Shown: positions 1 to 64,000 of the stretch, piece by piece
Position numbering within the stretch: the stretch's first letter is position 1
Layout: each line of letters opens with the position of its first letter
Assembly (NCBI RefSeq): GCF_029961185.1
Contig: NZ_JASBQQ010000005.1
Location: 1 to 64,000 of the forward strand
Direction: 5' to 3'
DNA from: Albidovulum aestuarii
GTDB taxonomy: Bacteria; Pseudomonadota; Alphaproteobacteria; Rhodobacterales; Rhodobacteraceae
DNA length: 64,000 nucleotides
Notes under the pieces: model-generated
The model's database searches: none
The model's input: only the letters and a program-made list of their open reading frames with translations
Told to the model about the DNA's origin: nothing
Translations under genes and position numbers: made by a program

Positions 1-8
1 GTAGTTGC

Positions 9-620
9 TTGTCCCCATCTCGGCCTCCTCGCCTCAAAGTTAGGGGGCAAAGCGTCTACAAATCTAGGGGCACCTCAAAGGGCTACTTCAGCGGCCGCGA
101 GTTCCTCGCCTGCCACGATGCTGGCATCACACCTACCGTGCCGCGGCCCGAGACGTCGGGCAACCGGGTCAAAGGCATGTATGTGAAGGCCGACTTCGCC
201 TACGACGCTGCCGATGACGTCTATCGCTGCCCGGCTGGCGAGGAACTGACCTACCGATATACCCGGGAGGAGAACGGTCTGCAGATGCGGCGCTACTGGA
301 CGAACGAATGCCAGGACTGCCCGGTCAAGAGCCGCTGCACCACCGGCAAGGAGCGCCGGATCACCCGCTGGGAGCAGGAGCATCTGGTCGAGGCGATGCA
401 GGATCGGATCAGCGGCGGCACCGGCTTGATGAGGCTCCGCCGCTCGACCGTCGAACACCCGTTCGGCACGATCAAGGCGTGGATGGGCGCGACGCACTTC
501 CTGATGCGACGATTGAAGAACGTCCGAACCGAGATGGCGCTGCAGGTTCTGGCCTACAACATCAAGCGGATGATCTCGATGATCGGGACGCGAGGCCTGA
601 TGGCGGCGCTGTCAGACTGA
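9..620 (+). pseudogene. IS1182-family transposase, C-terminal remnant
   Basis: About 180 residues of the C-terminal half of an IS1182-type DDE transposase. They include the four-cysteine block (YRCPAGEEL, NECQDCPVKSRCTTG) and the conserved end with VEHPFGTIKAWMG and MALQVLAYNIKRM. Homology starts near base 78 (KGYFSGREF); the 20 or so residues before that do not look like transposase, so the 5' part is missing or was replaced. The complete family protein is roughly 450 aa or more, so this copy cannot be active on its own. The sequence just after the stop, to about 745, resembles the non-coding right end of such elements. The call is by motif recognition only. Confidence 0.85.
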
Positions 621-1293
621 AAGGCCGCACAACTTTTTGCGCCGCGATGCCAAAACGCGAGGGGTGACGAAGAACAATCCTCGAAACAACCTTCCCACCG
701 CCAGTTTCCACACAGCCTCGGCCCAGAGCTGACATCCGACCAAGCTGCCGCGAACGCCCACACCGAGTACGCTTCGACCGATGCCGCATACTGCACAAAT
801 GTCCGCAAATTGCTTGAGAAGCTGCCGTTCAGTAGCCATTGAAAATAGCTGTCCGGTGATGGATTAGAGGGTTTCAAATTTAAATTCAAAAGGTTGGTGG
901 GTTTCGTATGCACTATGTGTGCAACTTGAAATCGCCTTCTGACGCACCATGACGGGCATATGGCGGTTACGCAGCTTGGATCGATCAGAGCCCGTATCAA
1001 CGTGTGGACGGACAACGAAGCGAACGAGTTTCTAGTTCGAGATGATCATCGGCACCCTGGCCAAGAATTTAATAGAGGAAAAGTGCCTTGGCCCGTGCCG
1101 TCAGCACGGCATGTCGGAACGCACCTTTTGTCTCTATGGACGGTTGCCTTTCTTACAAGCGTTTCGAGGCTATCTCCGTTCATCAAGGGAGCTGACATTT
1201 GTCCTCCGTTGCTCAACCCCCTGATTCTGTCCGGCAGGTGCCGACGTCAGACAGCTAAGTTTGTCTTACAAGGCCTGCATCGCACACTGTAAC
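621..1293. other. Non-coding interval after the IS1182 remnant
   Basis: No convincing gene. The first ~120 bases look like the outer end of the IS1182 element. Short open frames exist (for example 960-1292), but they lack a ribosome binding site, family motifs or biased codon use. The tail lies downstream of the minus-strand DUF389 gene, which ends at 1294. No clear terminator hairpin was seen. Confidence 0.5.
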
Positions 1294-2376
1294 TTACTTT
1301 TTGGACGCCATCGCCTCGTGATCGATGATGTCGATCGGGATTATCTTCAGCCGCAGGGAGACTGGTTCTCCCAGCTGTTCTGACAGCAAACCTCGGAATG
1401 TTTCCGCCGAACTGTCGAGATCGTCGAGGCTTTCGCGTACGCCCAGCATGACAACTGACACGCCGAGCAGCCCGTCGTCGCGCTCGCCCCGGACCTGAAG
1501 GATGAAGTGGTTGTCGGAAACAAGGCCTGTTTTCGCTTTCACTGCTTCGACATAGAGACGTTTCACCGTGTCTTCGACGAAGATGATCTCGAGCCGTCGG
1601 TCTAGACGGTCGACGACGAAGAAGGACGACATCAGAAGGATCGAGAACACGATGAACGGTTTGCGCCAGTGCCCGTATCCTTGCAATCCAAAGACCAGCA
1701 TGGCCGCGGCGACGATGCCGAGAAAGTTCGTGATGAAAAGCAGAAAAGCGCCGCCGGCCATCGCGTAGCCGTCACCCTGATGATGAATGTCCGATAGGGC
1801 AATCGCCTGCGCGGAAACCGCGTCTTCGCCAAGGGCAAGGCCGATCCCGACCACCGATAGGGGAGGCACCAGAGCGACGGCGATCGCGACGCCCGCAATC
1901 GAATTTGCGATCCCGATCCGCGCATGTGCGAAGGCTGCTGCCGCTCCCGAGCACAAAGCAACCAGCAGGTCGAGGGTAGAAGGTGCAGTGCGCGCAAGAA
2001 TTTCGGAACCGACGACCCGCAGACCGATCAGGTTTGCGCAGACGAACGCAATACCGATCACGAATCCGACACCGGTGACAATCGAGGTCGCGGACTGGAT
2101 CGTCAGTCTGTCCTTGCCCATGATCGAGCCGAACGAAAACCCGATGATCGGCGACATGAGTGGCGCCACGATCATCGCGCCGATGATTGCCGGCGCGCTG
2201 TTGCTGAGCAGCCCGAAGGACGCGATCGCCGTCGCCATGGCCAGCATGAAATAGAAATTCAGGCTAGGAACCGAGGATTCCTCGATCTGGCTGAAAAGTA
2301 AATCGCTGTCCTTGGCCTTGCCGGAACTCCGTCCATTCAGCGATTGCGCGAGCCGCTGAAGTACCGACGATGACAT
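1294..2376 (-). CDS. DUF389 family multi-pass membrane protein
   Basis: A 360-aa integral membrane protein. After a ~40-residue soluble N-terminus comes the DUF389 core with its small-residue signature SNSAPAIIGAMIVAPLMSPI (about residues 57-76), then further hydrophobic helices, including an Ala-rich one (LVALCSGAAAAFAHARIGIANS). A soluble C-terminal domain (VKRLYVEAVKAKTGL onward) may be regulatory. Full length and an ATG start support an intact gene. The biochemical function of DUF389 proteins is not established, and transport or stress roles are only guesses. It stands alone on the minus strand between two transposase remnants. Confidence 0.85.
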   Translation of the reverse strand: MSSSVLQRLAQSLNGRSSGKAKDSDLLFSQIEESSVPSLNFYFMLAMATAIASFGLLSNSAPAIIGAMIVAPLMSPIIGFSFGSIMGKDRLTIQSATSIVTGVGFVIGIAFVCANLIGLRVVGSEILARTAPSTLDLLVALCSGAAAAFAHARIGIANSIAGVAIAVALVPPLSVVGIGLALGEDAVSAQAIALSDIHHQGDGYAMAGGAFLLFITNFLGIVAAAMLVFGLQGYGHWRKPFIVFSILLMSSFFVVDRLDRRLEIIFVEDTVKRLYVEAVKAKTGLVSDNHFILQVRGERDDGLLGVSVVMLGVRESLDDLDSSAETFRGLLSEQLGEPVSLRLKIIPIDIIDHEAMASKK

Positions 2377-2995
2377 CGATCATTCTCCGTTGGAAAGAGC
2401 CGGCGCCGTGGTCGTGCAGCAATCGCATCGGCAAAAGACGGATTGGAGTAAACTCGGAGGCCCGGGCCGAGGCAAGTAGAATGTTTGACGGGTGCTGTCA
2501 TGTGTGGACGGCTCCGTTTGTGCAAGAGTTGATTTGAGCTGATTTCGATCGTAGCGGGGTGCGGTCATGTGTCTGGCCTGTGTGCGCGGTGCGTGTGACC
2601 GCTGGCCCTGATGAAGTCCGCAAGCCAGGCCCCAATCAGAATATCAAGCTTTGACGCCCAGACAGTACCTCGGGGTGTCCCGGCAGCGGCCTCGCTTGAT
2701 CATCGTCACTCACGTCTGCCCTTGCATCTCGTCGCGGTGCCTTTGGAGCGCCGCCATGTTCTCCTTCGTTCAGATGGCCGGTGCGGCCCTTTAGCTCTCT
2801 CCCTTCACGAGCAACGCCCATGCTGTGCGCGCCGTCTTGTTGGCGAGGGCCACGGTCACAAGCCGCGTCGGCTATAGAGCACCGGCACCCGAGACCATCA
2901 TCCCAGTGGCGAAGAGGCCGCTCATGCACTAACAATCAAACTGGATCAGTCAGGTAAGGCCGCCCAGCGGCGGCAGAACTTATAGGACATCTTTA
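2377..2995. other. Intergenic region with IS110 debris and likely promoters
   Basis: This 620-base interval separates the DUF389 gene (minus) from the outer-membrane barrel gene (plus), so it should carry both promoters. Its centre holds the tail of an IS110-type transposase (2791-2871, annotated separately) and probably the non-coding end of that element below 2790. The two short open frames seen here run across the transposon debris and are not supported as genes. Confidence 0.45.
2791..2871 (-). pseudogene. IS110-family transposase, extreme C-terminal remnant
   Basis: On the minus strand the frame reads PTRLVTVALANKTARTAWAL followed by LVKGES and a TAA stop. The VALANKTARxAWALL signature is the C-terminal end of IS110/IS1111-type transposases. 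An in-frame TAG lies directly upstream, so only 26 residues remain. It is too short to appear as an ordinary open reading frame. Confidence 0.7.
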
Positions 2996-4141
2996 ATGAT
3001 GATAAAGAAAGTACTGCGTGCCGGTGTCGTCTCAGCGTTGCTTCTGTCGTCGGGAAGCAGCGCGGCACTAGCGCAAGTATCATTGCTCGAGCGCGAACTC
3101 GCGAACCCTCAGGCTGCGGCAAAGGCCGATCTGGGTTTTCGCCGAGGCTCCGTCATTGTCGCGCCGATCCCTTTCTCCAGCCCCATGATCGGAAGCGGAC
3201 TTACCCTCGGGGCTGGCTATCTTTTCACGTTGCCGGGGTCGAAACCGTCCGGCGCGGGTCTCGCCAAACTCAAGTCGAGCAATGGCAGCGAAGGGCTCGG
3301 CGGCGGTTTCAGCCTGAGTTTTGCCGACGGCGGCTGGTCCGTGAGCTTGTTTGCCGCTGAGGCGACTCTGTTTTACGACTTTCCGCTCGGAAGTTCAGTT
3401 AACATTCCGATCAAACAGACGGGCGAAGCCTATGCCCTACGGGTCGACCGCGGCATCTCTGAGTCCCTATCCGCAGGCGTATCGTTCACCTATCTGGATT
3501 CGACGATCGGAATAGACTCGCCCGGCCTTGGAGTCTTGCCGCCAATCCTCAGGCCGGATGCCGACTTGTCGCTGGGAAAGGTTGGCATAGACGTCACGTT
3601 CGACACGCGGGATGACACATTCTATCCAACCGAAGGGACCTTGGTCGCCGCATCTCTCTCCTATGGCGTTGAAGTCGACTCGATTTTCGGCGGCAACTTC
3701 AAAGTGCTCGACCGGAGTTACACGAAAGGGTTGCTTTCCGCCGCACATTACCGGGAGGTTGGGGAAAGCGGTGTCCTTGCTGCCAAGGCGTCGCTCTGCG
3801 GATTGGCATATTCCGCACCGTTCTTCGATGCATGCGGCGTCGGCCTGGCCAACGGGTTGCGGGGTTTCGGCGCGCTCGACGATCTCGAGCCATGGTCCGC
3901 GGCGGTTCAGGCCGAGTATCGCGGACGCCTGTCCAACCGCTTCGGTTACGTTGTTTTTGCAGGCTTCGGCGGCGGCGGAGAGTCACTCGGGAGCATGTCG
4001 TTCGACAGCGGCGGCTTTGCAGCCGGCGTCGGATTGCGCGTTCGCGTGTCCCGGAAGTTCGGCCTCGACTATGCCATCGATTACGCGCGGAACGACGACC
4101 AGGAGGACTTCCTCTACGTCACCTTGGGCCAGCGCTTTTGA
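2996..4141 (+). CDS. Outer-membrane beta-barrel protein, BamA/TamA-like, no POTRA domains
   Basis: A 381-aa protein with a Sec signal peptide cut after ALA-Q (about residue 26). The rest is rich in alternating amphipathic strands ending in YVTLGQRF; a terminal Phe is the usual barrel-assembly signal. The RDDTFYPTEG segment resembles the D15/BamA surface-antigen strand motif (TRDDxxxPTxG), and GLANGLRGF resembles the LRGF motif of the Omp85 family. There is no room for POTRA repeats (BamA is about 800 aa), so it is more likely a stand-alone barrel of the patatin-associated or Slr-type. Function is unknown. It starts a three-gene plus-strand group with a small exported protein and a K+ channel. 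Confidence 0.75.
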   Translation: MMIKKVLRAGVVSALLLSSGSSAALAQVSLLERELANPQAAAKADLGFRRGSVIVAPIPFSSPMIGSGLTLGAGYLFTLPGSKPSGAGLAKLKSSNGSEGLGGGFSLSFADGGWSVSLFAAEATLFYDFPLGSSVNIPIKQTGEAYALRVDRGISESLSAGVSFTYLDSTIGIDSPGLGVLPPILRPDADLSLGKVGIDVTFDTRDDTFYPTEGTLVAASLSYGVEVDSIFGGNFKVLDRSYTKGLLSAAHYREVGESGVLAAKASLCGLAYSAPFFDACGVGLANGLRGFGALDDLEPWSAAVQAEYRGRLSNRFGYVVFAGFGGGGESLGSMSFDSGGFAAGVGLRVRVSRKFGLDYAIDYARNDDQEDFLYVTLGQRF

Positions 4142-4250
4142 TCGCGGGGCCCAAGATCTGCGCATCCGGCACAAAGTTCGGCACGGCTCACGGCGAATGC
4201 AAAACAATGATGCGGACGCCAGAAACGAACACGCTCGAAGGGATAGAGAA

Positions 4251-4694
4251 ATGACACAAACACCCATCAACGGTAGCGGTTTTCCGACGAAAGTTCATCG
4301 CCGCGGCTTTATCGCACTTGTCGCGGCTTTTCCATTCGCGGCGCATGCAGATCCATCGTTGGGCGAGGGTTGGATCCTGCTTGGAGAGAGCCGGGTCAAC
4401 CTTGTCAAGAATTTCAGCATCGTTCCTGTCACGCTGGCAAAGGGCCTCTTTACAGGGCTTGTCGTCGAAGCCGTCGACAAGCCGATCTTCATCGAAAGCA
4501 TAGAGGTGACGTTCACCAACGGCGAAACGTCCGAGCTTCGCGTCCGGTCGATCATTTCGGCCGGAAGCCGGACCCGCAAGATGCTCCTACCCGGTCTGGT
4601 GCGAGGCATTCGGGTCGTGAAGATCATATACAAACGCGTTCCCACAGGTGGCACCGCTACGGTCCGAATTCACGGACGACGCAGCGGCGCATGA
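4251..4694 (+). CDS. Small exported protein, DUF2541-like
   Basis: A 147-aa protein. The ATG at 4251 is preceded by a purine-rich stretch. The N-terminus (VHRRGFIALVAAFPFAAHA-DP) is an export signal with an RRGFI twin-arginine-like motif. The mature part (WILLGESRVNL, FTNGETSELRVR, GSRTRKMLLPG, VVKIIYKR, ATVRIHGR) matches the small beta-sandwich DUF2541 pattern as I recall it. That pattern has an opening W-LLG, a central NG, a GxxSR-like turn and a closing AxVxxxG. Its role is unknown, probably a periplasmic structural or binding protein. It sits 110 bases after the barrel gene and 31 before the channel gene, so co-transcription is likely. Confidence 0.6.
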   Translation: MTQTPINGSGFPTKVHRRGFIALVAAFPFAAHADPSLGEGWILLGESRVNLVKNFSIVPVTLAKGLFTGLVVEAVDKPIFIESIEVTFTNGETSELRVRSIISAGSRTRKMLLPGLVRGIRVVKIIYKRVPTGGTATVRIHGRRSGA

Positions 4695-4725
4695 TGGAGT
4701 ATCGTCAGCGCGCCGTTAGGAGGGA

Positions 4726-5064
4726 ATGATGTTGTCGTTCGCACTCACCGTATTGAGATTGATCAAAGCCGTCGTTCGTTCATGGCGGGTTCCGACGTTC
4801 CGTGCGACACTTTTTTTGGCAGCGGTTATCCTGCTGTCCGGGACGGTCTTTTATCGAGGTGTTGAGGGCTGGTCATGGGTCGACTCGCTCTATTTTAGTG
4901 CCACAACCATTTCGACCGTCGGACTTGGCGACCTTTCACCCCAGACTGAAATCGGCAAACTGTTCACCGTTGTTTACATCTTTGTCGGCGTTGGCGTCTT
5001 CGTCGCACTCTTCACGCAACTCGCGCGCGCCCTGCTTAGTAAAGAACTCGATCGGGAAACCTGA
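4726..5064 (+). CDS. Two-transmembrane potassium channel subunit (Ion_trans_2)
   Basis: A 112-aa membrane protein with the layout of a minimal K+ channel: TM1 (TLFLAAVILLSGTVFY, about residues 27-42), a pore helix with selectivity filter TISTVGLGD (about 62-70) and TM2 (LFTVVYIFVGVGVFVALFT, about 80-98). GLGD replaces the usual GYGD, a common conservative variant. No ligand-binding RCK domain follows; the protein ends shortly after TM2 and would work as a homotetramer. The stop lies 20 bases before the left end of an IS6 copy. A longer ancestral C-terminal domain could therefore have been lost, although the charged ending ELDRET looks natural. Confidence 0.85.
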   Translation: MMLSFALTVLRLIKAVVRSWRVPTFRATLFLAAVILLSGTVFYRGVEGWSWVDSLYFSATTISTVGLGDLSPQTEIGKLFTVVYIFVGVGVFVALFTQLARALLSKELDRET

Positions 5065-5084
5065 CTGGAACAAAGAAGCTGGCG

Positions 5085-5900
5085 GGCACTGTCAGGGGAA
5101 CTTGGCTTGAGCCGGGGCAGGGCGTTCTCGTAGCCTTCCCGCATGACCAAGCGCGACCCATTCAAGTACTTCAAGACCAGTCCTGAGATCATCCGTCTCG
5201 CGGTGATGCTCTACGTGCGTTTCCCGCTTTCGCTTCGCAACGTCGAAGACCTGCTGCATGAGCGGGGCATCGATGTCAGCCATGAGACGGTGCGCTACTG
5301 GTGGCACAGGTTTGGTCCGATGTTTGCATCGGAGATCCGAAAACGACGGATCGAGGGGATGCAGTCCAGCCGCTGGAAGTGGCACCTCGACGAGATCTTC
5401 GTGAAGATCAACGGCGAACGGCACTACCTTTGGCGCGCGGTGGACCACGAAGGCGAAGTGCTCGAAAGCTTCGTTACGAAGAGCCGGGACAAGAAGGCCG
5501 CGTTGAAATTCCTGAAGAAAGCAATGCGCAAGCATGGCCAGCCGGTGACGGTCGTGACGGATAAGCTCCGGTCCTACGGGGCAGCTCTGAAGGAACTGGG
5601 TGCGGTCGATCGCCAGGAGACGGGTAGGTGGGTCAACAACCGGGCGGAGAATTCGCATCTTCCCTTCAGACGACGCGAGCGGGCGATGCTCCGTTTCCGG
5701 CGCATGCGAAGTCTTCAGAAATTCGCCGCCGTCCACGCCTGCGTCTCAAACCACTTTAACCAGGAACGCAGCCTCTCAAGTAGACCCCTCTTCAAGGCCA
5801 ACCGCGCCGCCGCACTCGCTGAGTGGCGTGGTCTCTGCGCAGCATAAAGGGCAGTGTAACTGTCCTAGTGGAGACGAGTTCGAATTAGTCTGCCAGCACC
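5085..5900 (+). mobile_element. IS6-type insertion sequence, copy 1 (apparently complete)
   Basis: 816 bp with imperfect terminal inverted repeats. The left end starts GGCACTGTCAGGGGAAC. The right end reads, on the complementary strand, GGTGCTGGCAGACTAATTCGA. The ends were placed by comparing the flanks of all five copies in the window. It carries one intact transposase. The 8 bases on either side (5077-5084 and 5901-5908) do not match, so no target duplication is visible, as expected after replicon fusion or adjacent deletion by this family. Confidence 0.8.
5143..5847 (+). CDS. IS6-family transposase (intact)
   Basis: A 234-aa transposase of the IS6/IS26 family, which moves by replicative or co-integrate transposition. 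The N-terminal helix-turn-helix (IIRLAVMLYVRFPLSLRNVEDLLHERG) is followed by the DDE catalytic core: Asp in WHLDEIFVKI, Asp in VVTDKLRSYG and Glu in NNRAENSH. The family tail RRRERAMLRFRRMRSLQKF is present. The length is normal and no frame damage was seen. Of the five copies in the window this is the only one that looks able to act, possibly also on the ends of the others. Confidence 0.93.
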   Translation: MTKRDPFKYFKTSPEIIRLAVMLYVRFPLSLRNVEDLLHERGIDVSHETVRYWWHRFGPMFASEIRKRRIEGMQSSRWKWHLDEIFVKINGERHYLWRAVDHEGEVLESFVTKSRDKKAALKFLKKAMRKHGQPVTVVTDKLRSYGAALKELGAVDRQETGRWVNNRAENSHLPFRRRERAMLRFRRMRSLQKFAAVHACVSNHFNQERSLSSRPLFKANRAAALAEWRGLCAA

Positions 5901-5995
5901 GCCATACGTCATTGATATCATTACCAAATTTTTGGCCTTGAGACATCTCCCCCACATCAAGCCCATCATAAAAAATGCGATTGCTTCAAGCTTCC

Positions 5996-6376
5996 TTACG
6001 TCCTTCGCTTGGCCTTAAGCTTTCTTGGGATCGTGACCTTGGAACTACCACATCGAAGAACAACCACATTGGGAGCGACTTCCAAACGTGCATCGGTCTC
6101 GGTTGCCTGACTGACCAGTACCTTTGCAAGCGAGTCTACAAACTTCGCGTCAAATACCACTTCCTCATAAAGCTCGCCGTCAATGACCCAAACGAAATGC
6201 GAACCGCCGGGCATTTCGACGCGAATGCCGCTCAATGCCGGAATGAAAGCTGCTTCCTTTAGTCCTGACGACAAAACGCCGTTGGGTGCGCGCTTCATCT
6301 TGGTTCGACGGGACAGGGCCTCCATAAGCTCAACTCGGCCTACAACCAAATCAGGGACCGATCCCGCATCGTTCAA
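5996..6376 (-). CDS. Hypothetical protein after the type ISP R-M remnant
   Basis: A 126-aa protein of no recognised family. Its ATG overlaps the stop of the upstream restriction-modification remnant by 4 bases (ATGA), which suggests translational coupling and a real gene. The sequence is basic, especially at the end (TIPRKLKAKRRT), with a compact middle (SHFVWVIDGELYEEVVFDAKFVDSLAKVLV) that could form a small alpha/beta domain. It has no signal peptide or membrane helix. An accessory role beside the modification enzyme is only a guess. Its promoter was probably lost when IS6 copy 2 cut the operon. Confidence 0.55.
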   Translation of the reverse strand: MNDAGSVPDLVVGRVELMEALSRRTKMKRAPNGVLSSGLKEAAFIPALSGIRVEMPGGSHFVWVIDGELYEEVVFDAKFVDSLAKVLVSQATETDARLEVAPNVVVLRCGSSKVTIPRKLKAKRRT

Positions 6377-6745
6377 GACGATTCTCCTGCGTCCAGGGTC
6401 ATCGTTATTGTTTGCATGATCCGGTCGGTTTCGGCGAGGATTTTCAGAATACGCTGGTAGTGCCGCACATCTTCGATCCTAAGCTCGCGGCCCTTGCGGT
6501 CTTTCAGCCATTTTTGGGCAGGCTGATAGCCGCCAATGTAGAAGCCCCATGAGACCGCCGGGGCATTGTCGAAATACTGGGTCGTGTTGATCCAGACGCG
6601 CCCATCCTCGAACCTCGGCGTTTCAACCATGTTGTCACCGTCCCCGGTGAAGAGGAACGGGGTGGGACCAATGGCGCTCGGGTCCATTAGGTGCAGCTTG
6701 CGCAGTTCGGTGCCCTTGGCAGACACGTCCCAGAACTCGTCTGCG
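6373..6745 (-). pseudogene. Type ISP restriction-modification enzyme, C-terminal fragment
   Basis: About 124 codons survive. The segment GFYIGGYQPAQKWLKDRKGR and the following HYQRILKILAETDRIM match the C-terminal specificity part of single-chain type ISP (LlaBIII-like) enzymes, or of related N6-adenine methyltransferases that end in a YQPAxKWLKDRKGR block. The 5' end is cut exactly at the left end of IS6 copy 2 (6746). The complete enzymes exceed 1,000 aa, so nuclease, helicase and methylase domains are all missing. It overlaps the following small gene by 4 bases. Confidence 0.7.
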
Positions 6746-7560
6746 GGCTCTGTCAGAAGAACTCGGCTTGAGGGCGGTGCAGTCGCCACGTAGCGTCCGC
6801 GCATGATCAAACGCTCGCCCTTCAAGTACTTCAAAACCAGTCCCGAGATTATCCGCCTGGCTGTGATGCTGTATGTTCGGTTCCCGCTGTCGCTCCGGAA
6901 TGTCGAGGACCTTCTGCATGAGCGGGGCGTCGATATCAGCCACGAGACGGTTCGGTTCTAGTGGCATCGGTTCGGGCCGATGTTCGCCGCGGAGATCCGG
7001 AAGCGCCGGATCGAGAGCATGAAATCAAGCCGCTGGCAATGGCACCTCGACGAGATCTTCGTGAAGATCAACGGTGAGCGGCACTACCTTTGGCGGGCGC
7101 TGGATCACGAAGGCGAGGTGCTGGAAAGCTTCGTCACAAAGACCCACGACAAGCGCGCCGCATTGAAATTCCTAAAGAAATCGATGAAGCGTCATGGCCA
7201 GCCAGAGGCTATCGTCACCGATCGGCTTCGGTCCTATGGCGCCGCCCTGAAGGAAATCGGAGCCGGCGAGCGGCAGGAGACCGGTCGCTGGCTCAACAAT
7301 CGGGCGGAGAACTCGCACCTGCCATTCCGACGACGCGAGCGCGCGATGCTTCGCTTCCGCCGGATGCGAAGTTTGCAGAAATTCGCCGCCGTCCACGCTT
7401 CCGTCACGAACCACTTCAACCAGGAACGCAGCCTCTCCAGCAGACCACTCTTCAAGGCCAACCGCGCCGCTGCTCTTGCTGTGTGGCGTGGTCTCTGCTC
7501 GGCATAAGGGACAGCCATCCTGCCCTTGGTGAGACTGGTTCGAATCCGTCTGACAGCACC
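6746..7560 (+). mobile_element. IS6-type insertion sequence, copy 2 (transposase broken)
   Basis: 815 bp. The left end is GGCTCTGTCAGAAGAAC and the right end, read on the minus strand, is GGTGCTGTCAGACGGATTCG. The left end interrupts the type ISP gene. The right end abuts, with no spacer, the interior of a third copy. No 8-bp duplication is visible. Confidence 0.8.
6803..7507 (+). pseudogene. IS6-family transposase with nonsense mutation W53*
   Basis: Aligned with copy 1, the frame runs from the ATG at 6803 to the stop at 7507 with the same 234-codon length, but codon 53 is TAG (6959-6961) where copy 1 has TGG (the first W of RYWWHRF). The rest (MFAAEIRKRR to WRGLCSA) is intact, with the catalytic D, D and E in place. 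The product would stop before the catalytic domain unless translation restarts at the ATG at 6980. Divergence from copy 1 is spread along the whole gene, so these are separate lineages, not a recent duplication. Confidence 0.9.
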
Positions 7561-7955
7561 AAATTTATAAAGAAATCAATGAAGCGCCACGGCCGCGCTC
7601 ATATACTGGTGACCGACAAACTCCGATCCTACGGCGCGGCGATGAAGGATATTGGCAATGCCGACAAGCAGGAAACTGGCCGCTGGATGAACAATCGGGC
7701 GGAGAACTCGCACCTTCCGTTTCGACGAAGAGAACGGGCCATGCAACGGTTCCGTAGCATGCGAAGTTTGCAGAAATTCGTCGCCGTTCATTCTTCTGTT
7801 CACAACCACTTCAATCTGGAGCGCCACCTCTACTCCCGCGAAAAATTCAAGCTCAACCGAACCGCCGCTCTCGCTGAGTGGCGCGGTCTCGGCGCGGCAT
7901 AGAGGACAGCCTCATCTTCCTTGCAGAGACTGGTTCGCATCCGTCTGACACCACC
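7561..7955 (+). mobile_element. IS6-type copy 3, 3' half only
   Basis: Begins in the middle of a transposase frame (KFIKKSMKRHG) directly at the right end of copy 2 and reads to the stop at 7902 (WRGLGAA). It then continues to a right terminal repeat ending at about 7955. It keeps the second Asp (LVTDKLRSYG) and the Glu (NNRAENSH) but lacks the first ~140 codons. The missing half is not on the far side of copy 2, so this is not a simple insertion; an adjacent deletion after insertion fits better. Confidence 0.85.
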
Positions 7956-7965
7956 CACACCACCC

Positions 7966-7979
7966 TTGATACTGATCAA
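7966..7979. promoter_or_regulatory. Short palindrome upstream of the sugar operon
   Basis: TTGAT-ACTG-ATCAA, a perfect 5-bp inverted repeat about 115 bases before the start of the binding-protein gene. It is the only symmetric site noticed in this promoter interval and could be an operator. No regulator gene is nearby, and such short repeats also occur by chance. Confidence 0.25.
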
Positions 7980-8093
7980 TGCAGACCCTCAGTTTTTCCA
8001 CATGAATTATAGGATGTGCCGCGCAGCCTCATCACTAAGTCAACGATGTCCTCGTCCGGCATTGATAAATGTTTTTCTTGGATGGAGAACAAG

Positions 8094-9326
8094 ATGATCA
8101 ATCGTAAGACGCTTCTCGCCGCATTGCTCTTAGGCACTGCGATTGTGAACCCTGCAGCGGCGGAAACGACGCTCAACGCACTCTTCATGGCGCAGGCTGC
8201 CTATAGTGAAGCCGACGTGCGCGCGATGACTGATGCGTTTATCGCGGAGAATCCGGACATAAAGGTCAATCTGGAGTTTGTTCCTTACGAAGGATTACAC
8301 GACAAGACCCTACTCGCGCTGGGGTCTGGATCGGGCTACGACGTCGTTCTGTTCGACGTGATCTGGCCCGCCGAATTCGCCGAGAACAATGTGCTGGTCG
8401 ACGTCACCGATCGGATCACCCAGGAGATGAAGGACGGCGTGTTGCCGGGGGCGTGGACCACGGTCGAATATGACGGCAAGCGCTACGGGATGCCGTGGAT
8501 CCTTGACACCAAGTATCTGTTCTACAACAAGGATCTTCTCGCTCAGGCTGGTATTACGGCACCGCCGACCACTTGGGAGGAGCTTTCGGAACAGGCTCAG
8601 GCCGTCCGGGAAATGGGACTTCTCGATCATCCCATCGTTTGGAGCTGGGCTCAGGCCGAGGCCGTGATCTGCGACTACACGACGCTCGTGAGCGCCAATG
8701 GCGGCGATTTCATCGCCGACGGCAAGCCGGCTTTTCAGACCGGCGGTGGGCTAGAGGCGTTGCAGTACATGGTCGACAGCTACGACTCGGGCCTGACGAA
8801 CCCGAATTCCAAGGAATACCTAGAAGAGGATGTCCGGCGGGTCTTCCAGAACGGTGAAGCCGCGTTCGCGTTGAACTGGACCTACATGTACAACCACGCC
8901 AACGATCCGAGCGAAAGCAAGGTCGCCGGCAATGTCGGTGTCGCGCCGGCACCTGGCGTTGCCGGGCAGAGCTTGGTCTCGGCTGTCAACGGCTCGATGG
9001 GGCTCGGCATCACCACGACCAGCGAGCACCCGGACGAGGCATGGACTTACATCACCTTCATGACCTCTCAGCCGACACAGAACGCTTATGCGCGTCTCAG
9101 CCTGCCTATCTGGGCGACGTCGTACGACGATCCTGCGGTTACTGCCGGTCAGGAAGACATGATCGCGGCCGCGAAGGTCGGGCTGGCGGCGATGTATCCG
9201 CGCCCGACAACGCCGGGTTATCAGGAGATGTCGGCCGCGCTTCAGCAGGCGATCCAGGAGGCATTGCTCGGTCAGGCGAGCCCCGCCGATGCACTCGCCG
9301 CGGCGGCAGAGGGGGGCGGGCTCTGA
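8094..9326 (+). CDS. Sugar ABC transporter, periplasmic substrate-binding protein
   Basis: A 410-aa family-1 (MalE/UgpB-type) solute-binding protein. The start is the ATG at 8094 because GGAG lies 6 bases upstream and it yields a clean signal peptide (MINRKTLLAALLLGTAIVNPAAAE). Typical features are the opening AYSEADVRAMTDAFIAENPDIKVN, the hinge-side YGMPWILDTKYLFYNKDLLAQAGI and the C-terminal HPDEAWTYITFM. It captures a carbohydrate in the periplasm and hands it to the two permeases encoded next. It is the first gene of a six-gene operon. The SIS isomerase and PfkB kinase in the operon suggest a sugar or amino sugar, but the exact ligand cannot be read from sequence. Confidence 0.92.
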   Translation: MINRKTLLAALLLGTAIVNPAAAETTLNALFMAQAAYSEADVRAMTDAFIAENPDIKVNLEFVPYEGLHDKTLLALGSGSGYDVVLFDVIWPAEFAENNVLVDVTDRITQEMKDGVLPGAWTTVEYDGKRYGMPWILDTKYLFYNKDLLAQAGITAPPTTWEELSEQAQAVREMGLLDHPIVWSWAQAEAVICDYTTLVSANGGDFIADGKPAFQTGGGLEALQYMVDSYDSGLTNPNSKEYLEEDVRRVFQNGEAAFALNWTYMYNHANDPSESKVAGNVGVAPAPGVAGQSLVSAVNGSMGLGITTTSEHPDEAWTYITFMTSQPTQNAYARLSLPIWATSYDDPAVTAGQEDMIAAAKVGLAAMYPRPTTPGYQEMSAALQQAIQEALLGQASPADALAAAAEGGGL

Positions 9327-9378
9327 TGGAGCGCCATGATACGGGCGGCGACTCGCGCCGCCCGGCATCTCGACACCA

Positions 9379-10290
9379 GTGCGTGCATTGCGGTCGCAAC
9401 GCTCGATGAGTCCAGGCTGGACAACGACCCGAGCATGGCTGCTGATGGTGCCATTGCTTCTCGTCATGCTGTCGGTGATCGGCTGGCCGTTCATCGACAC
9501 TGTCAGGCTATCTTTCACCGACGCACGGTTGGTCGGTGCTGGAGGAGATTTCGTCGGGGCCGCAAACTACCAACGGATCTTTGCCAGTACGGCTTTTTGG
9601 CGCGCCTTCTTCGTTACGACGGAATTCGCAGTCGTATCAGTCTTTGTTGAGGTGGTGCTCGGCGTTTTGGTGGCTCTACTCCTCTATCAGAATTTTCGCG
9701 GGCGAAATATCCTTCGGGCGCTTCTAATCTTGCCGTGGGCGCTACCGACTGTCGTCAATGCGCTACTCTGGCGACTCATCTACAATCCCGAATACGGCGC
9801 GCTCAACGCAATGCTCGTTCAGACCGGGCTGCTTGATGATTATCGATCTTGGCTCGGTGATCCGAACAGCGCGCTGGTCGCGCTCATCATTGCCGACGCG
9901 TGGAAGAATTTTCCTTTGGTCGCTCTCATCTCGCTCGCCGCACTCCACGCCGTACCGCACGACATCAAGGCAGCGGCCGTCGTAGACGGGGCAAACGCGC
10001 TTTCGCGGTTCCGCTACGTAATCCTGCCCTATCTCGTCGGCCCACTGATGGTTGCACTGATCCTGCGTACTATCGAGGCATTCAAGGTGTTCGACATTAT
10101 TTGGGTGATGACCCGTGGCGGCCCTGCAAACAGCACGCGGACGCTGTCCATCCTCGTGTATCAGGAGGCTTTTTCGTTTCAGCGGGCGGGATCTGGCGCG
10201 TCGCTCGCGCTGATCGTCACTCTGGCGGTCACGATGCTCGCGGTCGCCTATGCGGCGCTGATCCGCAAATCGGCGGGGGCACGGTTCTGA
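9379..10290 (+). CDS. Sugar ABC transporter permease, MalF/UgpA type
   Basis: A 303-aa inner-membrane permease with six predicted helices. The first is LLMVPLLLVMLSVIGWPFIDTV. The cytoplasmic EAA loop, which docks on the ATPase, is AAAVVDGANALSRFRYVILPYL. The GTG at 9379 is the assigned start; an ATG nine codons later (9406) is an equally good alternative. The gene lies 52 bases after the binding-protein gene and its stop overlaps the next start by one base (TGATG). Confidence 0.92.
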   Translation: MRALRSQRSMSPGWTTTRAWLLMVPLLLVMLSVIGWPFIDTVRLSFTDARLVGAGGDFVGAANYQRIFASTAFWRAFFVTTEFAVVSVFVEVVLGVLVALLLYQNFRGRNILRALLILPWALPTVVNALLWRLIYNPEYGALNAMLVQTGLLDDYRSWLGDPNSALVALIIADAWKNFPLVALISLAALHAVPHDIKAAAVVDGANALSRFRYVILPYLVGPLMVALILRTIEAFKVFDIIWVMTRGGPANSTRTLSILVYQEAFSFQRAGSGASLALIVTLAVTMLAVAYAALIRKSAGARF

Positions 10291-11135
10291 TGGAGCGGCA
10301 AAGCCTTGGCTTCACTGTCTTTCTTTACGTTTGCGCTGGCCTCCTAGCCATAATGATCCTCGCACCTTTCGCCTGGCTCTTCATAATGAGTATCTCTTCG
10401 ACGACCGATCTCGTTTCTAAACCGCTGCACTGGTGGCCAGCCGAAACCAACTGGTCGCGCTACCGCATTCTCACCGACCTTACGCCCAATACGCATGGTG
10501 CAGCGTTGATGACCGCGCTCGTCAACAGTATTGAAGTTGCCGCTATCGCGACCTTTGCCTCGCTCGTTGTCTCGGTGCCGGCGGGATGGGCGGTGTCGCG
10601 CACTCCCGCGGTTGGATGGTCGCTATGGCTCGTCATCGGAACCTACATGCTGCCGCCGGTTGCGCTGGCCGTGCCGCTTTACATGGGGCTTGCGGCGCTC
10701 GGCATGCTGAACACCAAGTTCGGCCTTGCGCTCGTTTATCTCACAATTCTCGCCCCGTTTACGGCGTGGCTTCTTAAATCTGGCTTCGACCCGATCCCGC
10801 GCGATCTTGAAAAGGCGGCCGCGATAGATGGCGCGCGACTTGACCAAACACTTCGGATCATCATCCTTCCGCTGGCCGCGCCGGTGATCGGCACAGCAGC
10901 GCTCTTCGCCTATCTTTTGGCTTGGGACGAATTCTTCTACGCGCTCCTGTTTACCTCCGATCACCGCGCCAAAACGGTCACGGTTGCCATCGCCGATCTT
11001 GCCGGCGGCAGGGTGTCCGATTACGGGCTGATTGCGACAGCGGGCGTCATCGCAGCGTTACCACCAGTAATCTTTGGCCTTGTTATGCAGCGGACTCTGA
11101 TTTCTGGTCTGACGAGGGGTGGGGTGAAGGGATAA
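10290..11135 (+). CDS. Sugar ABC transporter permease, MalG/UgpE type
   Basis: A 281-aa permease, partner of the preceding gene. It has six predicted helices, the typical opening ILAPFAWLFIMSIS, and the EAA loop EKAAAIDGARLDQTLRIIILPL that contacts the ATPase. The C-terminal SGLTRGGVKG is a MalG-like tail. The start overlaps the stop of the first permease by one base, so the two are translationally coupled at a fixed ratio. Nothing appears damaged. Confidence 0.92.
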   Translation: MERQSLGFTVFLYVCAGLLAIMILAPFAWLFIMSISSTTDLVSKPLHWWPAETNWSRYRILTDLTPNTHGAALMTALVNSIEVAAIATFASLVVSVPAGWAVSRTPAVGWSLWLVIGTYMLPPVALAVPLYMGLAALGMLNTKFGLALVYLTILAPFTAWLLKSGFDPIPRDLEKAAAIDGARLDQTLRIIILPLAAPVIGTAALFAYLLAWDEFFYALLFTSDHRAKTVTVAIADLAGGRVSDYGLIATAGVIAALPPVIFGLVMQRTLISGLTRGGVKG

Positions 11136-11143
11136 AGGGACCT

Positions 11144-12154
11144 ATGGCGACAGGGACCACATCGGGCCGCGAGGCAATCGAGAGTGAGATTGCGCGCCAG
11201 TGGTTGGACGCGCTTTCCAGCTTTGCCGATGTCCGAGACCGTGCGGATGAAGTTGCAGCCTCGATTCGACGAAGTGGCCGACTTCTCCTTCTTGGAATGG
11301 GGGCGTCACACGGTCTGAACCGGGCGGTCGAGCCGGTCTATCGGGCACTGCACGTGGATGCCGTGGCACTTCCCATTTCCGAACAGCTAGACCAGCCGCT
11401 TTCGATCGCTGACCGTACGATCATCGTCACCTCTCAATCAGGCGAAAGCGCTGAGGTTATTCGGTGGCTGAACGAGGTGGGTCCCGCAGCGGAGGCCTTC
11501 GGGTTGACGATGGCCCCCAACTCAACCCTCGCTCGGTCGCTGCCTAGCCTAATCGGCGCGGGCGGGGTGGAAACCGCCTTTGCCGCAACGCGCAGCATCT
11601 TGGTCTGTTTGGCGCTGCACGCGGCAATTCTGTCGGCACTCGGCACCGCCCCGACGACGTTTGTCCGGGCATTACGGTCACCCAAGGAGCCCGATATTTC
11701 TAATGCGGTGATTGCCCTAGCGGGCGTTCGCGCTGTGGTAACCTCGGGTCGCAGGCTTCAGGGCCTGGCCGAGGCGCTGGCGCTCGGATTGACGGAACTC
11801 TCGCGGCTGCCCTGCTTCTCGCTTGAGTGCGGCCAGCTTCGCCATGGACCAATGGAGATGTTGGGACCCGAGGTGGGTATGATTTTCCTGCGCGGCGACG
11901 ACCCGACAAGTGATCTTGTCCGCAATCTCGCCGAGGCGGTCGCGGCGACGGGGGCGCCGACGGTAGTTCTAGATTCCTCGGGCCGCACGCCCGTGAAAGG
12001 GGCAATCACCATCGATGCCGGGCGCCATGATGGGCTGGCCGCACTCGCAATACTCCTGCCTATCGCGCAACGCCTGATGATCGAATTCGCTGCAGTTAGG
12101 GTCAACGATCTGGGATGCCCCATCCGCAGCCAGAAGATTACGCGAACCGAATGA
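11144..12154 (+). CDS. SIS-domain phosphosugar isomerase/deaminase (GlmS C-half/AgaS-like)
   Basis: A 336-aa cytoplasmic protein with two SIS folds. The first holds the phosphosugar loop TSQSGES (residues 96-102). The second ends in an ECGQLRHGPMEML block, equivalent to the ExxHGP element of the GlmS isomerase domain. There is no glutaminase domain, so it should isomerise or deaminate an amino-sugar phosphate, or act on a similar ketose phosphate, but not make GlcN-6-P from glutamine. It starts 8 bases after the permease stop and overlaps the kinase gene by 4 bases, which ties it to catabolism of the imported sugar. FrlB- or AgaS-type activity is possible; the substrate is unproven. Confidence 0.85.
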   Translation: MATGTTSGREAIESEIARQWLDALSSFADVRDRADEVAASIRRSGRLLLLGMGASHGLNRAVEPVYRALHVDAVALPISEQLDQPLSIADRTIIVTSQSGESAEVIRWLNEVGPAAEAFGLTMAPNSTLARSLPSLIGAGGVETAFAATRSILVCLALHAAILSALGTAPTTFVRALRSPKEPDISNAVIALAGVRAVVTSGRRLQGLAEALALGLTELSRLPCFSLECGQLRHGPMEMLGPEVGMIFLRGDDPTSDLVRNLAEAVAATGAPTVVLDSSGRTPVKGAITIDAGRHDGLAALAILLPIAQRLMIEFAAVRVNDLGCPIRSQKITRTE

Positions 12155-13095
12155 ATGACCTGTCCCCCCTCGCTGTCGTCGGCAACGTCAATGTCGATCT
12201 GATCATGGGGCCGGTTGCGCCATGGCCACGGCCGGGTACCGAAATGATCGTCGGTGCCAGTGAAGTCAGATATGGCGGCGCAGCGGGGAATGTCGCGCTG
12301 GCCTGGCGCGCCCTTGGCCGTGAATTCCAGATTGCCGCTAATACTGGCCGAGATGCCCTTGGCAATTGGCTTCGCAATGGCTTTGCACCTCACTCCGACG
12401 TTTGGCCCGTGTCAGACGGGGCAACGATGATTTCAGTCGGCCTGACGCACCCCGATAGCGAGCGTACGTTCTTTACCACGAAAGGCCACGTCGCCGACCT
12501 GACTTGGTCCGATGTGCGCGGGACGCTGGACTGGACGCGGCTTTCCGGCGGAACGCTTCTCCTCTGTGGCACCTTCGTGACGGATGAGCTGACCGCGGAC
12601 TATGACAGACTGCTTGACCACGCGCGCGATCAGAACATTCGCGTAGCGCTCGACACCGGCTGGCCGCCGGGGGGATGGACGACGGCGACCCGCAACCAAG
12701 TTCTGGGTTGGTTAGGGCGGTGCGATTGCCTGCTTCTCAACGAGATCGAAACCCGTGAGCTTTCCGGCAGCCATGCGGCAGAAGAGGCGCCATCCATATT
12801 GCTGCCTTTGATGCCCGACGATGCGCTGGTCGTCGTCAAGTGCGGCGCAGGCGGTGTCGTCGCGGCGACGAGAGACCGGGAGATGCTCAAAGTGCCTGCG
12901 CCAGCGGTCGAGGTCGCGGACACGATCGGTGCAGGCGACATCTTCAACGCCGCGTTCATTGCGATTCGTGCAGATGGGCGGCCCCTGCTTGAATGCCTTG
13001 AAGCCGGCGTTCGCACGGCCACCGCCGCGATATCGACCTCGCCCCGCCGCTATGGCATGGATGAGGAACCGCCAACCCAAGGAGCCTCCGTATGA
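12151..13095 (+). CDS. PfkB-family carbohydrate kinase
   Basis: A 314-aa ribokinase-family enzyme. Evidence is the N-terminal substrate motif (VVGNVNVDLIMGP, then GGAAGNVALAWRALG, residues about 8-60) and the C-terminal signature DTIGAGDIFNAAF, whose GAGD Asp is the catalytic base. The start at 12151 was chosen because it overlaps the preceding stop by 4 bases (ATGA); an upstream in-frame ATG would overlap more. It should phosphorylate a sugar or sugar phosphate after uptake. Together with the SIS protein this resembles fructoselysine (frl) or aga-type pathways, but no aldolase is present in the operon. Confidence 0.9.
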   Translation: MNDLSPLAVVGNVNVDLIMGPVAPWPRPGTEMIVGASEVRYGGAAGNVALAWRALGREFQIAANTGRDALGNWLRNGFAPHSDVWPVSDGATMISVGLTHPDSERTFFTTKGHVADLTWSDVRGTLDWTRLSGGTLLLCGTFVTDELTADYDRLLDHARDQNIRVALDTGWPPGGWTTATRNQVLGWLGRCDCLLLNEIETRELSGSHAAEEAPSILLPLMPDDALVVVKCGAGGVVAATRDREMLKVPAPAVEVADTIGAGDIFNAAFIAIRADGRPLLECLEAGVRTATAAISTSPRRYGMDEEPPTQGASV

Positions 13096-14159
13096 GCACG
13101 CTCGATCTCATCGGAGTAAGCAAATCCTACGGCATCACCGAGATCCTGACGTCCATCGACATCTCGCTCGCCAGTGGCGAGTTCCTCGTGCTGCTCGGCG
13201 CCTCGGGATGCGGTAAGTCGACCATCCTCAACATCATCGCCGGCCTTCTGTCGCCCACGTCGGGTGAAATCAGGATCGACGGCAAGCGCATAAACGAAGT
13301 TCACCCTAAGAACCGCGATATTGCGATGGTCTTCCAGTCCTACGCGCTTTATCCCAACCTGACGGTGGAGCGTAATATCGGGTTTGGCCTCGAAATGCGC
13401 GGCGTGGGCAAGGCTGAACGCCAGGCGGCGATCGTAAAGGTCGCCCGGATACTCAAGATCGACGGATTGCTCGACCGCAAGCCGGCCCAGCTTTCCGGCG
13501 GGCAACGCCAGCGCGTCGCAATCGGACGCGCGCTGGTCAGAGAGCCTAAAATCTTCCTTTTCGACGAGCCGCTCTCGAACCTCGATGCCAAGCTCCGAAT
13601 GGAGATGCGAGCCGAGCTAAAACGGCTGCATCGGATGCTCGGGACGACCGTCGTCTATGTGACCCACGACCAGATCGAAGCGATGACTCTGGCCACAAGG
13701 ATCGCTGTAATGCGCGAGGGCCAGATCGAACAGATCGGCACGCCAGAAGAGATTTACAACAGGCCGGCTACAGCCTTTGTAGCCGAATTCGTCGGTGCTC
13801 CGCCTATGAACATGATCGACGCCACGCTGGATGCTGACGGCCTCCAACTGGAGGGATCGGGACAGCGGATCGGGTTACCGGGCAAGAGAGGCAGGTCGCG
13901 CCAGGTGATCCTAGGCCTTCGTCCCGAGGATCTTCACATCGCCGATGCGTCGGATGAATTGGTCATCGGCGCCACGGTGGATTTCGCCGAACCGACGGGC
14001 CCGGACATCATTGTCTTTGCCCGTCATGGCGGAAATCCGCTTGTCGCAAGTCTTCCATCGCATCTGCAAATTGACCCGGAAAGTCAGACCCGGTTTTCGT
14101 TTTCCATTGAAAACATGCATATTTTTGACCGGGCAACGGGTCAACGGATCGAACCTTGA
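13092..14159 (+). CDS. Sugar ABC transporter ATPase, UgpC/MalK type
   Basis: A 355-aa ATPase. Walker A is GASGCGKST (residues 36-44), the Q-loop is in VFQSYALYP, the signature is LSGGQRQRV and Walker B is IFLFDEPLSNLDAK, followed by the switch His in YVTHDQIEAM. A C-terminal TOBE/OB regulatory region (about 235-355) is as in MalK/UgpC. The start overlaps the kinase stop by 4 bases. It energises the two permeases encoded upstream and completes the importer. It is the last gene of the operon; no clear terminator follows. Confidence 0.95.
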   Translation: MSTLDLIGVSKSYGITEILTSIDISLASGEFLVLLGASGCGKSTILNIIAGLLSPTSGEIRIDGKRINEVHPKNRDIAMVFQSYALYPNLTVERNIGFGLEMRGVGKAERQAAIVKVARILKIDGLLDRKPAQLSGGQRQRVAIGRALVREPKIFLFDEPLSNLDAKLRMEMRAELKRLHRMLGTTVVYVTHDQIEAMTLATRIAVMREGQIEQIGTPEEIYNRPATAFVAEFVGAPPMNMIDATLDADGLQLEGSGQRIGLPGKRGRSRQVILGLRPEDLHIADASDELVIGATVDFAEPTGPDIIVFARHGGNPLVASLPSHLQIDPESQTRFSFSIENMHIFDRATGQRIEP

Positions 14160-14265
14160 CATGGTTTAGCCACAAAAAACCCAAGATCGCGGATTAGACC
14201 CGCTTTCCAGCGCGTGACAGATCGGACATATTCAAACTTTCCTAGATATTGGAAAGGACCTATCG

Positions 14266-14874
14266 ATGCGCGTGAAATCGAGCAAGCTTATTTTGGCCGC
14301 GGCAACCTGCCTGAGCCTGCCGGCCTGTGTGGAATCGCCGGTGTCCCGGGCGCAGAACCTTGACGCGAGGGTGGACTCCCCGACCCTCACGAGCGCGCAG
14401 CCAGCGGAAACCTCCAAGAATTTTTCAATCTACCTGACCGGATACACCTATTGGGACAATACGCCCCCTGGATCAGCAGCGATTGCCCGCCCGGTTCTTC
14501 GTCAGCGAGCCGGCGGTACGGGTACATGGAAAAGTCCAATCACGATTGCCGTGGGACATAGCATCGTTAACGGGCGCCAGACGCTCGACTACCCTGAGGG
14601 CACGCGGTTTTACCTTCCTCGGCTGAGAAAATACGCTATCGTCGAAGACGTCTGCGGTGACGGACCGACGCCACAGGGCGGGCCATGCCACACAGGTCAC
14701 AATGGTCACCCCTGGCTTGACATTTGGATTGGCGGCAAGGACGTGTCGCCACAGGAATCCGATGCCTGCGCCCGCCGCATCACCGCAGTTCAGACCGCGA
14801 TAATCAACCCTCCGCGCGACTTGCCGGTACAGCAAGGTGAGATTGCCACGGGCGGCTGTCAGGTCTTCCTCTGA
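14266..14874 (+). CDS. Lipoprotein with 3D/barwin-like double-psi domain
   Basis: A 202-aa protein. The N-terminus (KLILAAATCLSLPAC) ends in an LPAC lipobox, so it is a predicted lipoprotein. The mature part (FSIYLTGYTYWDN, then YAIVEDVCGDG and HPWLDIWIGG) has the spaced Asp residues of the 3D (double-psi beta-barrel) domain found in MltA and related murein lytic enzymes. Four Cys residues (VCGDG, GPCHTG, DACARR, GGCQVF) may form disulfides in the periplasm. A polysaccharide- or peptidoglycan-binding or cleaving role is inferred. It converges on the synthase-deacetylase fusion, with only 21 bases between the two genes. Confidence 0.6.
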   Translation: MRVKSSKLILAAATCLSLPACVESPVSRAQNLDARVDSPTLTSAQPAETSKNFSIYLTGYTYWDNTPPGSAAIARPVLRQRAGGTGTWKSPITIAVGHSIVNGRQTLDYPEGTRFYLPRLRKYAIVEDVCGDGPTPQGGPCHTGHNGHPWLDIWIGGKDVSPQESDACARRITAVQTAIINPPRDLPVQQGEIATGGCQVFL

Positions 14875-14895
14875 GATTCACAATAGGTTCGTCGG

Positions 14896-17800
14896 CTAAC
14901 CAGCGGGCGTTCGAATGCTTGCGATACGAATAAGCTTTCCCCAAGCAGCAATGCGGCCAGCAAGCGCATGGCCGACCGCTCGGTAAACGGTGATGTAGAG
15001 AAGTGGCCGATAGATTAACCTCTGAAGTGGCACGAGAAGGAGCAAATATAGATTTTCGCGCCGTTCGAACCTGAAAGCAAAAAGCGCCACGATTAAATCC
15101 AGGATTGGCAGCATTACCCAGCCTGCGATAACAACCAGAGACACATCGCCGCTCGTCAGGGGTAGGCCGCGAACAAGGTTTCCCGCGGCCATGATGATTA
15201 CGCTTACGAAGACCGCGTCTGCCAGTGGTGCCAAAAGCCCCAGCACAATGCCTGTAAGCCAAAGATCTGGGATCGAGACTAGGCCGACACCGCGTGCTGT
15301 CTTTGCCGCGCGACGGTGTTTCCAGGCCGTCTGCATCATGCCGAAGCTCCAGCGAAGTCGCTGTTTCATAAAGCCAGAGAGGGTCTCAGGCGCATCCGTG
15401 ATGGAATATGCGCGCTCTTCGAAAGCGATCCGATAACCCGCGCGCAGAATTGCGACCGTAAGGTCGGCATCCTCGGTAATTGTGTCGGGGGAATAGAACC
15501 CAACTTTCCTCACAGCCTCAACACGCCATGCACCGATAGCGCCGGGCACGACGAGCATCGCGTTCAGCCGTTCGGCGGCACGACGATCGATATTCTGTGC
15601 GGTGATGTATTCAAGTGCCTGCAATCGAGCAAGCAGACCGCGGCGATTGCCAACTTTGACGTTGCCCGCAATTGCGCCGACATGTGGATCCGCGAAATGT
15701 CCCATCAGCCTTCGAACCGCTTTGGGGTGCAGAAGGGTATCGGCATCGACGGCTACAACCACCTCGGTCTCGATCTCGGCGTAGGCGGCATTGAGCGCGC
15801 TGCACTTGCCGCCGTTTTTCTGACGTATCAGCCGCACCCTAGGATCGTGACGGAATTCCCGCTCCACCGTCTCCGCAGTGCCGTCGGTTGAACCGTCGTC
15901 GATTACGATGACGCGAATGTCCGGGTAGTCGGAGGCGAGCGCGGCGGCGACCCCGTCGACGATGACAAGCTCCTCGTTGAAGGCGGGAATGGCGATCGTC
16001 ACGGTAGTGAGCGGTTCTGCCAAGCCTGACGGATGTCGCCGCCGGAGAAGCGCGAGAGAAAGCATGATAAGCGAACGGACAATGCCGAAGCATACCGCCA
16101 CCCAGAAAATCCAGACCAGTACATGACCAGCTACGGCGGCGGTGACGAAGGAAGCGCGGTCGAGCGGTGTTAAATTGTCCGTTGCCAGTGGCATCATTTC
16201 GTCGCGCGATAGGCCGAGGAATTCTGAAAGCAGAACGATCCGATAGCCTTCTGCCCTGAGCCGGTCGATCAGCATCGGCAACGCGGCGACCGTGGCGGAA
16301 CGGTCGCCGCCCGCATCGTGCATTACGATGACCTTGCTCGCGTTCGATGCCATCTGCGCCATCACATAGTCAGTGATTTCAATGGCGCTCATGAATTCCC
16401 AATCGCGCGGCACGATGTCGGAGCCGGCGACCATGTATCCTTCTTTCTCTATTATGCTTTGCTGCGTGGCTTCATCCTTGGTGAGTGGGCCCTCGCTGCG
16501 TCCGTAAGGAGTGCGGAATAGATAGGTCGTGCGCCCCGTAACGCTTGCAATAAGCCGTTGGAGCGCGTTCAGCTCAAGCTGAGCCCGGACAACGCCCATC
16601 TCGTCACCCTCTGGATGAAAGAACGTATGCGAACCGACCTCGTGCCCTTCGGCAACCATGCGGCGGACGATAGAAGGATAATTCACTACGTTGGTGCCGA
16701 TTACGAAGAATGTTGCCGGAACGCCCTTCGCCTTCAGCACGTCAAGGATTGACACTGTGTAGTCCGGGTCGGGCCCATCGTCGAAAGTGATTGCAACAAC
16801 TTTATCCGCAGAGCTGCCATAGCGTTCTACCGAGATCGGGCGCGGTACACGATCATAGATCTCGCCGTCGATGAGACCCGTTGTTAGGTCCTTGAAGAAC
16901 CTGCGTTTTCCCGTGATCTCGGGTTTGGTGACCCTCCGGAATGGTCCGTCACCTGAATAGGAGACGTAATCTGTGAAACCGATAGTTTCGAGAGCACCAA
17001 CTTGCGACGGCTCTAACCCATTTCCGATCAGTGGCCAGGCGCCGGGATCCTCCAGGCCAGTTGACCAAAGAACAACCCCGGCCACAGGCTTTCGCATCAA
17101 GGTTAGAATTTGATTGTGTAGAGAAACAGCATCAAGAAGCCAGATCTCGGCTGAACGACCATCTTCGGTAGTGAAAGTCGCGCGGGTATTGAGCGATCCG
17201 GTCTCAACGGCGATCATCGACGTTTGGCGTGCTAGAAGCTCCATTGCCTCTGCAAAGGGCAACTTAACTGGTGAGAGATCTCCGTCGGTCCACATGTAGG
17301 CGAAGGATCCAAGAGCGAGACGCAGCTTGTTAGGTCCTACGGCAAATGCCGCGTCATCAACGAGTGTTTCGAACCAACTCTGGGCTGCAAGAGGCCCCGG
17401 CGGCGCGCCCGCATAGGGCTCCCGAAACGCCTGTAGGAGCACAGAATCGACCGCCTCGACAAGGGAGCCATCACGCCAGAGTCCGCCGTCGGCTTCGACG
17501 ACGAGGCAGCTATAGATTCCCGTCGGCAGCGCGGCTTTCAACGTCGACATCAATAAGCGCAGACCCGCTAGGTGTTTGGGCCCCACTTGCTGCGGATAGA
17601 TACAGATCCCGGAATAAGTGCCGCCCCTGATCTTTTCTTCCAGTGCGTTGACGATGCGCGCTCGGGCGTTCGCATCGTCGAGTATGGACGCGCCCGAATT
17701 AGTCGGGCTCGGCAGTGGTAGGAGCGCTACGAGTTCTAGACCCAAGTTTGGCGATGTACGTTTAAGGTCACGTAGAGCGTCTTCTGTTCCCGCCTCGCGA

Positions 17801-18276
17801 AGCCAGACTATCGTCCCAGTCGCGGGGTCGACCGTGAGCCATTCCGCAAGGACGCTGTCGAGACTGCCACAAGTGCGAGTTAGCGTTGCCAATGCCCAAT
17901 CTGGCCCGGCCATCAAATAGGCTGATCTGGACATATCATCACCGCCCGGAAGCAGGTCAGCCGCGGCGAGCGGCTCGCCCGTACAGGTTGCTGCGATGGC
18001 TTTGGTTTCGCGCTCGGCAATGTCATTGTCGGACAGCGCGCCACGACGGATCAGCTCCAGCTTTTCGCTCTCCGGCAGTATGTCGATGTAATAGAATCCA
18101 AGGAAAACCGTGGTCAGCCAAGCCAGACAGATCAAACCTGCCAGTGCTACGACGGCCCTTAATCTGCCCGCACGTCGATTAAGCGGGTCGAGAAAGATGG
18201 GATGGCGATGATGGGATCGCTTCCGCGCGACGGTTCGGTTTCTTCCTTTCGCCATATCTTTCCCTACCATACGCAA
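14896..18276 (-). CDS. Trifunctional-looking exopolysaccharide protein: GH18-like, NodB deacetylase, GT2 synthase
   Basis: A 1126-aa membrane protein. After a basic start and one helix (about 40-62) comes a GH18-like domain (about 100-440). A NodB polysaccharide deacetylase follows (about 490-685) with the metal and catalytic set TFDDGPDP (497-504), HTFFH (550-554), RTPYG (588-592) and VMHDAGG. A helix (about 710-740) leads to a processive GT2 domain (about 755-980) with DDGSTDGT, the DAD of VDADT, TED and QRLRW, then C-terminal membrane helices. It should polymerise a GlcNAc-like sugar, export it and deacetylate it outside. The GH18-like part has SGICIYP where active chitinases have DxxDxDxE, so it is probably a binding domain. 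Confidence 0.85.
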   Translation of the reverse strand: MRMVGKDMAKGRNRTVARKRSHHRHPIFLDPLNRRAGRLRAVVALAGLICLAWLTTVFLGFYYIDILPESEKLELIRRGALSDNDIAERETKAIAATCTGEPLAAADLLPGGDDMSRSAYLMAGPDWALATLTRTCGSLDSVLAEWLTVDPATGTIVWLREAGTEDALRDLKRTSPNLGLELVALLPLPSPTNSGASILDDANARARIVNALEEKIRGGTYSGICIYPQQVGPKHLAGLRLLMSTLKAALPTGIYSCLVVEADGGLWRDGSLVEAVDSVLLQAFREPYAGAPPGPLAAQSWFETLVDDAAFAVGPNKLRLALGSFAYMWTDGDLSPVKLPFAEAMELLARQTSMIAVETGSLNTRATFTTEDGRSAEIWLLDAVSLHNQILTLMRKPVAGVVLWSTGLEDPGAWPLIGNGLEPSQVGALETIGFTDYVSYSGDGPFRRVTKPEITGKRRFFKDLTTGLIDGEIYDRVPRPISVERYGSSADKVVAITFDDGPDPDYTVSILDVLKAKGVPATFFVIGTNVVNYPSIVRRMVAEGHEVGSHTFFHPEGDEMGVVRAQLELNALQRLIASVTGRTTYLFRTPYGRSEGPLTKDEATQQSIIEKEGYMVAGSDIVPRDWEFMSAIEITDYVMAQMASNASKVIVMHDAGGDRSATVAALPMLIDRLRAEGYRIVLLSEFLGLSRDEMMPLATDNLTPLDRASFVTAAVAGHVLVWIFWVAVCFGIVRSLIMLSLALLRRRHPSGLAEPLTTVTIAIPAFNEELVIVDGVAAALASDYPDIRVIVIDDGSTDGTAETVEREFRHDPRVRLIRQKNGGKCSALNAAYAEIETEVVVAVDADTLLHPKAVRRLMGHFADPHVGAIAGNVKVGNRRGLLARLQALEYITAQNIDRRAAERLNAMLVVPGAIGAWRVEAVRKVGFYSPDTITEDADLTVAILRAGYRIAFEERAYSITDAPETLSGFMKQRLRWSFGMMQTAWKHRRAAKTARGVGLVSIPDLWLTGIVLGLLAPLADAVFVSVIIMAAGNLVRGLPLTSGDVSLVVIAGWVMLPILDLIVALFAFRFERRENLYLLLLVPLQRLIYRPLLYITVYRAVGHALAGRIAAWGKLIRIASIRTPAG

Positions 18277-18422
18277 AAGCGGTCATTTTGACCACTGTGC
18301 GCCCCTATCTCCACTGCTATAGACTTCGATCTACAAGACAACCCGAAGAATTGACGCACATAAGCGCCAAATCACTATCCGGTCGGTTTAGAGGCCGGAT
18401 TCGACTGAGCCAGGGAAAATGG
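18277..18422. promoter_or_regulatory. Divergent promoter region of the polysaccharide locus
   Basis: 146 bases between the start of the synthase-deacetylase fusion (minus) and the chosen start of the Tat/DUF3131 gene (plus). Both promoters must lie here or just inside the genes. An AGGGA ribosome site at about 18412 supports the plus-strand start at 18423. No clear operator symmetry was seen. Confidence 0.45.
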
Positions 18423-20813
18423 ATGGCAATCAATCGACGGTCGTTCCTAAAGCTTCTTGCGCCGTCGCTGGCTCTTTCCAGTCTTCCGTTCCCAGTGGAC
18501 GCCGACGACGCGAAGGATGCCGTCTTCATTGTCATCGACGGTTTCGACCCGACCATACCCGCTGAATATCTGCGCGCCTTTGTCGAGACCTTTCTAGAAA
18601 TCGGTGTCCCAATCGGTTTGATACCGAACTCGAACCTGGCATCTGAGACAAAAAAAACGACCGCTTACGGGTTTCGACGGATCTTCGCGGAGAATCCTGA
18701 CATGGTGGAGCCAGTATTGTGGCTGCCCGGTCTGAAGGAACTTCCTAGCTACTTCCAGCGCCGCGCGGCTAGCGATGCTATTAAACAGGTGAGCGGCTTG
18801 CTGGAGGGCTTTGACGGCGTGACCCGGCACGGGCCTGTGACGATCGCGACGGACGCCTCGACACCTTCGAATTACGATGGTCTCAGGTGCTTGGGCATTC
18901 GAAATGTCCTGTCTTTGTTTCCATCGCCATCTGTCTCATCAACGGGTTGCGCCCAACGCACCGTTTGCCTTTACGGCAGCAAGCAACTCATGATCGTCGA
19001 CGTGGCTGATCCAGCCCCTTGGATCGAGGAGGTATTTGCGGAAGCGGGCTGGCGGCAGATCGTTTTCTCATTGGCCGGGATTGGGCAGATCTCTATCCAG
19101 GATGCAAGGTTGCGCGCACAGCGAGTATCCGACGCCATCGGTAGGGAACTCAGTCTGGGAAGACGTTTCCTGGTGCTCCCACGTGAACATGCGCGGTGGT
19201 TCGGGGCGGACCAATTGCGCTTCGTTGCCGTCCGGATCGAATCCGGCACTGGAGTTTCTTCTGCGGCAATAACCGCGTTTATGGATGAGCTTGAAGCACT
19301 GGAAATCCCAGTTACCGACACGCGGCCTTCTGATCTTGAGAGCGAAATCGACCTTATGCTGTTGCCCGGCGCTTCGGCGGCCTTCGACGGTAGCGGACAT
19401 TTCATCCGCGGCGACACCACGATGTCGCAAGCCGCGTCGCTACTCGCCAACGGTAATCTGATGCAGGACGCTATCCTCGCCATCGGCCCGCAGGACTATG
19501 AGACCCTGCATGCCCGCAAGGCGACGCTCGACACGTTGGACCGGTTTCGGCAAGATCCGGGGACGCGGCTCGTGGACGTGACCGATTTCTTCACCGCGAC
19601 GACGGCACCTGACCCGGTATTCGACCTACTGCGTGAAACCCGACGCGACATAATCGACGACACTGATCCGCAGGCTCTAACGGGCGACGAACTCTTGGCC
19701 GACGCACGTCAGGCATGGGCCTATTTTGAACGTTTCTCTATTCCCGCGACAGGGCTATGCGTCGATACCGCAGATGTACAAGACGGCTATTCTTGGCTCC
19801 ACCGCGAGCTGACGATGTGGGATCTTGGGAGCCTGTTCGCCGCCGTCATGGCCGCTCATGAAATTGGGCTGATCTCCGACGCCGACTTTGTTGCGCGTTC
19901 GGAGCTTCTGATCAATGCGCTGCCAGTTGTCCCCATCGGTAAATTACTGCTCCCGAGCGAAGTAATTTCGGCAGATATCGGTGCTTCGCTTTCCAGAAAT
20001 TTCAACGCATGCGATACCGGCCGTCTCCTAAGTTTATTGCGAGAACTTGATGCCCATCCGCTAGCCCAAGGCATCGCGGTGGAAAAGGTCGCGCAATGGG
20101 ATCTGGACGGCGTGGTCATAGGTGGGCACGTTCACTCCGTCATCAACGGGCGGCCCATTGATCGTTTCCGGTCGCAATGCGCGCATTATACCGCCCGCGC
20201 CTTCCGGGCGTGGGGTATAGCGGCCGACTCTCCGTATGAAGTAGCGGACGCGGTTTCTAAAACAGACCGGGATATGCAGACACTCCTGACTCTTGCCGGC
20301 CTCGATCCCCTTGGCGCCGAACCTCTGCTGCTTGAAGCGCTTGAAACAGGGCTTTCTGAGCCATCGCATCTACTGGCGGATGCGCTTTTCAGCGCGCAAA
20401 GGCGCGATTACGAAAGATCAGGCAAGCTCATTTGCATGTCCGAGGCACCGATAAACCGTGAGCCATGGTTTACCTATCAGGGACTGAACATCACTGCTTC
20501 GGAGGAGCGTTGGAGGGTGAATGTGACCTCGTCCGATCCCCGCTTTGCGACATCGGATTTCCGTCGCGCGATCATGCTCGTGAACACCAAGGCCGCATAT
20601 CTGTGGGCTGCAACCCGGCCATCCTCCTATTCTAGCCTCCTCGTCCGCCATGTGCGCGATCGGGCACGACTTGAAGGTATAGGCTTCTCGCCCGGTGTTT
20701 TCGTGGCAACAGGAAAGGGTATGCCAGGCTACTCGGACATCAATACGAACGGCATCGTCCTGGAAGCAATTTCGTTCATAACAAGGGGCCGCAAGCCTCG
20801 CGCAAGTCTCTAA
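18423..20813 (+). CDS. Tat-exported DUF3131 protein, likely polysaccharide modification
   Basis: A 796-aa protein. The start at 18423 was chosen over the longer frame because an AGGGA site precedes it and it opens with a twin-arginine signal (MAINRRSFLKLLAPSLALSS). The N-terminal half (AVFIVIDGFDPTIPAEYL, then IGVPIGLIPNS) has the look of a degenerate deacetylase-like barrel. The middle (AWAYFERFSIPATGLCVD, then MWDLGSLFAAVMAAHEIGLI) matches DUF3131, a family seen near polysaccharide genes. It is divergent from the deacetylase/GT2 fusion, so the two probably act on the same polymer in the periplasm. The stop lies 2 bases before the left end of IS6 copy 4, so the natural C-terminus may have been altered. 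Confidence 0.75.
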   Translation: MAINRRSFLKLLAPSLALSSLPFPVDADDAKDAVFIVIDGFDPTIPAEYLRAFVETFLEIGVPIGLIPNSNLASETKKTTAYGFRRIFAENPDMVEPVLWLPGLKELPSYFQRRAASDAIKQVSGLLEGFDGVTRHGPVTIATDASTPSNYDGLRCLGIRNVLSLFPSPSVSSTGCAQRTVCLYGSKQLMIVDVADPAPWIEEVFAEAGWRQIVFSLAGIGQISIQDARLRAQRVSDAIGRELSLGRRFLVLPREHARWFGADQLRFVAVRIESGTGVSSAAITAFMDELEALEIPVTDTRPSDLESEIDLMLLPGASAAFDGSGHFIRGDTTMSQAASLLANGNLMQDAILAIGPQDYETLHARKATLDTLDRFRQDPGTRLVDVTDFFTATTAPDPVFDLLRETRRDIIDDTDPQALTGDELLADARQAWAYFERFSIPATGLCVDTADVQDGYSWLHRELTMWDLGSLFAAVMAAHEIGLISDADFVARSELLINALPVVPIGKLLLPSEVISADIGASLSRNFNACDTGRLLSLLRELDAHPLAQGIAVEKVAQWDLDGVVIGGHVHSVINGRPIDRFRSQCAHYTARAFRAWGIAADSPYEVADAVSKTDRDMQTLLTLAGLDPLGAEPLLLEALETGLSEPSHLLADALFSAQRRDYERSGKLICMSEAPINREPWFTYQGLNITASEERWRVNVTSSDPRFATSDFRRAIMLVNTKAAYLWAATRPSSYSSLLVRHVRDRARLEGIGFSPGVFVATGKGMPGYSDINTNGIVLEAISFITRGRKPRASL

Positions 20814-20815
20814 TT

Positions 20816-21250
20816 GGTCTTGTAAGAAGAAACGAGGTTAAGACGAGCAAGGGGCTTTCTTAGCCTCGTCTGATGACCAGACTTTCCCCTTATCGTTACA
20901 TCGAAACCAGCCCCGAGATCATCCGCCTTGCCGTGATGCTCTACGTTCGGTTCTGGCGATTTACAGGAAACAGGTCGATGGCTCAATAATCGTGCCGAGG
21001 ACTCGCACCTCGCCTTCCGACGACGAGAGCGTGCGATGCTTCGTTTCCGGCGCATGCGAAGTCTTCAGAAGTTCGCCTCCGTCCACACCTCCGTCCAAAA
21101 CCACTTCAACCAGGAACGCAGCCTCTTCTGAAGACCTCACTTCAAGGCCAACCGCGCCGCCGCTCTCGACGAGTGGCGCGGTCTCTGCGCGGCATCAAGG
21201 ACAGCTGTCTTGTCCTATTGGAGACTGGTTCGCATTCGTCTGGCAGCACC
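20816..21250 (+). mobile_element. IS6-type copy 4, internally deleted
   Basis: Both ends are recognisable (left GGTCTTGTAAGAAGAAACG; right, on the minus strand, GGTGCTGCCAGACGAATGCG). The transposase frame starts with an ATG at 20873 (MTRLSPYRYIETSPEIIRLA), runs 27 codons to YVRF, and then jumps to the C-terminal part (QETGRWLNNRAEDSH). A stop in the SLF*RPHF region and loss of the final stop codon add to the decay. The deletion removes the catalytic Asp residues. No target duplication is visible. Confidence 0.85.
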
Positions 21251-21712
21251 GCCACCGACGTAAGTCATTGGTATTAATCACAAAAAAGACGATTTTCGGT
21301 CGATTTCTCCGTGCCTTACGCCTCCACCGCCTACAAAGAGACCGTTGCGCCGTGAGCGCCGCGATGGGTCTCTGCGGGTCGCATCGTCCGGTTCGGTCTT
21401 GGCGAAGAATTCCCTGCGTGCAGGGAATTTGCAGGGAAATATCCGGAAATGGCCTCGAACTGCCGTGTCGGGCCGTGATTTTACGTTCTGAATCAGGTAC
21501 TTGGAAGGAAATTCCCTGCTAACCGCGGCAGGAAACATGCAGCAATTTGCGATGTCGAAAGAACCCGGACGCGGTGTTGGAAAAGCCGCCTTGCCCGAAC
21601 TGCCGCTCAAATCCCGTAGAGCTGTTTGTAGAGGTGGGCAGGCGAACGTTGCGCCGGACGTTCGAATGTCGCCAACACCGTCTTGATCGATCAAGGAAGT
21701 GGCGTCAGACCG
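21251..21712. other. Non-coding interval between IS6 copy 4 and the ferritin-like gene
   Basis: No supported gene. It holds a strong inverted repeat (21408-21429), further copies of the same GCAGGGAAT-type motif at about 21431 and 21509-21519, and a perfect 14-bp palindrome CTTGATCGATCAAG (21682-21695) 18 bases past the stop of the ferritin-like gene. A short frame from 21547 with a CPNC motif has no start signal and runs into the antisense of the next gene, so it was left out. Confidence 0.45.
21408..21429. repeat. Perfect inverted repeat AATTCCCTGC-GT-GCAGGGAATT
   Basis: A 10-bp perfect inverted repeat with a 2-base spacer. The right arm (GCAGGGAATTT, 21420-21430) is also matched by AAATTCCCTGC at 21509-21519, so a larger stem with a ~78-base loop is possible. 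It may be a mobile-element end, a repetitive extragenic palindrome or a transcription terminator; the sequence alone does not decide. Confidence 0.6.
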
Positions 21713-22795
21713 TTACGATTTCGTCGTCGGTACATAACGCCATAGCGGCCCTGCCGTCGTGCCGCGTCCTTTGCCCGTCAACGGTACGCGCATCAGGTGC
21801 TGTGCCTGATCCTTCAGGCTGAACATCACCGGCACGACCCGCGCAAGGGCCGGCTTGTCCCCGTTGAAGGTGGCATTCAGCCCGTCGAGGAGTTCGCTGT
21901 AACTGCGGTTGAACCGGTCGGACAACTCCTGCACCTCGGGCAGTCCTGTATAGTCCGCCGCATTCGGATCATCCTTCATCGGCCAGACCGCGGTCCAGTC
22001 AACGACAAGATCACCGCCGCTCGGTGGTTCGCCAAGACGGTCGGTCGGAAGGTAGTAGCGGCTGTGAAGGATTTCATCGAACTTGAAGAAATGCGCGATG
22101 TCCCAGCGGTCCTCGCCTTCGGGCGCGGGGATAAGGTCATTGTCGCAGGCGCGTTGCCCCAGCGCAGCCCCTTCGCCCTCATCCATGATCTCCTTGATCG
22201 CCGTGCGGGCGGTGGCGAGGTTGTGGACGGCAATCACGTCGCCTCCGGCACCGTAATAGTCGCCGGGATCGATCTGTCGGGCGGCGTCGCCGACAAAGAT
22301 CTTCTGCTCTTCGTGGTCCGCGCAGGCCTTTTCCAGCTTGCCGAGAACATAAAGGTAGAAACCGCCGATGGTTTCGTAATCTGCATGGGCATCGCTTGCA
22401 GGATCCTTCGGTGCCCGCTCGACCTCGCGGAAGCATTTGATCTGGTCGGGCGTGAAGCGGCGCAAGTGCAGTACCGGTCCTTTTCCGTCCAGAATTGGCA
22501 TCGGATAAGAGGGCAGCTGCTTGGGGTCGTTTACCACTGGCCGGCAACCGATCGCATTCATCAGATTGGCGACCAGCACCATGTGCAGCATTTCCTCGAC
22601 CATCACCTGACGGATGACCTCAATCGGTTCGGCATTGACGATCTCGGGCGAGCTTCGGTCGTATTGCCCCTGTTCCTTGATTGAATAGCAGGCAGTGGCG
22701 TAGGGCGGGATCGTTGAAAGTTCCAGCATCAGCGCCTTTTGCAACAGCGCCCCAAGCTCGGCCCGGTCGCGCTCGATGTTCTTATCTTTTGTCAT
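21713..22795 (-). CDS. Ferritin-like protein, VioB/RebD C-terminal type
   Basis: A 360-aa protein of the ferritin-like family found at the C-terminus of iminophenylpyruvate dimer synthases (VioB, RebD). Signature parts are LLQKALMLELSTIPPYATA (residues about 16-34), with a Glu iron ligand, and VEEMLHMVLVANLMNAIG (about 71-88), with Glu, Glu and His ligands. No N-terminal VioB catalytic domain is present, so it is a stand-alone ferritin-like unit, probably di-iron or iron-binding. The start overlaps the GMC oxidoreductase stop by 4 bases, so it is the last gene of a five-gene operon and probably works with that enzyme, for example on oxygen or peroxide. The substrate is unknown. Confidence 0.8.
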   Translation of the reverse strand: MTKDKNIERDRAELGALLQKALMLELSTIPPYATACYSIKEQGQYDRSSPEIVNAEPIEVIRQVMVEEMLHMVLVANLMNAIGCRPVVNDPKQLPSYPMPILDGKGPVLHLRRFTPDQIKCFREVERAPKDPASDAHADYETIGGFYLYVLGKLEKACADHEEQKIFVGDAARQIDPGDYYGAGGDVIAVHNLATARTAIKEIMDEGEGAALGQRACDNDLIPAPEGEDRWDIAHFFKFDEILHSRYYLPTDRLGEPPSGGDLVVDWTAVWPMKDDPNAADYTGLPEVQELSDRFNRSYSELLDGLNATFNGDKPALARVVPVMFSLKDQAQHLMRVPLTGKGRGTTAGPLWRYVPTTKS

Positions 22796-24771
22796 TTCAG
22801 TGCCTTCTCAATCGCGTCAGCCGCTTTGAATGCAAGCGCCGCCAATGTGAGCGTCGGGTTGGAGGTGGCGATCGTCGGCATCGACCCGCAGCCGACCATC
22901 CAGAGATTGTCGTGGTCATGCGTGCGCATGCCGGCATCGGTCACGGAAGTCTGTCGGTCATTTCCCATCCGGTGGGTGCCAACCAGATGCCCGGCGCCGA
23001 ACACGCTGTATCCATTGCCGTCATAGGTCAGATACCCGGCATCGGACGGGTTGTAGGACGTGTGGTTCCTGATCCCTATGCGGCGGAAGATCGTCATGCA
23101 GATCTCATGCGCCATCGCCAGACCGGCGCGCGAATAATCATCGACATCATAACTGATTACCGGGCGGTACTCTCCCATGGCATCGCGATAGGCGGAGTCG
23201 ATTGACACACGGTTCGAGGCTTTGGGAAGCTGTTCGACCAGAATGCCGATACGGACCTGTCGCTGGACATCGTCATAGAGCTTCCGCCGCAGGCCCGGGC
23301 CGAAGAGGTTCTCCCCCTCCACCAGTTGCGAGACGTTGCTGTACGGGGCACCCGCCGCGAAATCCCATCCGGTATTGCCAAGCTCCAGCCGGAATGCGGC
23401 TTTTTGATCGCGGAACCTGCCATCACGGAAGGATTCGATACCTGCAGTAGATTGCGGGCCACGGAACGGGCCCACAGGGTGTTCGGCTAACCCCCAGGCC
23501 ATCATATAGGGATGATCCATCAGGTTGCGGCCAAGAGCCTGACTCGACTGGCACAGCCCGGATGCGAGGGCGAGGGTCGCGTTTTCCACCGCGCCGCCTG
23601 CCAGAACGTATTTCTTCGCGCGTACCCGCCGCAATTCATACTGGGTGACACCGGGAAAGGCGTAGCGCTTGTAGATGATGCCCGAGACCCGGTTGTTCTC
23701 GTCCAGTTCGACCCGCGAGGCGATCGACTGGGTCTGGACCTTGAAGATCTTGGCGATGTCATCATCCCTGACAGTCGCGGCCCCTTTGCCGCCGGACTTC
23801 TTTTCGGCCCTGCTTTTGCCCAGTGCTTCGGCATCGGCAAGAGTTTTCATCGCATTGTACTTGGCCTGAATCGGGCAGATCGGGATGCAGTTGGTATTGC
23901 CCTCGCAGCGCTGGCCCATGAAGGCAAAGGCCCCCGTCGCGCCACGCGGCTTGAACGGCGTGCCGTCATGGCCGGAAAATGGCTTGGCCCCCTTGGCAAT
24001 CGCGCGCGGGATCGAGTTTCGGCCCTGTGGTGTGTTGGAGACCTTTGGCTCTACAATATCCTCGCCCTTTTCCGGAACCCCGCCCGGATCGCGCTGACCG
24101 CTGGTCGATATCCTGAGCCCCTGCATTCCCTTTACGAAATACCGGTCGCAATAGGATATCGGCAGCGCATGCATCGGGTAGTCATACTCTTTTGCGAAAT
24201 ATGCCTTGTTGTCGCCGGCCTCCGACGTCCGGATGCCCAGAGCCTGCGGCGTCTGTTCCGCAGCTTCAGCAGAGACGCCGATCTCCCATTCCGCCTTTTC
24301 GTAATAGGGCCGCAGTTCTGTATAGCCTACCGGCCAGTCGACGCCCTTGCCGAAACGGCTCGCCATCTCGAAATCGGCGGGCAGCATCCGCAGACTGGTC
24401 CCGAGCCAGTGCAGCGTGGTGCCGCCGTAGGCCCGCAGATAGTTGCTGCCGAAGGGCATCGGGCCGCGCTGGACGAAATAGCCGTTTGTATCGGGCACCG
24501 TGCCACGGACGGGCGTGATATCAAGCACTTCGGGCGACGGGACCGTGGGCAGGTTCGGATAGGGTGAATTCGGTGTCTTGGCGAGCGAGAGATAGAACTT
24601 GTCCAGATACTCGCGATAGGTCTGCCAGTCCTGTCCGTGGTCCGCGCCCGCTTCGAGCATGAGCACGGTCCGTCCCTTTGCCAGCAATTGCTTGGCCAGG
24701 ATCGCACCGGCAATGCCGGCGCCGATAATCACGACGTCATATTCTCTTTCGTCTTCCAGAGGCTGGACCAT
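22792..24771 (-). CDS. FAD-dependent GMC oxidoreductase with Fe-S cysteines (sugar-dehydrogenase large-subunit type)
   Basis: A 659-aa flavoprotein. Start at the ATG at 24771, which opens two bases past the preceding stop and gives the FAD-binding VVIIGAGIAGAILAKQL (about residues 13-29). The C-terminal domain has LVGTHRMG, with the catalytic His, and SNPTLTLAALA, with the second catalytic Asn. A three-cysteine block, CEGNTNCIPICPIQAKYN, matches the 3Fe-4S site of FAD-glucose and fructose dehydrogenase large subunits. The small-subunit gene lies directly upstream. No cytochrome subunit is present in the operon, so the electron acceptor is open. The substrate could be a sugar, polyol or another alcohol. 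Confidence 0.9.
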   Translation of the reverse strand: MVQPLEDEREYDVVIIGAGIAGAILAKQLLAKGRTVLMLEAGADHGQDWQTYREYLDKFYLSLAKTPNSPYPNLPTVPSPEVLDITPVRGTVPDTNGYFVQRGPMPFGSNYLRAYGGTTLHWLGTSLRMLPADFEMASRFGKGVDWPVGYTELRPYYEKAEWEIGVSAEAAEQTPQALGIRTSEAGDNKAYFAKEYDYPMHALPISYCDRYFVKGMQGLRISTSGQRDPGGVPEKGEDIVEPKVSNTPQGRNSIPRAIAKGAKPFSGHDGTPFKPRGATGAFAFMGQRCEGNTNCIPICPIQAKYNAMKTLADAEALGKSRAEKKSGGKGAATVRDDDIAKIFKVQTQSIASRVELDENNRVSGIIYKRYAFPGVTQYELRRVRAKKYVLAGGAVENATLALASGLCQSSQALGRNLMDHPYMMAWGLAEHPVGPFRGPQSTAGIESFRDGRFRDQKAAFRLELGNTGWDFAAGAPYSNVSQLVEGENLFGPGLRRKLYDDVQRQVRIGILVEQLPKASNRVSIDSAYRDAMGEYRPVISYDVDDYSRAGLAMAHEICMTIFRRIGIRNHTSYNPSDAGYLTYDGNGYSVFGAGHLVGTHRMGNDRQTSVTDAGMRTHDHDNLWMVGCGSMPTIATSNPTLTLAALAFKAADAIEKALK

Positions 24772-24773
24772 GA

Positions 24774-25271
24774 TCAAACCCTCCGCCGAGGCGGTTCCAT
24801 GGCCCAAGCGCCGTATCCCTGCGGCTTGGCACCCACCGGATGCGCCCCGATCGCATCCCAGACCAGCCCCTCCTTGTAGGCCCGGGTCGAGATGATCTTT
24901 GACACGTTGAACCGTGACACCCCGTATTTCCGACACCAGTCCTGCGACAGCGGCACCCATTGCCCGAGATACCAAAGCTGGATCAGAGACCGTGCCAGAG
25001 GACCAAGCCGGTCGCTTGAAAGGTAGATTCGGCGCACTTCCGAGGCACCGACCTCTGGATCGTTGGCAAACGTCTTTTCCAGCGCGACAGCATGGCTCAG
25101 AAACTCGTGAAGGATGGGCTCGGGCGTGACCTGCCGGAACTGATGCCAGTAGTCTTCGCCGCATCCGGTCGCGTGGAGCTCCGCCTTGGAATAACCGGTG
25201 AGCACCGCGCTGATGGCGGTGAATTCATCACGGTCGTTCTGCATGTCGGGGTCTGTCTTATGCCTGGTCAT
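24774..25271 (-). CDS. Sugar/sorbitol dehydrogenase small subunit (FAD-SLDH gamma type)
   Basis: A protein of about 165 aa. FAD-SLDH small-subunit features are FTAISAVLTGYSKAELH near the start, LARSLIQLWYLGQWV in the middle and AYKEGLVWDAIGAHPVG with GYGAWAMEPP at the end. In the family this subunit escorts the flavoprotein, usually through its own Tat signal. Here no signal peptide is present. Start choice: ATG at 25271 overlaps the previous gene by 14 bases; ATG at 25244 avoids overlap but has a weaker site. The absence of a Tat leader and of a cytochrome gene suggests a cytoplasmic or peripheral complex. Confidence 0.8.
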   Translation of the reverse strand: MTRHKTDPDMQNDRDEFTAISAVLTGYSKAELHATGCGEDYWHQFRQVTPEPILHEFLSHAVALEKTFANDPEVGASEVRRIYLSSDRLGPLARSLIQLWYLGQWVPLSQDWCRKYGVSRFNVSKIISTRAYKEGLVWDAIGAHPVGAKPQGYGAWAMEPPRRRV

Positions 25272-26205
25272 CGTGCCGGTCCCGATCAATGGCGTCCATG
25301 TAGAATCCGCGCGGCTCGATACAGGCGGGTGGGCTTTCGAAGATCTGCACGGCGGCTGGCTGCATGTCCGAGAATAATGCCCGCATGTCCTTCGTCATGG
25401 CAAAGTCGTTGTCGCCGATCTCCAGCCTGATCTTTCTGGCCTGCGCGGGCGACAGCATCACCGTGTCGAAAAGCCCGACAATGGTCCATCGTGTCCAGAT
25501 AGTCCGGCCAAGTCCGGTCGCGAATTCGGGGATCGGCGTGCAGTTGGTCTTGGTCCAGTTGTAGCCGGTGAAGTCCGAGCGTAGGCGATAGACGAATGTA
25601 TCCGGATCATCGGGGTTGATCAGTTCGATCCGCCAGGCCTGCTTGGTTGTCGGCGGCTCCTGCGCGGTCATCGCCGCGTTCAGCGACGGGACCACATAGT
25701 TGAAGACGCCATAGAATTTGGGCTCACCGAACACGGCGCGGCCCGCCTCGACGGCCACCCTGTTGTCGGCCGCCACATGCAGGCGCAAATGGCCGATGGT
25801 CTTGGTCTGGTCGCGTCCGTAGAGATATTCCCAAAGCGGCATCTTCGGAACACCGCCCTTGCGGTTGGCGGGATAGGCGAGCAGGTTGAACTCGACCTCG
25901 TTGGTGGTGCCCAGCGAATTGTCGTAATGGGCGGTGTACCTTTGAAAATTGAGCAGGATGACCGCCCGCTCTTCGGTTTTGCCGCTCTCCGTCTCGACCG
26001 GAAAGCGCGCGACGCAGAGGCCGGTATTTTCGACATAACGCTCGGCCTGTTCGATTGAGGTGTACCAGTACATCCACTGACATTGCAGCGATGCGTACAT
26101 GAAGGGGAATGTGTCGAACTTTTTCGGCAGTTCGGGCATCACGCCACTGGCCGGCACCTGTTCACAGCACGATTCCCGCGCCGTTTTCTTTGGCTTTTTC
26201 GTCAT
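25258..26205 (-). CDS. Acetoacetate-decarboxylase-like protein
   Basis: A 315-aa protein. The ATG at 26205 is 5 bases after a CGGAGGGG ribosome site. The central block RAVFGEPKFYGVFNYVV resembles the GxRxxGEPKxx region of the acetoacetate decarboxylase fold, and NEVEFNLLAYPANRKGGVPKMPLWEYLYG fits its first half. A CC pair near the N-terminus (ESCCEQ) is unusual. The Schiff-base Lys of true decarboxylases could correspond to K in GEPK, but this is not certain. It lies in one operon with the flavoprotein complex, which suggests a role on a related keto-acid or lactone. Assignment is by motif only. Confidence 0.6.
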   Translation of the reverse strand: MTKKPKKTARESCCEQVPASGVMPELPKKFDTFPFMYASLQCQWMYWYTSIEQAERYVENTGLCVARFPVETESGKTEERAVILLNFQRYTAHYDNSLGTTNEVEFNLLAYPANRKGGVPKMPLWEYLYGRDQTKTIGHLRLHVAADNRVAVEAGRAVFGEPKFYGVFNYVVPSLNAAMTAQEPPTTKQAWRIELINPDDPDTFVYRLRSDFTGYNWTKTNCTPIPEFATGLGRTIWTRWTIVGLFDTVMLSPAQARKIRLEIGDNDFAMTKDMRALFSDMQPAAVQIFESPPACIEPRGFYMDAIDRDRHDDQA

Positions 26206-26284
26206 TGTCCCCTCCGGTTTATCGTTCGGTCGCGGCCGTCTCCAAATTCGTCCCTTATGTCGGTCCTTTGTATTCGTTTGCCGT

Positions 26285-29200
26285 TCAGCTTTCGGCGGTT
26301 TCGGCCTTGCTGTCCGCTTTTGCATATTGCCGGGCACTGTCCTCGGCGCGGCGCTGATGCCCGGGCATGCCCATGTCGCGCGCCATGTCGATTGCCTGCC
26401 GGAACCGGGCCGCACCCTCCGCCTTGTCGCCCAGCGCCATGGCGATCTCACCGTCAAGCCGGACCAGTTCAGGCGCCCAGAATGCCTCGCCGCTTTCCTC
26501 TTCGAATCGTTGGGCCTCGGCGACCAAATCCCTGGCTTGCCGCGCCTGACCAAGCGACATCGCGACATCGGCATGGAGATACCGGAAATAGCTGAGCCCG
26601 AGCCGTGATGCGGTGCTACGCCATTCCCCCAGACCCTGTTCGATCATCTCCAACGCCTTTTCGCCCAGTTCCGCGCGGCGTGCCCAGCTGTTCATCACGC
26701 GCCCCCAGCCAAGCCAGAAATGGAAGGCGTTCTTTTCGGAAAGCGTGATCAGCCGGGCCGAGCTTTGCCGCACCGCATCTTCATCGCCAAGGAACTGGTA
26801 GATCCAGCTTGCGAAGGCCAATGAAAAGGAAAGCGTGAACGGATGTTCGGTCTCAGGTGCCAGTTCCAGCGCCTTCTCGATGGCCGACAGCGCGTCCTCG
26901 TCGCGACCGCAGAGCCAGTAGCTCCACGCGGCATAGGCATGGATCGCGACGCCAAGATCGACAACGTCGAAATTCAGACCGCGACGCCGGTCCTCAAGGC
27001 TCAGCTTGACGTCCATCCCCTTTTGCAGAACCTCCAGCGCTTCCGCCGGTCTGCCGAGATAGGTGAGCACCGATCCGAGCGAGCGGTAGGTCACTGCCGT
27101 GATAACCGGATCGGCGCTCGCGTCCAGCATCGACCCAAGCTGCTCGGCATTCTCCAGGGCCTCCGCGTATTCGCCGCCGATCATGGAAGAGCGGAACTGC
27201 CCGTAGACGACCTTGAACAACCGGTCCAGTTCGCCGTAGCGGGTGCACAATTCGCGCGCCCGGGCATAGGCACCGCGCACCGATGGATGCGCATAGCCGT
27301 TCACGAAGGCGAAGGGCACCGCGATCATGATCTGAAGATCCATTTCCCTGCGGTCGCGTTCCTCCGTTTCGGGCAGATGTGCCAGGCTGGACAAGGCGAA
27401 CTGAAGATGTTCGATCGCTTCGGGATTGGCCGACCGTTCCGTCGCGACACTCGCGGCCGCGCGCCAGTATCCCTCGGCGATCAGGTGGTCACCGGCGAGC
27501 ATGAAGTGATGGCCCAGCAATTCGGGCTCGGTCTTCGCGGTTTCGGGATAAAGATTTTCCAGTACGGCCGCGATGCGTCCATGCCACTTTGCGCGCGAGG
27601 TGCGCAGCATCGACTGATAGGCCGCTTCCTGCACCAGCGCATGGCGGAACTGGAAGACGGCTTCCTCATCCATCCCGCCGACGGGCACGATCAGATCCGC
27701 ATCGATGAGCTTTGCCAGCGCATCGTCGACCGTGCGTTCCTCACCGGCGTGAACGCGGCACAGGATGGTGCGGTCGAATGTCCGTCCGATGGTCGAGGCA
27801 ATCTGGGCCACTTGCCGGACTTCCGTCAGCCGGTCGAGGCGGGACATCAGGGAATCCTGCAGCGATGCCGGTATCGCCAGCGAGAGATCGCCCTTGAATG
27901 TCTCACCCCCGGCCAGAAGCCCGCTTTCGATGACCATCTTGGTCAGTTCTTCGATGAACAGCGGCACGCCATCGGTGCGCAGCACGATCTGTTTAAGGAT
28001 CGGTTCGGGCGGGCGGACTTGCGCAATGTTCTCGATCAAAGCGATGGTCTCACGCCGCCCGAGACGGTTCAGTTCCAGCGCGGTGACATGCGCCAGGTTT
28101 TTCCAGGGGGATACGAATTCAGGCCGCGCGGTGATCAGCAACAGGCAGCGCTGCCGTTGCAGCAGGCTTATCCAGCGGGACACGAATTCAAGCGTGGAGG
28201 GGTCGATCCAATGCGCGTCGTCGATCACCATCAAGAGCGGCTTTTGGTCCGACATTGCGCCGCAGACCTGAATCATCGCGTTGATGGCCTCCAGCTTCTC
28301 CTGCTCAGGGTGCGATGTGGCGGAGAGACCCGCGAAATCCTCTCCGAAACCGAGAAGGTTGGCGATCGGGGGCGCCACGAAGGATTGATCAACATCCAAC
28401 CCGTCCAGAAAAAGATGGAGTTTGCGGCGCTTCACCTCATCCGTGTCGGACTTGGAGAGGTTGAGCAAAACGCCGAATGCTTCTTTGGCCGAATAGAAGG
28501 GGCTGTTCTTGTGAATGACCGATCCGAACAGGACCAGCCGGTTTGCCTCGCCGTCGGGCAACTCCTGGTCGAGCGAAAAGATGATGCGGGATTTGCCAAT
28601 TCCGGCCTCGCCGGTGACGAGCATCACCTGTCCGTCCCCCTCCTGCGCTTCTTCCCAGCGGGTTGAAACGAGGGCGATTTCGGCTTTGCGGCCGATGACC
28701 GGGGTCGCCGGGCGGGCCTGCTGGCGCCGGGCGATGTCTGTAGCGCTGCTGGGGCGCATAGCCTGATACAGTTCCATCGGGTCCCTTACCCCATGCAGGG
28801 TCTGAGGCCCGAGCGATCTGAACATCAGTTGCGCACCGGCCAGCCGCCGGGTTGCGGCCGAGGTGACGACCTGTCCGGCCGCAGCGAAGGCCTGTATCCT
28901 TGCGGCGATATTGGGGGTGTCGCCAAAGAGCGACATCTTCTCAATATGGTCGCCCGAACCGGTCTGGCCCACGACTACGGAACCGGTGTGCAGCCCCACC
29001 CTGACTTGGGTGGAAAGGTCGAGACGCGGAAAAAACCCCGCAATCGCGGGTGCCGCCTCGGCAATTTCCAGCGCGGCCAATACCGCAGCATATGCACTTC
29101 CTTCATGCGCTACCGGGTAGCCGAAGTACACGACCACGCCATCGCCGACGAAATTCGCGACATGTCCGTTATATTGTTCGACGATTCCGGTGACTACGGC

Positions 29201-29536
29201 CCGGTAATGGGCGATCAGTTCCCGGTAATCTTCAGGGTCCAGCGCCTCGGATATGGCGGTTGAACCGACCAGATCGCTGAACAAAACGGTAAGCTGCCTC
29301 CGTTCAGCCGTCTGCTCTGGGTCATCTTTAGTTCTGTCTTGTGGAGCTCTAATTTGCGGGGGAGCGGGCTGCGCGGCGGAATTGCTGGCAACGGACGTCC
29401 CGCAATTCACGCAGAACTTGGCATTCGGGCTGATCTCCGACCGGCATTCGGGGCAACGCGGGGCGATGGATGTGCCGCATTCCTGGCAGAACTTGGCCCG
29501 TTCGGGATTCTGTGTGTCGCAGTTCGGGCAACGCAC
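26285..29536 (-). CDS. Zinc-ribbon / class III nucleotide cyclase / AAA ATPase / TPR regulator
   Basis: A 1083-aa protein. A GTG start at 29536 was chosen because AGGAGG (complement of 29544-29549) lies 7 bases upstream and it opens directly on the zinc ribbons (CPNC, CQEC, CPEC, CVNC; residues 3-45). A class III cyclase domain follows (about 82-262) with metal Asp88 (LFSDLVG) and Asp132 (VGDGVVVYFG) and the Asn and Arg of NIAARIQ. The usual substrate Lys is Asn128 (HVANFVGD). Then come an AAA/STAND domain (Walker A GEAGIGKS, 309-316; Walker B LLMVIDDAHW) and TPR repeats to the end. It heads the redox operon and probably senses a signal through the TPRs. Confidence 0.85.
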   Translation of the reverse strand: MRCPNCDTQNPERAKFCQECGTSIAPRCPECRSEISPNAKFCVNCGTSVASNSAAQPAPPQIRAPQDRTKDDPEQTAERRQLTVLFSDLVGSTAISEALDPEDYRELIAHYRAVVTGIVEQYNGHVANFVGDGVVVYFGYPVAHEGSAYAAVLAALEIAEAAPAIAGFFPRLDLSTQVRVGLHTGSVVVGQTGSGDHIEKMSLFGDTPNIAARIQAFAAAGQVVTSAATRRLAGAQLMFRSLGPQTLHGVRDPMELYQAMRPSSATDIARRQQARPATPVIGRKAEIALVSTRWEEAQEGDGQVMLVTGEAGIGKSRIIFSLDQELPDGEANRLVLFGSVIHKNSPFYSAKEAFGVLLNLSKSDTDEVKRRKLHLFLDGLDVDQSFVAPPIANLLGFGEDFAGLSATSHPEQEKLEAINAMIQVCGAMSDQKPLLMVIDDAHWIDPSTLEFVSRWISLLQRQRCLLLITARPEFVSPWKNLAHVTALELNRLGRRETIALIENIAQVRPPEPILKQIVLRTDGVPLFIEELTKMVIESGLLAGGETFKGDLSLAIPASLQDSLMSRLDRLTEVRQVAQIASTIGRTFDRTILCRVHAGEERTVDDALAKLIDADLIVPVGGMDEEAVFQFRHALVQEAAYQSMLRTSRAKWHGRIAAVLENLYPETAKTEPELLGHHFMLAGDHLIAEGYWRAAASVATERSANPEAIEHLQFALSSLAHLPETEERDRREMDLQIMIAVPFAFVNGYAHPSVRGAYARARELCTRYGELDRLFKVVYGQFRSSMIGGEYAEALENAEQLGSMLDASADPVITAVTYRSLGSVLTYLGRPAEALEVLQKGMDVKLSLEDRRRGLNFDVVDLGVAIHAYAAWSYWLCGRDEDALSAIEKALELAPETEHPFTLSFSLAFASWIYQFLGDEDAVRQSSARLITLSEKNAFHFWLGWGRVMNSWARRAELGEKALEMIEQGLGEWRSTASRLGLSYFRYLHADVAMSLGQARQARDLVAEAQRFEEESGEAFWAPELVRLDGEIAMALGDKAEGAARFRQAIDMARDMGMPGHQRRAEDSARQYAKADSKAETAES

Positions 29537-29846
29537 AATTCTGCCTCCTGCAAATCGGGCGGCCATTAAAACAGGGAGTTGGTTTCCCAAAAGCCGCATG
29601 CCGCAAATGTCATTTGTATAGGTACAAGATGTTCCCGGAAAACGCTACGTGGAATTAAGGGATTCATCGGGAAATTGAGGCGCTTGCGATGTGGTTCCGC
29701 AGCATGGGCAATCAACCTGCCTGCCGGGATGCATTTCCGGACGACAATGCTTATAAAAAACAACCAATGGTAGAATTATTTATTCGTTTGTGACCCCATT
29801 CGATATTGCGCAATCGGTGCGGGCGCATTCAATTGAGTAGGCCAAC
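29537..29846. promoter_or_regulatory. Upstream region of the cyclase-redox operon
   Basis: 310 bases between the cyclase gene start and the end of the next minus-strand gene. It holds the AGGAGG ribosome site (29544-29549) that fixes the GTG start at 29536 and presumably the operon promoter. It also includes an AT-rich patch at about 29750-29790. No gene was found here. Confidence 0.45.
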
Positions 29847-30560
29847 TTATACAGCGGCAGCCTCTCTCAACAATGAAATATTCGCGTTCGCGGCAACGAG
29901 TTTCGCGCTCGTATCACGCATCAGACATTGCTGCATGCACAGCCCAAGTTCCGCTTCTGCTGCGGCCAGGGCACGAAGTTTCTCCGCATCCGCCTCAAAG
30001 ATACGGGCAGGGCTGACGGTCGTCAGCGTTGCAGAGGCAGGTGCGCCGGTGAAACAGGTTACTTCGCCAACGAATTCCCCGTTGGCGCAGTTTCCGATCG
30101 AGTGTCCGTTAATCGACGCATTTGCTGTGCCGGTTGCCAGATAATAGAGCTTGCCAATCACTTTGCCTTCAGTGGCCAGCACATGGCCAGCGCCGACATC
30201 GCGCCATACGCCGGTGTCAAGGAAGCGCCGTGCGTTCATGGCGGAAAGCTCGGGAAACTTGCGCGTCAGAAGCTCTTTTTCCTCGTTGTTGAACCGCGTC
30301 TTGCGCCAGAGGAGATAGGTGCGCGTAAGCCCAACGATGCTGATAATGATCCAGCTGATCTGTATGATCGCCGACCACAGGTTGAAACTCGCAATCAGCG
30401 AAATCAGAACCAATACGGCCGCCAACAAATTCATCACCGTATAGGGGTAGCGGGACCCTCTCAGCAGACCGAACTGCAAACCCGCATAGGCACCGAGATA
30501 GAGAGCAACCCCCAAAAAGCCGCAGACTTCGAAAAAACCATCCCAGACTGCATAATTCAT
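29847..30560 (-). CDS. Membrane protein with CBU_0592-like helices and a CNB domain (A)
   Basis: A 237-aa protein. Three predicted helices (about residues 9-83; ALYLGAYAGLQFGLL, VMNLLAAVLVLISLI, SWIIISIVGLTR) resemble the small CBU_0592-type membrane domain. A cyclic-nucleotide-binding fold follows (about 105-230; YYLATGTANASI, then GEFVGEVTCFTGAPASATL). The phosphate-binding cassette keeps GE but has Ala where the conserved Arg should be (P-A-S-A-T). It is a paralogue of the gene at 31768 (same layout, GAYxGLQxGxLxG, TPARIF) and faces a divergent CNB gene. The role may be to relay a cyclic nucleotide signal to the membrane, or nucleotide binding may be lost. Confidence 0.75.
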   Translation of the reverse strand: MNYAVWDGFFEVCGFLGVALYLGAYAGLQFGLLRGSRYPYTVMNLLAAVLVLISLIASFNLWSAIIQISWIIISIVGLTRTYLLWRKTRFNNEEKELLTRKFPELSAMNARRFLDTGVWRDVGAGHVLATEGKVIGKLYYLATGTANASINGHSIGNCANGEFVGEVTCFTGAPASATLTTVSPARIFEADAEKLRALAAAEAELGLCMQQCLMRDTSAKLVAANANISLLREAAAV

Positions 30561-30827
30561 ACACGTTTCTCCACAATCTGCGTGATGGTTTAATCTCTTT
30601 TCTAAGGAGCGATGAGTAGGCCGAGCTATCCGGCGTGGGGTTTGGACCGTCAGAAGCCGCTTTGCCCAGATACTCGCGCGTGACCTTGTCAGTCGTGATA
30701 GGCTCCTCGGCGACTACTCACAACTATTTTCTTATGCCTGACACAACTCCCAGAATAGCGTAGCTCAGGCCGCCGATTGGGGCTACGTTCGGGATCGACT
30801 ACACGAGACAGTCATGTTGGGAAATGA
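30561..30827. promoter_or_regulatory. Divergent promoter region between two CNB genes
   Basis: 267 bases between two divergent genes for membrane CNB proteins. Both promoters must lie here. No strong operator symmetry was noticed. Confidence 0.4.
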
Positions 30828-31559
30828 ATGGCAGGACTAGCTCTATCTGACTTACTGGTGCTTTCTGCCGCCGGCATGTTTGTTCTGGGGTATTTGATCA
30901 TCAATCAGGTGATACTCCGACTCATGCTTCTGTTCGGAACTGCGCTTTACATCTGTTACTATGCAGTCGTTGATACCTCGCCTCTTTGGCCGGCGATTTG
31001 GGCCAGCATGGCTACCGGTACTGCGAATCTGATCGGCCTTATGGCGCTGATCTATCGACGTTCACCCTGGGCGGTCCCAAAGATGTACCGCGATGTTTAC
31101 CCTCGTTTCCAAATGCTGCCGCCTGGCGATTTTCGAAAACTTGTGAAGGTCGCAGAACGGTCGACACGGCCTGCGGGATATCCGCTTACCGTTGGGGGCC
31201 AACCCGTATCTACGCTCTACTACATTATTGATGGCGCGGTGAGGTTGGAGAAGTTCGGAGAGAGTTTCGATATTCCGGATGCCGTTTTTGTGGGTGAGGT
31301 TGGCTACCTGACAAATCGTCGAGCCTCTGCTTCGACTGTTCTGACGAAAGAGAGCGACGTTCTGGAATGGGACGTAGATTTATTGAAGCAGCGCTCAAAG
31401 CGCGACCCTCGGTTTCGATTGGCTATCGACGCGGTGATCTCACTGGATCTGGCTGGGAAAGTTGCCCGCGCGGGATCTCCTGTACAGCGGCGTAATAGTT
31501 CCGTGTCCGCCTCTACAGACGCAGAGGAACACTCAGTTACGACTTGGGCTGGACCGTAA
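30828..31559 (+). CDS. Popeye-like membrane protein with a CNB domain (B)
   Basis: A 243-aa protein. Three helices (about residues 6-85) are followed by RDVYPRFQMLPPGDFRKLVK, the helix and linker pattern of Popeye-type proteins. A CNB fold (about 125-225) comes next, with LYYIIDGAVRLEKFG and FVGEVGYLTNRRASASTV. GE is kept, but the residue aligned with the conserved Arg is Ala. A polar C-terminal tail (QRRNSSVSASTDAEEH) is unstructured. It is divergent from gene A and convergent with gene C. It probably anchors or senses a cyclic nucleotide or another small ligand. Confidence 0.7.
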   Translation: MAGLALSDLLVLSAAGMFVLGYLIINQVILRLMLLFGTALYICYYAVVDTSPLWPAIWASMATGTANLIGLMALIYRRSPWAVPKMYRDVYPRFQMLPPGDFRKLVKVAERSTRPAGYPLTVGGQPVSTLYYIIDGAVRLEKFGESFDIPDAVFVGEVGYLTNRRASASTVLTKESDVLEWDVDLLKQRSKRDPRFRLAIDAVISLDLAGKVARAGSPVQRRNSSVSASTDAEEHSVTTWAGP

Positions 31560-31767
31560 AGCCAAATCAAAAGGGATTCGGGCGCAACATGGTCACCCAA
31601 ACCGCTTCTCACCGTTGAAGTTCATAGGTCATGGTAACCGTTTGACCAACCACCGATCTTTCAAGCCGTCGGACCAGATCACGGTCGGTAGCATTCTGTA
31701 TCTTCGGCGACAGGTAACTTGATCAACAGTCAGAGACGGACCGTGCCGATCGACTTGGCAATGGGCT

Positions 31768-32484
31768 TCACTCTCCCAGAGCTGTCGATAAGCGAGATGA
31801 TGTTTCCGCAAGTTTCAAGCGCAAATCGCCTGCAATCGAGCGCTCCAAATCCGCCAACGCTTCTGGATTGCGCTGCAAAAAACGTAAAAGACCTTCGCGC
31901 TCGATCACAAATATACGCGCTGGGGTCACTGTGCGCACAGTTGCCGTCGCAGGTTCGCCACTGGAAAGCGTAAGTTCGCCCACCAACGCGCCGGCGGTAA
32001 TTGTGGCAATGTGCCGGCCACCTCTTTCGATATGGCATACCCCATTCATGATCATCGACAACGCGGCGATGGGCTGGCCTTGCGTCGTCAGGATCATACC
32101 TTCATCGGCATCCAGAAAACGTCCGATGTTTAGAAACTTGCGCGCGCGGTCCTTTTTAAGAGAGGGCACAATGCGTCGCACGACCTCCGCCTGCTCATCT
32201 GTCAGTTTAATAAATCGATGTACGATATAGATCCTGGACATGCCGATCACACTGATGACGGACCAACAGATCTCGATTGTCACTGAGAATGGGTTGTAGT
32301 CGCGCGTGAGGCTGATCAGAACGGCAAGCGAAGACACAAGATTGATGGCCGGAAAGATATACCCGTCACCTTTCAGAACGCCGATTTGCAGGCCGAAATA
32401 TGCACCAACATATCCGAGTACGCCCATTGTCCCAACAACATCGAGCAGATCTACTTCGGCCCACCAATGAGATAAGCCAAGCAT
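31768..32484 (-). CDS. Membrane protein with CBU_0592-like helices and a CNB domain (C)
   Basis: A 238-aa protein. The start was moved to 32484, because the strong ribosome site GGGAGG (complement of 32494-32499) lies 9 bases before this ATG, while the longer frame's ATG at 32493 touches it. The layout matches gene A: MGVLGYVGAYFGLQIGVLKG, AVLISLTRDY and WSVISVIGMSR helices (about 8-85), then a CNB domain (about 110-225) with GALVGELTLSSGEPATATV. GE is kept and the conserved Arg is again Ala (P-A-T-A-T). It has clearly diverged from gene A, so the two copies are old paralogues, not a recent duplication. Confidence 0.75.
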   Translation of the reverse strand: MLGLSHWWAEVDLLDVVGTMGVLGYVGAYFGLQIGVLKGDGYIFPAINLVSSLAVLISLTRDYNPFSVTIEICWSVISVIGMSRIYIVHRFIKLTDEQAEVVRRIVPSLKKDRARKFLNIGRFLDADEGMILTTQGQPIAALSMIMNGVCHIERGGRHIATITAGALVGELTLSSGEPATATVRTVTPARIFVIEREGLLRFLQRNPEALADLERSIAGDLRLKLAETSSRLSTALGE

Positions 32485-32493
32485 GCTAAACAT

Positions 32494-32499
32494 CCTCCC
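32494..32499 (-). promoter_or_regulatory. Ribosome binding site that fixes the start of CNB gene C
   Basis: CCTCCC on the plus strand, that is GGGAGG on the transcript. It is 9 bases before the ATG at 32484 and directly adjoins the ATG at 32493, which argues for the shorter protein. Confidence 0.6.
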
Positions 32500-32534
32500 G
32501 ATACAGAGCTAACTCTCTAGACCCGCTGCAGTCT

Positions 32535-32549
32535 GAACAACTCTTGTTC
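32535..32549. promoter_or_regulatory. Palindrome GAACAA-CTC-TTGTTC upstream of CNB gene C
   Basis: A perfect 6-bp inverted repeat with a 3-base spacer, about 45 bases before the gene C start. The size and position fit an operator. No regulator is identified. Confidence 0.3.
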
Positions 32550-32700
32550 GGGTCGACGAGAATCAGCCCCTCGCGCAGATATCAGTCATTTGGGCGGTAG
32601 CTGCAGGTATACACCAAGCATTCTTTATTGATAGCTGGATTAAGCAGGTGTTCGGCGGCGAAAACCTCTGGTGCCAAAGTTACGCTGTGGTCTAATACGC

Positions 32701-34887
32701 CTAGTCCGATAGCATCCTGAACAGTTCCGTCATTCGCATCAGGCGCCGGGCAAGGTATCCTGCGGCAAGACGGTGCAGATCCGCTGCGGCAGCCCGACCG
32801 TCCAGACTGTTAGGTATCCGGTCGAGGTCGATCTTCAGCACCTCTGCATCCGCGTCCGCTAACACCCCTGCCGTACGCGGCACACCTGCATAATAGGCAA
32901 TCTCCCCGACAAGGGCACCCGGAACAAATCGTGCAACAACGAGTTTCCGACCATCATCGCCGGCGATCTCGGCGCGAAGCTGACCAGCAAGAAGCTGGTA
33001 GATCGCTGTCGACTCGCTGCCTTCTGACACCAGAGTCATGCCTTGCTTCAGTTTCAGTCTCTCGGAAAATTCTGAGGTGTCGAGCGTCGGGTAGTCAGCA
33101 CAAAGACTATTCAGAACGCCATCAACGGCTTCATCCAATTTGTCCTGACCAAGTTGCCTGGTCTCGATTTCCAGAAGTGCGTCGTCGAGTGTCCGATAAA
33201 GCGATGCATCAATGTGGTGACCTGCGGTCTCAAGCCGTCCGGAAATCTTGTCTGAGAGTCCGGACAGAAAGAACTCCGCGCGATTCCGATCGCACAACTC
33301 TCCGATCCGGTAGAAGGAGAAGGCCGCCGACGAGTCTACGCCGGTGACCCGTGACAGGTCGAACACCACGTATCTTGGCGGGTCCTCATGTTCGAACTCG
33401 ATACGCAGACTATCGAGCAGCCTGCTTGCCGTTCCAAAGAACAAGAAACCCCCAAGCTCGAATATTCGAGTTTCTCTTCCTTTCCTTCCAAGAAAAGCAA
33501 GTTCGTCATGACCACGCTCTACCGAGGACCGGCGCAACGCCCCGCTGGATCTTAGTCGCACGACGTCGATCCCGGCATATGACACAATGAACATGATGGC
33601 GGCTGCGAACAGTCCCACAACCAGCGCCTCAAGAAATCCAACTCCAGCCGCGGTAACAAGTATGACGCCGATGATGGCCATGTCGCCGGCCGGAAGGCGG
33701 CGGCGTTGAACCCAAAGCCAGTCATACAGCAGGTCGATCCCGAGAAAGGCGATGACACTTGCCGCAAGTCCGACCGGCAATGCGCCTATGACCGAGGCAC
33801 CGAAGAACAGGGTAAGGGCAGAGGCGACGGCTACGGTCCACCCCGCCAGCGGCCCGACTAGCCCCATTCTGTTCGCCAGCAAGGTTTCACCCAGAAGGTG
33901 GTATCCGACCAAACCGCCGGTGGCTCCTGCCGCCACGTTCGCCACACCGGTGGATTTCAGATCGTGTTCAAAATCGAGTTCTTTTCCAAGTGCAACTTCA
34001 ATGGCGCTCGCGTTGAGAAGCAGGCCGACGACTGCGACTGCTGCGATGGCAATGACCGTCGCTGACTGCTTTAGGATGAGTGCCCAGTCCGCCAGCAAGG
34101 GAATCTCGAGTGACAAGCCCCGGAGAAAATAGTTGGACTCAAAAGGACCAAGAAGCAGACCCTTCTCCGCAGCTTCCGAAAGATTGAGGCCGATTAGCCA
34201 GAGTGCGATGTAAAACCCGGCCAAGCCAACAAAGAGAATGGCCGGTAGCACAAAACTGGACCGCGATAGCCGGACAGCGACAACGGCCAACACGCTAAAG
34301 ACAATCCATGGTACCCAGCGAACCATGGCGTCGGACTCAAAAAGACGCTGAACGTTCCAGACCGTGATACTGTCCTTCATCAGCATGGAGAGCGAGCCCG
34401 TGACAAGCAGAAATCCCGTCGCCGCAAGCAAGCCGCCGATCACCGAATAGGGGATGAACCGTGCGATCGCACCGAGCCGAAAATACCCGGCGACGTAGAA
34501 AGTTACACCGCTCAATAACGTCGATACACCAATGAAGGTTGCCACGGTCGCAAAGGTGGAATTCGATGCCGCCGACGCAGATGCCCCGGCAATCGCCGCG
34601 GCCGCGCCAGCCATCAGGATGGTAGGAACATCCTGCGCATGACATATAGAGCCGCGGTAGGATGCTGTCTGCGCCACAATCACGGGCATCGCGATGGACC
34701 CGAGAAGGGCGAGTCCGATACCCTTAGAAAGATGAACCGTGAGTGGCCCAGCATAGACGAACGCAGCAAACGATATTGCGAACGAAACACTGAGCGCCGC
34801 AAGGACGAATGCCGCCACGAGAGTGCTCGCGGCGCTGGAAAGCGACCGGGAAGAGCGCACGTCCCTTTCTATGGTGAGCCGACTCAA
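32701..34887 (-). CDS. SulP-type anion transporter with STAS and CNB domains
   Basis: A 728-aa protein. About ten membrane helices (residues about 15-415) include the SulP-type segments VSFAISFAAFVYAGPL, GLVGYHLLGETLLANRMG and ALPVGLAASVIAFLGIDLLYD. A STAS domain follows (about 465-560; RYVVFDLSRVTGVDSSAAFSF). The C-terminal CNB domain (about 600-720) has GALVGEIAYYAGVPRTAG, that is an intact phosphate cassette with GE and Arg (PRTA). The open frame begins with TTG at 34887, without a strong ribosome site. Transport of an anion gated by cAMP or cGMP is the natural reading. It is the only CNB protein of the island with a fully canonical cassette. Confidence 0.88.
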   Translation of the reverse strand: MSRLTIERDVRSSRSLSSAASTLVAAFVLAALSVSFAISFAAFVYAGPLTVHLSKGIGLALLGSIAMPVIVAQTASYRGSICHAQDVPTILMAGAAAAIAGASASAASNSTFATVATFIGVSTLLSGVTFYVAGYFRLGAIARFIPYSVIGGLLAATGFLLVTGSLSMLMKDSITVWNVQRLFESDAMVRWVPWIVFSVLAVVAVRLSRSSFVLPAILFVGLAGFYIALWLIGLNLSEAAEKGLLLGPFESNYFLRGLSLEIPLLADWALILKQSATVIAIAAVAVVGLLLNASAIEVALGKELDFEHDLKSTGVANVAAGATGGLVGYHLLGETLLANRMGLVGPLAGWTVAVASALTLFFGASVIGALPVGLAASVIAFLGIDLLYDWLWVQRRRLPAGDMAIIGVILVTAAGVGFLEALVVGLFAAAIMFIVSYAGIDVVRLRSSGALRRSSVERGHDELAFLGRKGRETRIFELGGFLFFGTASRLLDSLRIEFEHEDPPRYVVFDLSRVTGVDSSAAFSFYRIGELCDRNRAEFFLSGLSDKISGRLETAGHHIDASLYRTLDDALLEIETRQLGQDKLDEAVDGVLNSLCADYPTLDTSEFSERLKLKQGMTLVSEGSESTAIYQLLAGQLRAEIAGDDGRKLVVARFVPGALVGEIAYYAGVPRTAGVLADADAEVLKIDLDRIPNSLDGRAAAADLHRLAAGYLARRLMRMTELFRMLSD

Positions 34888-35186
34888 GCCAAGTCTCGTC
34901 TCTGCCGGGCAATAACGAGCCTTGCTTGCTGATGCTGAGACACCAGGACCGTGTCAAGAAGGATGTAATGTTGCAACGCGCCAAAAACCTTGAATCTTCC
35001 CGATGTCTAAACGGCGGCATCCGTTTGGAATTTCATCGAAGCATTGTCTGACATCGACGTATTAAACCGATCTGCCCGGTCCGGCGCAACTCTGATTGTT
35101 TGCCCGCATGACCGTATTTCTCTTTTTATTTGAAGGCCATTTGTGCTACCGCTGGTAAGTTCATGATTACTCTGGGGGGGTTGGTT
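34888..35186. promoter_or_regulatory. Divergent region between the SulP-CNB and FecR genes
   Basis: 299 bases holding both promoters. A G-rich ribosome site (GGGGGGG, 35174-35180) precedes the ATG at 35187. No symmetric operator was noticed. Confidence 0.45.
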
Positions 35187-36023
35187 ATGAAGTTGCTTTC
35201 GCTTGTTTTCGGCGCTTTTTTTGGTTTTTCTGTTTTGGTTCCTTGCCCGGTATTAGCTCAGTCGGGTGAAGTCGTAAAAGTTACTCAACCGGCGATAATT
35301 GTTCGGGATGGCCAGCGAACCCAGCTAGAGTTGGGTGATGCTGTCAATGTTGGCGAAACCATCGTTACGGGCGGCAGCGCCGAGGCCCAGATCGTTTTTT
35401 CCGATCAGACCAGAATTGTCGTCGGACCGAACTCGCAATTGCGGGTAGATACGCTTTTGTTTAACTCAAACTCATCGGCCAAACGCTTCGCGGTTACTGC
35501 AGCCAAGGGGACGTTCAGATTTCTCAGTGGCAAGAGCCCGAGTAAGGCCTATTCGGTCCGCACACCAATTGCGACGATGGGTGTGCGCGGAACGGCGTTC
35601 GATTTCGCAGTTCCGGCAAAAGACTACACTGATCTGGTGGTCCATGACGGCGAGGTTCGCTTTTGCCGACAGGGCGTTTCCACATGTGCGAGCGTACCGA
35701 GTGGATGCCAGACCGTGCGCATGCAGAAGAAGCTGTTGACGCAGCCTGCGACGAATGCGGATCGTCAGAAGGTCCTCGGCGAGGCCTTTCCATATGCTAT
35801 CGATCAGAGTTCGCTAAGGAATGACTTTCATACTGCAATCGAGAGCTGCAAAGGGCGCGGCGCCACGGCGTTGAGGCAGATCAACCTTCCCTCGATCGCT
35901 TCGAGGCAACTGCAACGGGATGATCCTAAACGACGTGCAGCCAATGTGAGGCCAGAGGAGCCCCGCGAGGAGGACGAAAGACCAGAGGAACCCGACGAAC
36001 GTGAAGATGATTTGCTGGAATGA
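35187..36023 (+). CDS. FecR-domain exported protein
   Basis: A 278-aa protein. The start at 35187 follows a G-rich site and opens a clear Sec signal (MKLLSLVFGAFFGFSVLVPC, cut after VLA-Q). The FecR domain (about residues 30-160) shows VNVGETIVTGGSAEAQIVFSD, VGPNSQLRVD and TPIATMGVRGTAFDF, the last typical of FecR-type peptidoglycan/LPS-linked proteins. The C-terminus is strongly charged (EEPREEDERPEEPDE). The CHASE2 cyclase gene follows after 59 bases. FecR-CHASE2 cyclase pairs are common in proteobacteria, with FecR likely the periplasmic partner or sensor. It is not a TonB-siderophore regulator; no sigma factor is near. Confidence 0.85.
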   Translation: MKLLSLVFGAFFGFSVLVPCPVLAQSGEVVKVTQPAIIVRDGQRTQLELGDAVNVGETIVTGGSAEAQIVFSDQTRIVVGPNSQLRVDTLLFNSNSSAKRFAVTAAKGTFRFLSGKSPSKAYSVRTPIATMGVRGTAFDFAVPAKDYTDLVVHDGEVRFCRQGVSTCASVPSGCQTVRMQKKLLTQPATNADRQKVLGEAFPYAIDQSSLRNDFHTAIESCKGRGATALRQINLPSIASRQLQRDDPKRRAANVRPEEPREEDERPEEPDEREDDLLE

Positions 36024-36082
36024 TCTGAGCGTATTCCGGTGCTGAGCAGGGGTTTCGGCGCTGTTTCGACCGAGGTCTTTTG

Positions 36083-38272
36083 ATGGCGCGTCGTCGATAC
36101 CGTGTTGTTTACGCCCTCATGGCGCTTGGATTCGTTGGGTTTCTCGCGGCGATACGGATTTCGGATCCTGCACCGATGGTTGCCTTGCGCGAGGCATATT
36201 TCGACCAACTTCAGCAACTTCGCCCCAGACAGGCGGTCGATCTTCCGGTGCGCGTCATCGATGTTGATGAGGCGTCATTGTCCCGGTTGGGGCAATGGCC
36301 CTGGCCCCGGCATGTATTGGCAAGGTTAAACGAAAGACTGGCCGAACTGGGAGCGGCCGTCGTCGTTTATGATGTCCTTTTCGCAGAGACTGACAGGCTT
36401 TCCATATCGCGCTTGCTGGACGACCCAATCGTGGCAGACGCGCTTGCCGGTGTGGATGGAGTGACCGCAATCGAGCAACTGGATTTTGACCAGATGTTTG
36501 CCGGGTCAATGAGCCGACTTCCCGTGGTCCTTGGCGTTTCGCATGCAGGCGGTAGCGGTCAGCGCGCACAAGATGCCAAGGCGGGGTTTGTTCAGGTTGG
36601 AGGCGGGGTCGATGGTGTTCCGGTGCTTCCGACAGTTACAGGGATTGTTCCGGTACTTTATGATGCCGCGACCGGCCTAGGCAGCATCAATGTAAGTCCG
36701 TCGGGGTCGGGCGGAGTGGTCCGCGAGGTTCCCCTGATCTGGAAAACCGAAAGCGGATTTCTTCCCAGTCTCGCGGTTGAAGCCCTGCGCATCGCGCTGC
36801 AGGAAAGCACTTTCATTCTTCAGAGCGATCCGTCTGACATCGGTTTGTCGGGAATTCGGATCGGCGCCTACAATGTGCCAACCAATGAACAGGGGCAGTT
36901 CCGGGTTCACTACCGGCCCGACACGTCCGACCTGTATGTATCAGCATATAAAGTGCTCGACCGCGATCACGACCAAGAGACGAGACAATGGCTTGAAGGC
37001 AGCATCGTGTTCGTCGGCACCTCGGCGGCGGGCCTTCTGGATATACGCAGGACCGCGCTTTCGGAAAGCATTCCCGGCGTTTCCATCCACGCGCAGATCG
37101 TCGAACAGATCCTTCTTGAACACTATCTGACGCGAACAACGGTTCAGGACACTATCGAAGTCGCGCTTTTTGCGACGACCTGCCTGCTGGTTTTTCTTGC
37201 GTTGATTTTATTTGGACCAGTGATCTCGGTAATTTTGGGTGGAATTGCCGGCGCGGCCACGTTTGCTCTTTCCTGGCAACTTTATGCGGTCAATGGCATC
37301 CTCCTAGACGCAACCTTTCCGGCTCTTGGTGGCTTTCTTGTTTTCACCGCTCTGACGGCATTTCAGTTCATCGTAATTGATCGTGAAAAGCGAATGATCC
37401 GTGGCTCATTCTCGAAATACGTGTCACCAACGATCTTGAGCGAGATTGAGAAAAAAGGTCACGAGCTCAAGCTTGGCGGCGACATGCGCGATGTGCTGGT
37501 CATGTTTTCTGATATTCGTGAATTCACTCCGTTGAGTGAATCCGTTTCAGCGGAGGATCTTGTCGTATTGCTGAACGACCTGTTTTCAGAATTAACTGAC
37601 GAAATTCTGGCAGAGAGCGGCACAATCGACAAATACATTGGCGACTCGATAATGGCCTTCTGGAACGCGCCGGTGCCAGTGGAAAACTATCACTCGCGGG
37701 CCTGCAACGCTGCGCTGAGGATGCGTGCAAAACTGGCGGCATTCTCGGACAAACGGGACCGCGTGGGTCAACGTCAAATCCGCATGGCAACCGGTCTTGC
37801 ATCCGGGTCGGCATGCGTCGGTAACATGGGCTCAAGGGACAGATACAATTACTCGGTCATCGGCGCAGTCGTGAACGAAGCGGCGCGCATCGAAACCGCG
37901 TGTCGGGAAGTCGGCTATGATATTGTCGTGACCAAGGCGGTTGCCGATCATGCCAGGGGACTGGCGCTGCTGGAAGCCGGAGAACTCGACCTTAAGGGAG
38001 TGTCGCAACGAATGCCGGCGTTTCTGGTGGTCGGTGACGCCAGCATGTCAATGTCCGACAGCTTTCGGGCATTGGACGGTGCACATAAAAGTCTTGTTGC
38101 GGCGGTTCGTAACGGTGCGGACATTGTATCCAGTCTTTCAGAATGCCGGGACCTTTGTATGCGGGTAGACCCAGCTCTGCTGGACTTCTACAGCCGGATC
38201 GAAACTCGACGCTCAAACTTCCTGCCGGACCCGGGCAGGCGGCCTGAAGATCGCCCCGGCGTGGCGCAATAG
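36083..38272 (+). CDS. CHASE2-domain class III adenylate/guanylate cyclase
   Basis: A 729-aa protein. One N-terminal helix is followed by an extracytoplasmic CHASE2 sensor domain (about residues 30-340; VRVIDVDEASLSRLGQWPW is typical), three helices (about 350-440) and a class III cyclase domain (about 455-650). Key residues are Asp in MFSDIREFT, the base-recognising Lys in TIDKYIGDS with a metal Asp, and Asn/Arg in VNEAARIE. The second base-recognition position is Ser (NYSVIG), as in class IIIb enzymes, which often have Thr or Ser there. It should make cAMP (or cGMP) in response to a periplasmic signal, and is the obvious source for the nearby CNB proteins. Confidence 0.92.
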   Translation: MARRRYRVVYALMALGFVGFLAAIRISDPAPMVALREAYFDQLQQLRPRQAVDLPVRVIDVDEASLSRLGQWPWPRHVLARLNERLAELGAAVVVYDVLFAETDRLSISRLLDDPIVADALAGVDGVTAIEQLDFDQMFAGSMSRLPVVLGVSHAGGSGQRAQDAKAGFVQVGGGVDGVPVLPTVTGIVPVLYDAATGLGSINVSPSGSGGVVREVPLIWKTESGFLPSLAVEALRIALQESTFILQSDPSDIGLSGIRIGAYNVPTNEQGQFRVHYRPDTSDLYVSAYKVLDRDHDQETRQWLEGSIVFVGTSAAGLLDIRRTALSESIPGVSIHAQIVEQILLEHYLTRTTVQDTIEVALFATTCLLVFLALILFGPVISVILGGIAGAATFALSWQLYAVNGILLDATFPALGGFLVFTALTAFQFIVIDREKRMIRGSFSKYVSPTILSEIEKKGHELKLGGDMRDVLVMFSDIREFTPLSESVSAEDLVVLLNDLFSELTDEILAESGTIDKYIGDSIMAFWNAPVPVENYHSRACNAALRMRAKLAAFSDKRDRVGQRQIRMATGLASGSACVGNMGSRDRYNYSVIGAVVNEAARIETACREVGYDIVVTKAVADHARGLALLEAGELDLKGVSQRMPAFLVVGDASMSMSDSFRALDGAHKSLVAAVRNGADIVSSLSECRDLCMRVDPALLDFYSRIETRRSNFLPDPGRRPEDRPGVAQ

Positions 38273-38330
38273 GCTTCGGATTGACATGAGAAGTTGATGG
38301 CTGACAGTTCAGCCGAACGAGAGGAGTCTG

Positions 38331-38960
38331 GTGGTGATTTGGATTGAATTACTCGGATGGATTGCCGCCGGATTCACGATTGCCGCCTATTCAATGCGAA
38401 CCATGCTGCCCCTGCGTGTGGCCGCGATCTTCGCCAATGTTTTCTTCATTGCTTACGGTGGACTTGCCGGTGTTTACCCCAATCTGGCTCTTCATCTGCT
38501 GTTGTTGCCTTTCAACATTTTCCGGCTGGTGGAGATTCTGCGGGTAACCAGGCGCATACGCGCGGCAAGGAAGGCCGATATTGATTTCGACTGGCTGACG
38601 CAGCTGGTCTCGCCGCGAAGATTCGCCGACAAGGAGATCCTGTTCCGCAAAGGCGATCGACCCGACAATCTCTACTATGTAGTTTCTGGCACTATCCGAT
38701 TGTCCGAAGCCGATATTGTCCTGGGCGCCGGCGAGTTTCTGGGCGAAATCGCGTTTTTCACTGACGCCAAAGAGCGAACATTGACTGCTGTCTGCGATGG
38801 TCCTTGCGAGGTCGTGCCAATCGACGAGTCCACGTTCATGCGACTTTACTATCAGAACCCCGCCTTTGGCATGTATATCGTGCGCCTGATCTCGCGAAGA
38901 CTCCTTCAGGGCATGCGTGAAATGCCGCAAGTCTATGGCCCTGTTGTCAAAAATGTCTAA
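38331..38960 (+). CDS. Small membrane protein with a CNB domain (D)
   Basis: A 209-aa protein. Three helices (about residues 3-70; LLGWIAAGFTIAAYSM, VAAIFANVFFIAYGG, LHLLLLPFNIF) lead to a CNB fold (about 95-195) with LYYVVSGTIRLSEAD and GEFLGEIAFFTDAKERTLTA. With one extra residue in the loop, the Arg of ERT aligns with the conserved cassette Arg, so nucleotide binding may be kept. GTG start at 38331, 58 bases after the cyclase gene stop on the same strand, so they probably form one operon: the messenger-making enzyme beside a likely receptor. The layout is most like gene B. Confidence 0.78.
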   Translation: MVIWIELLGWIAAGFTIAAYSMRTMLPLRVAAIFANVFFIAYGGLAGVYPNLALHLLLLPFNIFRLVEILRVTRRIRAARKADIDFDWLTQLVSPRRFADKEILFRKGDRPDNLYYVVSGTIRLSEADIVLGAGEFLGEIAFFTDAKERTLTAVCDGPCEVVPIDESTFMRLYYQNPAFGMYIVRLISRRLLQGMREMPQVYGPVVKNV

Positions 38961-39092
38961 AAACAGGCCCGGAGCAGCCGGACGCGACCGCAGCGAAGCG
39001 ACGACAATTAATTAGAATTTATTCCGGCCTGTAGATAAGATCAAAAAAAAGGGGATAACTTGGTTTGAAAAAGCCGTACTTTTACGCACGGG

Positions 39093-39479
39093 GTGAATGT
39101 GAGCGATGAGATCAGTTGGGTGCTCCGCCTAGCGGTGCTCCTACAATTCAAGCACCTTTTAGCGGATTTCATGCTTCAGAATGCATACATTCTGAACAAT
39201 CGCAGCAAGTGGGGCCATCCTGGTGGCATTTTACATGCTGCAATACATGTTGTCGGCTCGCTGATAGTACTGGCTGTCATGGCCGTTCCGGCCCAGTACA
39301 TTGTCCGCCTTTTGATTTTCGAGGGTTTCGTTCACTACCACATCGACTGGATCAAGGATAACGTCGGCAAACGATACAATCTCACACCCGACAATCGTTC
39401 GTTCTGGGTGTTGACGGGGTTGGATCAGTACATGCATCAACTGACATATGTCGCAATGATTATCTATTGTGTAAGCTGA
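39093..39479 (+). CDS. DUF3307 membrane protein
   Basis: A 128-aa membrane protein of the DUF3307 family. Evidence is the HLLADFMLQ motif (residues about 21-29), HPGGILHAAIHVVGSL, HYHIDWIKDN and the closing DQYMHQLTYVAMIIY. Several His/Asp residues lie near the membrane, as is usual in the family. Function is unknown; homologues often lie near SatD-like regulators, which are absent here. The start is GTG at 39093, with an alternative GTG at 39099. It stands between the cyclase/CNB operon and a decayed IS6 copy. Confidence 0.75.
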   Translation: MNVSDEISWVLRLAVLLQFKHLLADFMLQNAYILNNRSKWGHPGGILHAAIHVVGSLIVLAVMAVPAQYIVRLLIFEGFVHYHIDWIKDNVGKRYNLTPDNRSFWVLTGLDQYMHQLTYVAMIIYCVS

Positions 39480-39534
39480 GCGGCCACGGCCCAAGTATCT
39501 GTATAGATCGTTCGTTCTGCTCTCCGTCGAAAGC

Positions 39535-39752
39535 CCCTTTATTCGGTTCCCGGCGAATGCGAGGGCGTTACAAGTTCGCCGTCGTCCACGCATCCGTCTC
39601 AAACCACTTCATCCGGGAACGCTGCCTCTCCAACCATACATCATCAAGGCGAACCGCACCGCTGCTCTCACCGAGTGGCGCGGCCTTTGCGCGGCATAAG
39701 GGACAGTAAGACTTGACTGGCAGAGACTGGTTCGAAATAGTCTGCCAGCTCC
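39535..39752 (+). mobile_element. IS6-type copy 5, 3' remnant
   Basis: About 70 codons of the transposase C-terminus remain (RYKFAVVHASVSNHFIRERCLS), followed by a frameshift into KANRTAALTEWRGLCAA and a stop at 39699. A right terminal repeat with a T in place of the usual A ends at about 39752. The 5' three-quarters are missing. It has the same orientation as the other copies and marks the right edge of the accessory region. Confidence 0.8.
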
Positions 39753-39910
39753 GCCACAGCCCGGATGGAACCGAAGCTCAGTCCTGCAAAGAAGGCGAGA
39801 GCGCAGTGTGCTCTGCCGTCATCGTCGGCCAACTCCTCCAAACGATCTTGTGAGCGGGTGTGACGCGATGCCCCGTGACGCCGGATGGTGGATCGGCTAA
39901 GGCTGGTTTC

Positions 39911-40663
39911 ATGTTGGAAACCGGTATCATTGACGCAGGTTTTGCCCTCGCGGCGCTGATCGCGCTCTTTGCGGGGTTGCTGTCTTTCCTCAGCCCCTGT
40001 GTGCTGCCGATCGTGCCGCCCTACCTCGCCTATATGGGCGGGATCAGCATGGGCGAACTGCAGGGCGACGGGGCAGGGCGGCGGCGGACGCTTTTCGCGG
40101 CCTTGTTCTTTGTCCTTGGCCTGTCGACGGTCTTCCTGTTGCTTGGGGCGGCGGCCTCGGCTTTTGGCAGGATGATCACGCCATGGATGGACTGGTTCAA
40201 CACTGGTGCCGGGATCGTGGTGATGGTGTTCGGGGCGCATTTTCTGGGCGTAATCACGCTGCCCTTTCTGAACCGCGAGGCGCGGATTGACGCGGGTGAC
40301 AAAGGCGGATCGGCTTTTGGCGCCTATATTCTCGGCCTTGCCTTCGCCTTCGGCTGGACCCCCTGTATCGGCCCGCAGTTGGGCATGATCCTGTCGCTGG
40401 TGATCGACGAGGCGTCGTTGACCCGGGGCACGGCTTTGTTGGCGGTCTATGCCGCCGGGTTGGGCCTGCCCTTCCTGATCGTCGCCGCCTTCCTGCCACG
40501 TCTGACCGGATTCATGGGGCTGCTGAAACGCCATATGGAGCGGATCGAGCGGGTGATGGGGCTGCTGCTGTGGACCATCGGCCTTCTGATGCTCACCGGT
40601 GGATTCAGCCAGTTCTCCTATTGGCTTCTGGAAACCTTCCCGGCTCTGGCACTGGTGGGCTGA
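39911..40663 (+). CDS. ccdA: CcdA-type thiol-disulfide membrane transporter
   Basis: A 250-aa, six-helix protein. It has the two redox-active cysteines in LSFLSPCVLPIVPP (residue about 31) and GWTPCIGPQLG (about 157), as in CcdA, the short relative of DsbD that carries reducing power to the periplasm for cytochrome c maturation and other thiol proteins. Start at 39911, the ATG that gives a first helix of normal length. The length matches the family. It is not obviously linked to its neighbours. A possible hairpin (GCCCACA ... TGTGGGC, 40716-40739) lies downstream, without a T-run. Confidence 0.92.
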   Translation: MLETGIIDAGFALAALIALFAGLLSFLSPCVLPIVPPYLAYMGGISMGELQGDGAGRRRTLFAALFFVLGLSTVFLLLGAAASAFGRMITPWMDWFNTGAGIVVMVFGAHFLGVITLPFLNREARIDAGDKGGSAFGAYILGLAFAFGWTPCIGPQLGMILSLVIDEASLTRGTALLAVYAAGLGLPFLIVAAFLPRLTGFMGLLKRHMERIERVMGLLLWTIGLLMLTGGFSQFSYWLLETFPALALVG

Positions 40664-40896
40664 CCGGCCCGTTTTCGCACCAAAAGCCCTTAAAACGGAT
40701 GATTTAAGCCCGAACGCCCACAGTTGGGCGCATGTGGGCTACCGGCTGCGTCCGATCGACGTGAAGGGTGTTGCGCTGTGCTAGAAATAGTCGGGCGGAC
40801 GGCACGATTCGGCCGTTAGCAAGGATGGTTTAGGCCGGGACAGGCGATGTCACGGAAAGGGTATTTGAGGGTGACAAAGTTCGGCAGAAACCGGAA

Positions 40897-40942
40897 GGAG
40901 CGCAGGGCGCTCCACCCAATTGGCGCGGGCTCAGCCGCGCCA
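40897..40942 (-). terminator. Tandem GC-rich hairpins at the end of the epimerase gene
   Basis: Read on the minus strand: TGGCGCGG-6 bases-CCGCGCCA (complement of 40921-40942, spanning the stop codon), then GGAGCGC-CCT-GCGCTCC (40897-40913) followed by TTCC. Two perfect stems of 8 and 7 bp close together fit a rho-independent terminator, although the T-run is weak. Confidence 0.5.
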
Positions 40943-41962
40943 CCTCAGATGCCCGTCCAGCCGTCCTTCGACCACATGACCGCGCAGCACATTCAGACGG
41001 ATGAAGCGCGACTCTCGAACACTCTTGTCGGCAAAGTCGATGCGCTTCACTTGGGCGGCAAGTTCAGAAACCGCCTCGACAAAATCCTTCTTCGGCTGGT
41101 GATCCGGGGCGATCGCCGCGTAGCGCGAAAAATCGACCCGGTAGGACCGGTTGTCGGGCGCGGCATTGGTATTGATCTCGACCGCGACACCGCCCAGTGC
41201 GGCGGCAACATCCTTTGCCAGTTGACCGATCTGCCAGGTCCAATCCTGCGAACCGACATTGACCTCGATAAGCGTGTCCCCATCGCGTGTCACCGCCCAT
41301 TCGATGGCGCGGGACATGTCTTCGACATGGATCAGCGGACGCCAGGGTGTGCCGTCGGACAGGACTTCGATCCGGCCTGTGCGCAAAGCGGTCGCGACGA
41401 AGTCGTTCAGCACAAGGTCGAGGCGCAGCATCGGGCTTGCCCCACAGGCGGTGGAAAACCGCAAGGATGTGACCATGAAGGCATCAGTTGCAAGTGGCCG
41501 CAGGCCTTCTTCGGTCGCGACCTTCGACCGCGCATAGGCGGTCAGCGGGTTCAGCGTATCAGTTTCCTTGCGGAAGCTGTCAGACCCGGCGCCGTACATC
41601 GAGCAGGACGAGGCAAAGACAAAACGGCGAACGCCTGCCGCGCGGGCGGCCTTTGCCGCACCGAGAACGGCTTCGGAATTGATCGCGGCCGTGGCACCTT
41701 CGAATTCCTTACCGATCGGGTCATTGGAAACGGCGGCAAGTGCCACGACCGCATCCATACCGGCGAAATCGTCCGGACCAAGATCGCGGATGTCGGCCTT
41801 GCGCTGGCTGGAAAATGCGTCGTCGGGAAACTCGTCGGTTTCAGAGCCCTTGAACCAGTTGGCATCAACCCCGTGAAGCTCAACCCCAGGCAGTGCCTGC
41901 GCCAAATGCCGGGCCGCAACCGGACCGATATAACCCCGGTGCCCGATAAGCATGATCTTCAT
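40931..41962 (-). CDS. NAD-dependent sugar epimerase/dehydratase (extended SDR)
   Basis: A 343-aa nucleotide-sugar short-chain enzyme. The start at 41962 gives MKIMLIGHRGYIGPVAARHL, the GxxGxxG NAD site. Catalytic features are SSCSMYG with the Ser and YARSKVA with the Tyr-x3-Lys pair (about residues 120-150). ALAAVSND and WRPLIHVEDMSRA are typical of the family. The exact reaction (4-epimerase, 4,6-dehydratase or reductase) cannot be told. It is divergent from rfbF, from which 191 bases separate it. Because the downstream genes lack a CDP-glucose 4,6-dehydratase, this enzyme could supply that or a later step. Confidence 0.85.
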   Translation of the reverse strand: MKIMLIGHRGYIGPVAARHLAQALPGVELHGVDANWFKGSETDEFPDDAFSSQRKADIRDLGPDDFAGMDAVVALAAVSNDPIGKEFEGATAAINSEAVLGAAKAARAAGVRRFVFASSCSMYGAGSDSFRKETDTLNPLTAYARSKVATEEGLRPLATDAFMVTSLRFSTACGASPMLRLDLVLNDFVATALRTGRIEVLSDGTPWRPLIHVEDMSRAIEWAVTRDGDTLIEVNVGSQDWTWQIGQLAKDVAAALGGVAVEINTNAAPDNRSYRVDFSRYAAIAPDHQPKKDFVEAVSELAAQVKRIDFADKSVRESRFIRLNVLRGHVVEGRLDGHLRWRG

Positions 41963-42153
41963 GATTGCATCCATGCGTCCTGTGGCCTCCACCGGCATAG
42001 CTGTAGCGCGGACCGGGTCAGTGTGCTACCCCGCGTGAGACGGGAAAGGGGTTTCACCGGCAGGGTTTGCCGGACTGGGTGCGCAGCGGGCAACAATAGC
42101 ACAGCCTTGCCGTTTTTGGTGCGTGACAGGTGTTTTACGAGGGAGTTCGGATC
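41963..42153. promoter_or_regulatory. Divergent promoter region, epimerase and rfbF
   Basis: 191 bases between divergently read sugar-nucleotide genes; both promoters must lie here. No repeat or operator was noticed. Confidence 0.4.
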
Positions 42154-42924
42154 ATGAAATGCGTCATTCTCGCTGGGGGACTCGGCACACGTTTGGCCGA
42201 AGAAACCATCCGTATCCCCAAACCCATGGTTGAGATCGGCGGCCGCCCGATCCTGTGGCACATCATGAAGATCTATGCCGCCCACGGCATCAACGACTTC
42301 GTGATCTGTTGCGGCTACAAGGGCTACATCATCAAAGAATACTTCGCGAATTATTACCTCCATGGTGCCGATGTGACCTTCGATCTGCGCCGGGGAACCA
42401 CCGAGGTCATCAACAACCAGACGGAACCCTGGCGGGTCACGCTGATCGACACGGGTCAGGAAAGTATGACTGGCGGACGTCTTCGCCGTGTGATGCCCTA
42501 TCTGATGGATGAAGAGGCCTTTTGCATGACCTACGGCGACGGCGTGGGCAATATCGACGTGACGCAACTCGTCGCCTTTCACAAGGCGCATGGGCGCATG
42601 GCCACCGTCACGGCGGTGCCGCCCGCGGCCCGTTTTGGCCGACTCGATATCGACGCGGGCAAGGTGCACGAGTTTTCCGAAAAACCTGCCGATGACGGCG
42701 GGGTCATTAATGGCGGCTATTTCGTCCTGTCGCCGAAGGTCGCGAAGTATCTGGTTGATGACGCGACGATCTGGGAACGCGCACCCCTCATGGGACTTGC
42801 GCGCGAGGGCGAACTGATGGCCTTCGAGCATCGCGGCTTTTGGCAACCGATGGATACGATCCGCGAGCGGCAGGAGCTTGACGCGCTCTGGGCGAGTGGT
42901 GAGGCGCCATGGAAGATCTGGTAG
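42154..42924 (+). CDS. rfbF: Glucose-1-phosphate cytidylyltransferase
   Basis: A 256-aa nucleotidyltransferase. The nucleotide-binding opening VILAGGLGTRLAEET, with IPKPMVEIGGRPILWHIMKIY, is the hallmark of RfbF, which makes CDP-glucose from CTP and glucose-1-phosphate. TYGDGVGNIDV supplies the metal-binding Asp, and the final GFWQPMDTIRERQELDALW is typical. Length is that of the family. Start ATG at 42154. The product feeds CDP-linked deoxysugars or branched sugars of a surface glycan. The next gene, a C-methyltransferase, fits such a pathway. The usual next enzyme (RfbG) is not in the window. Confidence 0.93.
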   Translation: MKCVILAGGLGTRLAEETIRIPKPMVEIGGRPILWHIMKIYAAHGINDFVICCGYKGYIIKEYFANYYLHGADVTFDLRRGTTEVINNQTEPWRVTLIDTGQESMTGGRLRRVMPYLMDEEAFCMTYGDGVGNIDVTQLVAFHKAHGRMATVTAVPPAARFGRLDIDAGKVHEFSEKPADDGGVINGGYFVLSPKVAKYLVDDATIWERAPLMGLAREGELMAFEHRGFWQPMDTIRERQELDALWASGEAPWKIW

Positions 42925-42965
42925 GCGGTAAAAAAGAAGTTCTGGTGAAATCTGGAGTTGGACGT

Positions 42966-44204
42966 GTGACGAGTTTCCCGAAATGCCGTAATTGCGGCGC
43001 TGAAATGCCGCTGACGCTGGTCGATCTCGGCCTTTCGGCGGTAGCAAATTCCTATGTACCGATTGATCGCGCCGATGCGCCCGAACCGCGCTATCCACTG
43101 CATGTGCGCGTCTGCGAAGCCTGCTGGCTGGTTCAGGTCGATGAGGACGTGCCACCGGAAAAGATCTTCACCAAGGACTACGCCTATTTTTCGTCTTTCT
43201 CGTCAAGCTGGCTTGCCCATGCCCGCGCCTATGCCGAGATGATGACCAACCGTCTCGGCCTCGGGTCCGACAGTCTGGTGATCGAAATTGCGTCGAACGA
43301 CGGCTACCTTCTGAAGAATTTCGTAGCCGCTGGCATCCCGGTTCTGGGGATCGAGCCCTCGGGGTCGGTCGCGGCAGCCGCCGAAAAGATCGGCGTGCCG
43401 ACACTGGTGGAATTTTTTGGCGCAGACCTCGCCAAGCGGCTTTTTGACGAGGGCAGGCGGCCCGACCTGATCTGTTCGGCCAATGTACTGGCCCATGTTC
43501 CCGATATCGACGACTTCGTCGCGGGTGTGGCCGCGCTTCTGACCGGAGACGCCGTCTACACGGTCGAATTCCCACACCTTCTGCGGCTCATCGAAGAGGT
43601 GCAGTTCGACACGATCTATCACGAACATTATTCCTACCTCTCGTTACTCGCGGTCGAGGGAATATTTACCAAACACGGTCTGCGCGTCTTCGATGTCGAG
43701 GAACTGCCGACCCATGGTGGCTCGCTCCGGGTCTTCGCCTGCCGAAATGAGGCGAGCCATGCCGAGGGGCAGGGGGTCGCTAAGGTCCGCACCGACGAGG
43801 CAACGGCACATCTGAACAGCGCCGAGGGGTATCAGGGCTTCTCCGAACGCTGCGAAGCCGTGCGCGACGGGCTGCGCAATTTCCTCGACCGGGCCCGCGC
43901 CGATGGCAAGCTGGTCGCGGCCTATGGGGCGGCCGCCAAGGGCAATACGCTCCTGAACTATTGCGGCATCGGTCCCGACCTTGTCTCCTATTGCGTCGAT
44001 CGCAACCCGGCCAAGCAGGACACGCTTTTGCCCGGCAGTTCCATTCCGGTCTTCGACGTGCCGAAGCTCACCGAGCTGCCCCCCGATTTCGTGCTGATCC
44101 TGCCCTGGAACCTGAAATCCGAGATCATTGCCCAACTCAAGCAGATGGGCCTCAGCAATACGCGCTTTGTCACGGCAGTGCCCTCGATCAAGGTCACGGC
44201 ATGA
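42966..44204 (+). CDS. Sugar C-methyltransferase (NovU/TylC3-like)
   Basis: A 412-aa SAM-dependent enzyme with three parts. A zinc domain (about residues 5-60) carries CRNC and CEAC. The SAM domain (about 85-240) has VIEIASNDGYLLKNFVAAG, and the C-terminal part has AYGAAAKGNTLLNYCGI. It should methylate a carbon of a nucleotide-linked keto-deoxysugar. A longer frame starts with ATG at 42909 and overlaps rfbF by 16 bases; the GTG at 42966, which follows GGAG by 8 bases and directly precedes the zinc domain, is preferred. The next gene overlaps its stop by 4 bases. Confidence 0.85.
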   Translation: MTSFPKCRNCGAEMPLTLVDLGLSAVANSYVPIDRADAPEPRYPLHVRVCEACWLVQVDEDVPPEKIFTKDYAYFSSFSSSWLAHARAYAEMMTNRLGLGSDSLVIEIASNDGYLLKNFVAAGIPVLGIEPSGSVAAAAEKIGVPTLVEFFGADLAKRLFDEGRRPDLICSANVLAHVPDIDDFVAGVAALLTGDAVYTVEFPHLLRLIEEVQFDTIYHEHYSYLSLLAVEGIFTKHGLRVFDVEELPTHGGSLRVFACRNEASHAEGQGVAKVRTDEATAHLNSAEGYQGFSERCEAVRDGLRNFLDRARADGKLVAAYGAAAKGNTLLNYCGIGPDLVSYCVDRNPAKQDTLLPGSSIPVFDVPKLTELPPDFVLILPWNLKSEIIAQLKQMGLSNTRFVTAVPSIKVTA

Positions 44205-45076
44205 AACGAAAACGCGTTCTTCTGACCGGTGCGTCCGGTCTGATCGGACGCCAGACCTCCACTGCGCTTGCCGCACTCGGGTTCGATGTCATCCCCGTGT
44301 CGCGGCGCGGCCCGGGCCTGCGCGGTCATCTGCTGGCCGATCCCGAGGCTGTGGCATCCGCCGCCCATGCTGATCACATGGTGCACCTCGCCTGGCATGA
44401 CGGGCCCGGCCGGATGAACGCTCCTGCCAATCTCGATTGGGTAGGCGCAAGCCTTCGGCTTCTCAGTGCTTTTGCTGCTGCCGGTGGTCGTCGCGTTGTG
44501 ATGGTCGGCAGTTGCGCCGAATACGACTGGCAGGGGCCGGGACGGATGGATGAGGCGACACCCCTCCGCCCTGCCTCGATCTACGGCGCCGCCAAGGCGG
44601 CCACGGCGCTTGCCTCGATCGCTGGCGCACAGACTCTCGGCCTGTCGCTCGCCTGGGCGCGACCCTTCTTCTGCTACGGCCCGGGCGAACCCGAAGGGCG
44701 GCTGATTGGCGATCTTGTCCGGGGGCTGGCGGCGGGTCAGCCAATCGCCTGCACCGACGGACTTCAGCGCCGTGACTACCTGCATACCGACGATCTGGGC
44801 CGGGCATTGGCCGAGCTCATGGAAAGCCCGGTCGAAGGCCCGGTGAATGTCGGCTCGGGCGAGGCCATTGCGGTGCGCGACCTCATCGGTGCGTTTGCCC
44901 GCGCCGCGGGGCGCGAAGACCTGATCCGGCTCGGTGCGATTGACCGCAGGCCCGACGATCCCCCACTGATTGAGGCGGATGTGACGCGGCTGCGCGAAGA
45001 GGTGGGTTTTGCGCCCCGTTTCGATCTTGAAAGCGGCGTTCGTGCCGTGCTGAAGGCCGAGGGGATAAACCCATGA
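44201..45076 (+). CDS. NAD-dependent epimerase/reductase of a nucleotide sugar
   Basis: A 291-aa extended SDR. It opens with VLLTGASGLIGRQT (the NAD site) and contains VMVGSCAEYDWQG and SIYGAAKAA with the Tyr-x3-Lys pair. RRDYLHTDDLGRALAELM is the usual substrate-domain motif. The start overlaps the methyltransferase stop by 4 bases and the stop overlaps the GtrA start by 4, so translation is coupled. A role in finishing the CDP-sugar made by the upstream enzymes is likely. Confidence 0.88.
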   Translation: MKRKRVLLTGASGLIGRQTSTALAALGFDVIPVSRRGPGLRGHLLADPEAVASAAHADHMVHLAWHDGPGRMNAPANLDWVGASLRLLSAFAAAGGRRVVMVGSCAEYDWQGPGRMDEATPLRPASIYGAAKAATALASIAGAQTLGLSLAWARPFFCYGPGEPEGRLIGDLVRGLAAGQPIACTDGLQRRDYLHTDDLGRALAELMESPVEGPVNVGSGEAIAVRDLIGAFARAAGREDLIRLGAIDRRPDDPPLIEADVTRLREEVGFAPRFDLESGVRAVLKAEGINP

Positions 45077-45498
45077 TCCTCGCCCTGCGGGATCGCCCCG
45101 GTCTTTGGCGTTTCGTGAAATTTCTCATCGTAGGTGTTGTGAACACCGCATTCGGCTGGGTGATCTACGCCCTGTTGCTGCGGCTTGGCGGACTGCCCTG
45201 GCAGTTGTCGCTGGCGCTTGCCTATGTGATCGGAGTCCTGTGGAACTTCATCACCCATGCCCGCATCGTCTTCAAGACCAAGGGTCTCGGTCGCTTGCCG
45301 GCCTATATCCTCGCTTACGTCGCGGTTTTCTGGCTGAACAAATGGGTGCTGAGCCTTCTCATCGCGGCAGGATTGTCGGAACTTTGGTCACAGGCCCTGT
45401 TGTTGCCGCCGATGGCGATCGTGACCTTCTTCCTGATTTCCTACGTTCTGACCGACGAAGTTCCGCTGGTTACGGGACGTCGGGGCAGGGGTAATTAA
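45073..45498 (+). CDS. GtrA-family membrane protein (1)
   Basis: A 141-aa, four-helix protein of the GtrA family. Evidence is FVKFLIVGVVNTAFGWVIYALLL and the third-helix block ALAYVIGVLWNFITHARIVFK. GtrA proteins move or handle polyprenyl-phosphate-linked sugars, pairing with a GT2 and a GT-C enzyme; the first such pair here is the GT2/GtrA set near 50-51 kb. It closes the CDP-sugar operon and converges on a PepSY gene. Confidence 0.85.
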   Translation: MILALRDRPGLWRFVKFLIVGVVNTAFGWVIYALLLRLGGLPWQLSLALAYVIGVLWNFITHARIVFKTKGLGRLPAYILAYVAVFWLNKWVLSLLIAAGLSELWSQALLLPPMAIVTFFLISYVLTDEVPLVTGRRGRGN

Positions 45499-45503
45499 GG
45501 CAG

Positions 45504-45524
45504 CCCTCTACCGGAAAAAGAGGG
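45504..45524. terminator. Possible shared hairpin between GtrA and PepSY genes
   Basis: CCCTCT-9 bases-AGAGGG, a 6-bp perfect stem between two convergent genes and partly inside the PepSY C-terminal codons. It lacks a good T-run, so it is weak. Confidence 0.35.
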
Positions 45525-46740
45525 TGTAAAGCACGTTGCCAAGCCCCCAGGCGATCAGACCAACTGACATCCAGGCACCCAGCCCGTAGGGCCCCATCGC
45601 CCGCCAGGTCCGGCCAAATGCCGAACGCGCGGGCCCGGTCGGGCGTTTTGCTTCCATCGCGCTCAATCGCTTTGCGTTGATGACTATGCCGATGATGGCC
45701 AACACCGTCAGAGCAATGCCAAAACCGGTATACAGGACCTTGGTCGTCAAGCCGCCCCAGAGACCGAAGTGGATCGGGTCGGCGGCAGCCGCGATGCGCT
45801 GATGCAAGGACAAGTCTTCGGCGCGCTGAATTCCAACGACTTTGAGCGTTTCAGGATCGATATGCACCGAGTTCTGCCGTTCGGTCACAAGAATGGCGGT
45901 GGCCTGACCCATCACTACGATCGGGTCGAACTTCATCCGCGGAAGTCGGACCTCGGAAGCCTGCAGTCGCGGCAAAGCTTTGGTAGCCAGTTTGACTGAC
46001 GCGTCGACCTGCGCGCCGTCAAACCCGTCTGGCAGCAGCACCTGGCGTTTTTCGGTCCGGAAGTTTGCCTCGGTCCGAACGCCCAGCCCCACCAGTTCGA
46101 CAAAGTACCAAAGCGAGGTCAGCACCAGCGGCACAAAGAATACCAGTGACCAGACGCCGATGAGACGGTGCACATCGCTGTAAAAGGCCCGACTGCTGCC
46201 GGATCGCCGCGGCCAGCGGAAGAAGCCGGTCCAGAACCGGCGATAGCTAAAAATTCCGGCAATTACTGCCGCAGCCAATGGCAGTGAAAATACCGTGACC
46301 AACAGCCGTCCCTTGTCCCCGGGTACGAACAGCCGCTCATGCAATTGCAGCATCAAGTCGTGGAAACTGAACTGTCCGCCAGGGCCAATCGCGCTGCCCC
46401 GATACGGGTCCACCAGGATTGCCCGACCGTCTTTTCCTTCGGGATTCATCATGACCACAGTGTCGGCAATCCCGGCATTGTGTGACCGGATCATTCTCAC
46501 GATGGACCATCCCGGGCTGCTTTCTGCCGCCGCGTCGTAGATCCGTCCCCAACTCAGCTTGCCGCCCGGGGCCGTTTCGACATGCCGGTTGGGATTGAAA
46601 GCCTGGTCAATCTCGGCCGAGAAAACCAGCAGAGTGCCGGACAGGAACATGAAAGCCAGAAACAGTGATACCGTCAGGCCGAAGAATGAATGCAGCCGGT
46701 GCCAGTTGATGCGGCTTCGCGGTTTGTCTGACACAGTCAT
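45508..46740 (-). CDS. PepSY-associated transmembrane protein
   Basis: A 410-aa inner-membrane protein of the PepSY-TM type, often iron- or siderophore-linked. It has four helices (SFFGLTVSLFLAFMFLSGTLLVFSAEIDQAFNP at the start, VTVFSLPLAAAVIAGIFSYRRFWTG, HRLIGVWSLVFFVPLVLTSLWYFVE and VLYTGFGIALTVLAIIGIVINAKRL). Periplasmic loops carry the PepSY-like folds, including the LHERL and SLHQRI segments. No TonB receptor or siderophore gene is nearby, so its role is unclear. It ends 10 bases from the convergent GtrA gene. Confidence 0.85.
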   Translation of the reverse strand: MTVSDKPRSRINWHRLHSFFGLTVSLFLAFMFLSGTLLVFSAEIDQAFNPNRHVETAPGGKLSWGRIYDAAAESSPGWSIVRMIRSHNAGIADTVVMMNPEGKDGRAILVDPYRGSAIGPGGQFSFHDLMLQLHERLFVPGDKGRLLVTVFSLPLAAAVIAGIFSYRRFWTGFFRWPRRSGSSRAFYSDVHRLIGVWSLVFFVPLVLTSLWYFVELVGLGVRTEANFRTEKRQVLLPDGFDGAQVDASVKLATKALPRLQASEVRLPRMKFDPIVVMGQATAILVTERQNSVHIDPETLKVVGIQRAEDLSLHQRIAAAADPIHFGLWGGLTTKVLYTGFGIALTVLAIIGIVINAKRLSAMEAKRPTGPARSAFGRTWRAMGPYGLGAWMSVGLIAWGLGNVLYTLFFR

Positions 46741-46804
46741 CTTCCCCTGAAAAATGGTTGTATTCTATTTGTTTGAGTACCGCCCGCAATACGGTCAGCA
46801 GCCA

Positions 46805-48706
46805 TCAGCGTTCCTTCGGCCGCAGCAGGACCTCGGGCCCGAAAGGTTCCGTCAGTTCGTCCAACTCGTAGTTCTCGCGCAGATAGGCGCCTGTGGTCCG
46901 GTCACGCGCCTCGTTCAGTAAACGTGCCTCTAGATCGGCCTGAGTGAAATGTACCGAAGTCAGCCAGCTTCCCAGCCGTGGAATCGGGGCAAGTTCGGCC
47001 ACCTCGGGTTCGTCCTCTCCATCGAACACACGGCGGTAGTCAGACTTCGACATGACGACGAATGCATCTGTGTGACGCTTCAGAAACTCCGCCCCCGGGT
47101 CCGGCAGTTCGGAATACATCAGCGCGTCGAGCGGGAAGTAATCCGAACAGGCACCGATGCGCGGCGCGACGATCCAGGCAGTGCCATAATAGAGAACGGG
47201 CCGGTCCATCCGGGCGGGGTCCGCCAGATAGCGGCCGATGGCGGTCAGTTTTGCATCCGGTCGTGAGTGCTCTGCCTCGGCGCTGAGCCCCCGAAAATCA
47301 CCGGGCCTGAACTCGGCCAGTTGGACACCTCTCAGCATATCCTCGGCTCCGCGTATGTAGGCACGCGCATAGCGTTTGCCGGAACTGTAGATCCCCGGCA
47401 GATAACTTAACCCGGCAATTGCAATCAGGATCACCGCCGCCTTTCGTGCCTGCAGGCTGACCGAAACCGTCCGTCTGCCAAGTGGCAGCAGAAACGCGAA
47501 GAACAATGGTGTAAAGGCTGCACCAAGGTGCCAGTGATCGGCGCGCGTAAGGCCGCTTTTCAGCGCGACCAGCGCAAAACCCAAAGCGCCGATAAGAAAC
47601 AGATCGCCCATCGACGGGCCATGCCTGAGCCGGGTCAGCCCGCAACCGACAGCAAGACAGGCAAGCACGAGGAGCGAGAACAGGGCAAGCGAGTTCAGTG
47701 TCCAGTAATAGGAAAAACTCACATGACCCTGCGACATAACGCTGACGACGCGCTTCATGGTCTCCACATAGTACGGCCAATCCGAACCCAGCATGGCAAA
47801 GATGCCCGCCGCCCAGACCGCGAGCGCCCCAAGCGCAATGATCGGGCCGCTGACCAGGGCCCGGCGCCGGTCAGGGCCGAATAGCAGGGCCGCGTATATC
47901 AGTCCGATACCGAACAGCGCGGCGGCGGCATATTCATGCGAATAGGTGGCGTAAAGCCCGATGAGAACCGCAACGGCGAGGTTCATGCGCAGATCAAAGG
48001 GCCGCAACGCCGCCATGAGCAGCGCAAAGACCGCCACAAGCCGCCTGAGCGCGCTCCAGTTCACACCCAGAAGCGTGTCGAACAGAAAGGGCAGCAGCAG
48101 CAGGAAAACCAGATAACGCCGCCGCCGGTCGGCGATGGCCAGTTGCAGCACCGCCATCAAAAGCGTGAACTGAACCGCTTCCTGCACCGCAAGGAAGCTG
48201 AAGTAAGAGGTCACCGAAACACCGAAGGCCTGCCCCCACCACCAGAGCGAATAGATCATCGCCGGGCCATAGAGGAACTCGAAATCCCGGAACGGCACCT
48301 GCCCGCAGGCCATGCGGAAGAGAGCGGTGATAAACCCGTGATCTTCCGTCAGCGGGGCGTAGCGGGCCAGAAACAGCGGGAAATAGGCCAGAAAGAACAG
48401 TGCGAAAACCGCCAGCAATTCCCAGGCGACCAGCCGTCCGCAACCCGGTGACTCTTCCGGGACGGCGGATGCCGTCCTGCCCCAGAACGCGGCGGCCGTG
48501 ATCACAGTCAGCGACCATATCAGTGCCACCGAATAGGCAAGGGGCGCGTTGTAGCCAAGCGCCAGCGCGGCACTGACAACTTCGGTCGTCGGGTTGGCTT
48601 GGATTAGCCTCGGCAGCAGGCCAAGAGACACAACATATCCGGCAAGACCCACCGCTACGGCGATCGTCAGTCGGCGCCCCGTCCACATCATGCCGGAGGT
48701 TCCCAC
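46805..48706 (-). CDS. Polytopic GT-C-like membrane protein (1)
   Basis: A 633-aa membrane protein with about twelve hydrophobic helices. A soluble C-terminal domain (about 480-633) probably lies in the periplasm. The segment MACGQVPFRDFEFLYGPAMIYSLWWW resembles the first-loop region of GT-C-type lipid-linked sugar transferases, and TEDHGF upstream could hold the acidic pair. A true transferase activity is not proven. The open frame starts with GTG at 48706; ATG at 48691 is a good alternative. It follows a UbiA gene on the same strand. Confidence 0.65.
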   Translation of the reverse strand: MGTSGMMWTGRRLTIAVAVGLAGYVVSLGLLPRLIQANPTTEVVSAALALGYNAPLAYSVALIWSLTVITAAAFWGRTASAVPEESPGCGRLVAWELLAVFALFFLAYFPLFLARYAPLTEDHGFITALFRMACGQVPFRDFEFLYGPAMIYSLWWWGQAFGVSVTSYFSFLAVQEAVQFTLLMAVLQLAIADRRRRYLVFLLLLPFLFDTLLGVNWSALRRLVAVFALLMAALRPFDLRMNLAVAVLIGLYATYSHEYAAAALFGIGLIYAALLFGPDRRRALVSGPIIALGALAVWAAGIFAMLGSDWPYYVETMKRVVSVMSQGHVSFSYYWTLNSLALFSLLVLACLAVGCGLTRLRHGPSMGDLFLIGALGFALVALKSGLTRADHWHLGAAFTPLFFAFLLPLGRRTVSVSLQARKAAVILIAIAGLSYLPGIYSSGKRYARAYIRGAEDMLRGVQLAEFRPGDFRGLSAEAEHSRPDAKLTAIGRYLADPARMDRPVLYYGTAWIVAPRIGACSDYFPLDALMYSELPDPGAEFLKRHTDAFVVMSKSDYRRVFDGEDEPEVAELAPIPRLGSWLTSVHFTQADLEARLLNEARDRTTGAYLRENYELDELTEPFGPEVLLRPKER

Positions 48707-48740
48707 ACGTTCAGGTTTCTATGCCGACGCATGCTCATCC

Positions 48741-49688
48741 CTACCGGAAAGGGGCCGACGTCGCGACCCACACGCTGATGCCGATCGCGACAAGGCAGAT
48801 CTGGCTTGCCCGGTCGCGAAAGGCAAAGACGATCGGATCGTCATGCATATTGCCGCGATGGGCCACCATGACCATGCGGGTGATCCAGAAGAAGAGGATC
48901 GGGCAGATCGCCAGAAGCGCCACACGGAACGGATAAAGTTCAGCCACGGCATGCGACTCGATGTAAAGCGCCATGACCAGAACGGCGACGTAACCGGCCG
49001 AAATTCCGATCTGTGAGATCAGTGGCAGGTCGTCCACCCGGTATCCCCGGCCTGCCGCCCCGCTCTTGCCTCTGCTCAGACCATCGACGAGTTCGGCCTG
49101 ACGCTTGACGGCGGCCAGCGACGAGAAGAAGAAGCCCGAAAAAGCCAGAAGCCAAACCGACAGGCCGATCTCTGTCGCTGCGGCACCGGCCAGAATCCGT
49201 GTCGTATAAAGCCCTGCCAGCAACCATATATCGAGTATCGGCTGGCGTTTGATCACCAGTGAATAGGCCAGTGTCGCCGCGTAATAGCCCGCTGCGACCA
49301 GCGCCAGCATCAGGCTGGTCCAGATTGCCAGGCCAAATCCAGCAACCAGAAGCGTCGTGGCCATCCATCGCGCATGCGAAAGCGGCACAGCGCCCGAAGC
49401 GATGGGCCGGAACCGCTTCCGGGGATGGGCGCGATCGGATTCCAGATCCAGCAGATCGTTCAGAACATAGACGCTCGACGCGATCAGGCAGAAGGCGCAA
49501 AACGCGGCGAGGCTTTCGGAAAACGTCACCATGTCGAGCCGGTGTGCCGCCAGCATCGGCACGAAGATCAGGACGTTCTTGGCCCATTGATGGGGACGTA
49601 TTTCATACAGATAGGGCAGAAGGCCGGAACGCGCGCCTGCCGCGGTTTCCTCTTCACTGACCAATACCCTGCTCCAAATCGCCCGCAA
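48741..49688 (-). CDS. UbiA-family polyprenyl-phosphate phosphoribosyl transferase-like (Rv3806c/NoeC type)
   Basis: A 315-aa membrane enzyme. The motif block IRPHQWAKNVLIFVPMLAAH, then SSVYVLNDLLDLESDRAHPRKRFRP, with NDxxDxxxDR and the Arg-Pro at the end, is that of the UbiA subgroup including mycobacterial Rv3806c and Azorhizobium NoeC. Members make decaprenyl-phosphate-5-phosphoribose, the precursor of lipid-linked arabinose. It has nine or so helices. The frame begins with TTG; a TTG at 49664 is an alternative. It is next to GtrA, GT2 and UGM-like genes, which fits polyprenyl-phosphate sugar chemistry. Confidence 0.8.
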   Translation of the reverse strand: MRAIWSRVLVSEEETAAGARSGLLPYLYEIRPHQWAKNVLIFVPMLAAHRLDMVTFSESLAAFCAFCLIASSVYVLNDLLDLESDRAHPRKRFRPIASGAVPLSHARWMATTLLVAGFGLAIWTSLMLALVAAGYYAATLAYSLVIKRQPILDIWLLAGLYTTRILAGAAATEIGLSVWLLAFSGFFFSSLAAVKRQAELVDGLSRGKSGAAGRGYRVDDLPLISQIGISAGYVAVLVMALYIESHAVAELYPFRVALLAICPILFFWITRMVMVAHRGNMHDDPIVFAFRDRASQICLVAIGISVWVATSAPFR

Positions 49689-49980
49689 CCTTAACAGTCA
49701 AACCGGCCATATACCGTGCCAACCCGCTCCAGTTTCATGGCGCGCGACGAATTTGGCAACCGGAAGATGGGCCGCAGCGTGTAGGCGGCCTTTTTCAAAT
49801 GATTTCGGGGGCAGGGCGATACCGATGTCGAAACAATCCTGCGTGCTGTTAGTTGGTGTTGACCCTGGGATACCATCCGGCGGCTTTGATTGCCCAAGGT
49901 CAAGGATGCGGTAGAAAGCCCTTGAAGTTCAGCCTATTGTGGCGGGGATTTATTGGCGCAGCCGTTCAGGACCTATTGAT
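49689..49980. promoter_or_regulatory. Divergent region between the UbiA and GT2 genes
   Basis: 292 bases that should hold promoters for the minus-strand UbiA gene and the plus-strand GT2/GtrA/UGM-like operon. An AGGA at about 49968 precedes the ATG at 49981. No gene or clear operator was found. Confidence 0.4.
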
Positions 49981-51015
49981 ATGGGCATCTCGACCCAGGA
50001 AAACTTGCAAGGCGCCCCCTGGGGCAAACGTCCGGCCAATCCGCTGATTTCGGTGATCGTGCCGTGTTACAATGAAGAAGAAGTCATCCTCTACACCCAT
50101 GAGCGGCTGACGAATGTGTTGGGCGGCGCGGGTCTCAACTATGAGATCATCTATGTCGATGACGGCAGTTCCGACCTGACGGCACTCAAGCTGCGCGACA
50201 TTCAGAGCGGCACCGACAATATCGGTGTCGTGCGGCTGTCGCGGAACTTCGGTCACCAGGTCGCCGTGACGGCCGGACTCGACTATGCCGAAGGGGATGC
50301 CGTCGTACTGATCGACGCCGACCTTCAGGACCCGCCAGAACTCATTCCCGATATGGTGAACAAATGGCGCGAAGGTTTTGACATTGTTTACGGAGTGAGA
50401 ACGACCCGCGAAGGTGAAACTGCGTTCAAGCTCTGGACGGCGAAGGCGTTCTACCGCTTCATCAACCTCCTGTCCGAAGTGCCCCTGCCGCTGGATGCGG
50501 GCGATTTCCGACTGATCGACCGGCGTGCGGCCGATGCACTGCGGCTGATGCGCGAACGCCACCGGATGATCCGGGCCATGACCTCCTGGGTGGGTTTCAA
50601 TCAGACAGCCCTTCCCTATGAGCGGGAAAAGCGTTTTGCGGGCGTGTCGAAATACCCGTTGCGGAAGATGATCCTTCTGGCCCTGGACGGGGTCGTATCC
50701 TTCTCGGTTGTTCCCCTTCGCATGGTGACGATGGTCGGCATGACACTGTTCTTCTTCTCGCTCATCGGCATCGTCTATGCGTTTGTTTCGCGGCTGATGA
50801 CCGATATCTGGGTGCCGGGCTGGACGCTTCTCTTCATCTCTTCGCTGATGCTCGGCGGGTTGCAACTCGTCTTTCTCGGGATCATCGGTGAATATGTCGG
50901 GCGCATCTACGGCGAGGCCAAACAGCGGCCGCTCTTTCTCGTAATGGAGGTTCTGGGTCCAGACCGGTTCCGCCTCAGGGAACAGACCCTGCATGAAAAG
51001 GCGCATCAGTCGTGA
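49981..51015 (+). CDS. GT2 polyprenyl-phosphate glycosyltransferase (dolichol-phosphate-mannose synthase-like)
   Basis: A 344-aa protein. The GT2 domain (about residues 20-245) has VIVPCYNEEE, VDDGSSD and the metal-binding VLIDADLQDPPE, with QDPPE typical of polyprenyl-phosphate sugar synthases (GtrB/DPM type). Two C-terminal helices (about 250-320) anchor it in the membrane. It should move a sugar from a nucleotide donor to a polyprenyl phosphate on the cytoplasmic side. The ATG at 49981 gives a normal start; the frame upstream has no support. The next gene, a GtrA, overlaps it by 4 bases, an arrangement typical of gtrAB pairs. Confidence 0.92.
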   Translation: MGISTQENLQGAPWGKRPANPLISVIVPCYNEEEVILYTHERLTNVLGGAGLNYEIIYVDDGSSDLTALKLRDIQSGTDNIGVVRLSRNFGHQVAVTAGLDYAEGDAVVLIDADLQDPPELIPDMVNKWREGFDIVYGVRTTREGETAFKLWTAKAFYRFINLLSEVPLPLDAGDFRLIDRRAADALRLMRERHRMIRAMTSWVGFNQTALPYEREKRFAGVSKYPLRKMILLALDGVVSFSVVPLRMVTMVGMTLFFFSLIGIVYAFVSRLMTDIWVPGWTLLFISSLMLGGLQLVFLGIIGEYVGRIYGEAKQRPLFLVMEVLGPDRFRLREQTLHEKAHQS

Positions 51016-51422
51016 TGCTGCACAAACTGGTCTCATTCGTGCCGCCCGAGCTTCGGCAATTCGCGCTCTATGTGATCTGTGGCGGCAGCGGGGTGGCCCT
51101 CGACTTCGGGCTATACTCGGCGCTCGTCGCATCCGGCACTTGGCATCATGCAGCCAATATCGCGGGCTATGCGGCGGGAACGCTGCTGAGTTTTGTTCTG
51201 AATCGCGCGATCACGTTCGGGGTGATGGACGCGGCCTTGCGGCGGCTGGCGATCTTTTTCGGTGTGGCCGGACTCGGCTATCTTTCCTCCACGGGCGTTC
51301 TCCTCGTGCTGATCGACCTGATGCAGGTCAACCCGTTCCTGGCCAAGGCGGCCTCGATCATTGTGGTGATCGCGGTCCAGTACACGCTGAACGCCCGCGT
51401 CACCTTTCGTCGTAGCGAGTAA
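51012..51422 (+). CDS. GtrA-family membrane protein (2)
   Basis: A 136-aa, four-helix GtrA protein. Evidence is QFALYVICGGSGVALDFGLY, GYAAGTLLSFVLNRAITFG and ASIIVVIAVQYTLNARVTFRR. It should flip or handle the lipid-linked sugar made by the preceding GT2. It overlaps the GT2 gene by 4 bases and is followed after 20 bases by a UGM-like flavoprotein, consistent with one operon. Confidence 0.88.
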   Translation: MMLHKLVSFVPPELRQFALYVICGGSGVALDFGLYSALVASGTWHHAANIAGYAAGTLLSFVLNRAITFGVMDAALRRLAIFFGVAGLGYLSSTGVLLVLIDLMQVNPFLAKAASIIVVIAVQYTLNARVTFRRSE

Positions 51423-51442
51423 CTGCAAGGAGCCCGCGCCCC

Positions 51443-52813
51443 ATGAGCGAAACCAGGATCTACGATTGCGCCGTGATCGGCGGCGGTTTCACCGGACTCG
51501 CGGCCGCGGCCGATCTGGCTCAGGCCGGGCGGTCCGTGATCGTGCTGGAGAAAGAGGCGGAACTCGGCGGGCTTGCCGCAGGTTTCGATGTCGGCGGGTA
51601 TGAGCTGGAGCGGTTCTACCACCACTGGTTCACCTCCGACCGCCACATCTCGGACCTCGCCGCACAGGTGGGCGTCGCCGACCAGATCGTCTTCCGGGCG
51701 TCGTCGACAGGGATGTACTACGCTGGCAAGAGCTTTCGCCTTTCTACGCCCTTCGACCTTCTGAAATTCGACGCGATCCCGCTTTTCGACCGCATCCGCA
51801 CCGGCTTTGCAACACTCGCGGTGCGACGGGTCAAGGATTGGCAACGGCTGGAGGCGCTAACGGCCAAGGAATGGCTGATCCGGCTTTTCGGCAAAAAGGC
51901 CTACCGCGTGATCTGGGAACCTTTGCTGATCGGCAAGTTCGGCCGCTATGCAGAACAGATCTCGGCCGTCTGGTTCTGGAACAAGCTGACGCTGAGGGGC
52001 GGCAGCCGGGGCTCGGGCGGGGCCGAGGAACTGGCCTATTTCAAGGGCGGTTTCGCCCGGCTCGCGCGCGAGGTCGGGGCCTATGTCGAACGCCAGGGCG
52101 GCACGGTTTCGACTGGGGCAGGGGTGACAGGCATCGCGCCAGGTGACGACGCGGTCCACATCGACACGGAAACCGGCCCGATCACGGCGCGCAGCGTGCT
52201 CGTGACCACACCGCTTCCTCTGGCGGCCGACCTCATGGCAAACCATGTCGCGCCTTCCTATGCCGACAGCCTGAAGACGATCGAATATCTCGGCAATGTG
52301 TGCCTTGTATTGGAACTCGATCGCTCGCTGTCAGAGCTTTACTGGATCAATATCAACGATCCCGACTTTCCCTTCGTCGGCGTCATCGAACACACGAATT
52401 TCGAACCGACCGCCTCTTATGGCGGGCGTCATATCGTCTATCTTTCGAAATACCTGCCGACCGATGACCGGCTGTTCGGGATGAGCGCGGATGAGATGCT
52501 CGACTTCGCCACGCCGCATATCCAGCGCATGTTCCCTGACTTCAAAACCGACTGGGTCAAGCGCCACCACCTGTGGAAGGCCGATCACGCTCAACCGATC
52601 GTGGTGCGCCACTATTCCCGCCTGATCCCGGATTTCGAAACGCCCTTGGCCAATGTCTTCCTTGCCTCGATGGCGCAGGTTTATCCCGAGGACAGGGGCA
52701 CGAACTATGCTGTCCGCGAGGGAAAGAAGGCAGCTGCCGCGATTGACCGTCGGCTGGTGGGGCAGAACGATGGAAAACCTGACGCTATGGGCAGTCCCAG
52801 TTTTCAACTGTGA
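51443..52813 (+). CDS. FAD-dependent oxidoreductase, protoporphyrinogen oxidase/UGM-like
   Basis: A 456-aa flavoprotein. It has the FAD-binding CAVIGGGFTGLAAAADLA (residues about 9-26), EKEAELGGLAAGFDVGGYELERFYHHWF and the C-terminal FLASMAQVYPEDRGTNYAVREGKKAA. The fold belongs with protoporphyrinogen oxidase, amine oxidases and UDP-galactopyranose mutase. Its place after GT2 and GtrA genes favours a sugar-ring or sugar-oxidation role. Its last 29 bases overlap a convergent arylsulfotransferase-like gene. Confidence 0.82.
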   Translation: MSETRIYDCAVIGGGFTGLAAAADLAQAGRSVIVLEKEAELGGLAAGFDVGGYELERFYHHWFTSDRHISDLAAQVGVADQIVFRASSTGMYYAGKSFRLSTPFDLLKFDAIPLFDRIRTGFATLAVRRVKDWQRLEALTAKEWLIRLFGKKAYRVIWEPLLIGKFGRYAEQISAVWFWNKLTLRGGSRGSGGAEELAYFKGGFARLAREVGAYVERQGGTVSTGAGVTGIAPGDDAVHIDTETGPITARSVLVTTPLPLAADLMANHVAPSYADSLKTIEYLGNVCLVLELDRSLSELYWININDPDFPFVGVIEHTNFEPTASYGGRHIVYLSKYLPTDDRLFGMSADEMLDFATPHIQRMFPDFKTDWVKRHHLWKADHAQPIVVRHYSRLIPDFETPLANVFLASMAQVYPEDRGTNYAVREGKKAAAAIDRRLVGQNDGKPDAMGSPSFQL

Positions 52814-54152
52814 AATAGGACGCCGGGTATCGCCAGGCCCCGGTTATCTCCTGTACGCGTTCCGCGTCATACCTGTTGATGTATTCCCAGACGATGTCGC
52901 GGTTTGAGTCGAATTCGAACGCGCGGCCGCCTTCGAATTCTGTAACCAGTGCGCCGCCGCCTTCGACGAGATCGATCTTACCGCGGATTACACTAAGAAA
53001 CTCCTCGCCCGGGCGCTGTCCGAACGCTATCTCGGTCTCACGTGTCTTAGGGTCGATCTTCAGGATATTGCTGACCAGCGGCGCGTCAGGGAGCGGCCGA
53101 AAATCGACCGTAAGATTAAGACGAAAGGTATTATTGTTGAATACCCAGATCTTGCCATCTGGTCCGAATTGAGGATCGTGCTGACGTAGCCACGGGCCGG
53201 TCTGGTACCACTTGACCTTCCACGTGTCTGGATCGACCACAAAGATCAGGTTGTGCATACGTACCGACACCATCAGGTCGCCGGACTCAAAATTAGGAAA
53301 CTTTCCGGCGATGGCTGCGGGTAGTTCGGCGATCTTGTTTACATGAGTTATCTCACCTTCCACGGGCCCTTTGTCCGTCATGGAACTACCCGTCGCGGTG
53401 ACGACACCCAATAGGTTGTTCTCCAGAAATATCTCCGGCAACGGCTTTGAGTAAACGACCTCACCGTCATCTGTGAGTTTGGTGATAAGGTCGTACATGA
53501 AGTATTTCACTCGCGAAGTCTGGCGGGAAAGCGGCCAGTATTTGCCAAATTCTTCCGGGAGCACGTCACCACGAGTTGGCACAATGTAACCACTTCGTTC
53601 CGACTTGATGATTGAATGGTGCGTCTCCATCGGCCGCGTCCAGATTGGGTCGCCACACCGCGAAAGTTTCACCGTTCCACCATATTCGAAGTTGAAAACA
53701 ACCGACCCGTCGGGCTCGATCAGCGCACCGTGCGTGTCGATGTTGTGGTCTGTCTGCGGCGGTTCGAGCATGTAGGACAGATCGGAGAAATAGCGAGAAA
53801 ATGGCACACTCCATTTTACCGCTGGCGTGCCATCGCGACGCAGAAGCCGTAACCCATTTTCGCCGTCGAAAAAGCCGGAAAGCAGAACGAGGCTGTCGTC
53901 ATCGGGGCGTCGGTTGATCGTGACCCCGCTGCCGGAATAGCGTGCGTCCTGAAGAAAATGAACCGGCTCGCCGTGTGGAACGACATTCTGCCATTCCGTC
54001 CGGATAAGCTCGGTCGTATCCTTGAAGCTCTTCACCCCCTTGTAGACGAAGTTCCGTTTGACACCGGAATACAACCCGGCCCCGAAAACCAGCCCGAGGA
54101 TCAGCACGGTCGCTGAAAGTCTGAAGACCTTCCGCTCTAAGTCCTGCGGCAT
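52785..54152 (-). CDS. Membrane-anchored arylsulfotransferase-like protein (1)
   Basis: A 455-aa protein. An N-terminal anchor helix (TVLILGLVFGAGLYSGV, residues about 14-30) is followed by a propeller-like periplasmic domain. Recurrent blades include HGALIEPDGSVVFNFEYGG, ETHHSIIKSERSGYIV, DPQFGPDGKIWVFNNNT and ALVTEFEGGRAFEFDSN. The HH pair is where the family places its active His. It is a paralogue of the next gene. Known members move sulfate between phenols, but acceptors are often unknown. It sits at the end of a five-gene minus-strand run from a GT2 gene, so an acceptor on a surface glycan is possible. Confidence 0.75.
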   Translation of the reverse strand: MPQDLERKVFRLSATVLILGLVFGAGLYSGVKRNFVYKGVKSFKDTTELIRTEWQNVVPHGEPVHFLQDARYSGSGVTINRRPDDDSLVLLSGFFDGENGLRLLRRDGTPAVKWSVPFSRYFSDLSYMLEPPQTDHNIDTHGALIEPDGSVVFNFEYGGTVKLSRCGDPIWTRPMETHHSIIKSERSGYIVPTRGDVLPEEFGKYWPLSRQTSRVKYFMYDLITKLTDDGEVVYSKPLPEIFLENNLLGVVTATGSSMTDKGPVEGEITHVNKIAELPAAIAGKFPNFESGDLMVSVRMHNLIFVVDPDTWKVKWYQTGPWLRQHDPQFGPDGKIWVFNNNTFRLNLTVDFRPLPDAPLVSNILKIDPKTRETEIAFGQRPGEEFLSVIRGKIDLVEGGGALVTEFEGGRAFEFDSNRDIVWEYINRYDAERVQEITGAWRYPASYFTVENWDCP

Positions 54153-54225
54153 GCCGTCTCCCTGTAGCTCTTCACAATGGTCTCTCCAACTAACATCACG
54201 ACCGGATACTCAGGCCATTTAACAT

Positions 54226-55635
54226 TTATCCGCCGCAAGCCGCCGACGCGACGGCGGCCGCGACCATGTCGCCCGGGCCTCGGGGAATATAGCGGCTCCA
54301 GTCCAGCAGATAGTTGGTTCCATCCGAACCGCTGTTGACATATTGGGCGGCGAGTTCGCCATCGGGTCCGATGAATACCAGTCGCCCAAAGTTGGTCTCT
54401 TCAAGCATCACATATCCACCAGGAATGAACTCGGCGAGGCCCTCGGTCGCGGTGCGGACCTCTAGCCGCGACAGGATGTCAAGATAGGGCGAGGTGATCT
54501 GATCGGTCGCAAAGTCGTAGATCATCACCTGGTTCGCGACGTCATCCGGCGCTGTCATGACGTCGGGATGAAATCCGTTGTCGAAGATTGCTATTTTGCC
54601 ATCGCCAAGGATATCGACATCGTGCTGCACGGCCCATGGACCGGTCTTCAGCCACAGGATCTTTTCGGTTGAGGGGCGGAACAGGAACACGGTCGACTTG
54701 TTGCGCAGGCTGACGAAGACGTCGCCTTTCTTCCAATAGGTGCCATCGCTCATGACCGGCTGGACATCGTTGGGGTGCAGCGGATCCTTGTGGTAGATCT
54801 CGTTCATTCCCATCAAGAGATAGCCATAGCCATTCTTCATCAGAATGTCGGTCAGATCATACTGCGCGACCGTCCTGCCGTCGGCCGTGGCATGCATGAT
54901 CGTGTCGTTATGATAGTCCTCCCGACGGTCGGCGGGGCGCTCCAGTCCGGGCCCCCAGATGTATCCCGGGCTCCAGATGTCACCGTTCTCGTCCAACTCC
55001 GTCGCATGGTGGAACATGTTGGAATTGACCCAGACCGGCTTTCCGCAGGCATCAATCCGGGCGAGTGGAGAGCCGTGATCCTTGACCAGAATATCACCAT
55101 TCTCGAAGGCAAAGGGGTGGATGGTCCGGAAAGTCCAGTTCGCGAAGTCGAGTAAGCAGTTCGGACACGTTTTCAAGCCGGCGAAGAGGCTTTCGGCATC
55201 AGGTTCCCAGCGGTGAAGGACCCTGAAATCCCGCAGATCGACCAGTTCGACAATCTGGCGTGATTTATCGCCATCCACGCGCGACAACAGAAGATAGCCG
55301 TCCAGCCCCGCGACGCGGGACGGATCGGGAATTTCCCAACCGCTGTGCCCGGCGAACCGTTTCCCCATCTGATCCGCGTGAAGCCGCAACTTCTGTCGTT
55401 TTAATTCCCGTATGGTTGATGGGATCTCAGCCACTCTCAACGCAACATCACCCGCAATGCCGAACTTGTTGTGGCCCTGCAGTTCATTACGGACGACGGC
55501 GCCAAAGACGACCGTCAGTGCCAGCATGAAAATGACGACAATCCCGACGAGCCACAATTCGACCTTTCGGAAAATGACGCGCTCGAGGAATGACGGCTGC
55601 TCGTCGTCTGTCTTCTCTGTAGTGTGGCGGTTCAT
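54226..55635 (-). CDS. Membrane-anchored arylsulfotransferase-like protein (2)
   Basis: A 469-aa paralogue of the previous protein: one anchor helix (VGIVVIFMLALTVVFGAVV, about 35-53), then a propeller-like domain with DGYLLLSRVDGDKSRQIVELV, NMFHHATELDENGDIWSPG, QHDVDILGDGKIAIFDNG and GGYVMLEETNFGRLVF. The HH pair matches that of copy 1. The two share layout but differ throughout, so the duplication is old. A gap of 73 bases separates them. The C-terminus AVASAACGG is short and may be tailored for secretion or anchoring. Confidence 0.75.
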   Translation of the reverse strand: MNRHTTEKTDDEQPSFLERVIFRKVELWLVGIVVIFMLALTVVFGAVVRNELQGHNKFGIAGDVALRVAEIPSTIRELKRQKLRLHADQMGKRFAGHSGWEIPDPSRVAGLDGYLLLSRVDGDKSRQIVELVDLRDFRVLHRWEPDAESLFAGLKTCPNCLLDFANWTFRTIHPFAFENGDILVKDHGSPLARIDACGKPVWVNSNMFHHATELDENGDIWSPGYIWGPGLERPADRREDYHNDTIMHATADGRTVAQYDLTDILMKNGYGYLLMGMNEIYHKDPLHPNDVQPVMSDGTYWKKGDVFVSLRNKSTVFLFRPSTEKILWLKTGPWAVQHDVDILGDGKIAIFDNGFHPDVMTAPDDVANQVMIYDFATDQITSPYLDILSRLEVRTATEGLAEFIPGGYVMLEETNFGRLVFIGPDGELAAQYVNSGSDGTNYLLDWSRYIPRGPGDMVAAAVASAACGG

Positions 55636-55731
55636 GATTTAACGCGCCCTTGGTGCAACAAGGCCACCCTTTTCGATACCCGAAGTGTCATCGCGGGCTC
55701 TGCTCCGTTCATTTCTTACCTGCCGGACTTC

Positions 55732-57594
55732 TCAACGCATCGCCGACAGGCGCTCCGCCTCCTGACGTGAAAGCGGTCTTTGCCCCTTCAGCACGTCATT
55801 GAAGTCGATCTCCTCAAGTTTGCGCGTCGTGACCTTGCCGAGTTCCTCGACCAGTTTATCGGCATAAGCCGATCCGGCCCTGACGTAGATAAAATGGGTA
55901 TATTCAGCATCGACGCCAAATGGATAGGGGAATTCCCCGATCGCGATCCAGTTGTTGCGCAATTCCCTCATTCGGTAATGCACCGATGCCTGCTGTTCGG
56001 CATCCGTCATTTCGCGCATGTAAGGACCGTAATCCTCGAACGTCTCAGGGTTCAGCAGGATCTTCCGCGCATAGACGGTGTCCATCAGCGGGTCGTCTGC
56101 CGCGGTGACGGCCCCGGGACTGGCGGGCGGGTAGGGGCCAAGATACACGTCTGGATTCGATCCCCATATGTATTTTTCGCGCTCCAGCGGTGTCATCGGC
56201 GTGCGTCCAGACAATGTGTTGTCGCAAAGTCCGACCGGGTCTATGAACGACACCTTGCTGTCGAAGGGGATGAAACCTGCCGCGTCATAAACCAGCGTGA
56301 TATCAGGTCCTGCACCGGTCCTGATCAGGGCGGCCGAGAGCGGTTCGTAATGCATCACCTGAACATATGAGAACCATTTCGTGTGATGTTGCCGACCGAT
56401 CTGAAGCGGCACGGCAATGGCCACCAGCACGAGTGCTGCCAAGCCCCCGTATGCAGCGCGAAGGCCGCCAAGACGTTGCAACACTGCCGCGAGCCGCTCG
56501 AATGCCCGCCCGCGGGTCAGAAGCCAACCGGAACCGATCCAGAAAAACGCCGCAACCGGATATTCGAACCGGCTGGAGTAATTCACCAGATGCGTCGTCG
56601 TGAGATTGTAAAGGAGAAAACAGGCAACTGGCAGGACGAGCAGTCCGACACGAGCCACCGACCGGGTTTCCGCATCGGGACGCAACACCCGCCAGTCAAC
56701 GAAGACCAGCAGAACGGCGAGGACCGAGCCCTGGATCGCCGTTTCCTTCAGGAAACGGACCACCGGCACAAGACCCGCCAGATCCGAAAGATCGGTCCCC
56801 TTGATGTAGAATGAATTCGGCAGAATGTAGCCGTAGTAGCTGTATTTCCAGACCAGATAGGCGGCGCCTGCGATGACCAGCAGCGCATAGGCTATAAGAA
56901 TCTGACGCAGGAAATGTGGATTTCGGCCCGAACGCCAGTCGCCAAAGGCGGACAGAACCAAAACGACGCCCTGCCCGATGAGATAGGGAGCGGTATCGGG
57001 GCGGCACCAAAGGCAGAGGAAACCGATCAGGACCAATAAAAGCGCTCGGGACCAGCCCGGCCGGGCCAGCAGGTTCAACGCGGTCAGGAAACTTACCGCC
57101 AGCAGCGCGATCGCGACGATCGTGTCCATTCCGGCATTCACATGCAGCGAAAAGTGGACCCCGCTCAGAAACAGGACCAGGGGCAACGCCATGCCCAGGG
57201 CAAACCGCCCCGTCAGACGCAGCGCGGTGCGCCACAGCGTGACAAGAAGAACAACGACCGAGACAGTGCTGATCATGTAGGCAATGGTAGCAACAGGCAG
57301 CCCGAACCGGAATCCGGTGGCGACCAGAAGAGTTTGCAGGAACGATGTCGATCCCTCGGTCGGCGGCCCGCCCTCATTCCAGACGATCCCCAGCCCACGG
57401 CTCAGATGTTCGGCGAAACGGTAGGTGATATAGGCGTCGTCGGGAAAATATCCGCCGTACTTCATGGACCTGTAGATCAGAACCAGCAGAGCCAGGACGA
57501 TCAGCGACCAGGCGAACCATGCTTTTCCGACCAGCGGCGGATCTGTTGAATCTGCGGACTTATCCGCTCCCCCAAAGGGCAAAATACCTTTCAT
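55732..57594 (-). CDS. Polytopic GT-C transferase (2), AftB-like motif
   Basis: A 620-aa membrane protein. The start at 57594 follows an AGGAAAG site; the longer frame has a poor TTG start. Near the first helix it has FPDDAYITYRFAEHLSRGLG, then IVWNEGGPPTEGSTSFLQ. The DDAYI-YR pattern and GL-VWNxGxxxEGxTxFL match the GT-C family that includes mycobacterial arabinofuranosyltransferase AftB and related enzymes using polyprenyl-phosphate sugars. About ten helices and a C-terminal soluble domain follow. It should work on the periplasmic side with donors made by the UbiA- and GT2-type enzymes. Confidence 0.78.
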   Translation of the reverse strand: MKGILPFGGADKSADSTDPPLVGKAWFAWSLIVLALLVLIYRSMKYGGYFPDDAYITYRFAEHLSRGLGIVWNEGGPPTEGSTSFLQTLLVATGFRFGLPVATIAYMISTVSVVVLLVTLWRTALRLTGRFALGMALPLVLFLSGVHFSLHVNAGMDTIVAIALLAVSFLTALNLLARPGWSRALLLVLIGFLCLWCRPDTAPYLIGQGVVLVLSAFGDWRSGRNPHFLRQILIAYALLVIAGAAYLVWKYSYYGYILPNSFYIKGTDLSDLAGLVPVVRFLKETAIQGSVLAVLLVFVDWRVLRPDAETRSVARVGLLVLPVACFLLYNLTTTHLVNYSSRFEYPVAAFFWIGSGWLLTRGRAFERLAAVLQRLGGLRAAYGGLAALVLVAIAVPLQIGRQHHTKWFSYVQVMHYEPLSAALIRTGAGPDITLVYDAAGFIPFDSKVSFIDPVGLCDNTLSGRTPMTPLEREKYIWGSNPDVYLGPYPPASPGAVTAADDPLMDTVYARKILLNPETFEDYGPYMREMTDAEQQASVHYRMRELRNNWIAIGEFPYPFGVDAEYTHFIYVRAGSAYADKLVEELGKVTTRKLEEIDFNDVLKGQRPLSRQEAERLSAMR

Positions 57595-57789
57595 AGAAAT
57601 CCACTTTCCTGACAACCGCGTTCGTACTGGCTACACGCGCCAGTTAGAGCATAACACGGCTCTCAATGCATCTGGCGCATGATTGGCGCGCGATAGTCGT
57701 CCAGTATCGGTTCCTGCGCATAGACAATTGCCTGATTAATGCCTCTTCCGTCCTTCAGCCGCGATGGAAATTCGCGAAGCGGGGTAGTG

Positions 57790-59868
57790 TCAATCCTGTC
57801 CGCCTGCATCCTCTTGCGCCGTTGGACGGGTGAAACTGTTTATCTTTCGGTCCGGGAAAGCCTCCGCCAAAGCCGCTCGATCCAGTTCACCGCTATCGTG
57901 CAGGAAGAGCGGACGGTCCGGCCTGAGCCATGGATCGTTGAGGTAAAGGGCCGCCCCCTCATCCCCGCCTCCGCCAAAGATCACGACATCATTCCCAAAC
58001 GCACCCGAAACGGCGACATCGCGGATATCCGCGCGAAATCCGTTGTACTCGTAGTATTTCGCGACGCCCCGCCACGGCGTGAACACCAGAAGACCAAAGG
58101 CGCACAGAAGCCACAGCATGGCCTCGAACCTCAATCCGCCTTGGCCCGTGCTCTCGGGCAACCGGTCTCGGATCGCGACATAGCCGCGTGCCGACAGGTA
58201 GAACATGGGGAAAATCGCGAGGAACCAGTAGCGCGGTCCGATATAGTAGATTTCAGCGAACCAGTAGAGCGCCATGGTGAGAACGACCGTCACGAGCAAG
58301 ACGATCATGGCCAGGTCAAACCGGCTGCGCCCCCGGTGCCAGAGGAAATACCCGACGAGCAGGGCGACCGAACCGATGGGCCAACCCATGAATTCCAGTT
58401 GCAGGCTGGCGAAGAGATTGATCGTGTTCAGCACCGCTTCGGCCGGACTATGACCGCGCCAGAGGTCGAGTGCACCCCATTGGTTTTCCGGCCCGATATC
58501 CGGCCCGAAACCGAACGCATTGGCGCCGGGCGCCCAGAAACGGTCGATATAGGCCGAAAGCGGCAGTGTGAAAGGCGACCCGGCAAGGTGCCAGTTGAAG
58601 ACCAGCAGGAGCCCGCCCGCCAGAATGCAGCCCAACGCATAGGGCAGGGCGCGGCGCAGCGACCCCGCCGGCCCGAACAGCACCCAAAGTCCTGTCAGTC
58701 CACCGAGGATTACCCCGTCCAGCGGACGGGTGCAGAAGATCCAGCCCATCGCCAGTCCGGCGACGCCCAACCGAATGCTGTCGCGCCTGGTCAGGTCCCT
58801 GGACTTGAGGATCAGCCACCAGGCCAGCAGCGTCAGCGCAAGCGTCAGGACATGTGGCATCATCGTCGCCGCCGCCGCCATCAGCCAGGGCGAGAACGCC
58901 ATCATCATCGCGACGATGTCGGCCTCGTCCCGCCCGGCCATCCGCGCCGTGATGGTATAGGCCAGCAGGACCGCTGATCCCGCGAGCAGCGGATTGAGCA
59001 ACCACGGCACACCGGCCACAATCGCCGCTGCCAGAGCGGCGGGCCAGCCCGGCAATGTGGCCGAGAACCAGCGCCCGTCCTTCACCTCCAGTAGGTAGTA
59101 GTCCAACCCCGCCTGCGCGGCCTCGGGCGGCGCAGGCACGCTCAGTGCGCCGCCTGCGAGGGTGCGCGCCTGAAACACATAGGCTACCTCATCCTCCACA
59201 TGCGGGATGGCCTCGAAGGCAAAGATCCCCAAGGCAAGGCTCGCCGCGACCGCGAGCATTGCATGGGCGAAGGGTGAGACGCGGTGCAGACCGCTCACCG
59301 GACTGGGCACCCGGGCCATGGCCAGAAGAACCGTCATATGCAGGAGGATCAGCAAGGCACCGACGACGACATGCGCGAGATAGGCACCCATCGCGCCCCG
59401 GCCGACATAGAAGGTCACCGGCACGGTGAACGCAAAGCTGAGTGCCAGCAGCACGGCAATCCGGCCCGCACCGAAGCGGCGCATCGCATCGGACAGCAAG
59501 GCGCCAGGCGCCATCCTTCGCAGGATGGCAACGGCGACGGCCACTTCCAGCGCCATCAGTGCGATCATGATCCCGTCACTCAGCCCCTGCGGCCTGAGCC
59601 GTAGTGTCGGAAACCACAAAGGCTCAGTCATATAAAGCTGGGCCCCGGCGCCGGTGATGAAAACAAACGCAAGCGCCGCAAATTCCGCCGCCCCGCGCCG
59701 CATCGAAAAGCCAAACGCAAGCAGCGCGACGGCCAGAACCGACAAGGCCCAGCGGTCGAGCGGGACCAGTCCGACGACCGGCAGCAGCGCTGCGGCCAGA
59801 ACGAGCGGCGCTGCCAGCGCCGCGATACTGCCCCAGGCTCGCATCCTGTCCGGTCCGGTCGGGCTCAT
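57790..59868 (-). CDS. Polytopic GT-C-like membrane protein (3)
   Basis: A 692-aa protein with about 13 helices. The loop segment PHVEDEVAYVFQARTLAGGALSV has an acidic ED pair after the first or second helix as in GT-C glycosyltransferases (PMT/ArnT type), and WFSATLPGWPA follows. The C-terminal NDPWLRPDRPLFLHDSG part is soluble. It should add a sugar from a polyprenyl carrier to a surface acceptor. The start overlaps the GT2 stop by 4 bases, so the GT2 (donor-making) and this protein (donor-using) form a pair. Confidence 0.72.
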   Translation of the reverse strand: MSPTGPDRMRAWGSIAALAAPLVLAAALLPVVGLVPLDRWALSVLAVALLAFGFSMRRGAAEFAALAFVFITGAGAQLYMTEPLWFPTLRLRPQGLSDGIMIALMALEVAVAVAILRRMAPGALLSDAMRRFGAGRIAVLLALSFAFTVPVTFYVGRGAMGAYLAHVVVGALLILLHMTVLLAMARVPSPVSGLHRVSPFAHAMLAVAASLALGIFAFEAIPHVEDEVAYVFQARTLAGGALSVPAPPEAAQAGLDYYLLEVKDGRWFSATLPGWPAALAAAIVAGVPWLLNPLLAGSAVLLAYTITARMAGRDEADIVAMMMAFSPWLMAAAATMMPHVLTLALTLLAWWLILKSRDLTRRDSIRLGVAGLAMGWIFCTRPLDGVILGGLTGLWVLFGPAGSLRRALPYALGCILAGGLLLVFNWHLAGSPFTLPLSAYIDRFWAPGANAFGFGPDIGPENQWGALDLWRGHSPAEAVLNTINLFASLQLEFMGWPIGSVALLVGYFLWHRGRSRFDLAMIVLLVTVVLTMALYWFAEIYYIGPRYWFLAIFPMFYLSARGYVAIRDRLPESTGQGGLRFEAMLWLLCAFGLLVFTPWRGVAKYYEYNGFRADIRDVAVSGAFGNDVVIFGGGGDEGAALYLNDPWLRPDRPLFLHDSGELDRAALAEAFPDRKINSFTRPTAQEDAGGQD

Positions 59869-60869
59869 GCCTTGTGCGCCGCCAGCGAAGCCACCGAACC
59901 TTTGCCCCCAACGGCCTTTATCGGCGTTTCGTCCTCGATATTGATCAGTTCCTTTTCAATCACCATCGGCCCGCCGCGAACCTGATTGTGGATCGAGGTG
60001 ATGTATTCACCGAGCATCCCGATAAACAGAAGCTGGATCCCCGACAGGAAAAACAACGCCACGATGATCGTCGTCGTGCCGCGCGGCGCATCGCCGATCC
60101 CCATGAACCAGGCAAAGACCGAAAATATCGAAAACAGGATCGAAAAGATCGCGATGCCGAACCCCGCGAAGGTGCAGGCCCGCATCGGCGCGCGGGTGAA
60201 GGCAAAGATCGCGTTCAGCGCCTGATCGATCATGATCATAAGGTTGTGCTTCGACACCCCGCGTTTCCGCGCCTTCCACGTATAAGGGATGATCACCCGC
60301 TTGAACCCGACCGAGGCGATGATGCCGCGGATATAGGGGTAGTGGTCATTGTGGCTCAGTACCGCCTTCAGCACCTTGCGGTCGATCAGCTGGAACTCAC
60401 CGACATCCGGTGAAAGTTCAAAATCCGACAGCGCATTGACGATACGGTAAAAGGCCTTGCGCGCGGTGCGCAGGAAAAAGCCCTCTTCCCGGGTCGAGCG
60501 CGCGCCCGCCACGACGTCATAGCCGCTTTCCCACAGCTTCACGAATTCCGGGATATGTTCCGGCGGGTCCTGCAGATCGACCGGCAGGATGCAGACGGTC
60601 GCATCGCCGGTACAGTGCCGCAGCCCGTTGAACGATGACCGGAAGACCCCGAAATTGCGGGCGTTCACCACGACCTTGACACAAGGATCCTTGGCCGCAA
60701 TGTCGCGCAGGATGTCGACTGTCCGGTCGGACGAACAGTTGTCGACGAAGATATGTTCGCGTTCGTATCCGGGCAGTTCGCGGTCGAAGATCGCCTTGAC
60801 CGTCTCGTAGCAGGTCTCGACATTGTCTTCCTCGTTGAAACACGGGGACATGATGGAGATCTTTTTCAT
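59865..60869 (-). CDS. GT2 polyprenyl-phosphate glycosyltransferase (second)
   Basis: A 334-aa protein. It opens with ISIMSPCFNEEDNVETCY, then has VDNCSSDRT and the ILPVDLQDPPE motif of the DPM/GtrB type. Two C-terminal helices are at about 230-300. It lacks the more common Asp-x-Asp (VDL in place of the DAD of the other copy). The ATG at 60869 is preferred over the adjacent GTG at 60872. First gene of a likely five-gene operon (GT2, GT-C, GT-C, two arylsulfotransferase-like). It differs from the 49981 enzyme throughout, so it probably uses another sugar. Confidence 0.9.
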   Translation of the reverse strand: MKKISIMSPCFNEEDNVETCYETVKAIFDRELPGYEREHIFVDNCSSDRTVDILRDIAAKDPCVKVVVNARNFGVFRSSFNGLRHCTGDATVCILPVDLQDPPEHIPEFVKLWESGYDVVAGARSTREEGFFLRTARKAFYRIVNALSDFELSPDVGEFQLIDRKVLKAVLSHNDHYPYIRGIIASVGFKRVIIPYTWKARKRGVSKHNLMIMIDQALNAIFAFTRAPMRACTFAGFGIAIFSILFSIFSVFAWFMGIGDAPRGTTTIIVALFFLSGIQLLFIGMLGEYITSIHNQVRGGPMVIEKELINIEDETPIKAVGGKGSVASLAAHKA

Positions 60870-61194
60870 CACTCAACTACCATTTCTTGCGCGCAGACGT
60901 TTGGGATGGCAGCCATTGACGTTGCGGCAATCCTGACTCGAAGTCGTAGCACTTTCCTGTAACGAGCTAAAGCAACAGCGAAATCCACTGTGCTTCGACT
61001 TTAGCAACGGCGCGCAATCCCGAAAATGGTGGGATTGCAGACTTATTGTTCTGATTTGGTAAACAATGAATCCAGCGAGCGCAGACCGGCACCACCCACT
61101 CGGCGTGTTCGCATTTGGCAATGTTTGCTTCGTAATGCGGTAAATGTGGCCTCCACCAACGGCTATAGTCGGTGAAATCCCAGGAGGACCCCCG
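60870..61194. promoter_or_regulatory. Divergent region, glycan operon and carnitine operon
   Basis: 325 bases without a gene. It must hold promoters for the GT2 operon (minus) and the BKACE operon (plus). It contains a perfect 8-bp inverted repeat (61014-61038) and, at its right end, an AGGAGG ribosome site (61182-61187) before the ATG at 61195. Confidence 0.45.
61014..61038. promoter_or_regulatory. Inverted repeat GCAATCCC-9-GGGATTGC
   Basis: A perfect 8-bp inverted repeat with a 9-base spacer (GAAAATGGT), 156 bases before the BKACE start and 145 before the GT2 start. No T-run follows on either strand, so an operator is more likely than a terminator. The cognate regulator is not in the window. 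Confidence 0.4.
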
Positions 61195-62109
61195 ATGCCG
61201 CTTACCATGAACAAAGACGTCTTCATCACCTGCGCCGTGACCGGATCGGGCGGCACCCAGGACCGCAGCCCGCATGTGCCGCGCTCGCCCCAGCAGATCG
61301 CCGAAAGCGCGATCGATGCCGCCAAGGCGGGTGCTGCCATCGTGCATTGCCATGTGCGCGATCCCGAAACCGGCAAGCCCTCGCGCGACCCGAAGCTCTA
61401 CCGCGAAGTGACCGAGCGTATCCGCGACGCCTCGGTCGATGCGGTCCTGAACCTCACCGCCGGGATGGGCGGTGACATGGTCTTCGGCCCGGTCGAAAGC
61501 CCGCTGCCCCTGCAGGCAGGGACCGATATGGGCGGCGCGACGAACCGGATGGAGCATGTCGCCGACTGCCTGCCCGAGATCTGCACGCTCGACTGCGGCA
61601 CGATGAATTTTGCCGAGGCCGATTATGTGATGACAAACACGCCCGGCATGCTCAGGGCGATGGGCCAGATGATGACCGATCTGGGGGTGTGCCCGGAGAT
61701 CGAGGCTTTCGATACCGGCCATCTCTGGTTCGCCAAGGAACTGGTGAAGGAGGGCGTGTTAAAAAGCCCGGCGCTGGTGCAGCTCTGCATGGGCGTGCCC
61801 TGGGGTGCGCCCAATGACCTCAACACCTTCATGGCGATGGTCAACAACGTGCCGTCAGACTGGAACTGGTCGGCCTTCTCGCTCGGCCGCGATCAAATGC
61901 CCTATGTCGCGGCCTCCGTTCTGGCGGGCGGCAACGTCCGGGTGGGGCTGGAGGACAATCTCTGGCTCGGCAAGGGACAACTGGCCACCAACGCCCAGCT
62001 CGTCGAACGCGCGGTGACGATCATCGAGAATATGGGCGCGCGGGTGATCGGACCGGATGAGGTGCGGGTGAAGCTTGGTCTGACAAAGCGGGCGCCAAGG
62101 GCGCGTTAA
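61195..62109 (+). CDS. BKACE-family beta-keto acid cleavage enzyme, likely 3-dehydrocarnitine cleavage (CdhC-like)
   Basis: A 304-aa enzyme. VFITCAVTGSGGTQDRSPHVP at the N-terminus and GAAIVHCHVRDPETGKPSRD, with the zinc-binding His pair, are the beta-keto acid cleavage enzyme hallmark. FMAMVNNVPSDWNWSAFSLGR and AGGNVRVGLEDNLWL complete it. It joins a beta-keto acid with acetyl-CoA to give acetoacetate and an acyl-CoA. With a carnitine dehydrogenase next, the substrate should be 3-dehydrocarnitine, giving betainyl-CoA. The ATG at 61195 has AGGAGG upstream. It starts a plus-strand operon. Confidence 0.9.
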   Translation: MPLTMNKDVFITCAVTGSGGTQDRSPHVPRSPQQIAESAIDAAKAGAAIVHCHVRDPETGKPSRDPKLYREVTERIRDASVDAVLNLTAGMGGDMVFGPVESPLPLQAGTDMGGATNRMEHVADCLPEICTLDCGTMNFAEADYVMTNTPGMLRAMGQMMTDLGVCPEIEAFDTGHLWFAKELVKEGVLKSPALVQLCMGVPWGAPNDLNTFMAMVNNVPSDWNWSAFSLGRDQMPYVAASVLAGGNVRVGLEDNLWLGKGQLATNAQLVERAVTIIENMGARVIGPDEVRVKLGLTKRAPRAR

Positions 62110-62200
62110 GCGGACAGTTTGACGGTTCAACTTGCCATACACTTTGCCGACGTTTTGCCGACAGATGGCAGACCGGCCCGAATGAAGGAATGACCATCCC

Positions 62201-63664
62201 ATGACGCGCAAGGCATGTATCATCGGCGGGGGCGTGATCGGCGGCGGCTGGGCCGCCCGGTTCCTCCTGAATGGCTGGAATGTTTCGGTCTTCGACCCGG
62301 ACCCGGAGGCAGAGCGCAAGATCAGTGAAGTGCTGTCCAATGCCCGCCGGTCATTGCCTGCCTTGTCTGACGTGCCGATGCCCGCCGAAGGGCGCTTGAT
62401 CTTCGCTGCCAGCATCACCGAGGCCGTGGAAGGCGCTGATTATATTCAGGAATCCGTCTCCGAACGACTTGATCTGAAACACCGCGTCTTCGCCCAGATC
62501 CAGCAGGCATCACATGGCGTGCCAATCGGCTCCTCCACCTCCGGCTTCAAGCCGTCGGAACTGCAGGAAGGAGCCGCCGACCCATCGACGATCTTCGTCG
62601 CTCACCCCTTCAACCCGGTCTATCTGCTGCCGCTGGCCGAGATCGTACCAAGCGCGAAGTCCGATCAGAAACTCATTGAAAACGCGAAGGAAATCCTGCG
62701 CGAGATCGGCATGTTTCCGCTGCATGTCCGCAAGGAAATCGACGCCCATATCGCCGACCGTTTCCTTGAGGCGGTGTGGCGCGAGGCACTGTGGCTGGTC
62801 AAGGACGGCATCGCCACGACCGAAGAGATCGACGAGGCGATCCGCATGGGCTTTGGCCTGCGCTGGGGCCAGATGGGCCTCTTTGAGACCTACCGCGTGG
62901 CGGGCGGCGAGGCGGGCATGAAGCACTTCATGGCCCAGTTTGGCCCCTGCCTCCAGTGGCCCTGGACGAAACTGACCGATGTACCTGAATTCACGGATGA
63001 ACTGGTCGATCTGATCGCTGGTCAATCTGACGAACAATCGGGGCAATACACGATCCGCGAGTTGGAACGCATCCGCGATTCAAACCTCATCGGCTTCATG
63101 CGGGCGCTCAAGGACCGCAACTGGGGCGCGGGCAAGGTGCTGCTCGATCACGACAAACGCCGCCGCGCCAGCTTCCATGAGACCGGTGAGACGGGTCAGG
63201 GCGCACCGATGGTCATGGCCCACATGCAGGTCCTGCCGGGTTGGATTGACTATAACGGCCATATGACAGAAAGCCGCTATTTGTTCGCTGCTTCAGAGAC
63301 TTCGGATGCGTTCCTGCGGCTCATCGGTGCCGATATGGACTATGTCGCAGCCGGCCACAGCTATTACACCGCCGAAACCCATATCATGCATCTGGGCGAG
63401 GCGAAGCTCGGCGACCGGCTGACCGGGACGATCCAGATCCTGTCCTCGGACGAAAAGCGCATCCACGCCTTCATCCGCATCCAGCGGGGGGGTGAGGTCG
63501 TCGCCAGCCTCGAACAAATGTTCCTGCATGTCGATATGAAGGCCGGCCGCGCCTGTCCGGCGGCCCCCGAGGTGCTGGCAAAACTTGTCCCCATCGCCGA
63601 GGCCCACAAGACGCTGCCACGCCCCGAAGCGGCGGGCCGTTACACAGGCGAGCGCCGGAAATGA
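62201..63664 (+). CDS. L-carnitine 3-dehydrogenase fused to a betainyl-CoA thioesterase
   Basis: A 487-aa fusion. Residues about 1-315 are a 3-hydroxyacyl-CoA-type dehydrogenase: ACIIGGGVIGGGWAARFL (NAD site), VAHPFNPVYLLPLAEIV and an Asp/Glu set near EEIDEAIRMGFGLRWGQMG. Residues about 335-480 are a hotdog thioesterase (VLPGWIDYNGHMTESRYLFA, with the catalytic Asp/Asn and His). Fused carnitine dehydrogenase-thioesterases are known in alphaproteobacteria, where they oxidise carnitine and release glycine betaine from betainyl-CoA. The stop overlaps the next gene by 4 bases. Together with the BKACE enzyme this makes the three core steps of carnitine breakdown. Confidence 0.9.
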   Translation: MTRKACIIGGGVIGGGWAARFLLNGWNVSVFDPDPEAERKISEVLSNARRSLPALSDVPMPAEGRLIFAASITEAVEGADYIQESVSERLDLKHRVFAQIQQASHGVPIGSSTSGFKPSELQEGAADPSTIFVAHPFNPVYLLPLAEIVPSAKSDQKLIENAKEILREIGMFPLHVRKEIDAHIADRFLEAVWREALWLVKDGIATTEEIDEAIRMGFGLRWGQMGLFETYRVAGGEAGMKHFMAQFGPCLQWPWTKLTDVPEFTDELVDLIAGQSDEQSGQYTIRELERIRDSNLIGFMRALKDRNWGAGKVLLDHDKRRRASFHETGETGQGAPMVMAHMQVLPGWIDYNGHMTESRYLFAASETSDAFLRLIGADMDYVAAGHSYYTAETHIMHLGEAKLGDRLTGTIQILSSDEKRIHAFIRIQRGGEVVASLEQMFLHVDMKAGRACPAAPEVLAKLVPIAEAHKTLPRPEAAGRYTGERRK

Positions 63665-64000
63665 GCCGGCGCGTCCTTATCACCGCCGGTGCGAATGGTA
63701 TCGGCCTCGTCATGGCGAAGGCTTTCGCCGAGACGGGGGCGGAAGTTTGGGTGACGGATGTTGACCCTGCCGCAATCAAGGCCGTGCCAGAAGGTATCCG
63801 TGCCTCTCGCATCAATGCCTCGGATGAACAGGAGATGGCTGCTTTCTTCAACGAAGTAAATAAAGTATGGGGCGGAATTGACGTGCTCTGCGCCAATGCC
63901 GGAATCAAGGGGCCGACCGCTTCGGTCGAGGACATGCCGCTCCGCGAATGGCGAGACTGCATCGCGGTCAATCTTGACGGTGCGATGCTGGCCGCGAAAT
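63661..64000 (+). CDS. SDR-family oxidoreductase (5' part, cut by window end)
   Basis: The first 113 residues of a classical short-chain dehydrogenase. VLITAGANGIGLVMAKAFAE is the TGxxxGIG-type NAD site, with TAG in place of the first Thr-Gly, and VLCANAGIKGP is the NAG motif. The catalytic Ser, Tyr and Lys lie beyond the window. The start (ATG) overlaps the fusion gene stop by 4 bases, so it belongs to the carnitine operon. Its reaction there is unknown and may concern a downstream betaine or sarcosine step. Confidence 0.85.
   Translation, partial: MSRRVLITAGANGIGLVMAKAFAETGAEVWVTDVDPAAIKAVPEGIRASRINASDEQEMAAFFNEVNKVWGGIDVLCANAGIKGPTASVEDMPLREWRDCIAVNLDGAMLAAK

Follow-up and report, generated by a model that had tools for sequence, protein, structure and literature searches.

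Two class III cyclases, POPDC-like CNB membrane proteins and a SulP transporter clustered in a Rhodobacteraceae genome: a candidate membrane second-messenger circuit

Gene content of the island

The window analysed here (64,000 nucleotides of a 4.24 Mb Rhodobacteraceae genome) harbors a 13 kb island in which two class III cyclases, four cyclic-nucleotide-binding (CNB) proteins termed A to D, and a SulP-STAS-CNB transporter lie side by side. All of these features had been named in a sequence-only reading of the same DNA, and all are present, as is the gap of 58 bases that was claimed between the CHASE2 cyclase gene and that of protein D. Three further items were missed in that reading: a FecR-domain gene, a DUF3307 gene and the resemblance of protein B to POPDC proteins. 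The genes, from left to right, are as follows:

26285-29599, minus strand: class III cyclase with an N-terminal double zinc ribbon, an AAA_16 ATPase and TPR (PF12773; PF00211, 7e-22; PF13191; TPR)
29847-30560, minus strand: CNB protein A, a CBU_0592-type three-helix membrane domain and a CNB domain without the PBC arginine (NF047864, 2e-24; PF00027, 2e-11)
30828-31559, plus strand: CNB protein B, a POPDC-like membrane domain and a CNB domain without the PBC arginine (PF04831 POPDC1-3, 5e-6)
31768-32493, minus strand: CNB protein C, an A-type paralogue (NF047864, 3e-22; PF00027, 8e-12)
32701-34887, minus strand: SulP anion transporter with STAS and a C-terminal CNB domain with the PBC arginine (PF00916, 7e-19; PF01740; PF00027, 9e-13)
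35130-36023, plus strand: FecR-domain protein, its hydrophobic N-terminus signal-like (PF04773, 1.7e-14)
36080-38272, plus strand: CHASE2 class III cyclase (PF05226, 7e-50; PF00211, 2e-17)
38331-38960, plus strand: CNB protein D, a short membrane protein whose CNB domain has the PBC glutamate and arginine (PF00027, 7e-16)
39093-39479, plus strand: small DUF3307 protein, a recurrent companion at the right island edge (PF11750, 1.5e-11)

Both PF00211 matches found in the entire genome (at E <= 1e-5) fall inside the island, as do four of its five A/B/D-type genes. Of 13 PF00027 matches genome-wide, five are island genes: those in A, C, D and SulP exceed the cut-off, and that in B lies under it (20.9 vs 27.5 bits). 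For the eight island genes common to the window genome and its congener G106, where C was not found, dN/dS ranges from 0.04 to 0.24 (0.13 for the zinc ribbon-AAA-TPR cyclase), indicating that these genes are under purifying selection.

Cyclases and their recurrent companions

The two metal-binding aspartates and the transition-state asparagine and arginine are present in both cyclases, which places each within class III, and the canonical adenine-specifying pair of lysine and aspartate is incomplete in each, with one change apiece (the metal, adenine-specifying and transition-state roles being those that we take these residues to play). In motif alignments, the zinc ribbon cyclase retains its metal aspartates and carries asparagine in place of the substrate-position lysine, and the CHASE2 cyclase retains both metal aspartates, the lysine, the asparagine and the arginine and carries alanine in place of the adenine-position aspartate. 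These altered positions bear on the substrate of the cyclases and not on their class III membership; with one unusual substrate-position residue in each, cAMP as the product is not assured.

Only 56 bases separate the FecR-domain gene from the CHASE2 cyclase gene downstream of it, and the two genes also adjoin in L057, L059, L114-L116 and other loci, with other genera among them. In L064 the FecR gene is one gene away, and beside the CHASE2 cyclase of L058 no FecR gene was recognised. The FecR-domain protein is thus probably a periplasmic partner of the CHASE2 cyclase. Short-frame DUF3307 genes (a count made without the G191 gene, with its 240-aa frame) lie within 10 kb of a class III cyclase among the matches listed in at least 9 of 18 cases, and in at least 7 of 16 outside the window's own genus.

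CNB proteins and their resemblance to POPDC

The CNB proteins divide into two kinds according to their PBC, which reads FVGEVTCFTGAPASATL in A, GEIAFFTDAKERTLT in D and VGEIAYYAGVPRTAG in SulP, with both glutamate and arginine present in the last two. In an alignment of 78 distinct sequences (near relatives included, and with the window's own gene as one D row; 19 of 97 matches were left out for exceeding 420 aa or for covering the model incompletely), the phosphate-binding arginine is found in none of 70 proteins of the A/B type (the three-helix membrane CNB family of A, B and C) and the glutamate in 68, and both residues are present in all eight D-type proteins. A and B were told apart by best phmmer score; in a tree, B forms one clade (support 0.88), and A forms one group only without L123. 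The L123 protein falls outside both, and its PBC alignment is doubtful.

The predicted structure of A (pLDDT 81) displays helices at residues 3-29, 38-54 and 61-88, the CNB strands and a long C-terminal helix at 203-236, which is the POPDC layout of three transmembrane helices, a CNB fold and a C-terminal helix. The model of B has high confidence in the CNB part (pLDDT of about 88-96) and much lower confidence in the membrane part (about 58-67, with one merged helix), such that it does not establish three helices for this protein. The SulP protein is divergent, scoring 74 bits where TIGR00815 has its cut-off at 380. Among divergent SulP matches, the six whose frames span 736-822 aa (two from the window's own genus) are each found no more than 8 kb from a cyclase, and three whose frames of 624-638 aa leave no room for a CNB domain are not near CNB loci.

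Against the Pfam POPDC1-3 model (PF04831), B scores 27.1 bits over residues 14-212, just under the cut-off of 28.1, and some of its relatives exceed that cut-off, the highest being L016 at 39.8 bits (trimmed; 26.7 bits for the membrane part alone). No PF04831 match was obtained for A, C or D. Matches over the cut-off occur in 6 of 196 Rhodobacterales genomes and in 4 of 398 genomes across the phylum, where every one is in a 3TM-CNB gene and all belong to the window's class. The DSPE and FQVT motifs are absent from the bacterial PBCs, which read FVGE...ASAT/SSAT. A search of solved structures did not return a POPDC identity: no molecule named POPDC or Popeye appears in 19 rows for B, among the best 60 of 168 profile rows, or among the best 50 Foldseek rows per model, and the top matches are CNG/HCN channels, MloK1, CRP and the CNB domains of protein kinases.

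Loss of the PBC arginine in the A/B type could mean that no cyclic nucleotide is bound. A, B and C might then be apo-scaffolds, or binders of another ligand, with the nucleotide read only by D and SulP, a reading that we consider possible and rather unlikely. It would account for the missing arginine in 70 of 70 proteins, and for the 8 of the 55 genomes with a match in which PF00211 finds nothing, where the proteins must read something else or an otherwise-made ligand; it does not sit well with the near-universal glutamate or the well-modelled CNB part, nor with animal POPDC1, which lacks a canonical PBC and for which cAMP binding has been reported with an IC50 of 118 nM (PMC5872366).

Recurrence in other genomes

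Linkage of the genes in relatives had been set as the test of the original proposal, and the set does recur, rearranged, in several genera. Across the 47 of the 55 matching genomes whose cyclase lists are complete (leaving out G002, G078, G103, G107, G112, G121, G128 and G160, and, among loci, three CNB-only partial matches in G092, G134 and G078), a cyclase lies within 10 kb of 24 of 69 CNB loci, where 1.09 would be expected and the maximum in 20,000 draws was 6. Outside the window's own genus (that is, without G000 and G106), the corresponding count is 22 of 65 loci in eight genera, against 1.04 expected and a maximum of 8 in 20,000 draws. A first count, of cyclases among the matches listed, had given at least 11 of 79 loci, and at least 9 of 75 without the own genus. 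Chance clustering is ruled out by this excess outside the genus, together with the location of both genomic PF00211 matches inside the island.

The FecR gene, the CHASE2 cyclase, A and B occur together in L114-L116, L125, L126, L130, L131, L134 and L140. Elsewhere the parts are shuffled: B-SulP-A-cyclase in L101, B-SulP in L104, B-D-cyclase in L105, D-CHASE2 cyclase-FecR-DUF3307-SulP with A-like fragments in L132, and CHASE2 cyclase-DUF3307-SulP-A in L137 (L102, whose neighbour matches only the STAS-CNB part of SulP, is not counted among the SulP linkages). The combinations of genes and their orientations vary from genus to genus, and descent from a single ancestral arrangement is therefore rejected as a full account. 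Among the 17 named B loci, which are those of close B relatives reached by a contig scan, 11 show no further island component in the flank covered, some flanks being short.

Of the 14 loci outside the own genus that carry at least two CNB genes, 13 have a class III cyclase within 10 kb (seven of the 14 come from one genus and are not independent); of the 51 single-gene loci, 42 have none. The single-gene loci would fit the idea that the CNB proteins read a cell-wide pool of messenger and serve separate tasks, the linkage reflecting co-regulation or joint transfer instead of a physically local circuit; the more than one orientation of the island genes fits as well, as does the GC content of 54.4% at 29600-39500 (59.6% in the remainder of the window), as acquired DNA may show. 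The multi-gene loci speak against such pooled receptors, as does the confinement of the genome's two class III cyclase matches to the island, which leaves little separate pool, and we judge this explanation unlikely.

A proposed membrane circuit

Taken together, the clustering of these genes and the recurrence of the set in other genera suggest a membrane-bound second-messenger circuit, and we lean, by a modest measure, toward viewing the island as a modular one: a cyclase-coupled receptor system with POPDC-like proteins. As drawn from the domain content, catalytic residues and conservation of the proteins, from the recurrent linkage and from the PBC split described above, such a circuit would have two inputs. 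On the periplasmic side, the FecR protein and the CHASE2 domain would sense a signal and set the activity of the CHASE2 cyclase; the zinc-ribbon/AAA/TPR cyclase would sense a cytoplasmic signal; and both enzymes would release a cyclic nucleotide beside the membrane. Its canonical readers would be D and the C-terminus of SulP, and the arginine-less, POPDC-like A, B and C may form a second set of readers, in which A and B probably pair via their C-terminal helices and tie the cyclase to a target. The best candidate for that target, and for control by the circuit, would be the SulP transporter.

The sequence-only reading had envisioned a local membrane circuit. Recurrent linkage and the metal aspartates kept in both cyclases favor that proposal, but its strict form is at odds with the many single-gene loci lacking a nearby cyclase and with the eight genomes in which no class III cyclase match was obtained.

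Bacterial cAMP is discussed mainly in terms of transcription factors. If the circuit is real, its coupling of sensor cyclases to a transporter and several receptors in the membrane would constitute a non-transcriptional, membrane-local branch of such signaling. Bacterial proteins that share the membrane-plus-CNB layout, lack the PBC arginine and have cyclase neighbours also make the origin and the working of POPDC proteins testable in simple organisms.

Comparison with known systems

In a Pycsar-type anti-phage system, the CNB membrane proteins would be effectors that disrupt the membrane; PycTM is a known membrane effector (PMC11224242). Such a system would share with the island a cyclase and CNB-domain receptors. 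The two cyclase domains are matched by PADLOC models of PycC (best 6e-27), and TIR-effector models hit the CNB domains of four proteins (A, C, D and SulP); this reading is weak and highly improbable, since the matches are limited to the shared cyclase and CNB domains (with none for B), no TIR domain was found among the island proteins, and the island differs in domain make-up, in the CHASE2 or AAA-TPR sensor parts of its cyclases, and in its five receptors, a transporter included.

Another related system is a cluster described in Campylobacterota, composed of a CHASE2 adenylate cyclase, FecR, a phosphodiesterase and TPR (PMC9239204). It likewise places a CHASE2 cyclase next to a FecR-domain protein; its phosphodiesterase has no counterpart among the domains of the nine island proteins, and the published description, in its account of the cluster, names no membrane CNB receptors or SulP. 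The SulP/BicA anion transporters share the SulP core and STAS domain of the island protein, which is divergent and adds a C-terminal CNB domain with a canonical PBC. Similarly, A and C have the membrane domain of the CBU_0592 family, whose model (NF047864) spans 72 positions and covers the membrane part only, and they add a CNB domain to it.

A further comparison is with the animal heart, where POPDC1 and POPDC2 are described together with adenylyl cyclase 9 and TREK-1, POPDC1 linking the cyclase to that K+ channel (PMC9724675; PMC9830914). POPDC reviews, in their accounts of the family's history, place its beginnings in early animals and some protozoa and give CRP as its closest relative among bacteria; one of them mentions an independent origin. 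The bacterial proteins differ in lacking DSPE and FQVT and in retaining GE in the PBC, and the island offers SulP instead of a K+ channel as the candidate target. We tentatively raise the possibility that the POPDC family predates animals and protists: bacterial POPDC-like proteins, often as A-B pairs beside class III cyclases, may represent a module, with an arginine-less PBC that would read cyclic nucleotide and scaffold a transporter, of which the animal set (a cyclase, a POPDC heteromer and an ion-transport protein) is a continuation or a re-invention. The features common to both are three membrane helices joined to a CNB-fold domain without the canonical PBC arginine, two co-occurring paralogues, and the company of both an ion-transport protein and a class III cyclase.

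Gene content and layout of the island

All of the genes that the sequence-only reading had listed for the island (two class III cyclases, the cyclic-nucleotide-binding, or CNB, proteins A to D, and a SulP-STAS-CNB protein) were recovered as open frames in their places with matching domains, but that list had left out a FecR-domain gene.

Principal features of the island (coordinates, strand, description)
26285-29599, opposite to the FecR-DUF3307 run, zinc ribbon-class III cyclase-AAA-TPR protein (open frame and domain matches)
32701-34887, opposite to the FecR-DUF3307 run, SulP-STAS-CNB protein (open frame and domain matches)
35130-36023, +, FecR-domain protein with a signal-like N-terminus, between SulP and the CHASE2 cyclase
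36080-38272, +, CHASE2 cyclase (open frame and domain matches)
39093-39479, +, DUF3307 protein, right of D

The FecR, CHASE2 cyclase, D and DUF3307 genes share the + strand with intergenic gaps of 56, 58 and 132 bases, and on that spacing may constitute a single operon. The opposite strand carries two pairs (SulP with C, and A with the zinc-ribbon cyclase), between which B stands alone on the + strand. The segment 29600-39500 has a GC content of 54.4%, versus 59.6% elsewhere in the window, and gene order relative to the congener G106 is broken right of the DUF3307 gene, as if the segment had been acquired. To the left of the island (21713-26574), a ferritin-like protein, a GMC oxidoreductase and a 438-aa frame keep their order in G106; at 14896-20813 lies a divergent pair, perhaps exopolysaccharide genes, encoding a 1126-aa fusion of polysaccharide deacetylase with glycosyltransferase and an 841-aa DUF3131 protein.

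The class III cyclase model PF00211 (E <= 1e-5) has two matches in the 4.24 Mb genome, both inside the island, and the same picture is seen in G106; the CNB model PF00027 has 13, five of them inside the island (B's below the cut-off). The G106 island is identical in order and 87-98% identical in sequence, with dN/dS of 0.04-0.24 across the eight common genes; C (31768-32493), a diverged A-type paralogue placed between B and SulP, was not found there.

Linkage of CNB loci to cyclases across Rhodobacterales

A model built from an alignment of the CNB membrane proteins had matches in 55 of the 196 Rhodobacterales genomes, spread over 27 of 87 genera, three of the 55 through CNB-only partial matches alone. 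Cyclase positions over the 55 were at first listed for 150 of 320 matches and then completed for 25 genomes, so that linkage was counted in 47 genomes with complete cyclase lists, 45 of them with loci (69 CNB loci, 88 genes). A cyclase lies within 10 kb of 24 of the 69 loci, against 1.09 expected under uniform placement and a maximum of 6 in 20,000 random draws. The linkage that the sequence-only reading had suggested looking for in other genomes recurs outside the genus: without the window's own genome and G106, 22 of 65 loci, spanning eight genera, are linked (1.04 expected; maximum 8 in 20,000 draws). These include 13 of the 14 loci that carry at least two CNB genes, seven of the 14 coming from one genus and hence not independent, versus 9 of 51 single-gene loci.

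Among 17 named B loci, a clear further island part occurs within the compared flank in five (L097 of the own genus, L101, L104, L105 and L106), L102 has a neighbouring frame matching SulP only over its STAS-CNB part, and the other 11 show none within flanks that are in some cases short; L105 and L135 count as a single locus. PF00211 has no match in eight of the 55 genomes (G025, G026, G053, G061, G074, G095, G134 and G140), of which G134 matched the CNB model through a partial hit alone.

Reshuffled architectures

The island parts occur in differing combinations between loci.

Architectures at other loci
FecR + CHASE2 cyclase + A + B: nine loci in three genera (L114-L116, L125, L126, L130, L131, L134, L140)
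A-cyclase-B: L129
B-SulP-A-cyclase: L101, uncultured Marivita
B-SulP: L104, Maliponia
B-D-cyclase: L105, Yoonia litorea
Short cyclase frame-D-B: L106
D-CHASE2 cyclase-FecR-DUF3307-SulP + A-like fragments: L132
CHASE2 cyclase-DUF3307-SulP-A: L137
SulP-cyclase-interrupted A-DUF3307: L138
CHASE2 cyclase-FecR-DUF3307-D: L141

A CHASE2-cyclase match at E <= 1e-60 was found in 12 of 61 genomes, the own one counted. At the loci compared outside the own genome and G106, FecR adjoins this cyclase in L057 and L059, is one gene apart in L064 and was not recognised near it in L058; comparison recognised no island-type CNB protein at any of these four loci. Six divergent SulP matches (frames of 736-822 aa), hand-picked, counted for the divergent kind only and including two of the own genus, have a cyclase 2.7-7.7 kb away; those compared (L132, L137, L138, L142) match the window SulP across core, STAS and CNB.

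Short DUF3307 proteins, that of the window included, are a companion family of class III cyclases: at least 9 of 18 frames below 200 aa have a listed cyclase no more than 10 kb away versus 0.87 expected (at least 7 of 16 versus 0.85 outside the own genus), and none of 22 long-frame genes has one among the matches listed. On four contigs (G103:C56, G128:C33, G112:C1, G031:C19) a short DUF3307 gene lies within 6 kb of a class III cyclase at a locus where the CNB membrane model matched nothing inside 10 kb.

Cyclases and receptors

By motif alignment, the two metal Asp residues and the Asn/Arg pair are present in both cyclases. The CHASE2 enzyme retains the Lys and has Ala for the adenine-position Asp, and the zinc-ribbon cyclase has Asn for the Lys. 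The product may be cAMP, cGMP or another cNMP. The cyclase/AAA/TPR layout is reminiscent of bicarbonate-sensing soluble cyclase, and the SulP family includes bicarbonate carriers; a bicarbonate loop would be a guess.

The phosphate-binding part of the CNB domain (PBC) was compared in 78 full-length proteins (30 A type, 40 B type, and 8 D type with the window's D). The canonical Arg position is Ala, Ser or Thr in all 70 A- and B-type proteins, 68 of which keep the Glu, the other two having Gly; both residues are kept in all eight D-type proteins, and the window SulP keeps the Arg. In the B-type proteins of L018 and L019 the Glu is lost too (FLGG...), so that their pocket must differ further. 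The B type forms one clade in the tree (support 0.88); read by eye, one part holds 19 A proteins, whose loci all contain a cyclase except that of L060, and the other holds 10 with none recognised in theirs. The AlphaFold model of A (pLDDT 81.4) has a three-helix membrane domain, a CNB barrel and a long C-helix; that of B is good in its CNB part and poor in its membrane part. Among the best 50 Foldseek rows were CNG/HCN, MloK1, PycTIR and CRP domains for the A model, and HCN, MloK1 and CRP domains for B.

Likeness to POPDC proteins

B matches the POPDC1-3 (Popeye) model PF04831 over residues 14-212 at 5e-6 and 27.1 bits, one bit below the cut-off. At E <= 0.001, 15 of 196 Rhodobacterales genomes match once apiece (6 above the cut-off), the 14 matches outside the window all being A/B-type genes, and none of 14 control genomes does; across the phylum 4 of 398 genomes match, again all in A/B-type genes, and at E <= 0.01 so do 14 of the 18 proteins in the alignment (15 of B type and 3 of A type). 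The L016 protein, about one third identical to B, scores 39.8 bits when trimmed and 26.7 with its membrane part alone, and the signal therefore lies mostly in the membrane helices, a region whose composition can give false leads; mere composition is argued against by the lack of any other match at this threshold among the membrane proteins of the searched genomes. The DSPE and FQVT motifs are absent. The bacterial proteins are accordingly POPDC-like and are not classed as POPDC.

In the parts consulted, published accounts place POPDC in animals and certain protozoa and name CRP as its nearest bacterial relative (PMC6562197, PMC5872366, PMC4918794, PMC4973886, PMC6952887); they further describe POPDC1 as a scaffold for adenylyl cyclase 9 and TREK-1 (PMC9724675), and POPDC1-POPDC2 heteromers formed via the C-helix (PMC9830914). 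Bacterial POPDC-like membrane proteins found no mention in the open-licence portions covered; the Pfam family may already include bacterial members.

A proposed modular membrane circuit and its known relatives

The best reading is a modular form of the membrane circuit proposed from sequence: one cyclase would take its input through FecR/CHASE2 and the other through AAA/TPR, with D and SulP as canonical receptors and A, B and C as POPDC-like ones. Against it count the many lone CNB genes, the 8 of 55 genomes with no class III cyclase match, and the missing PBC Arg of the A and B types.

A cluster that pairs FecR with a CHASE2 cyclase, as the window island does, is already known from Campylobacterota (PMC9239204). 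The literature searched, as far as its text was available, yielded no description of CNB receptors and a transporter beside such a pair.
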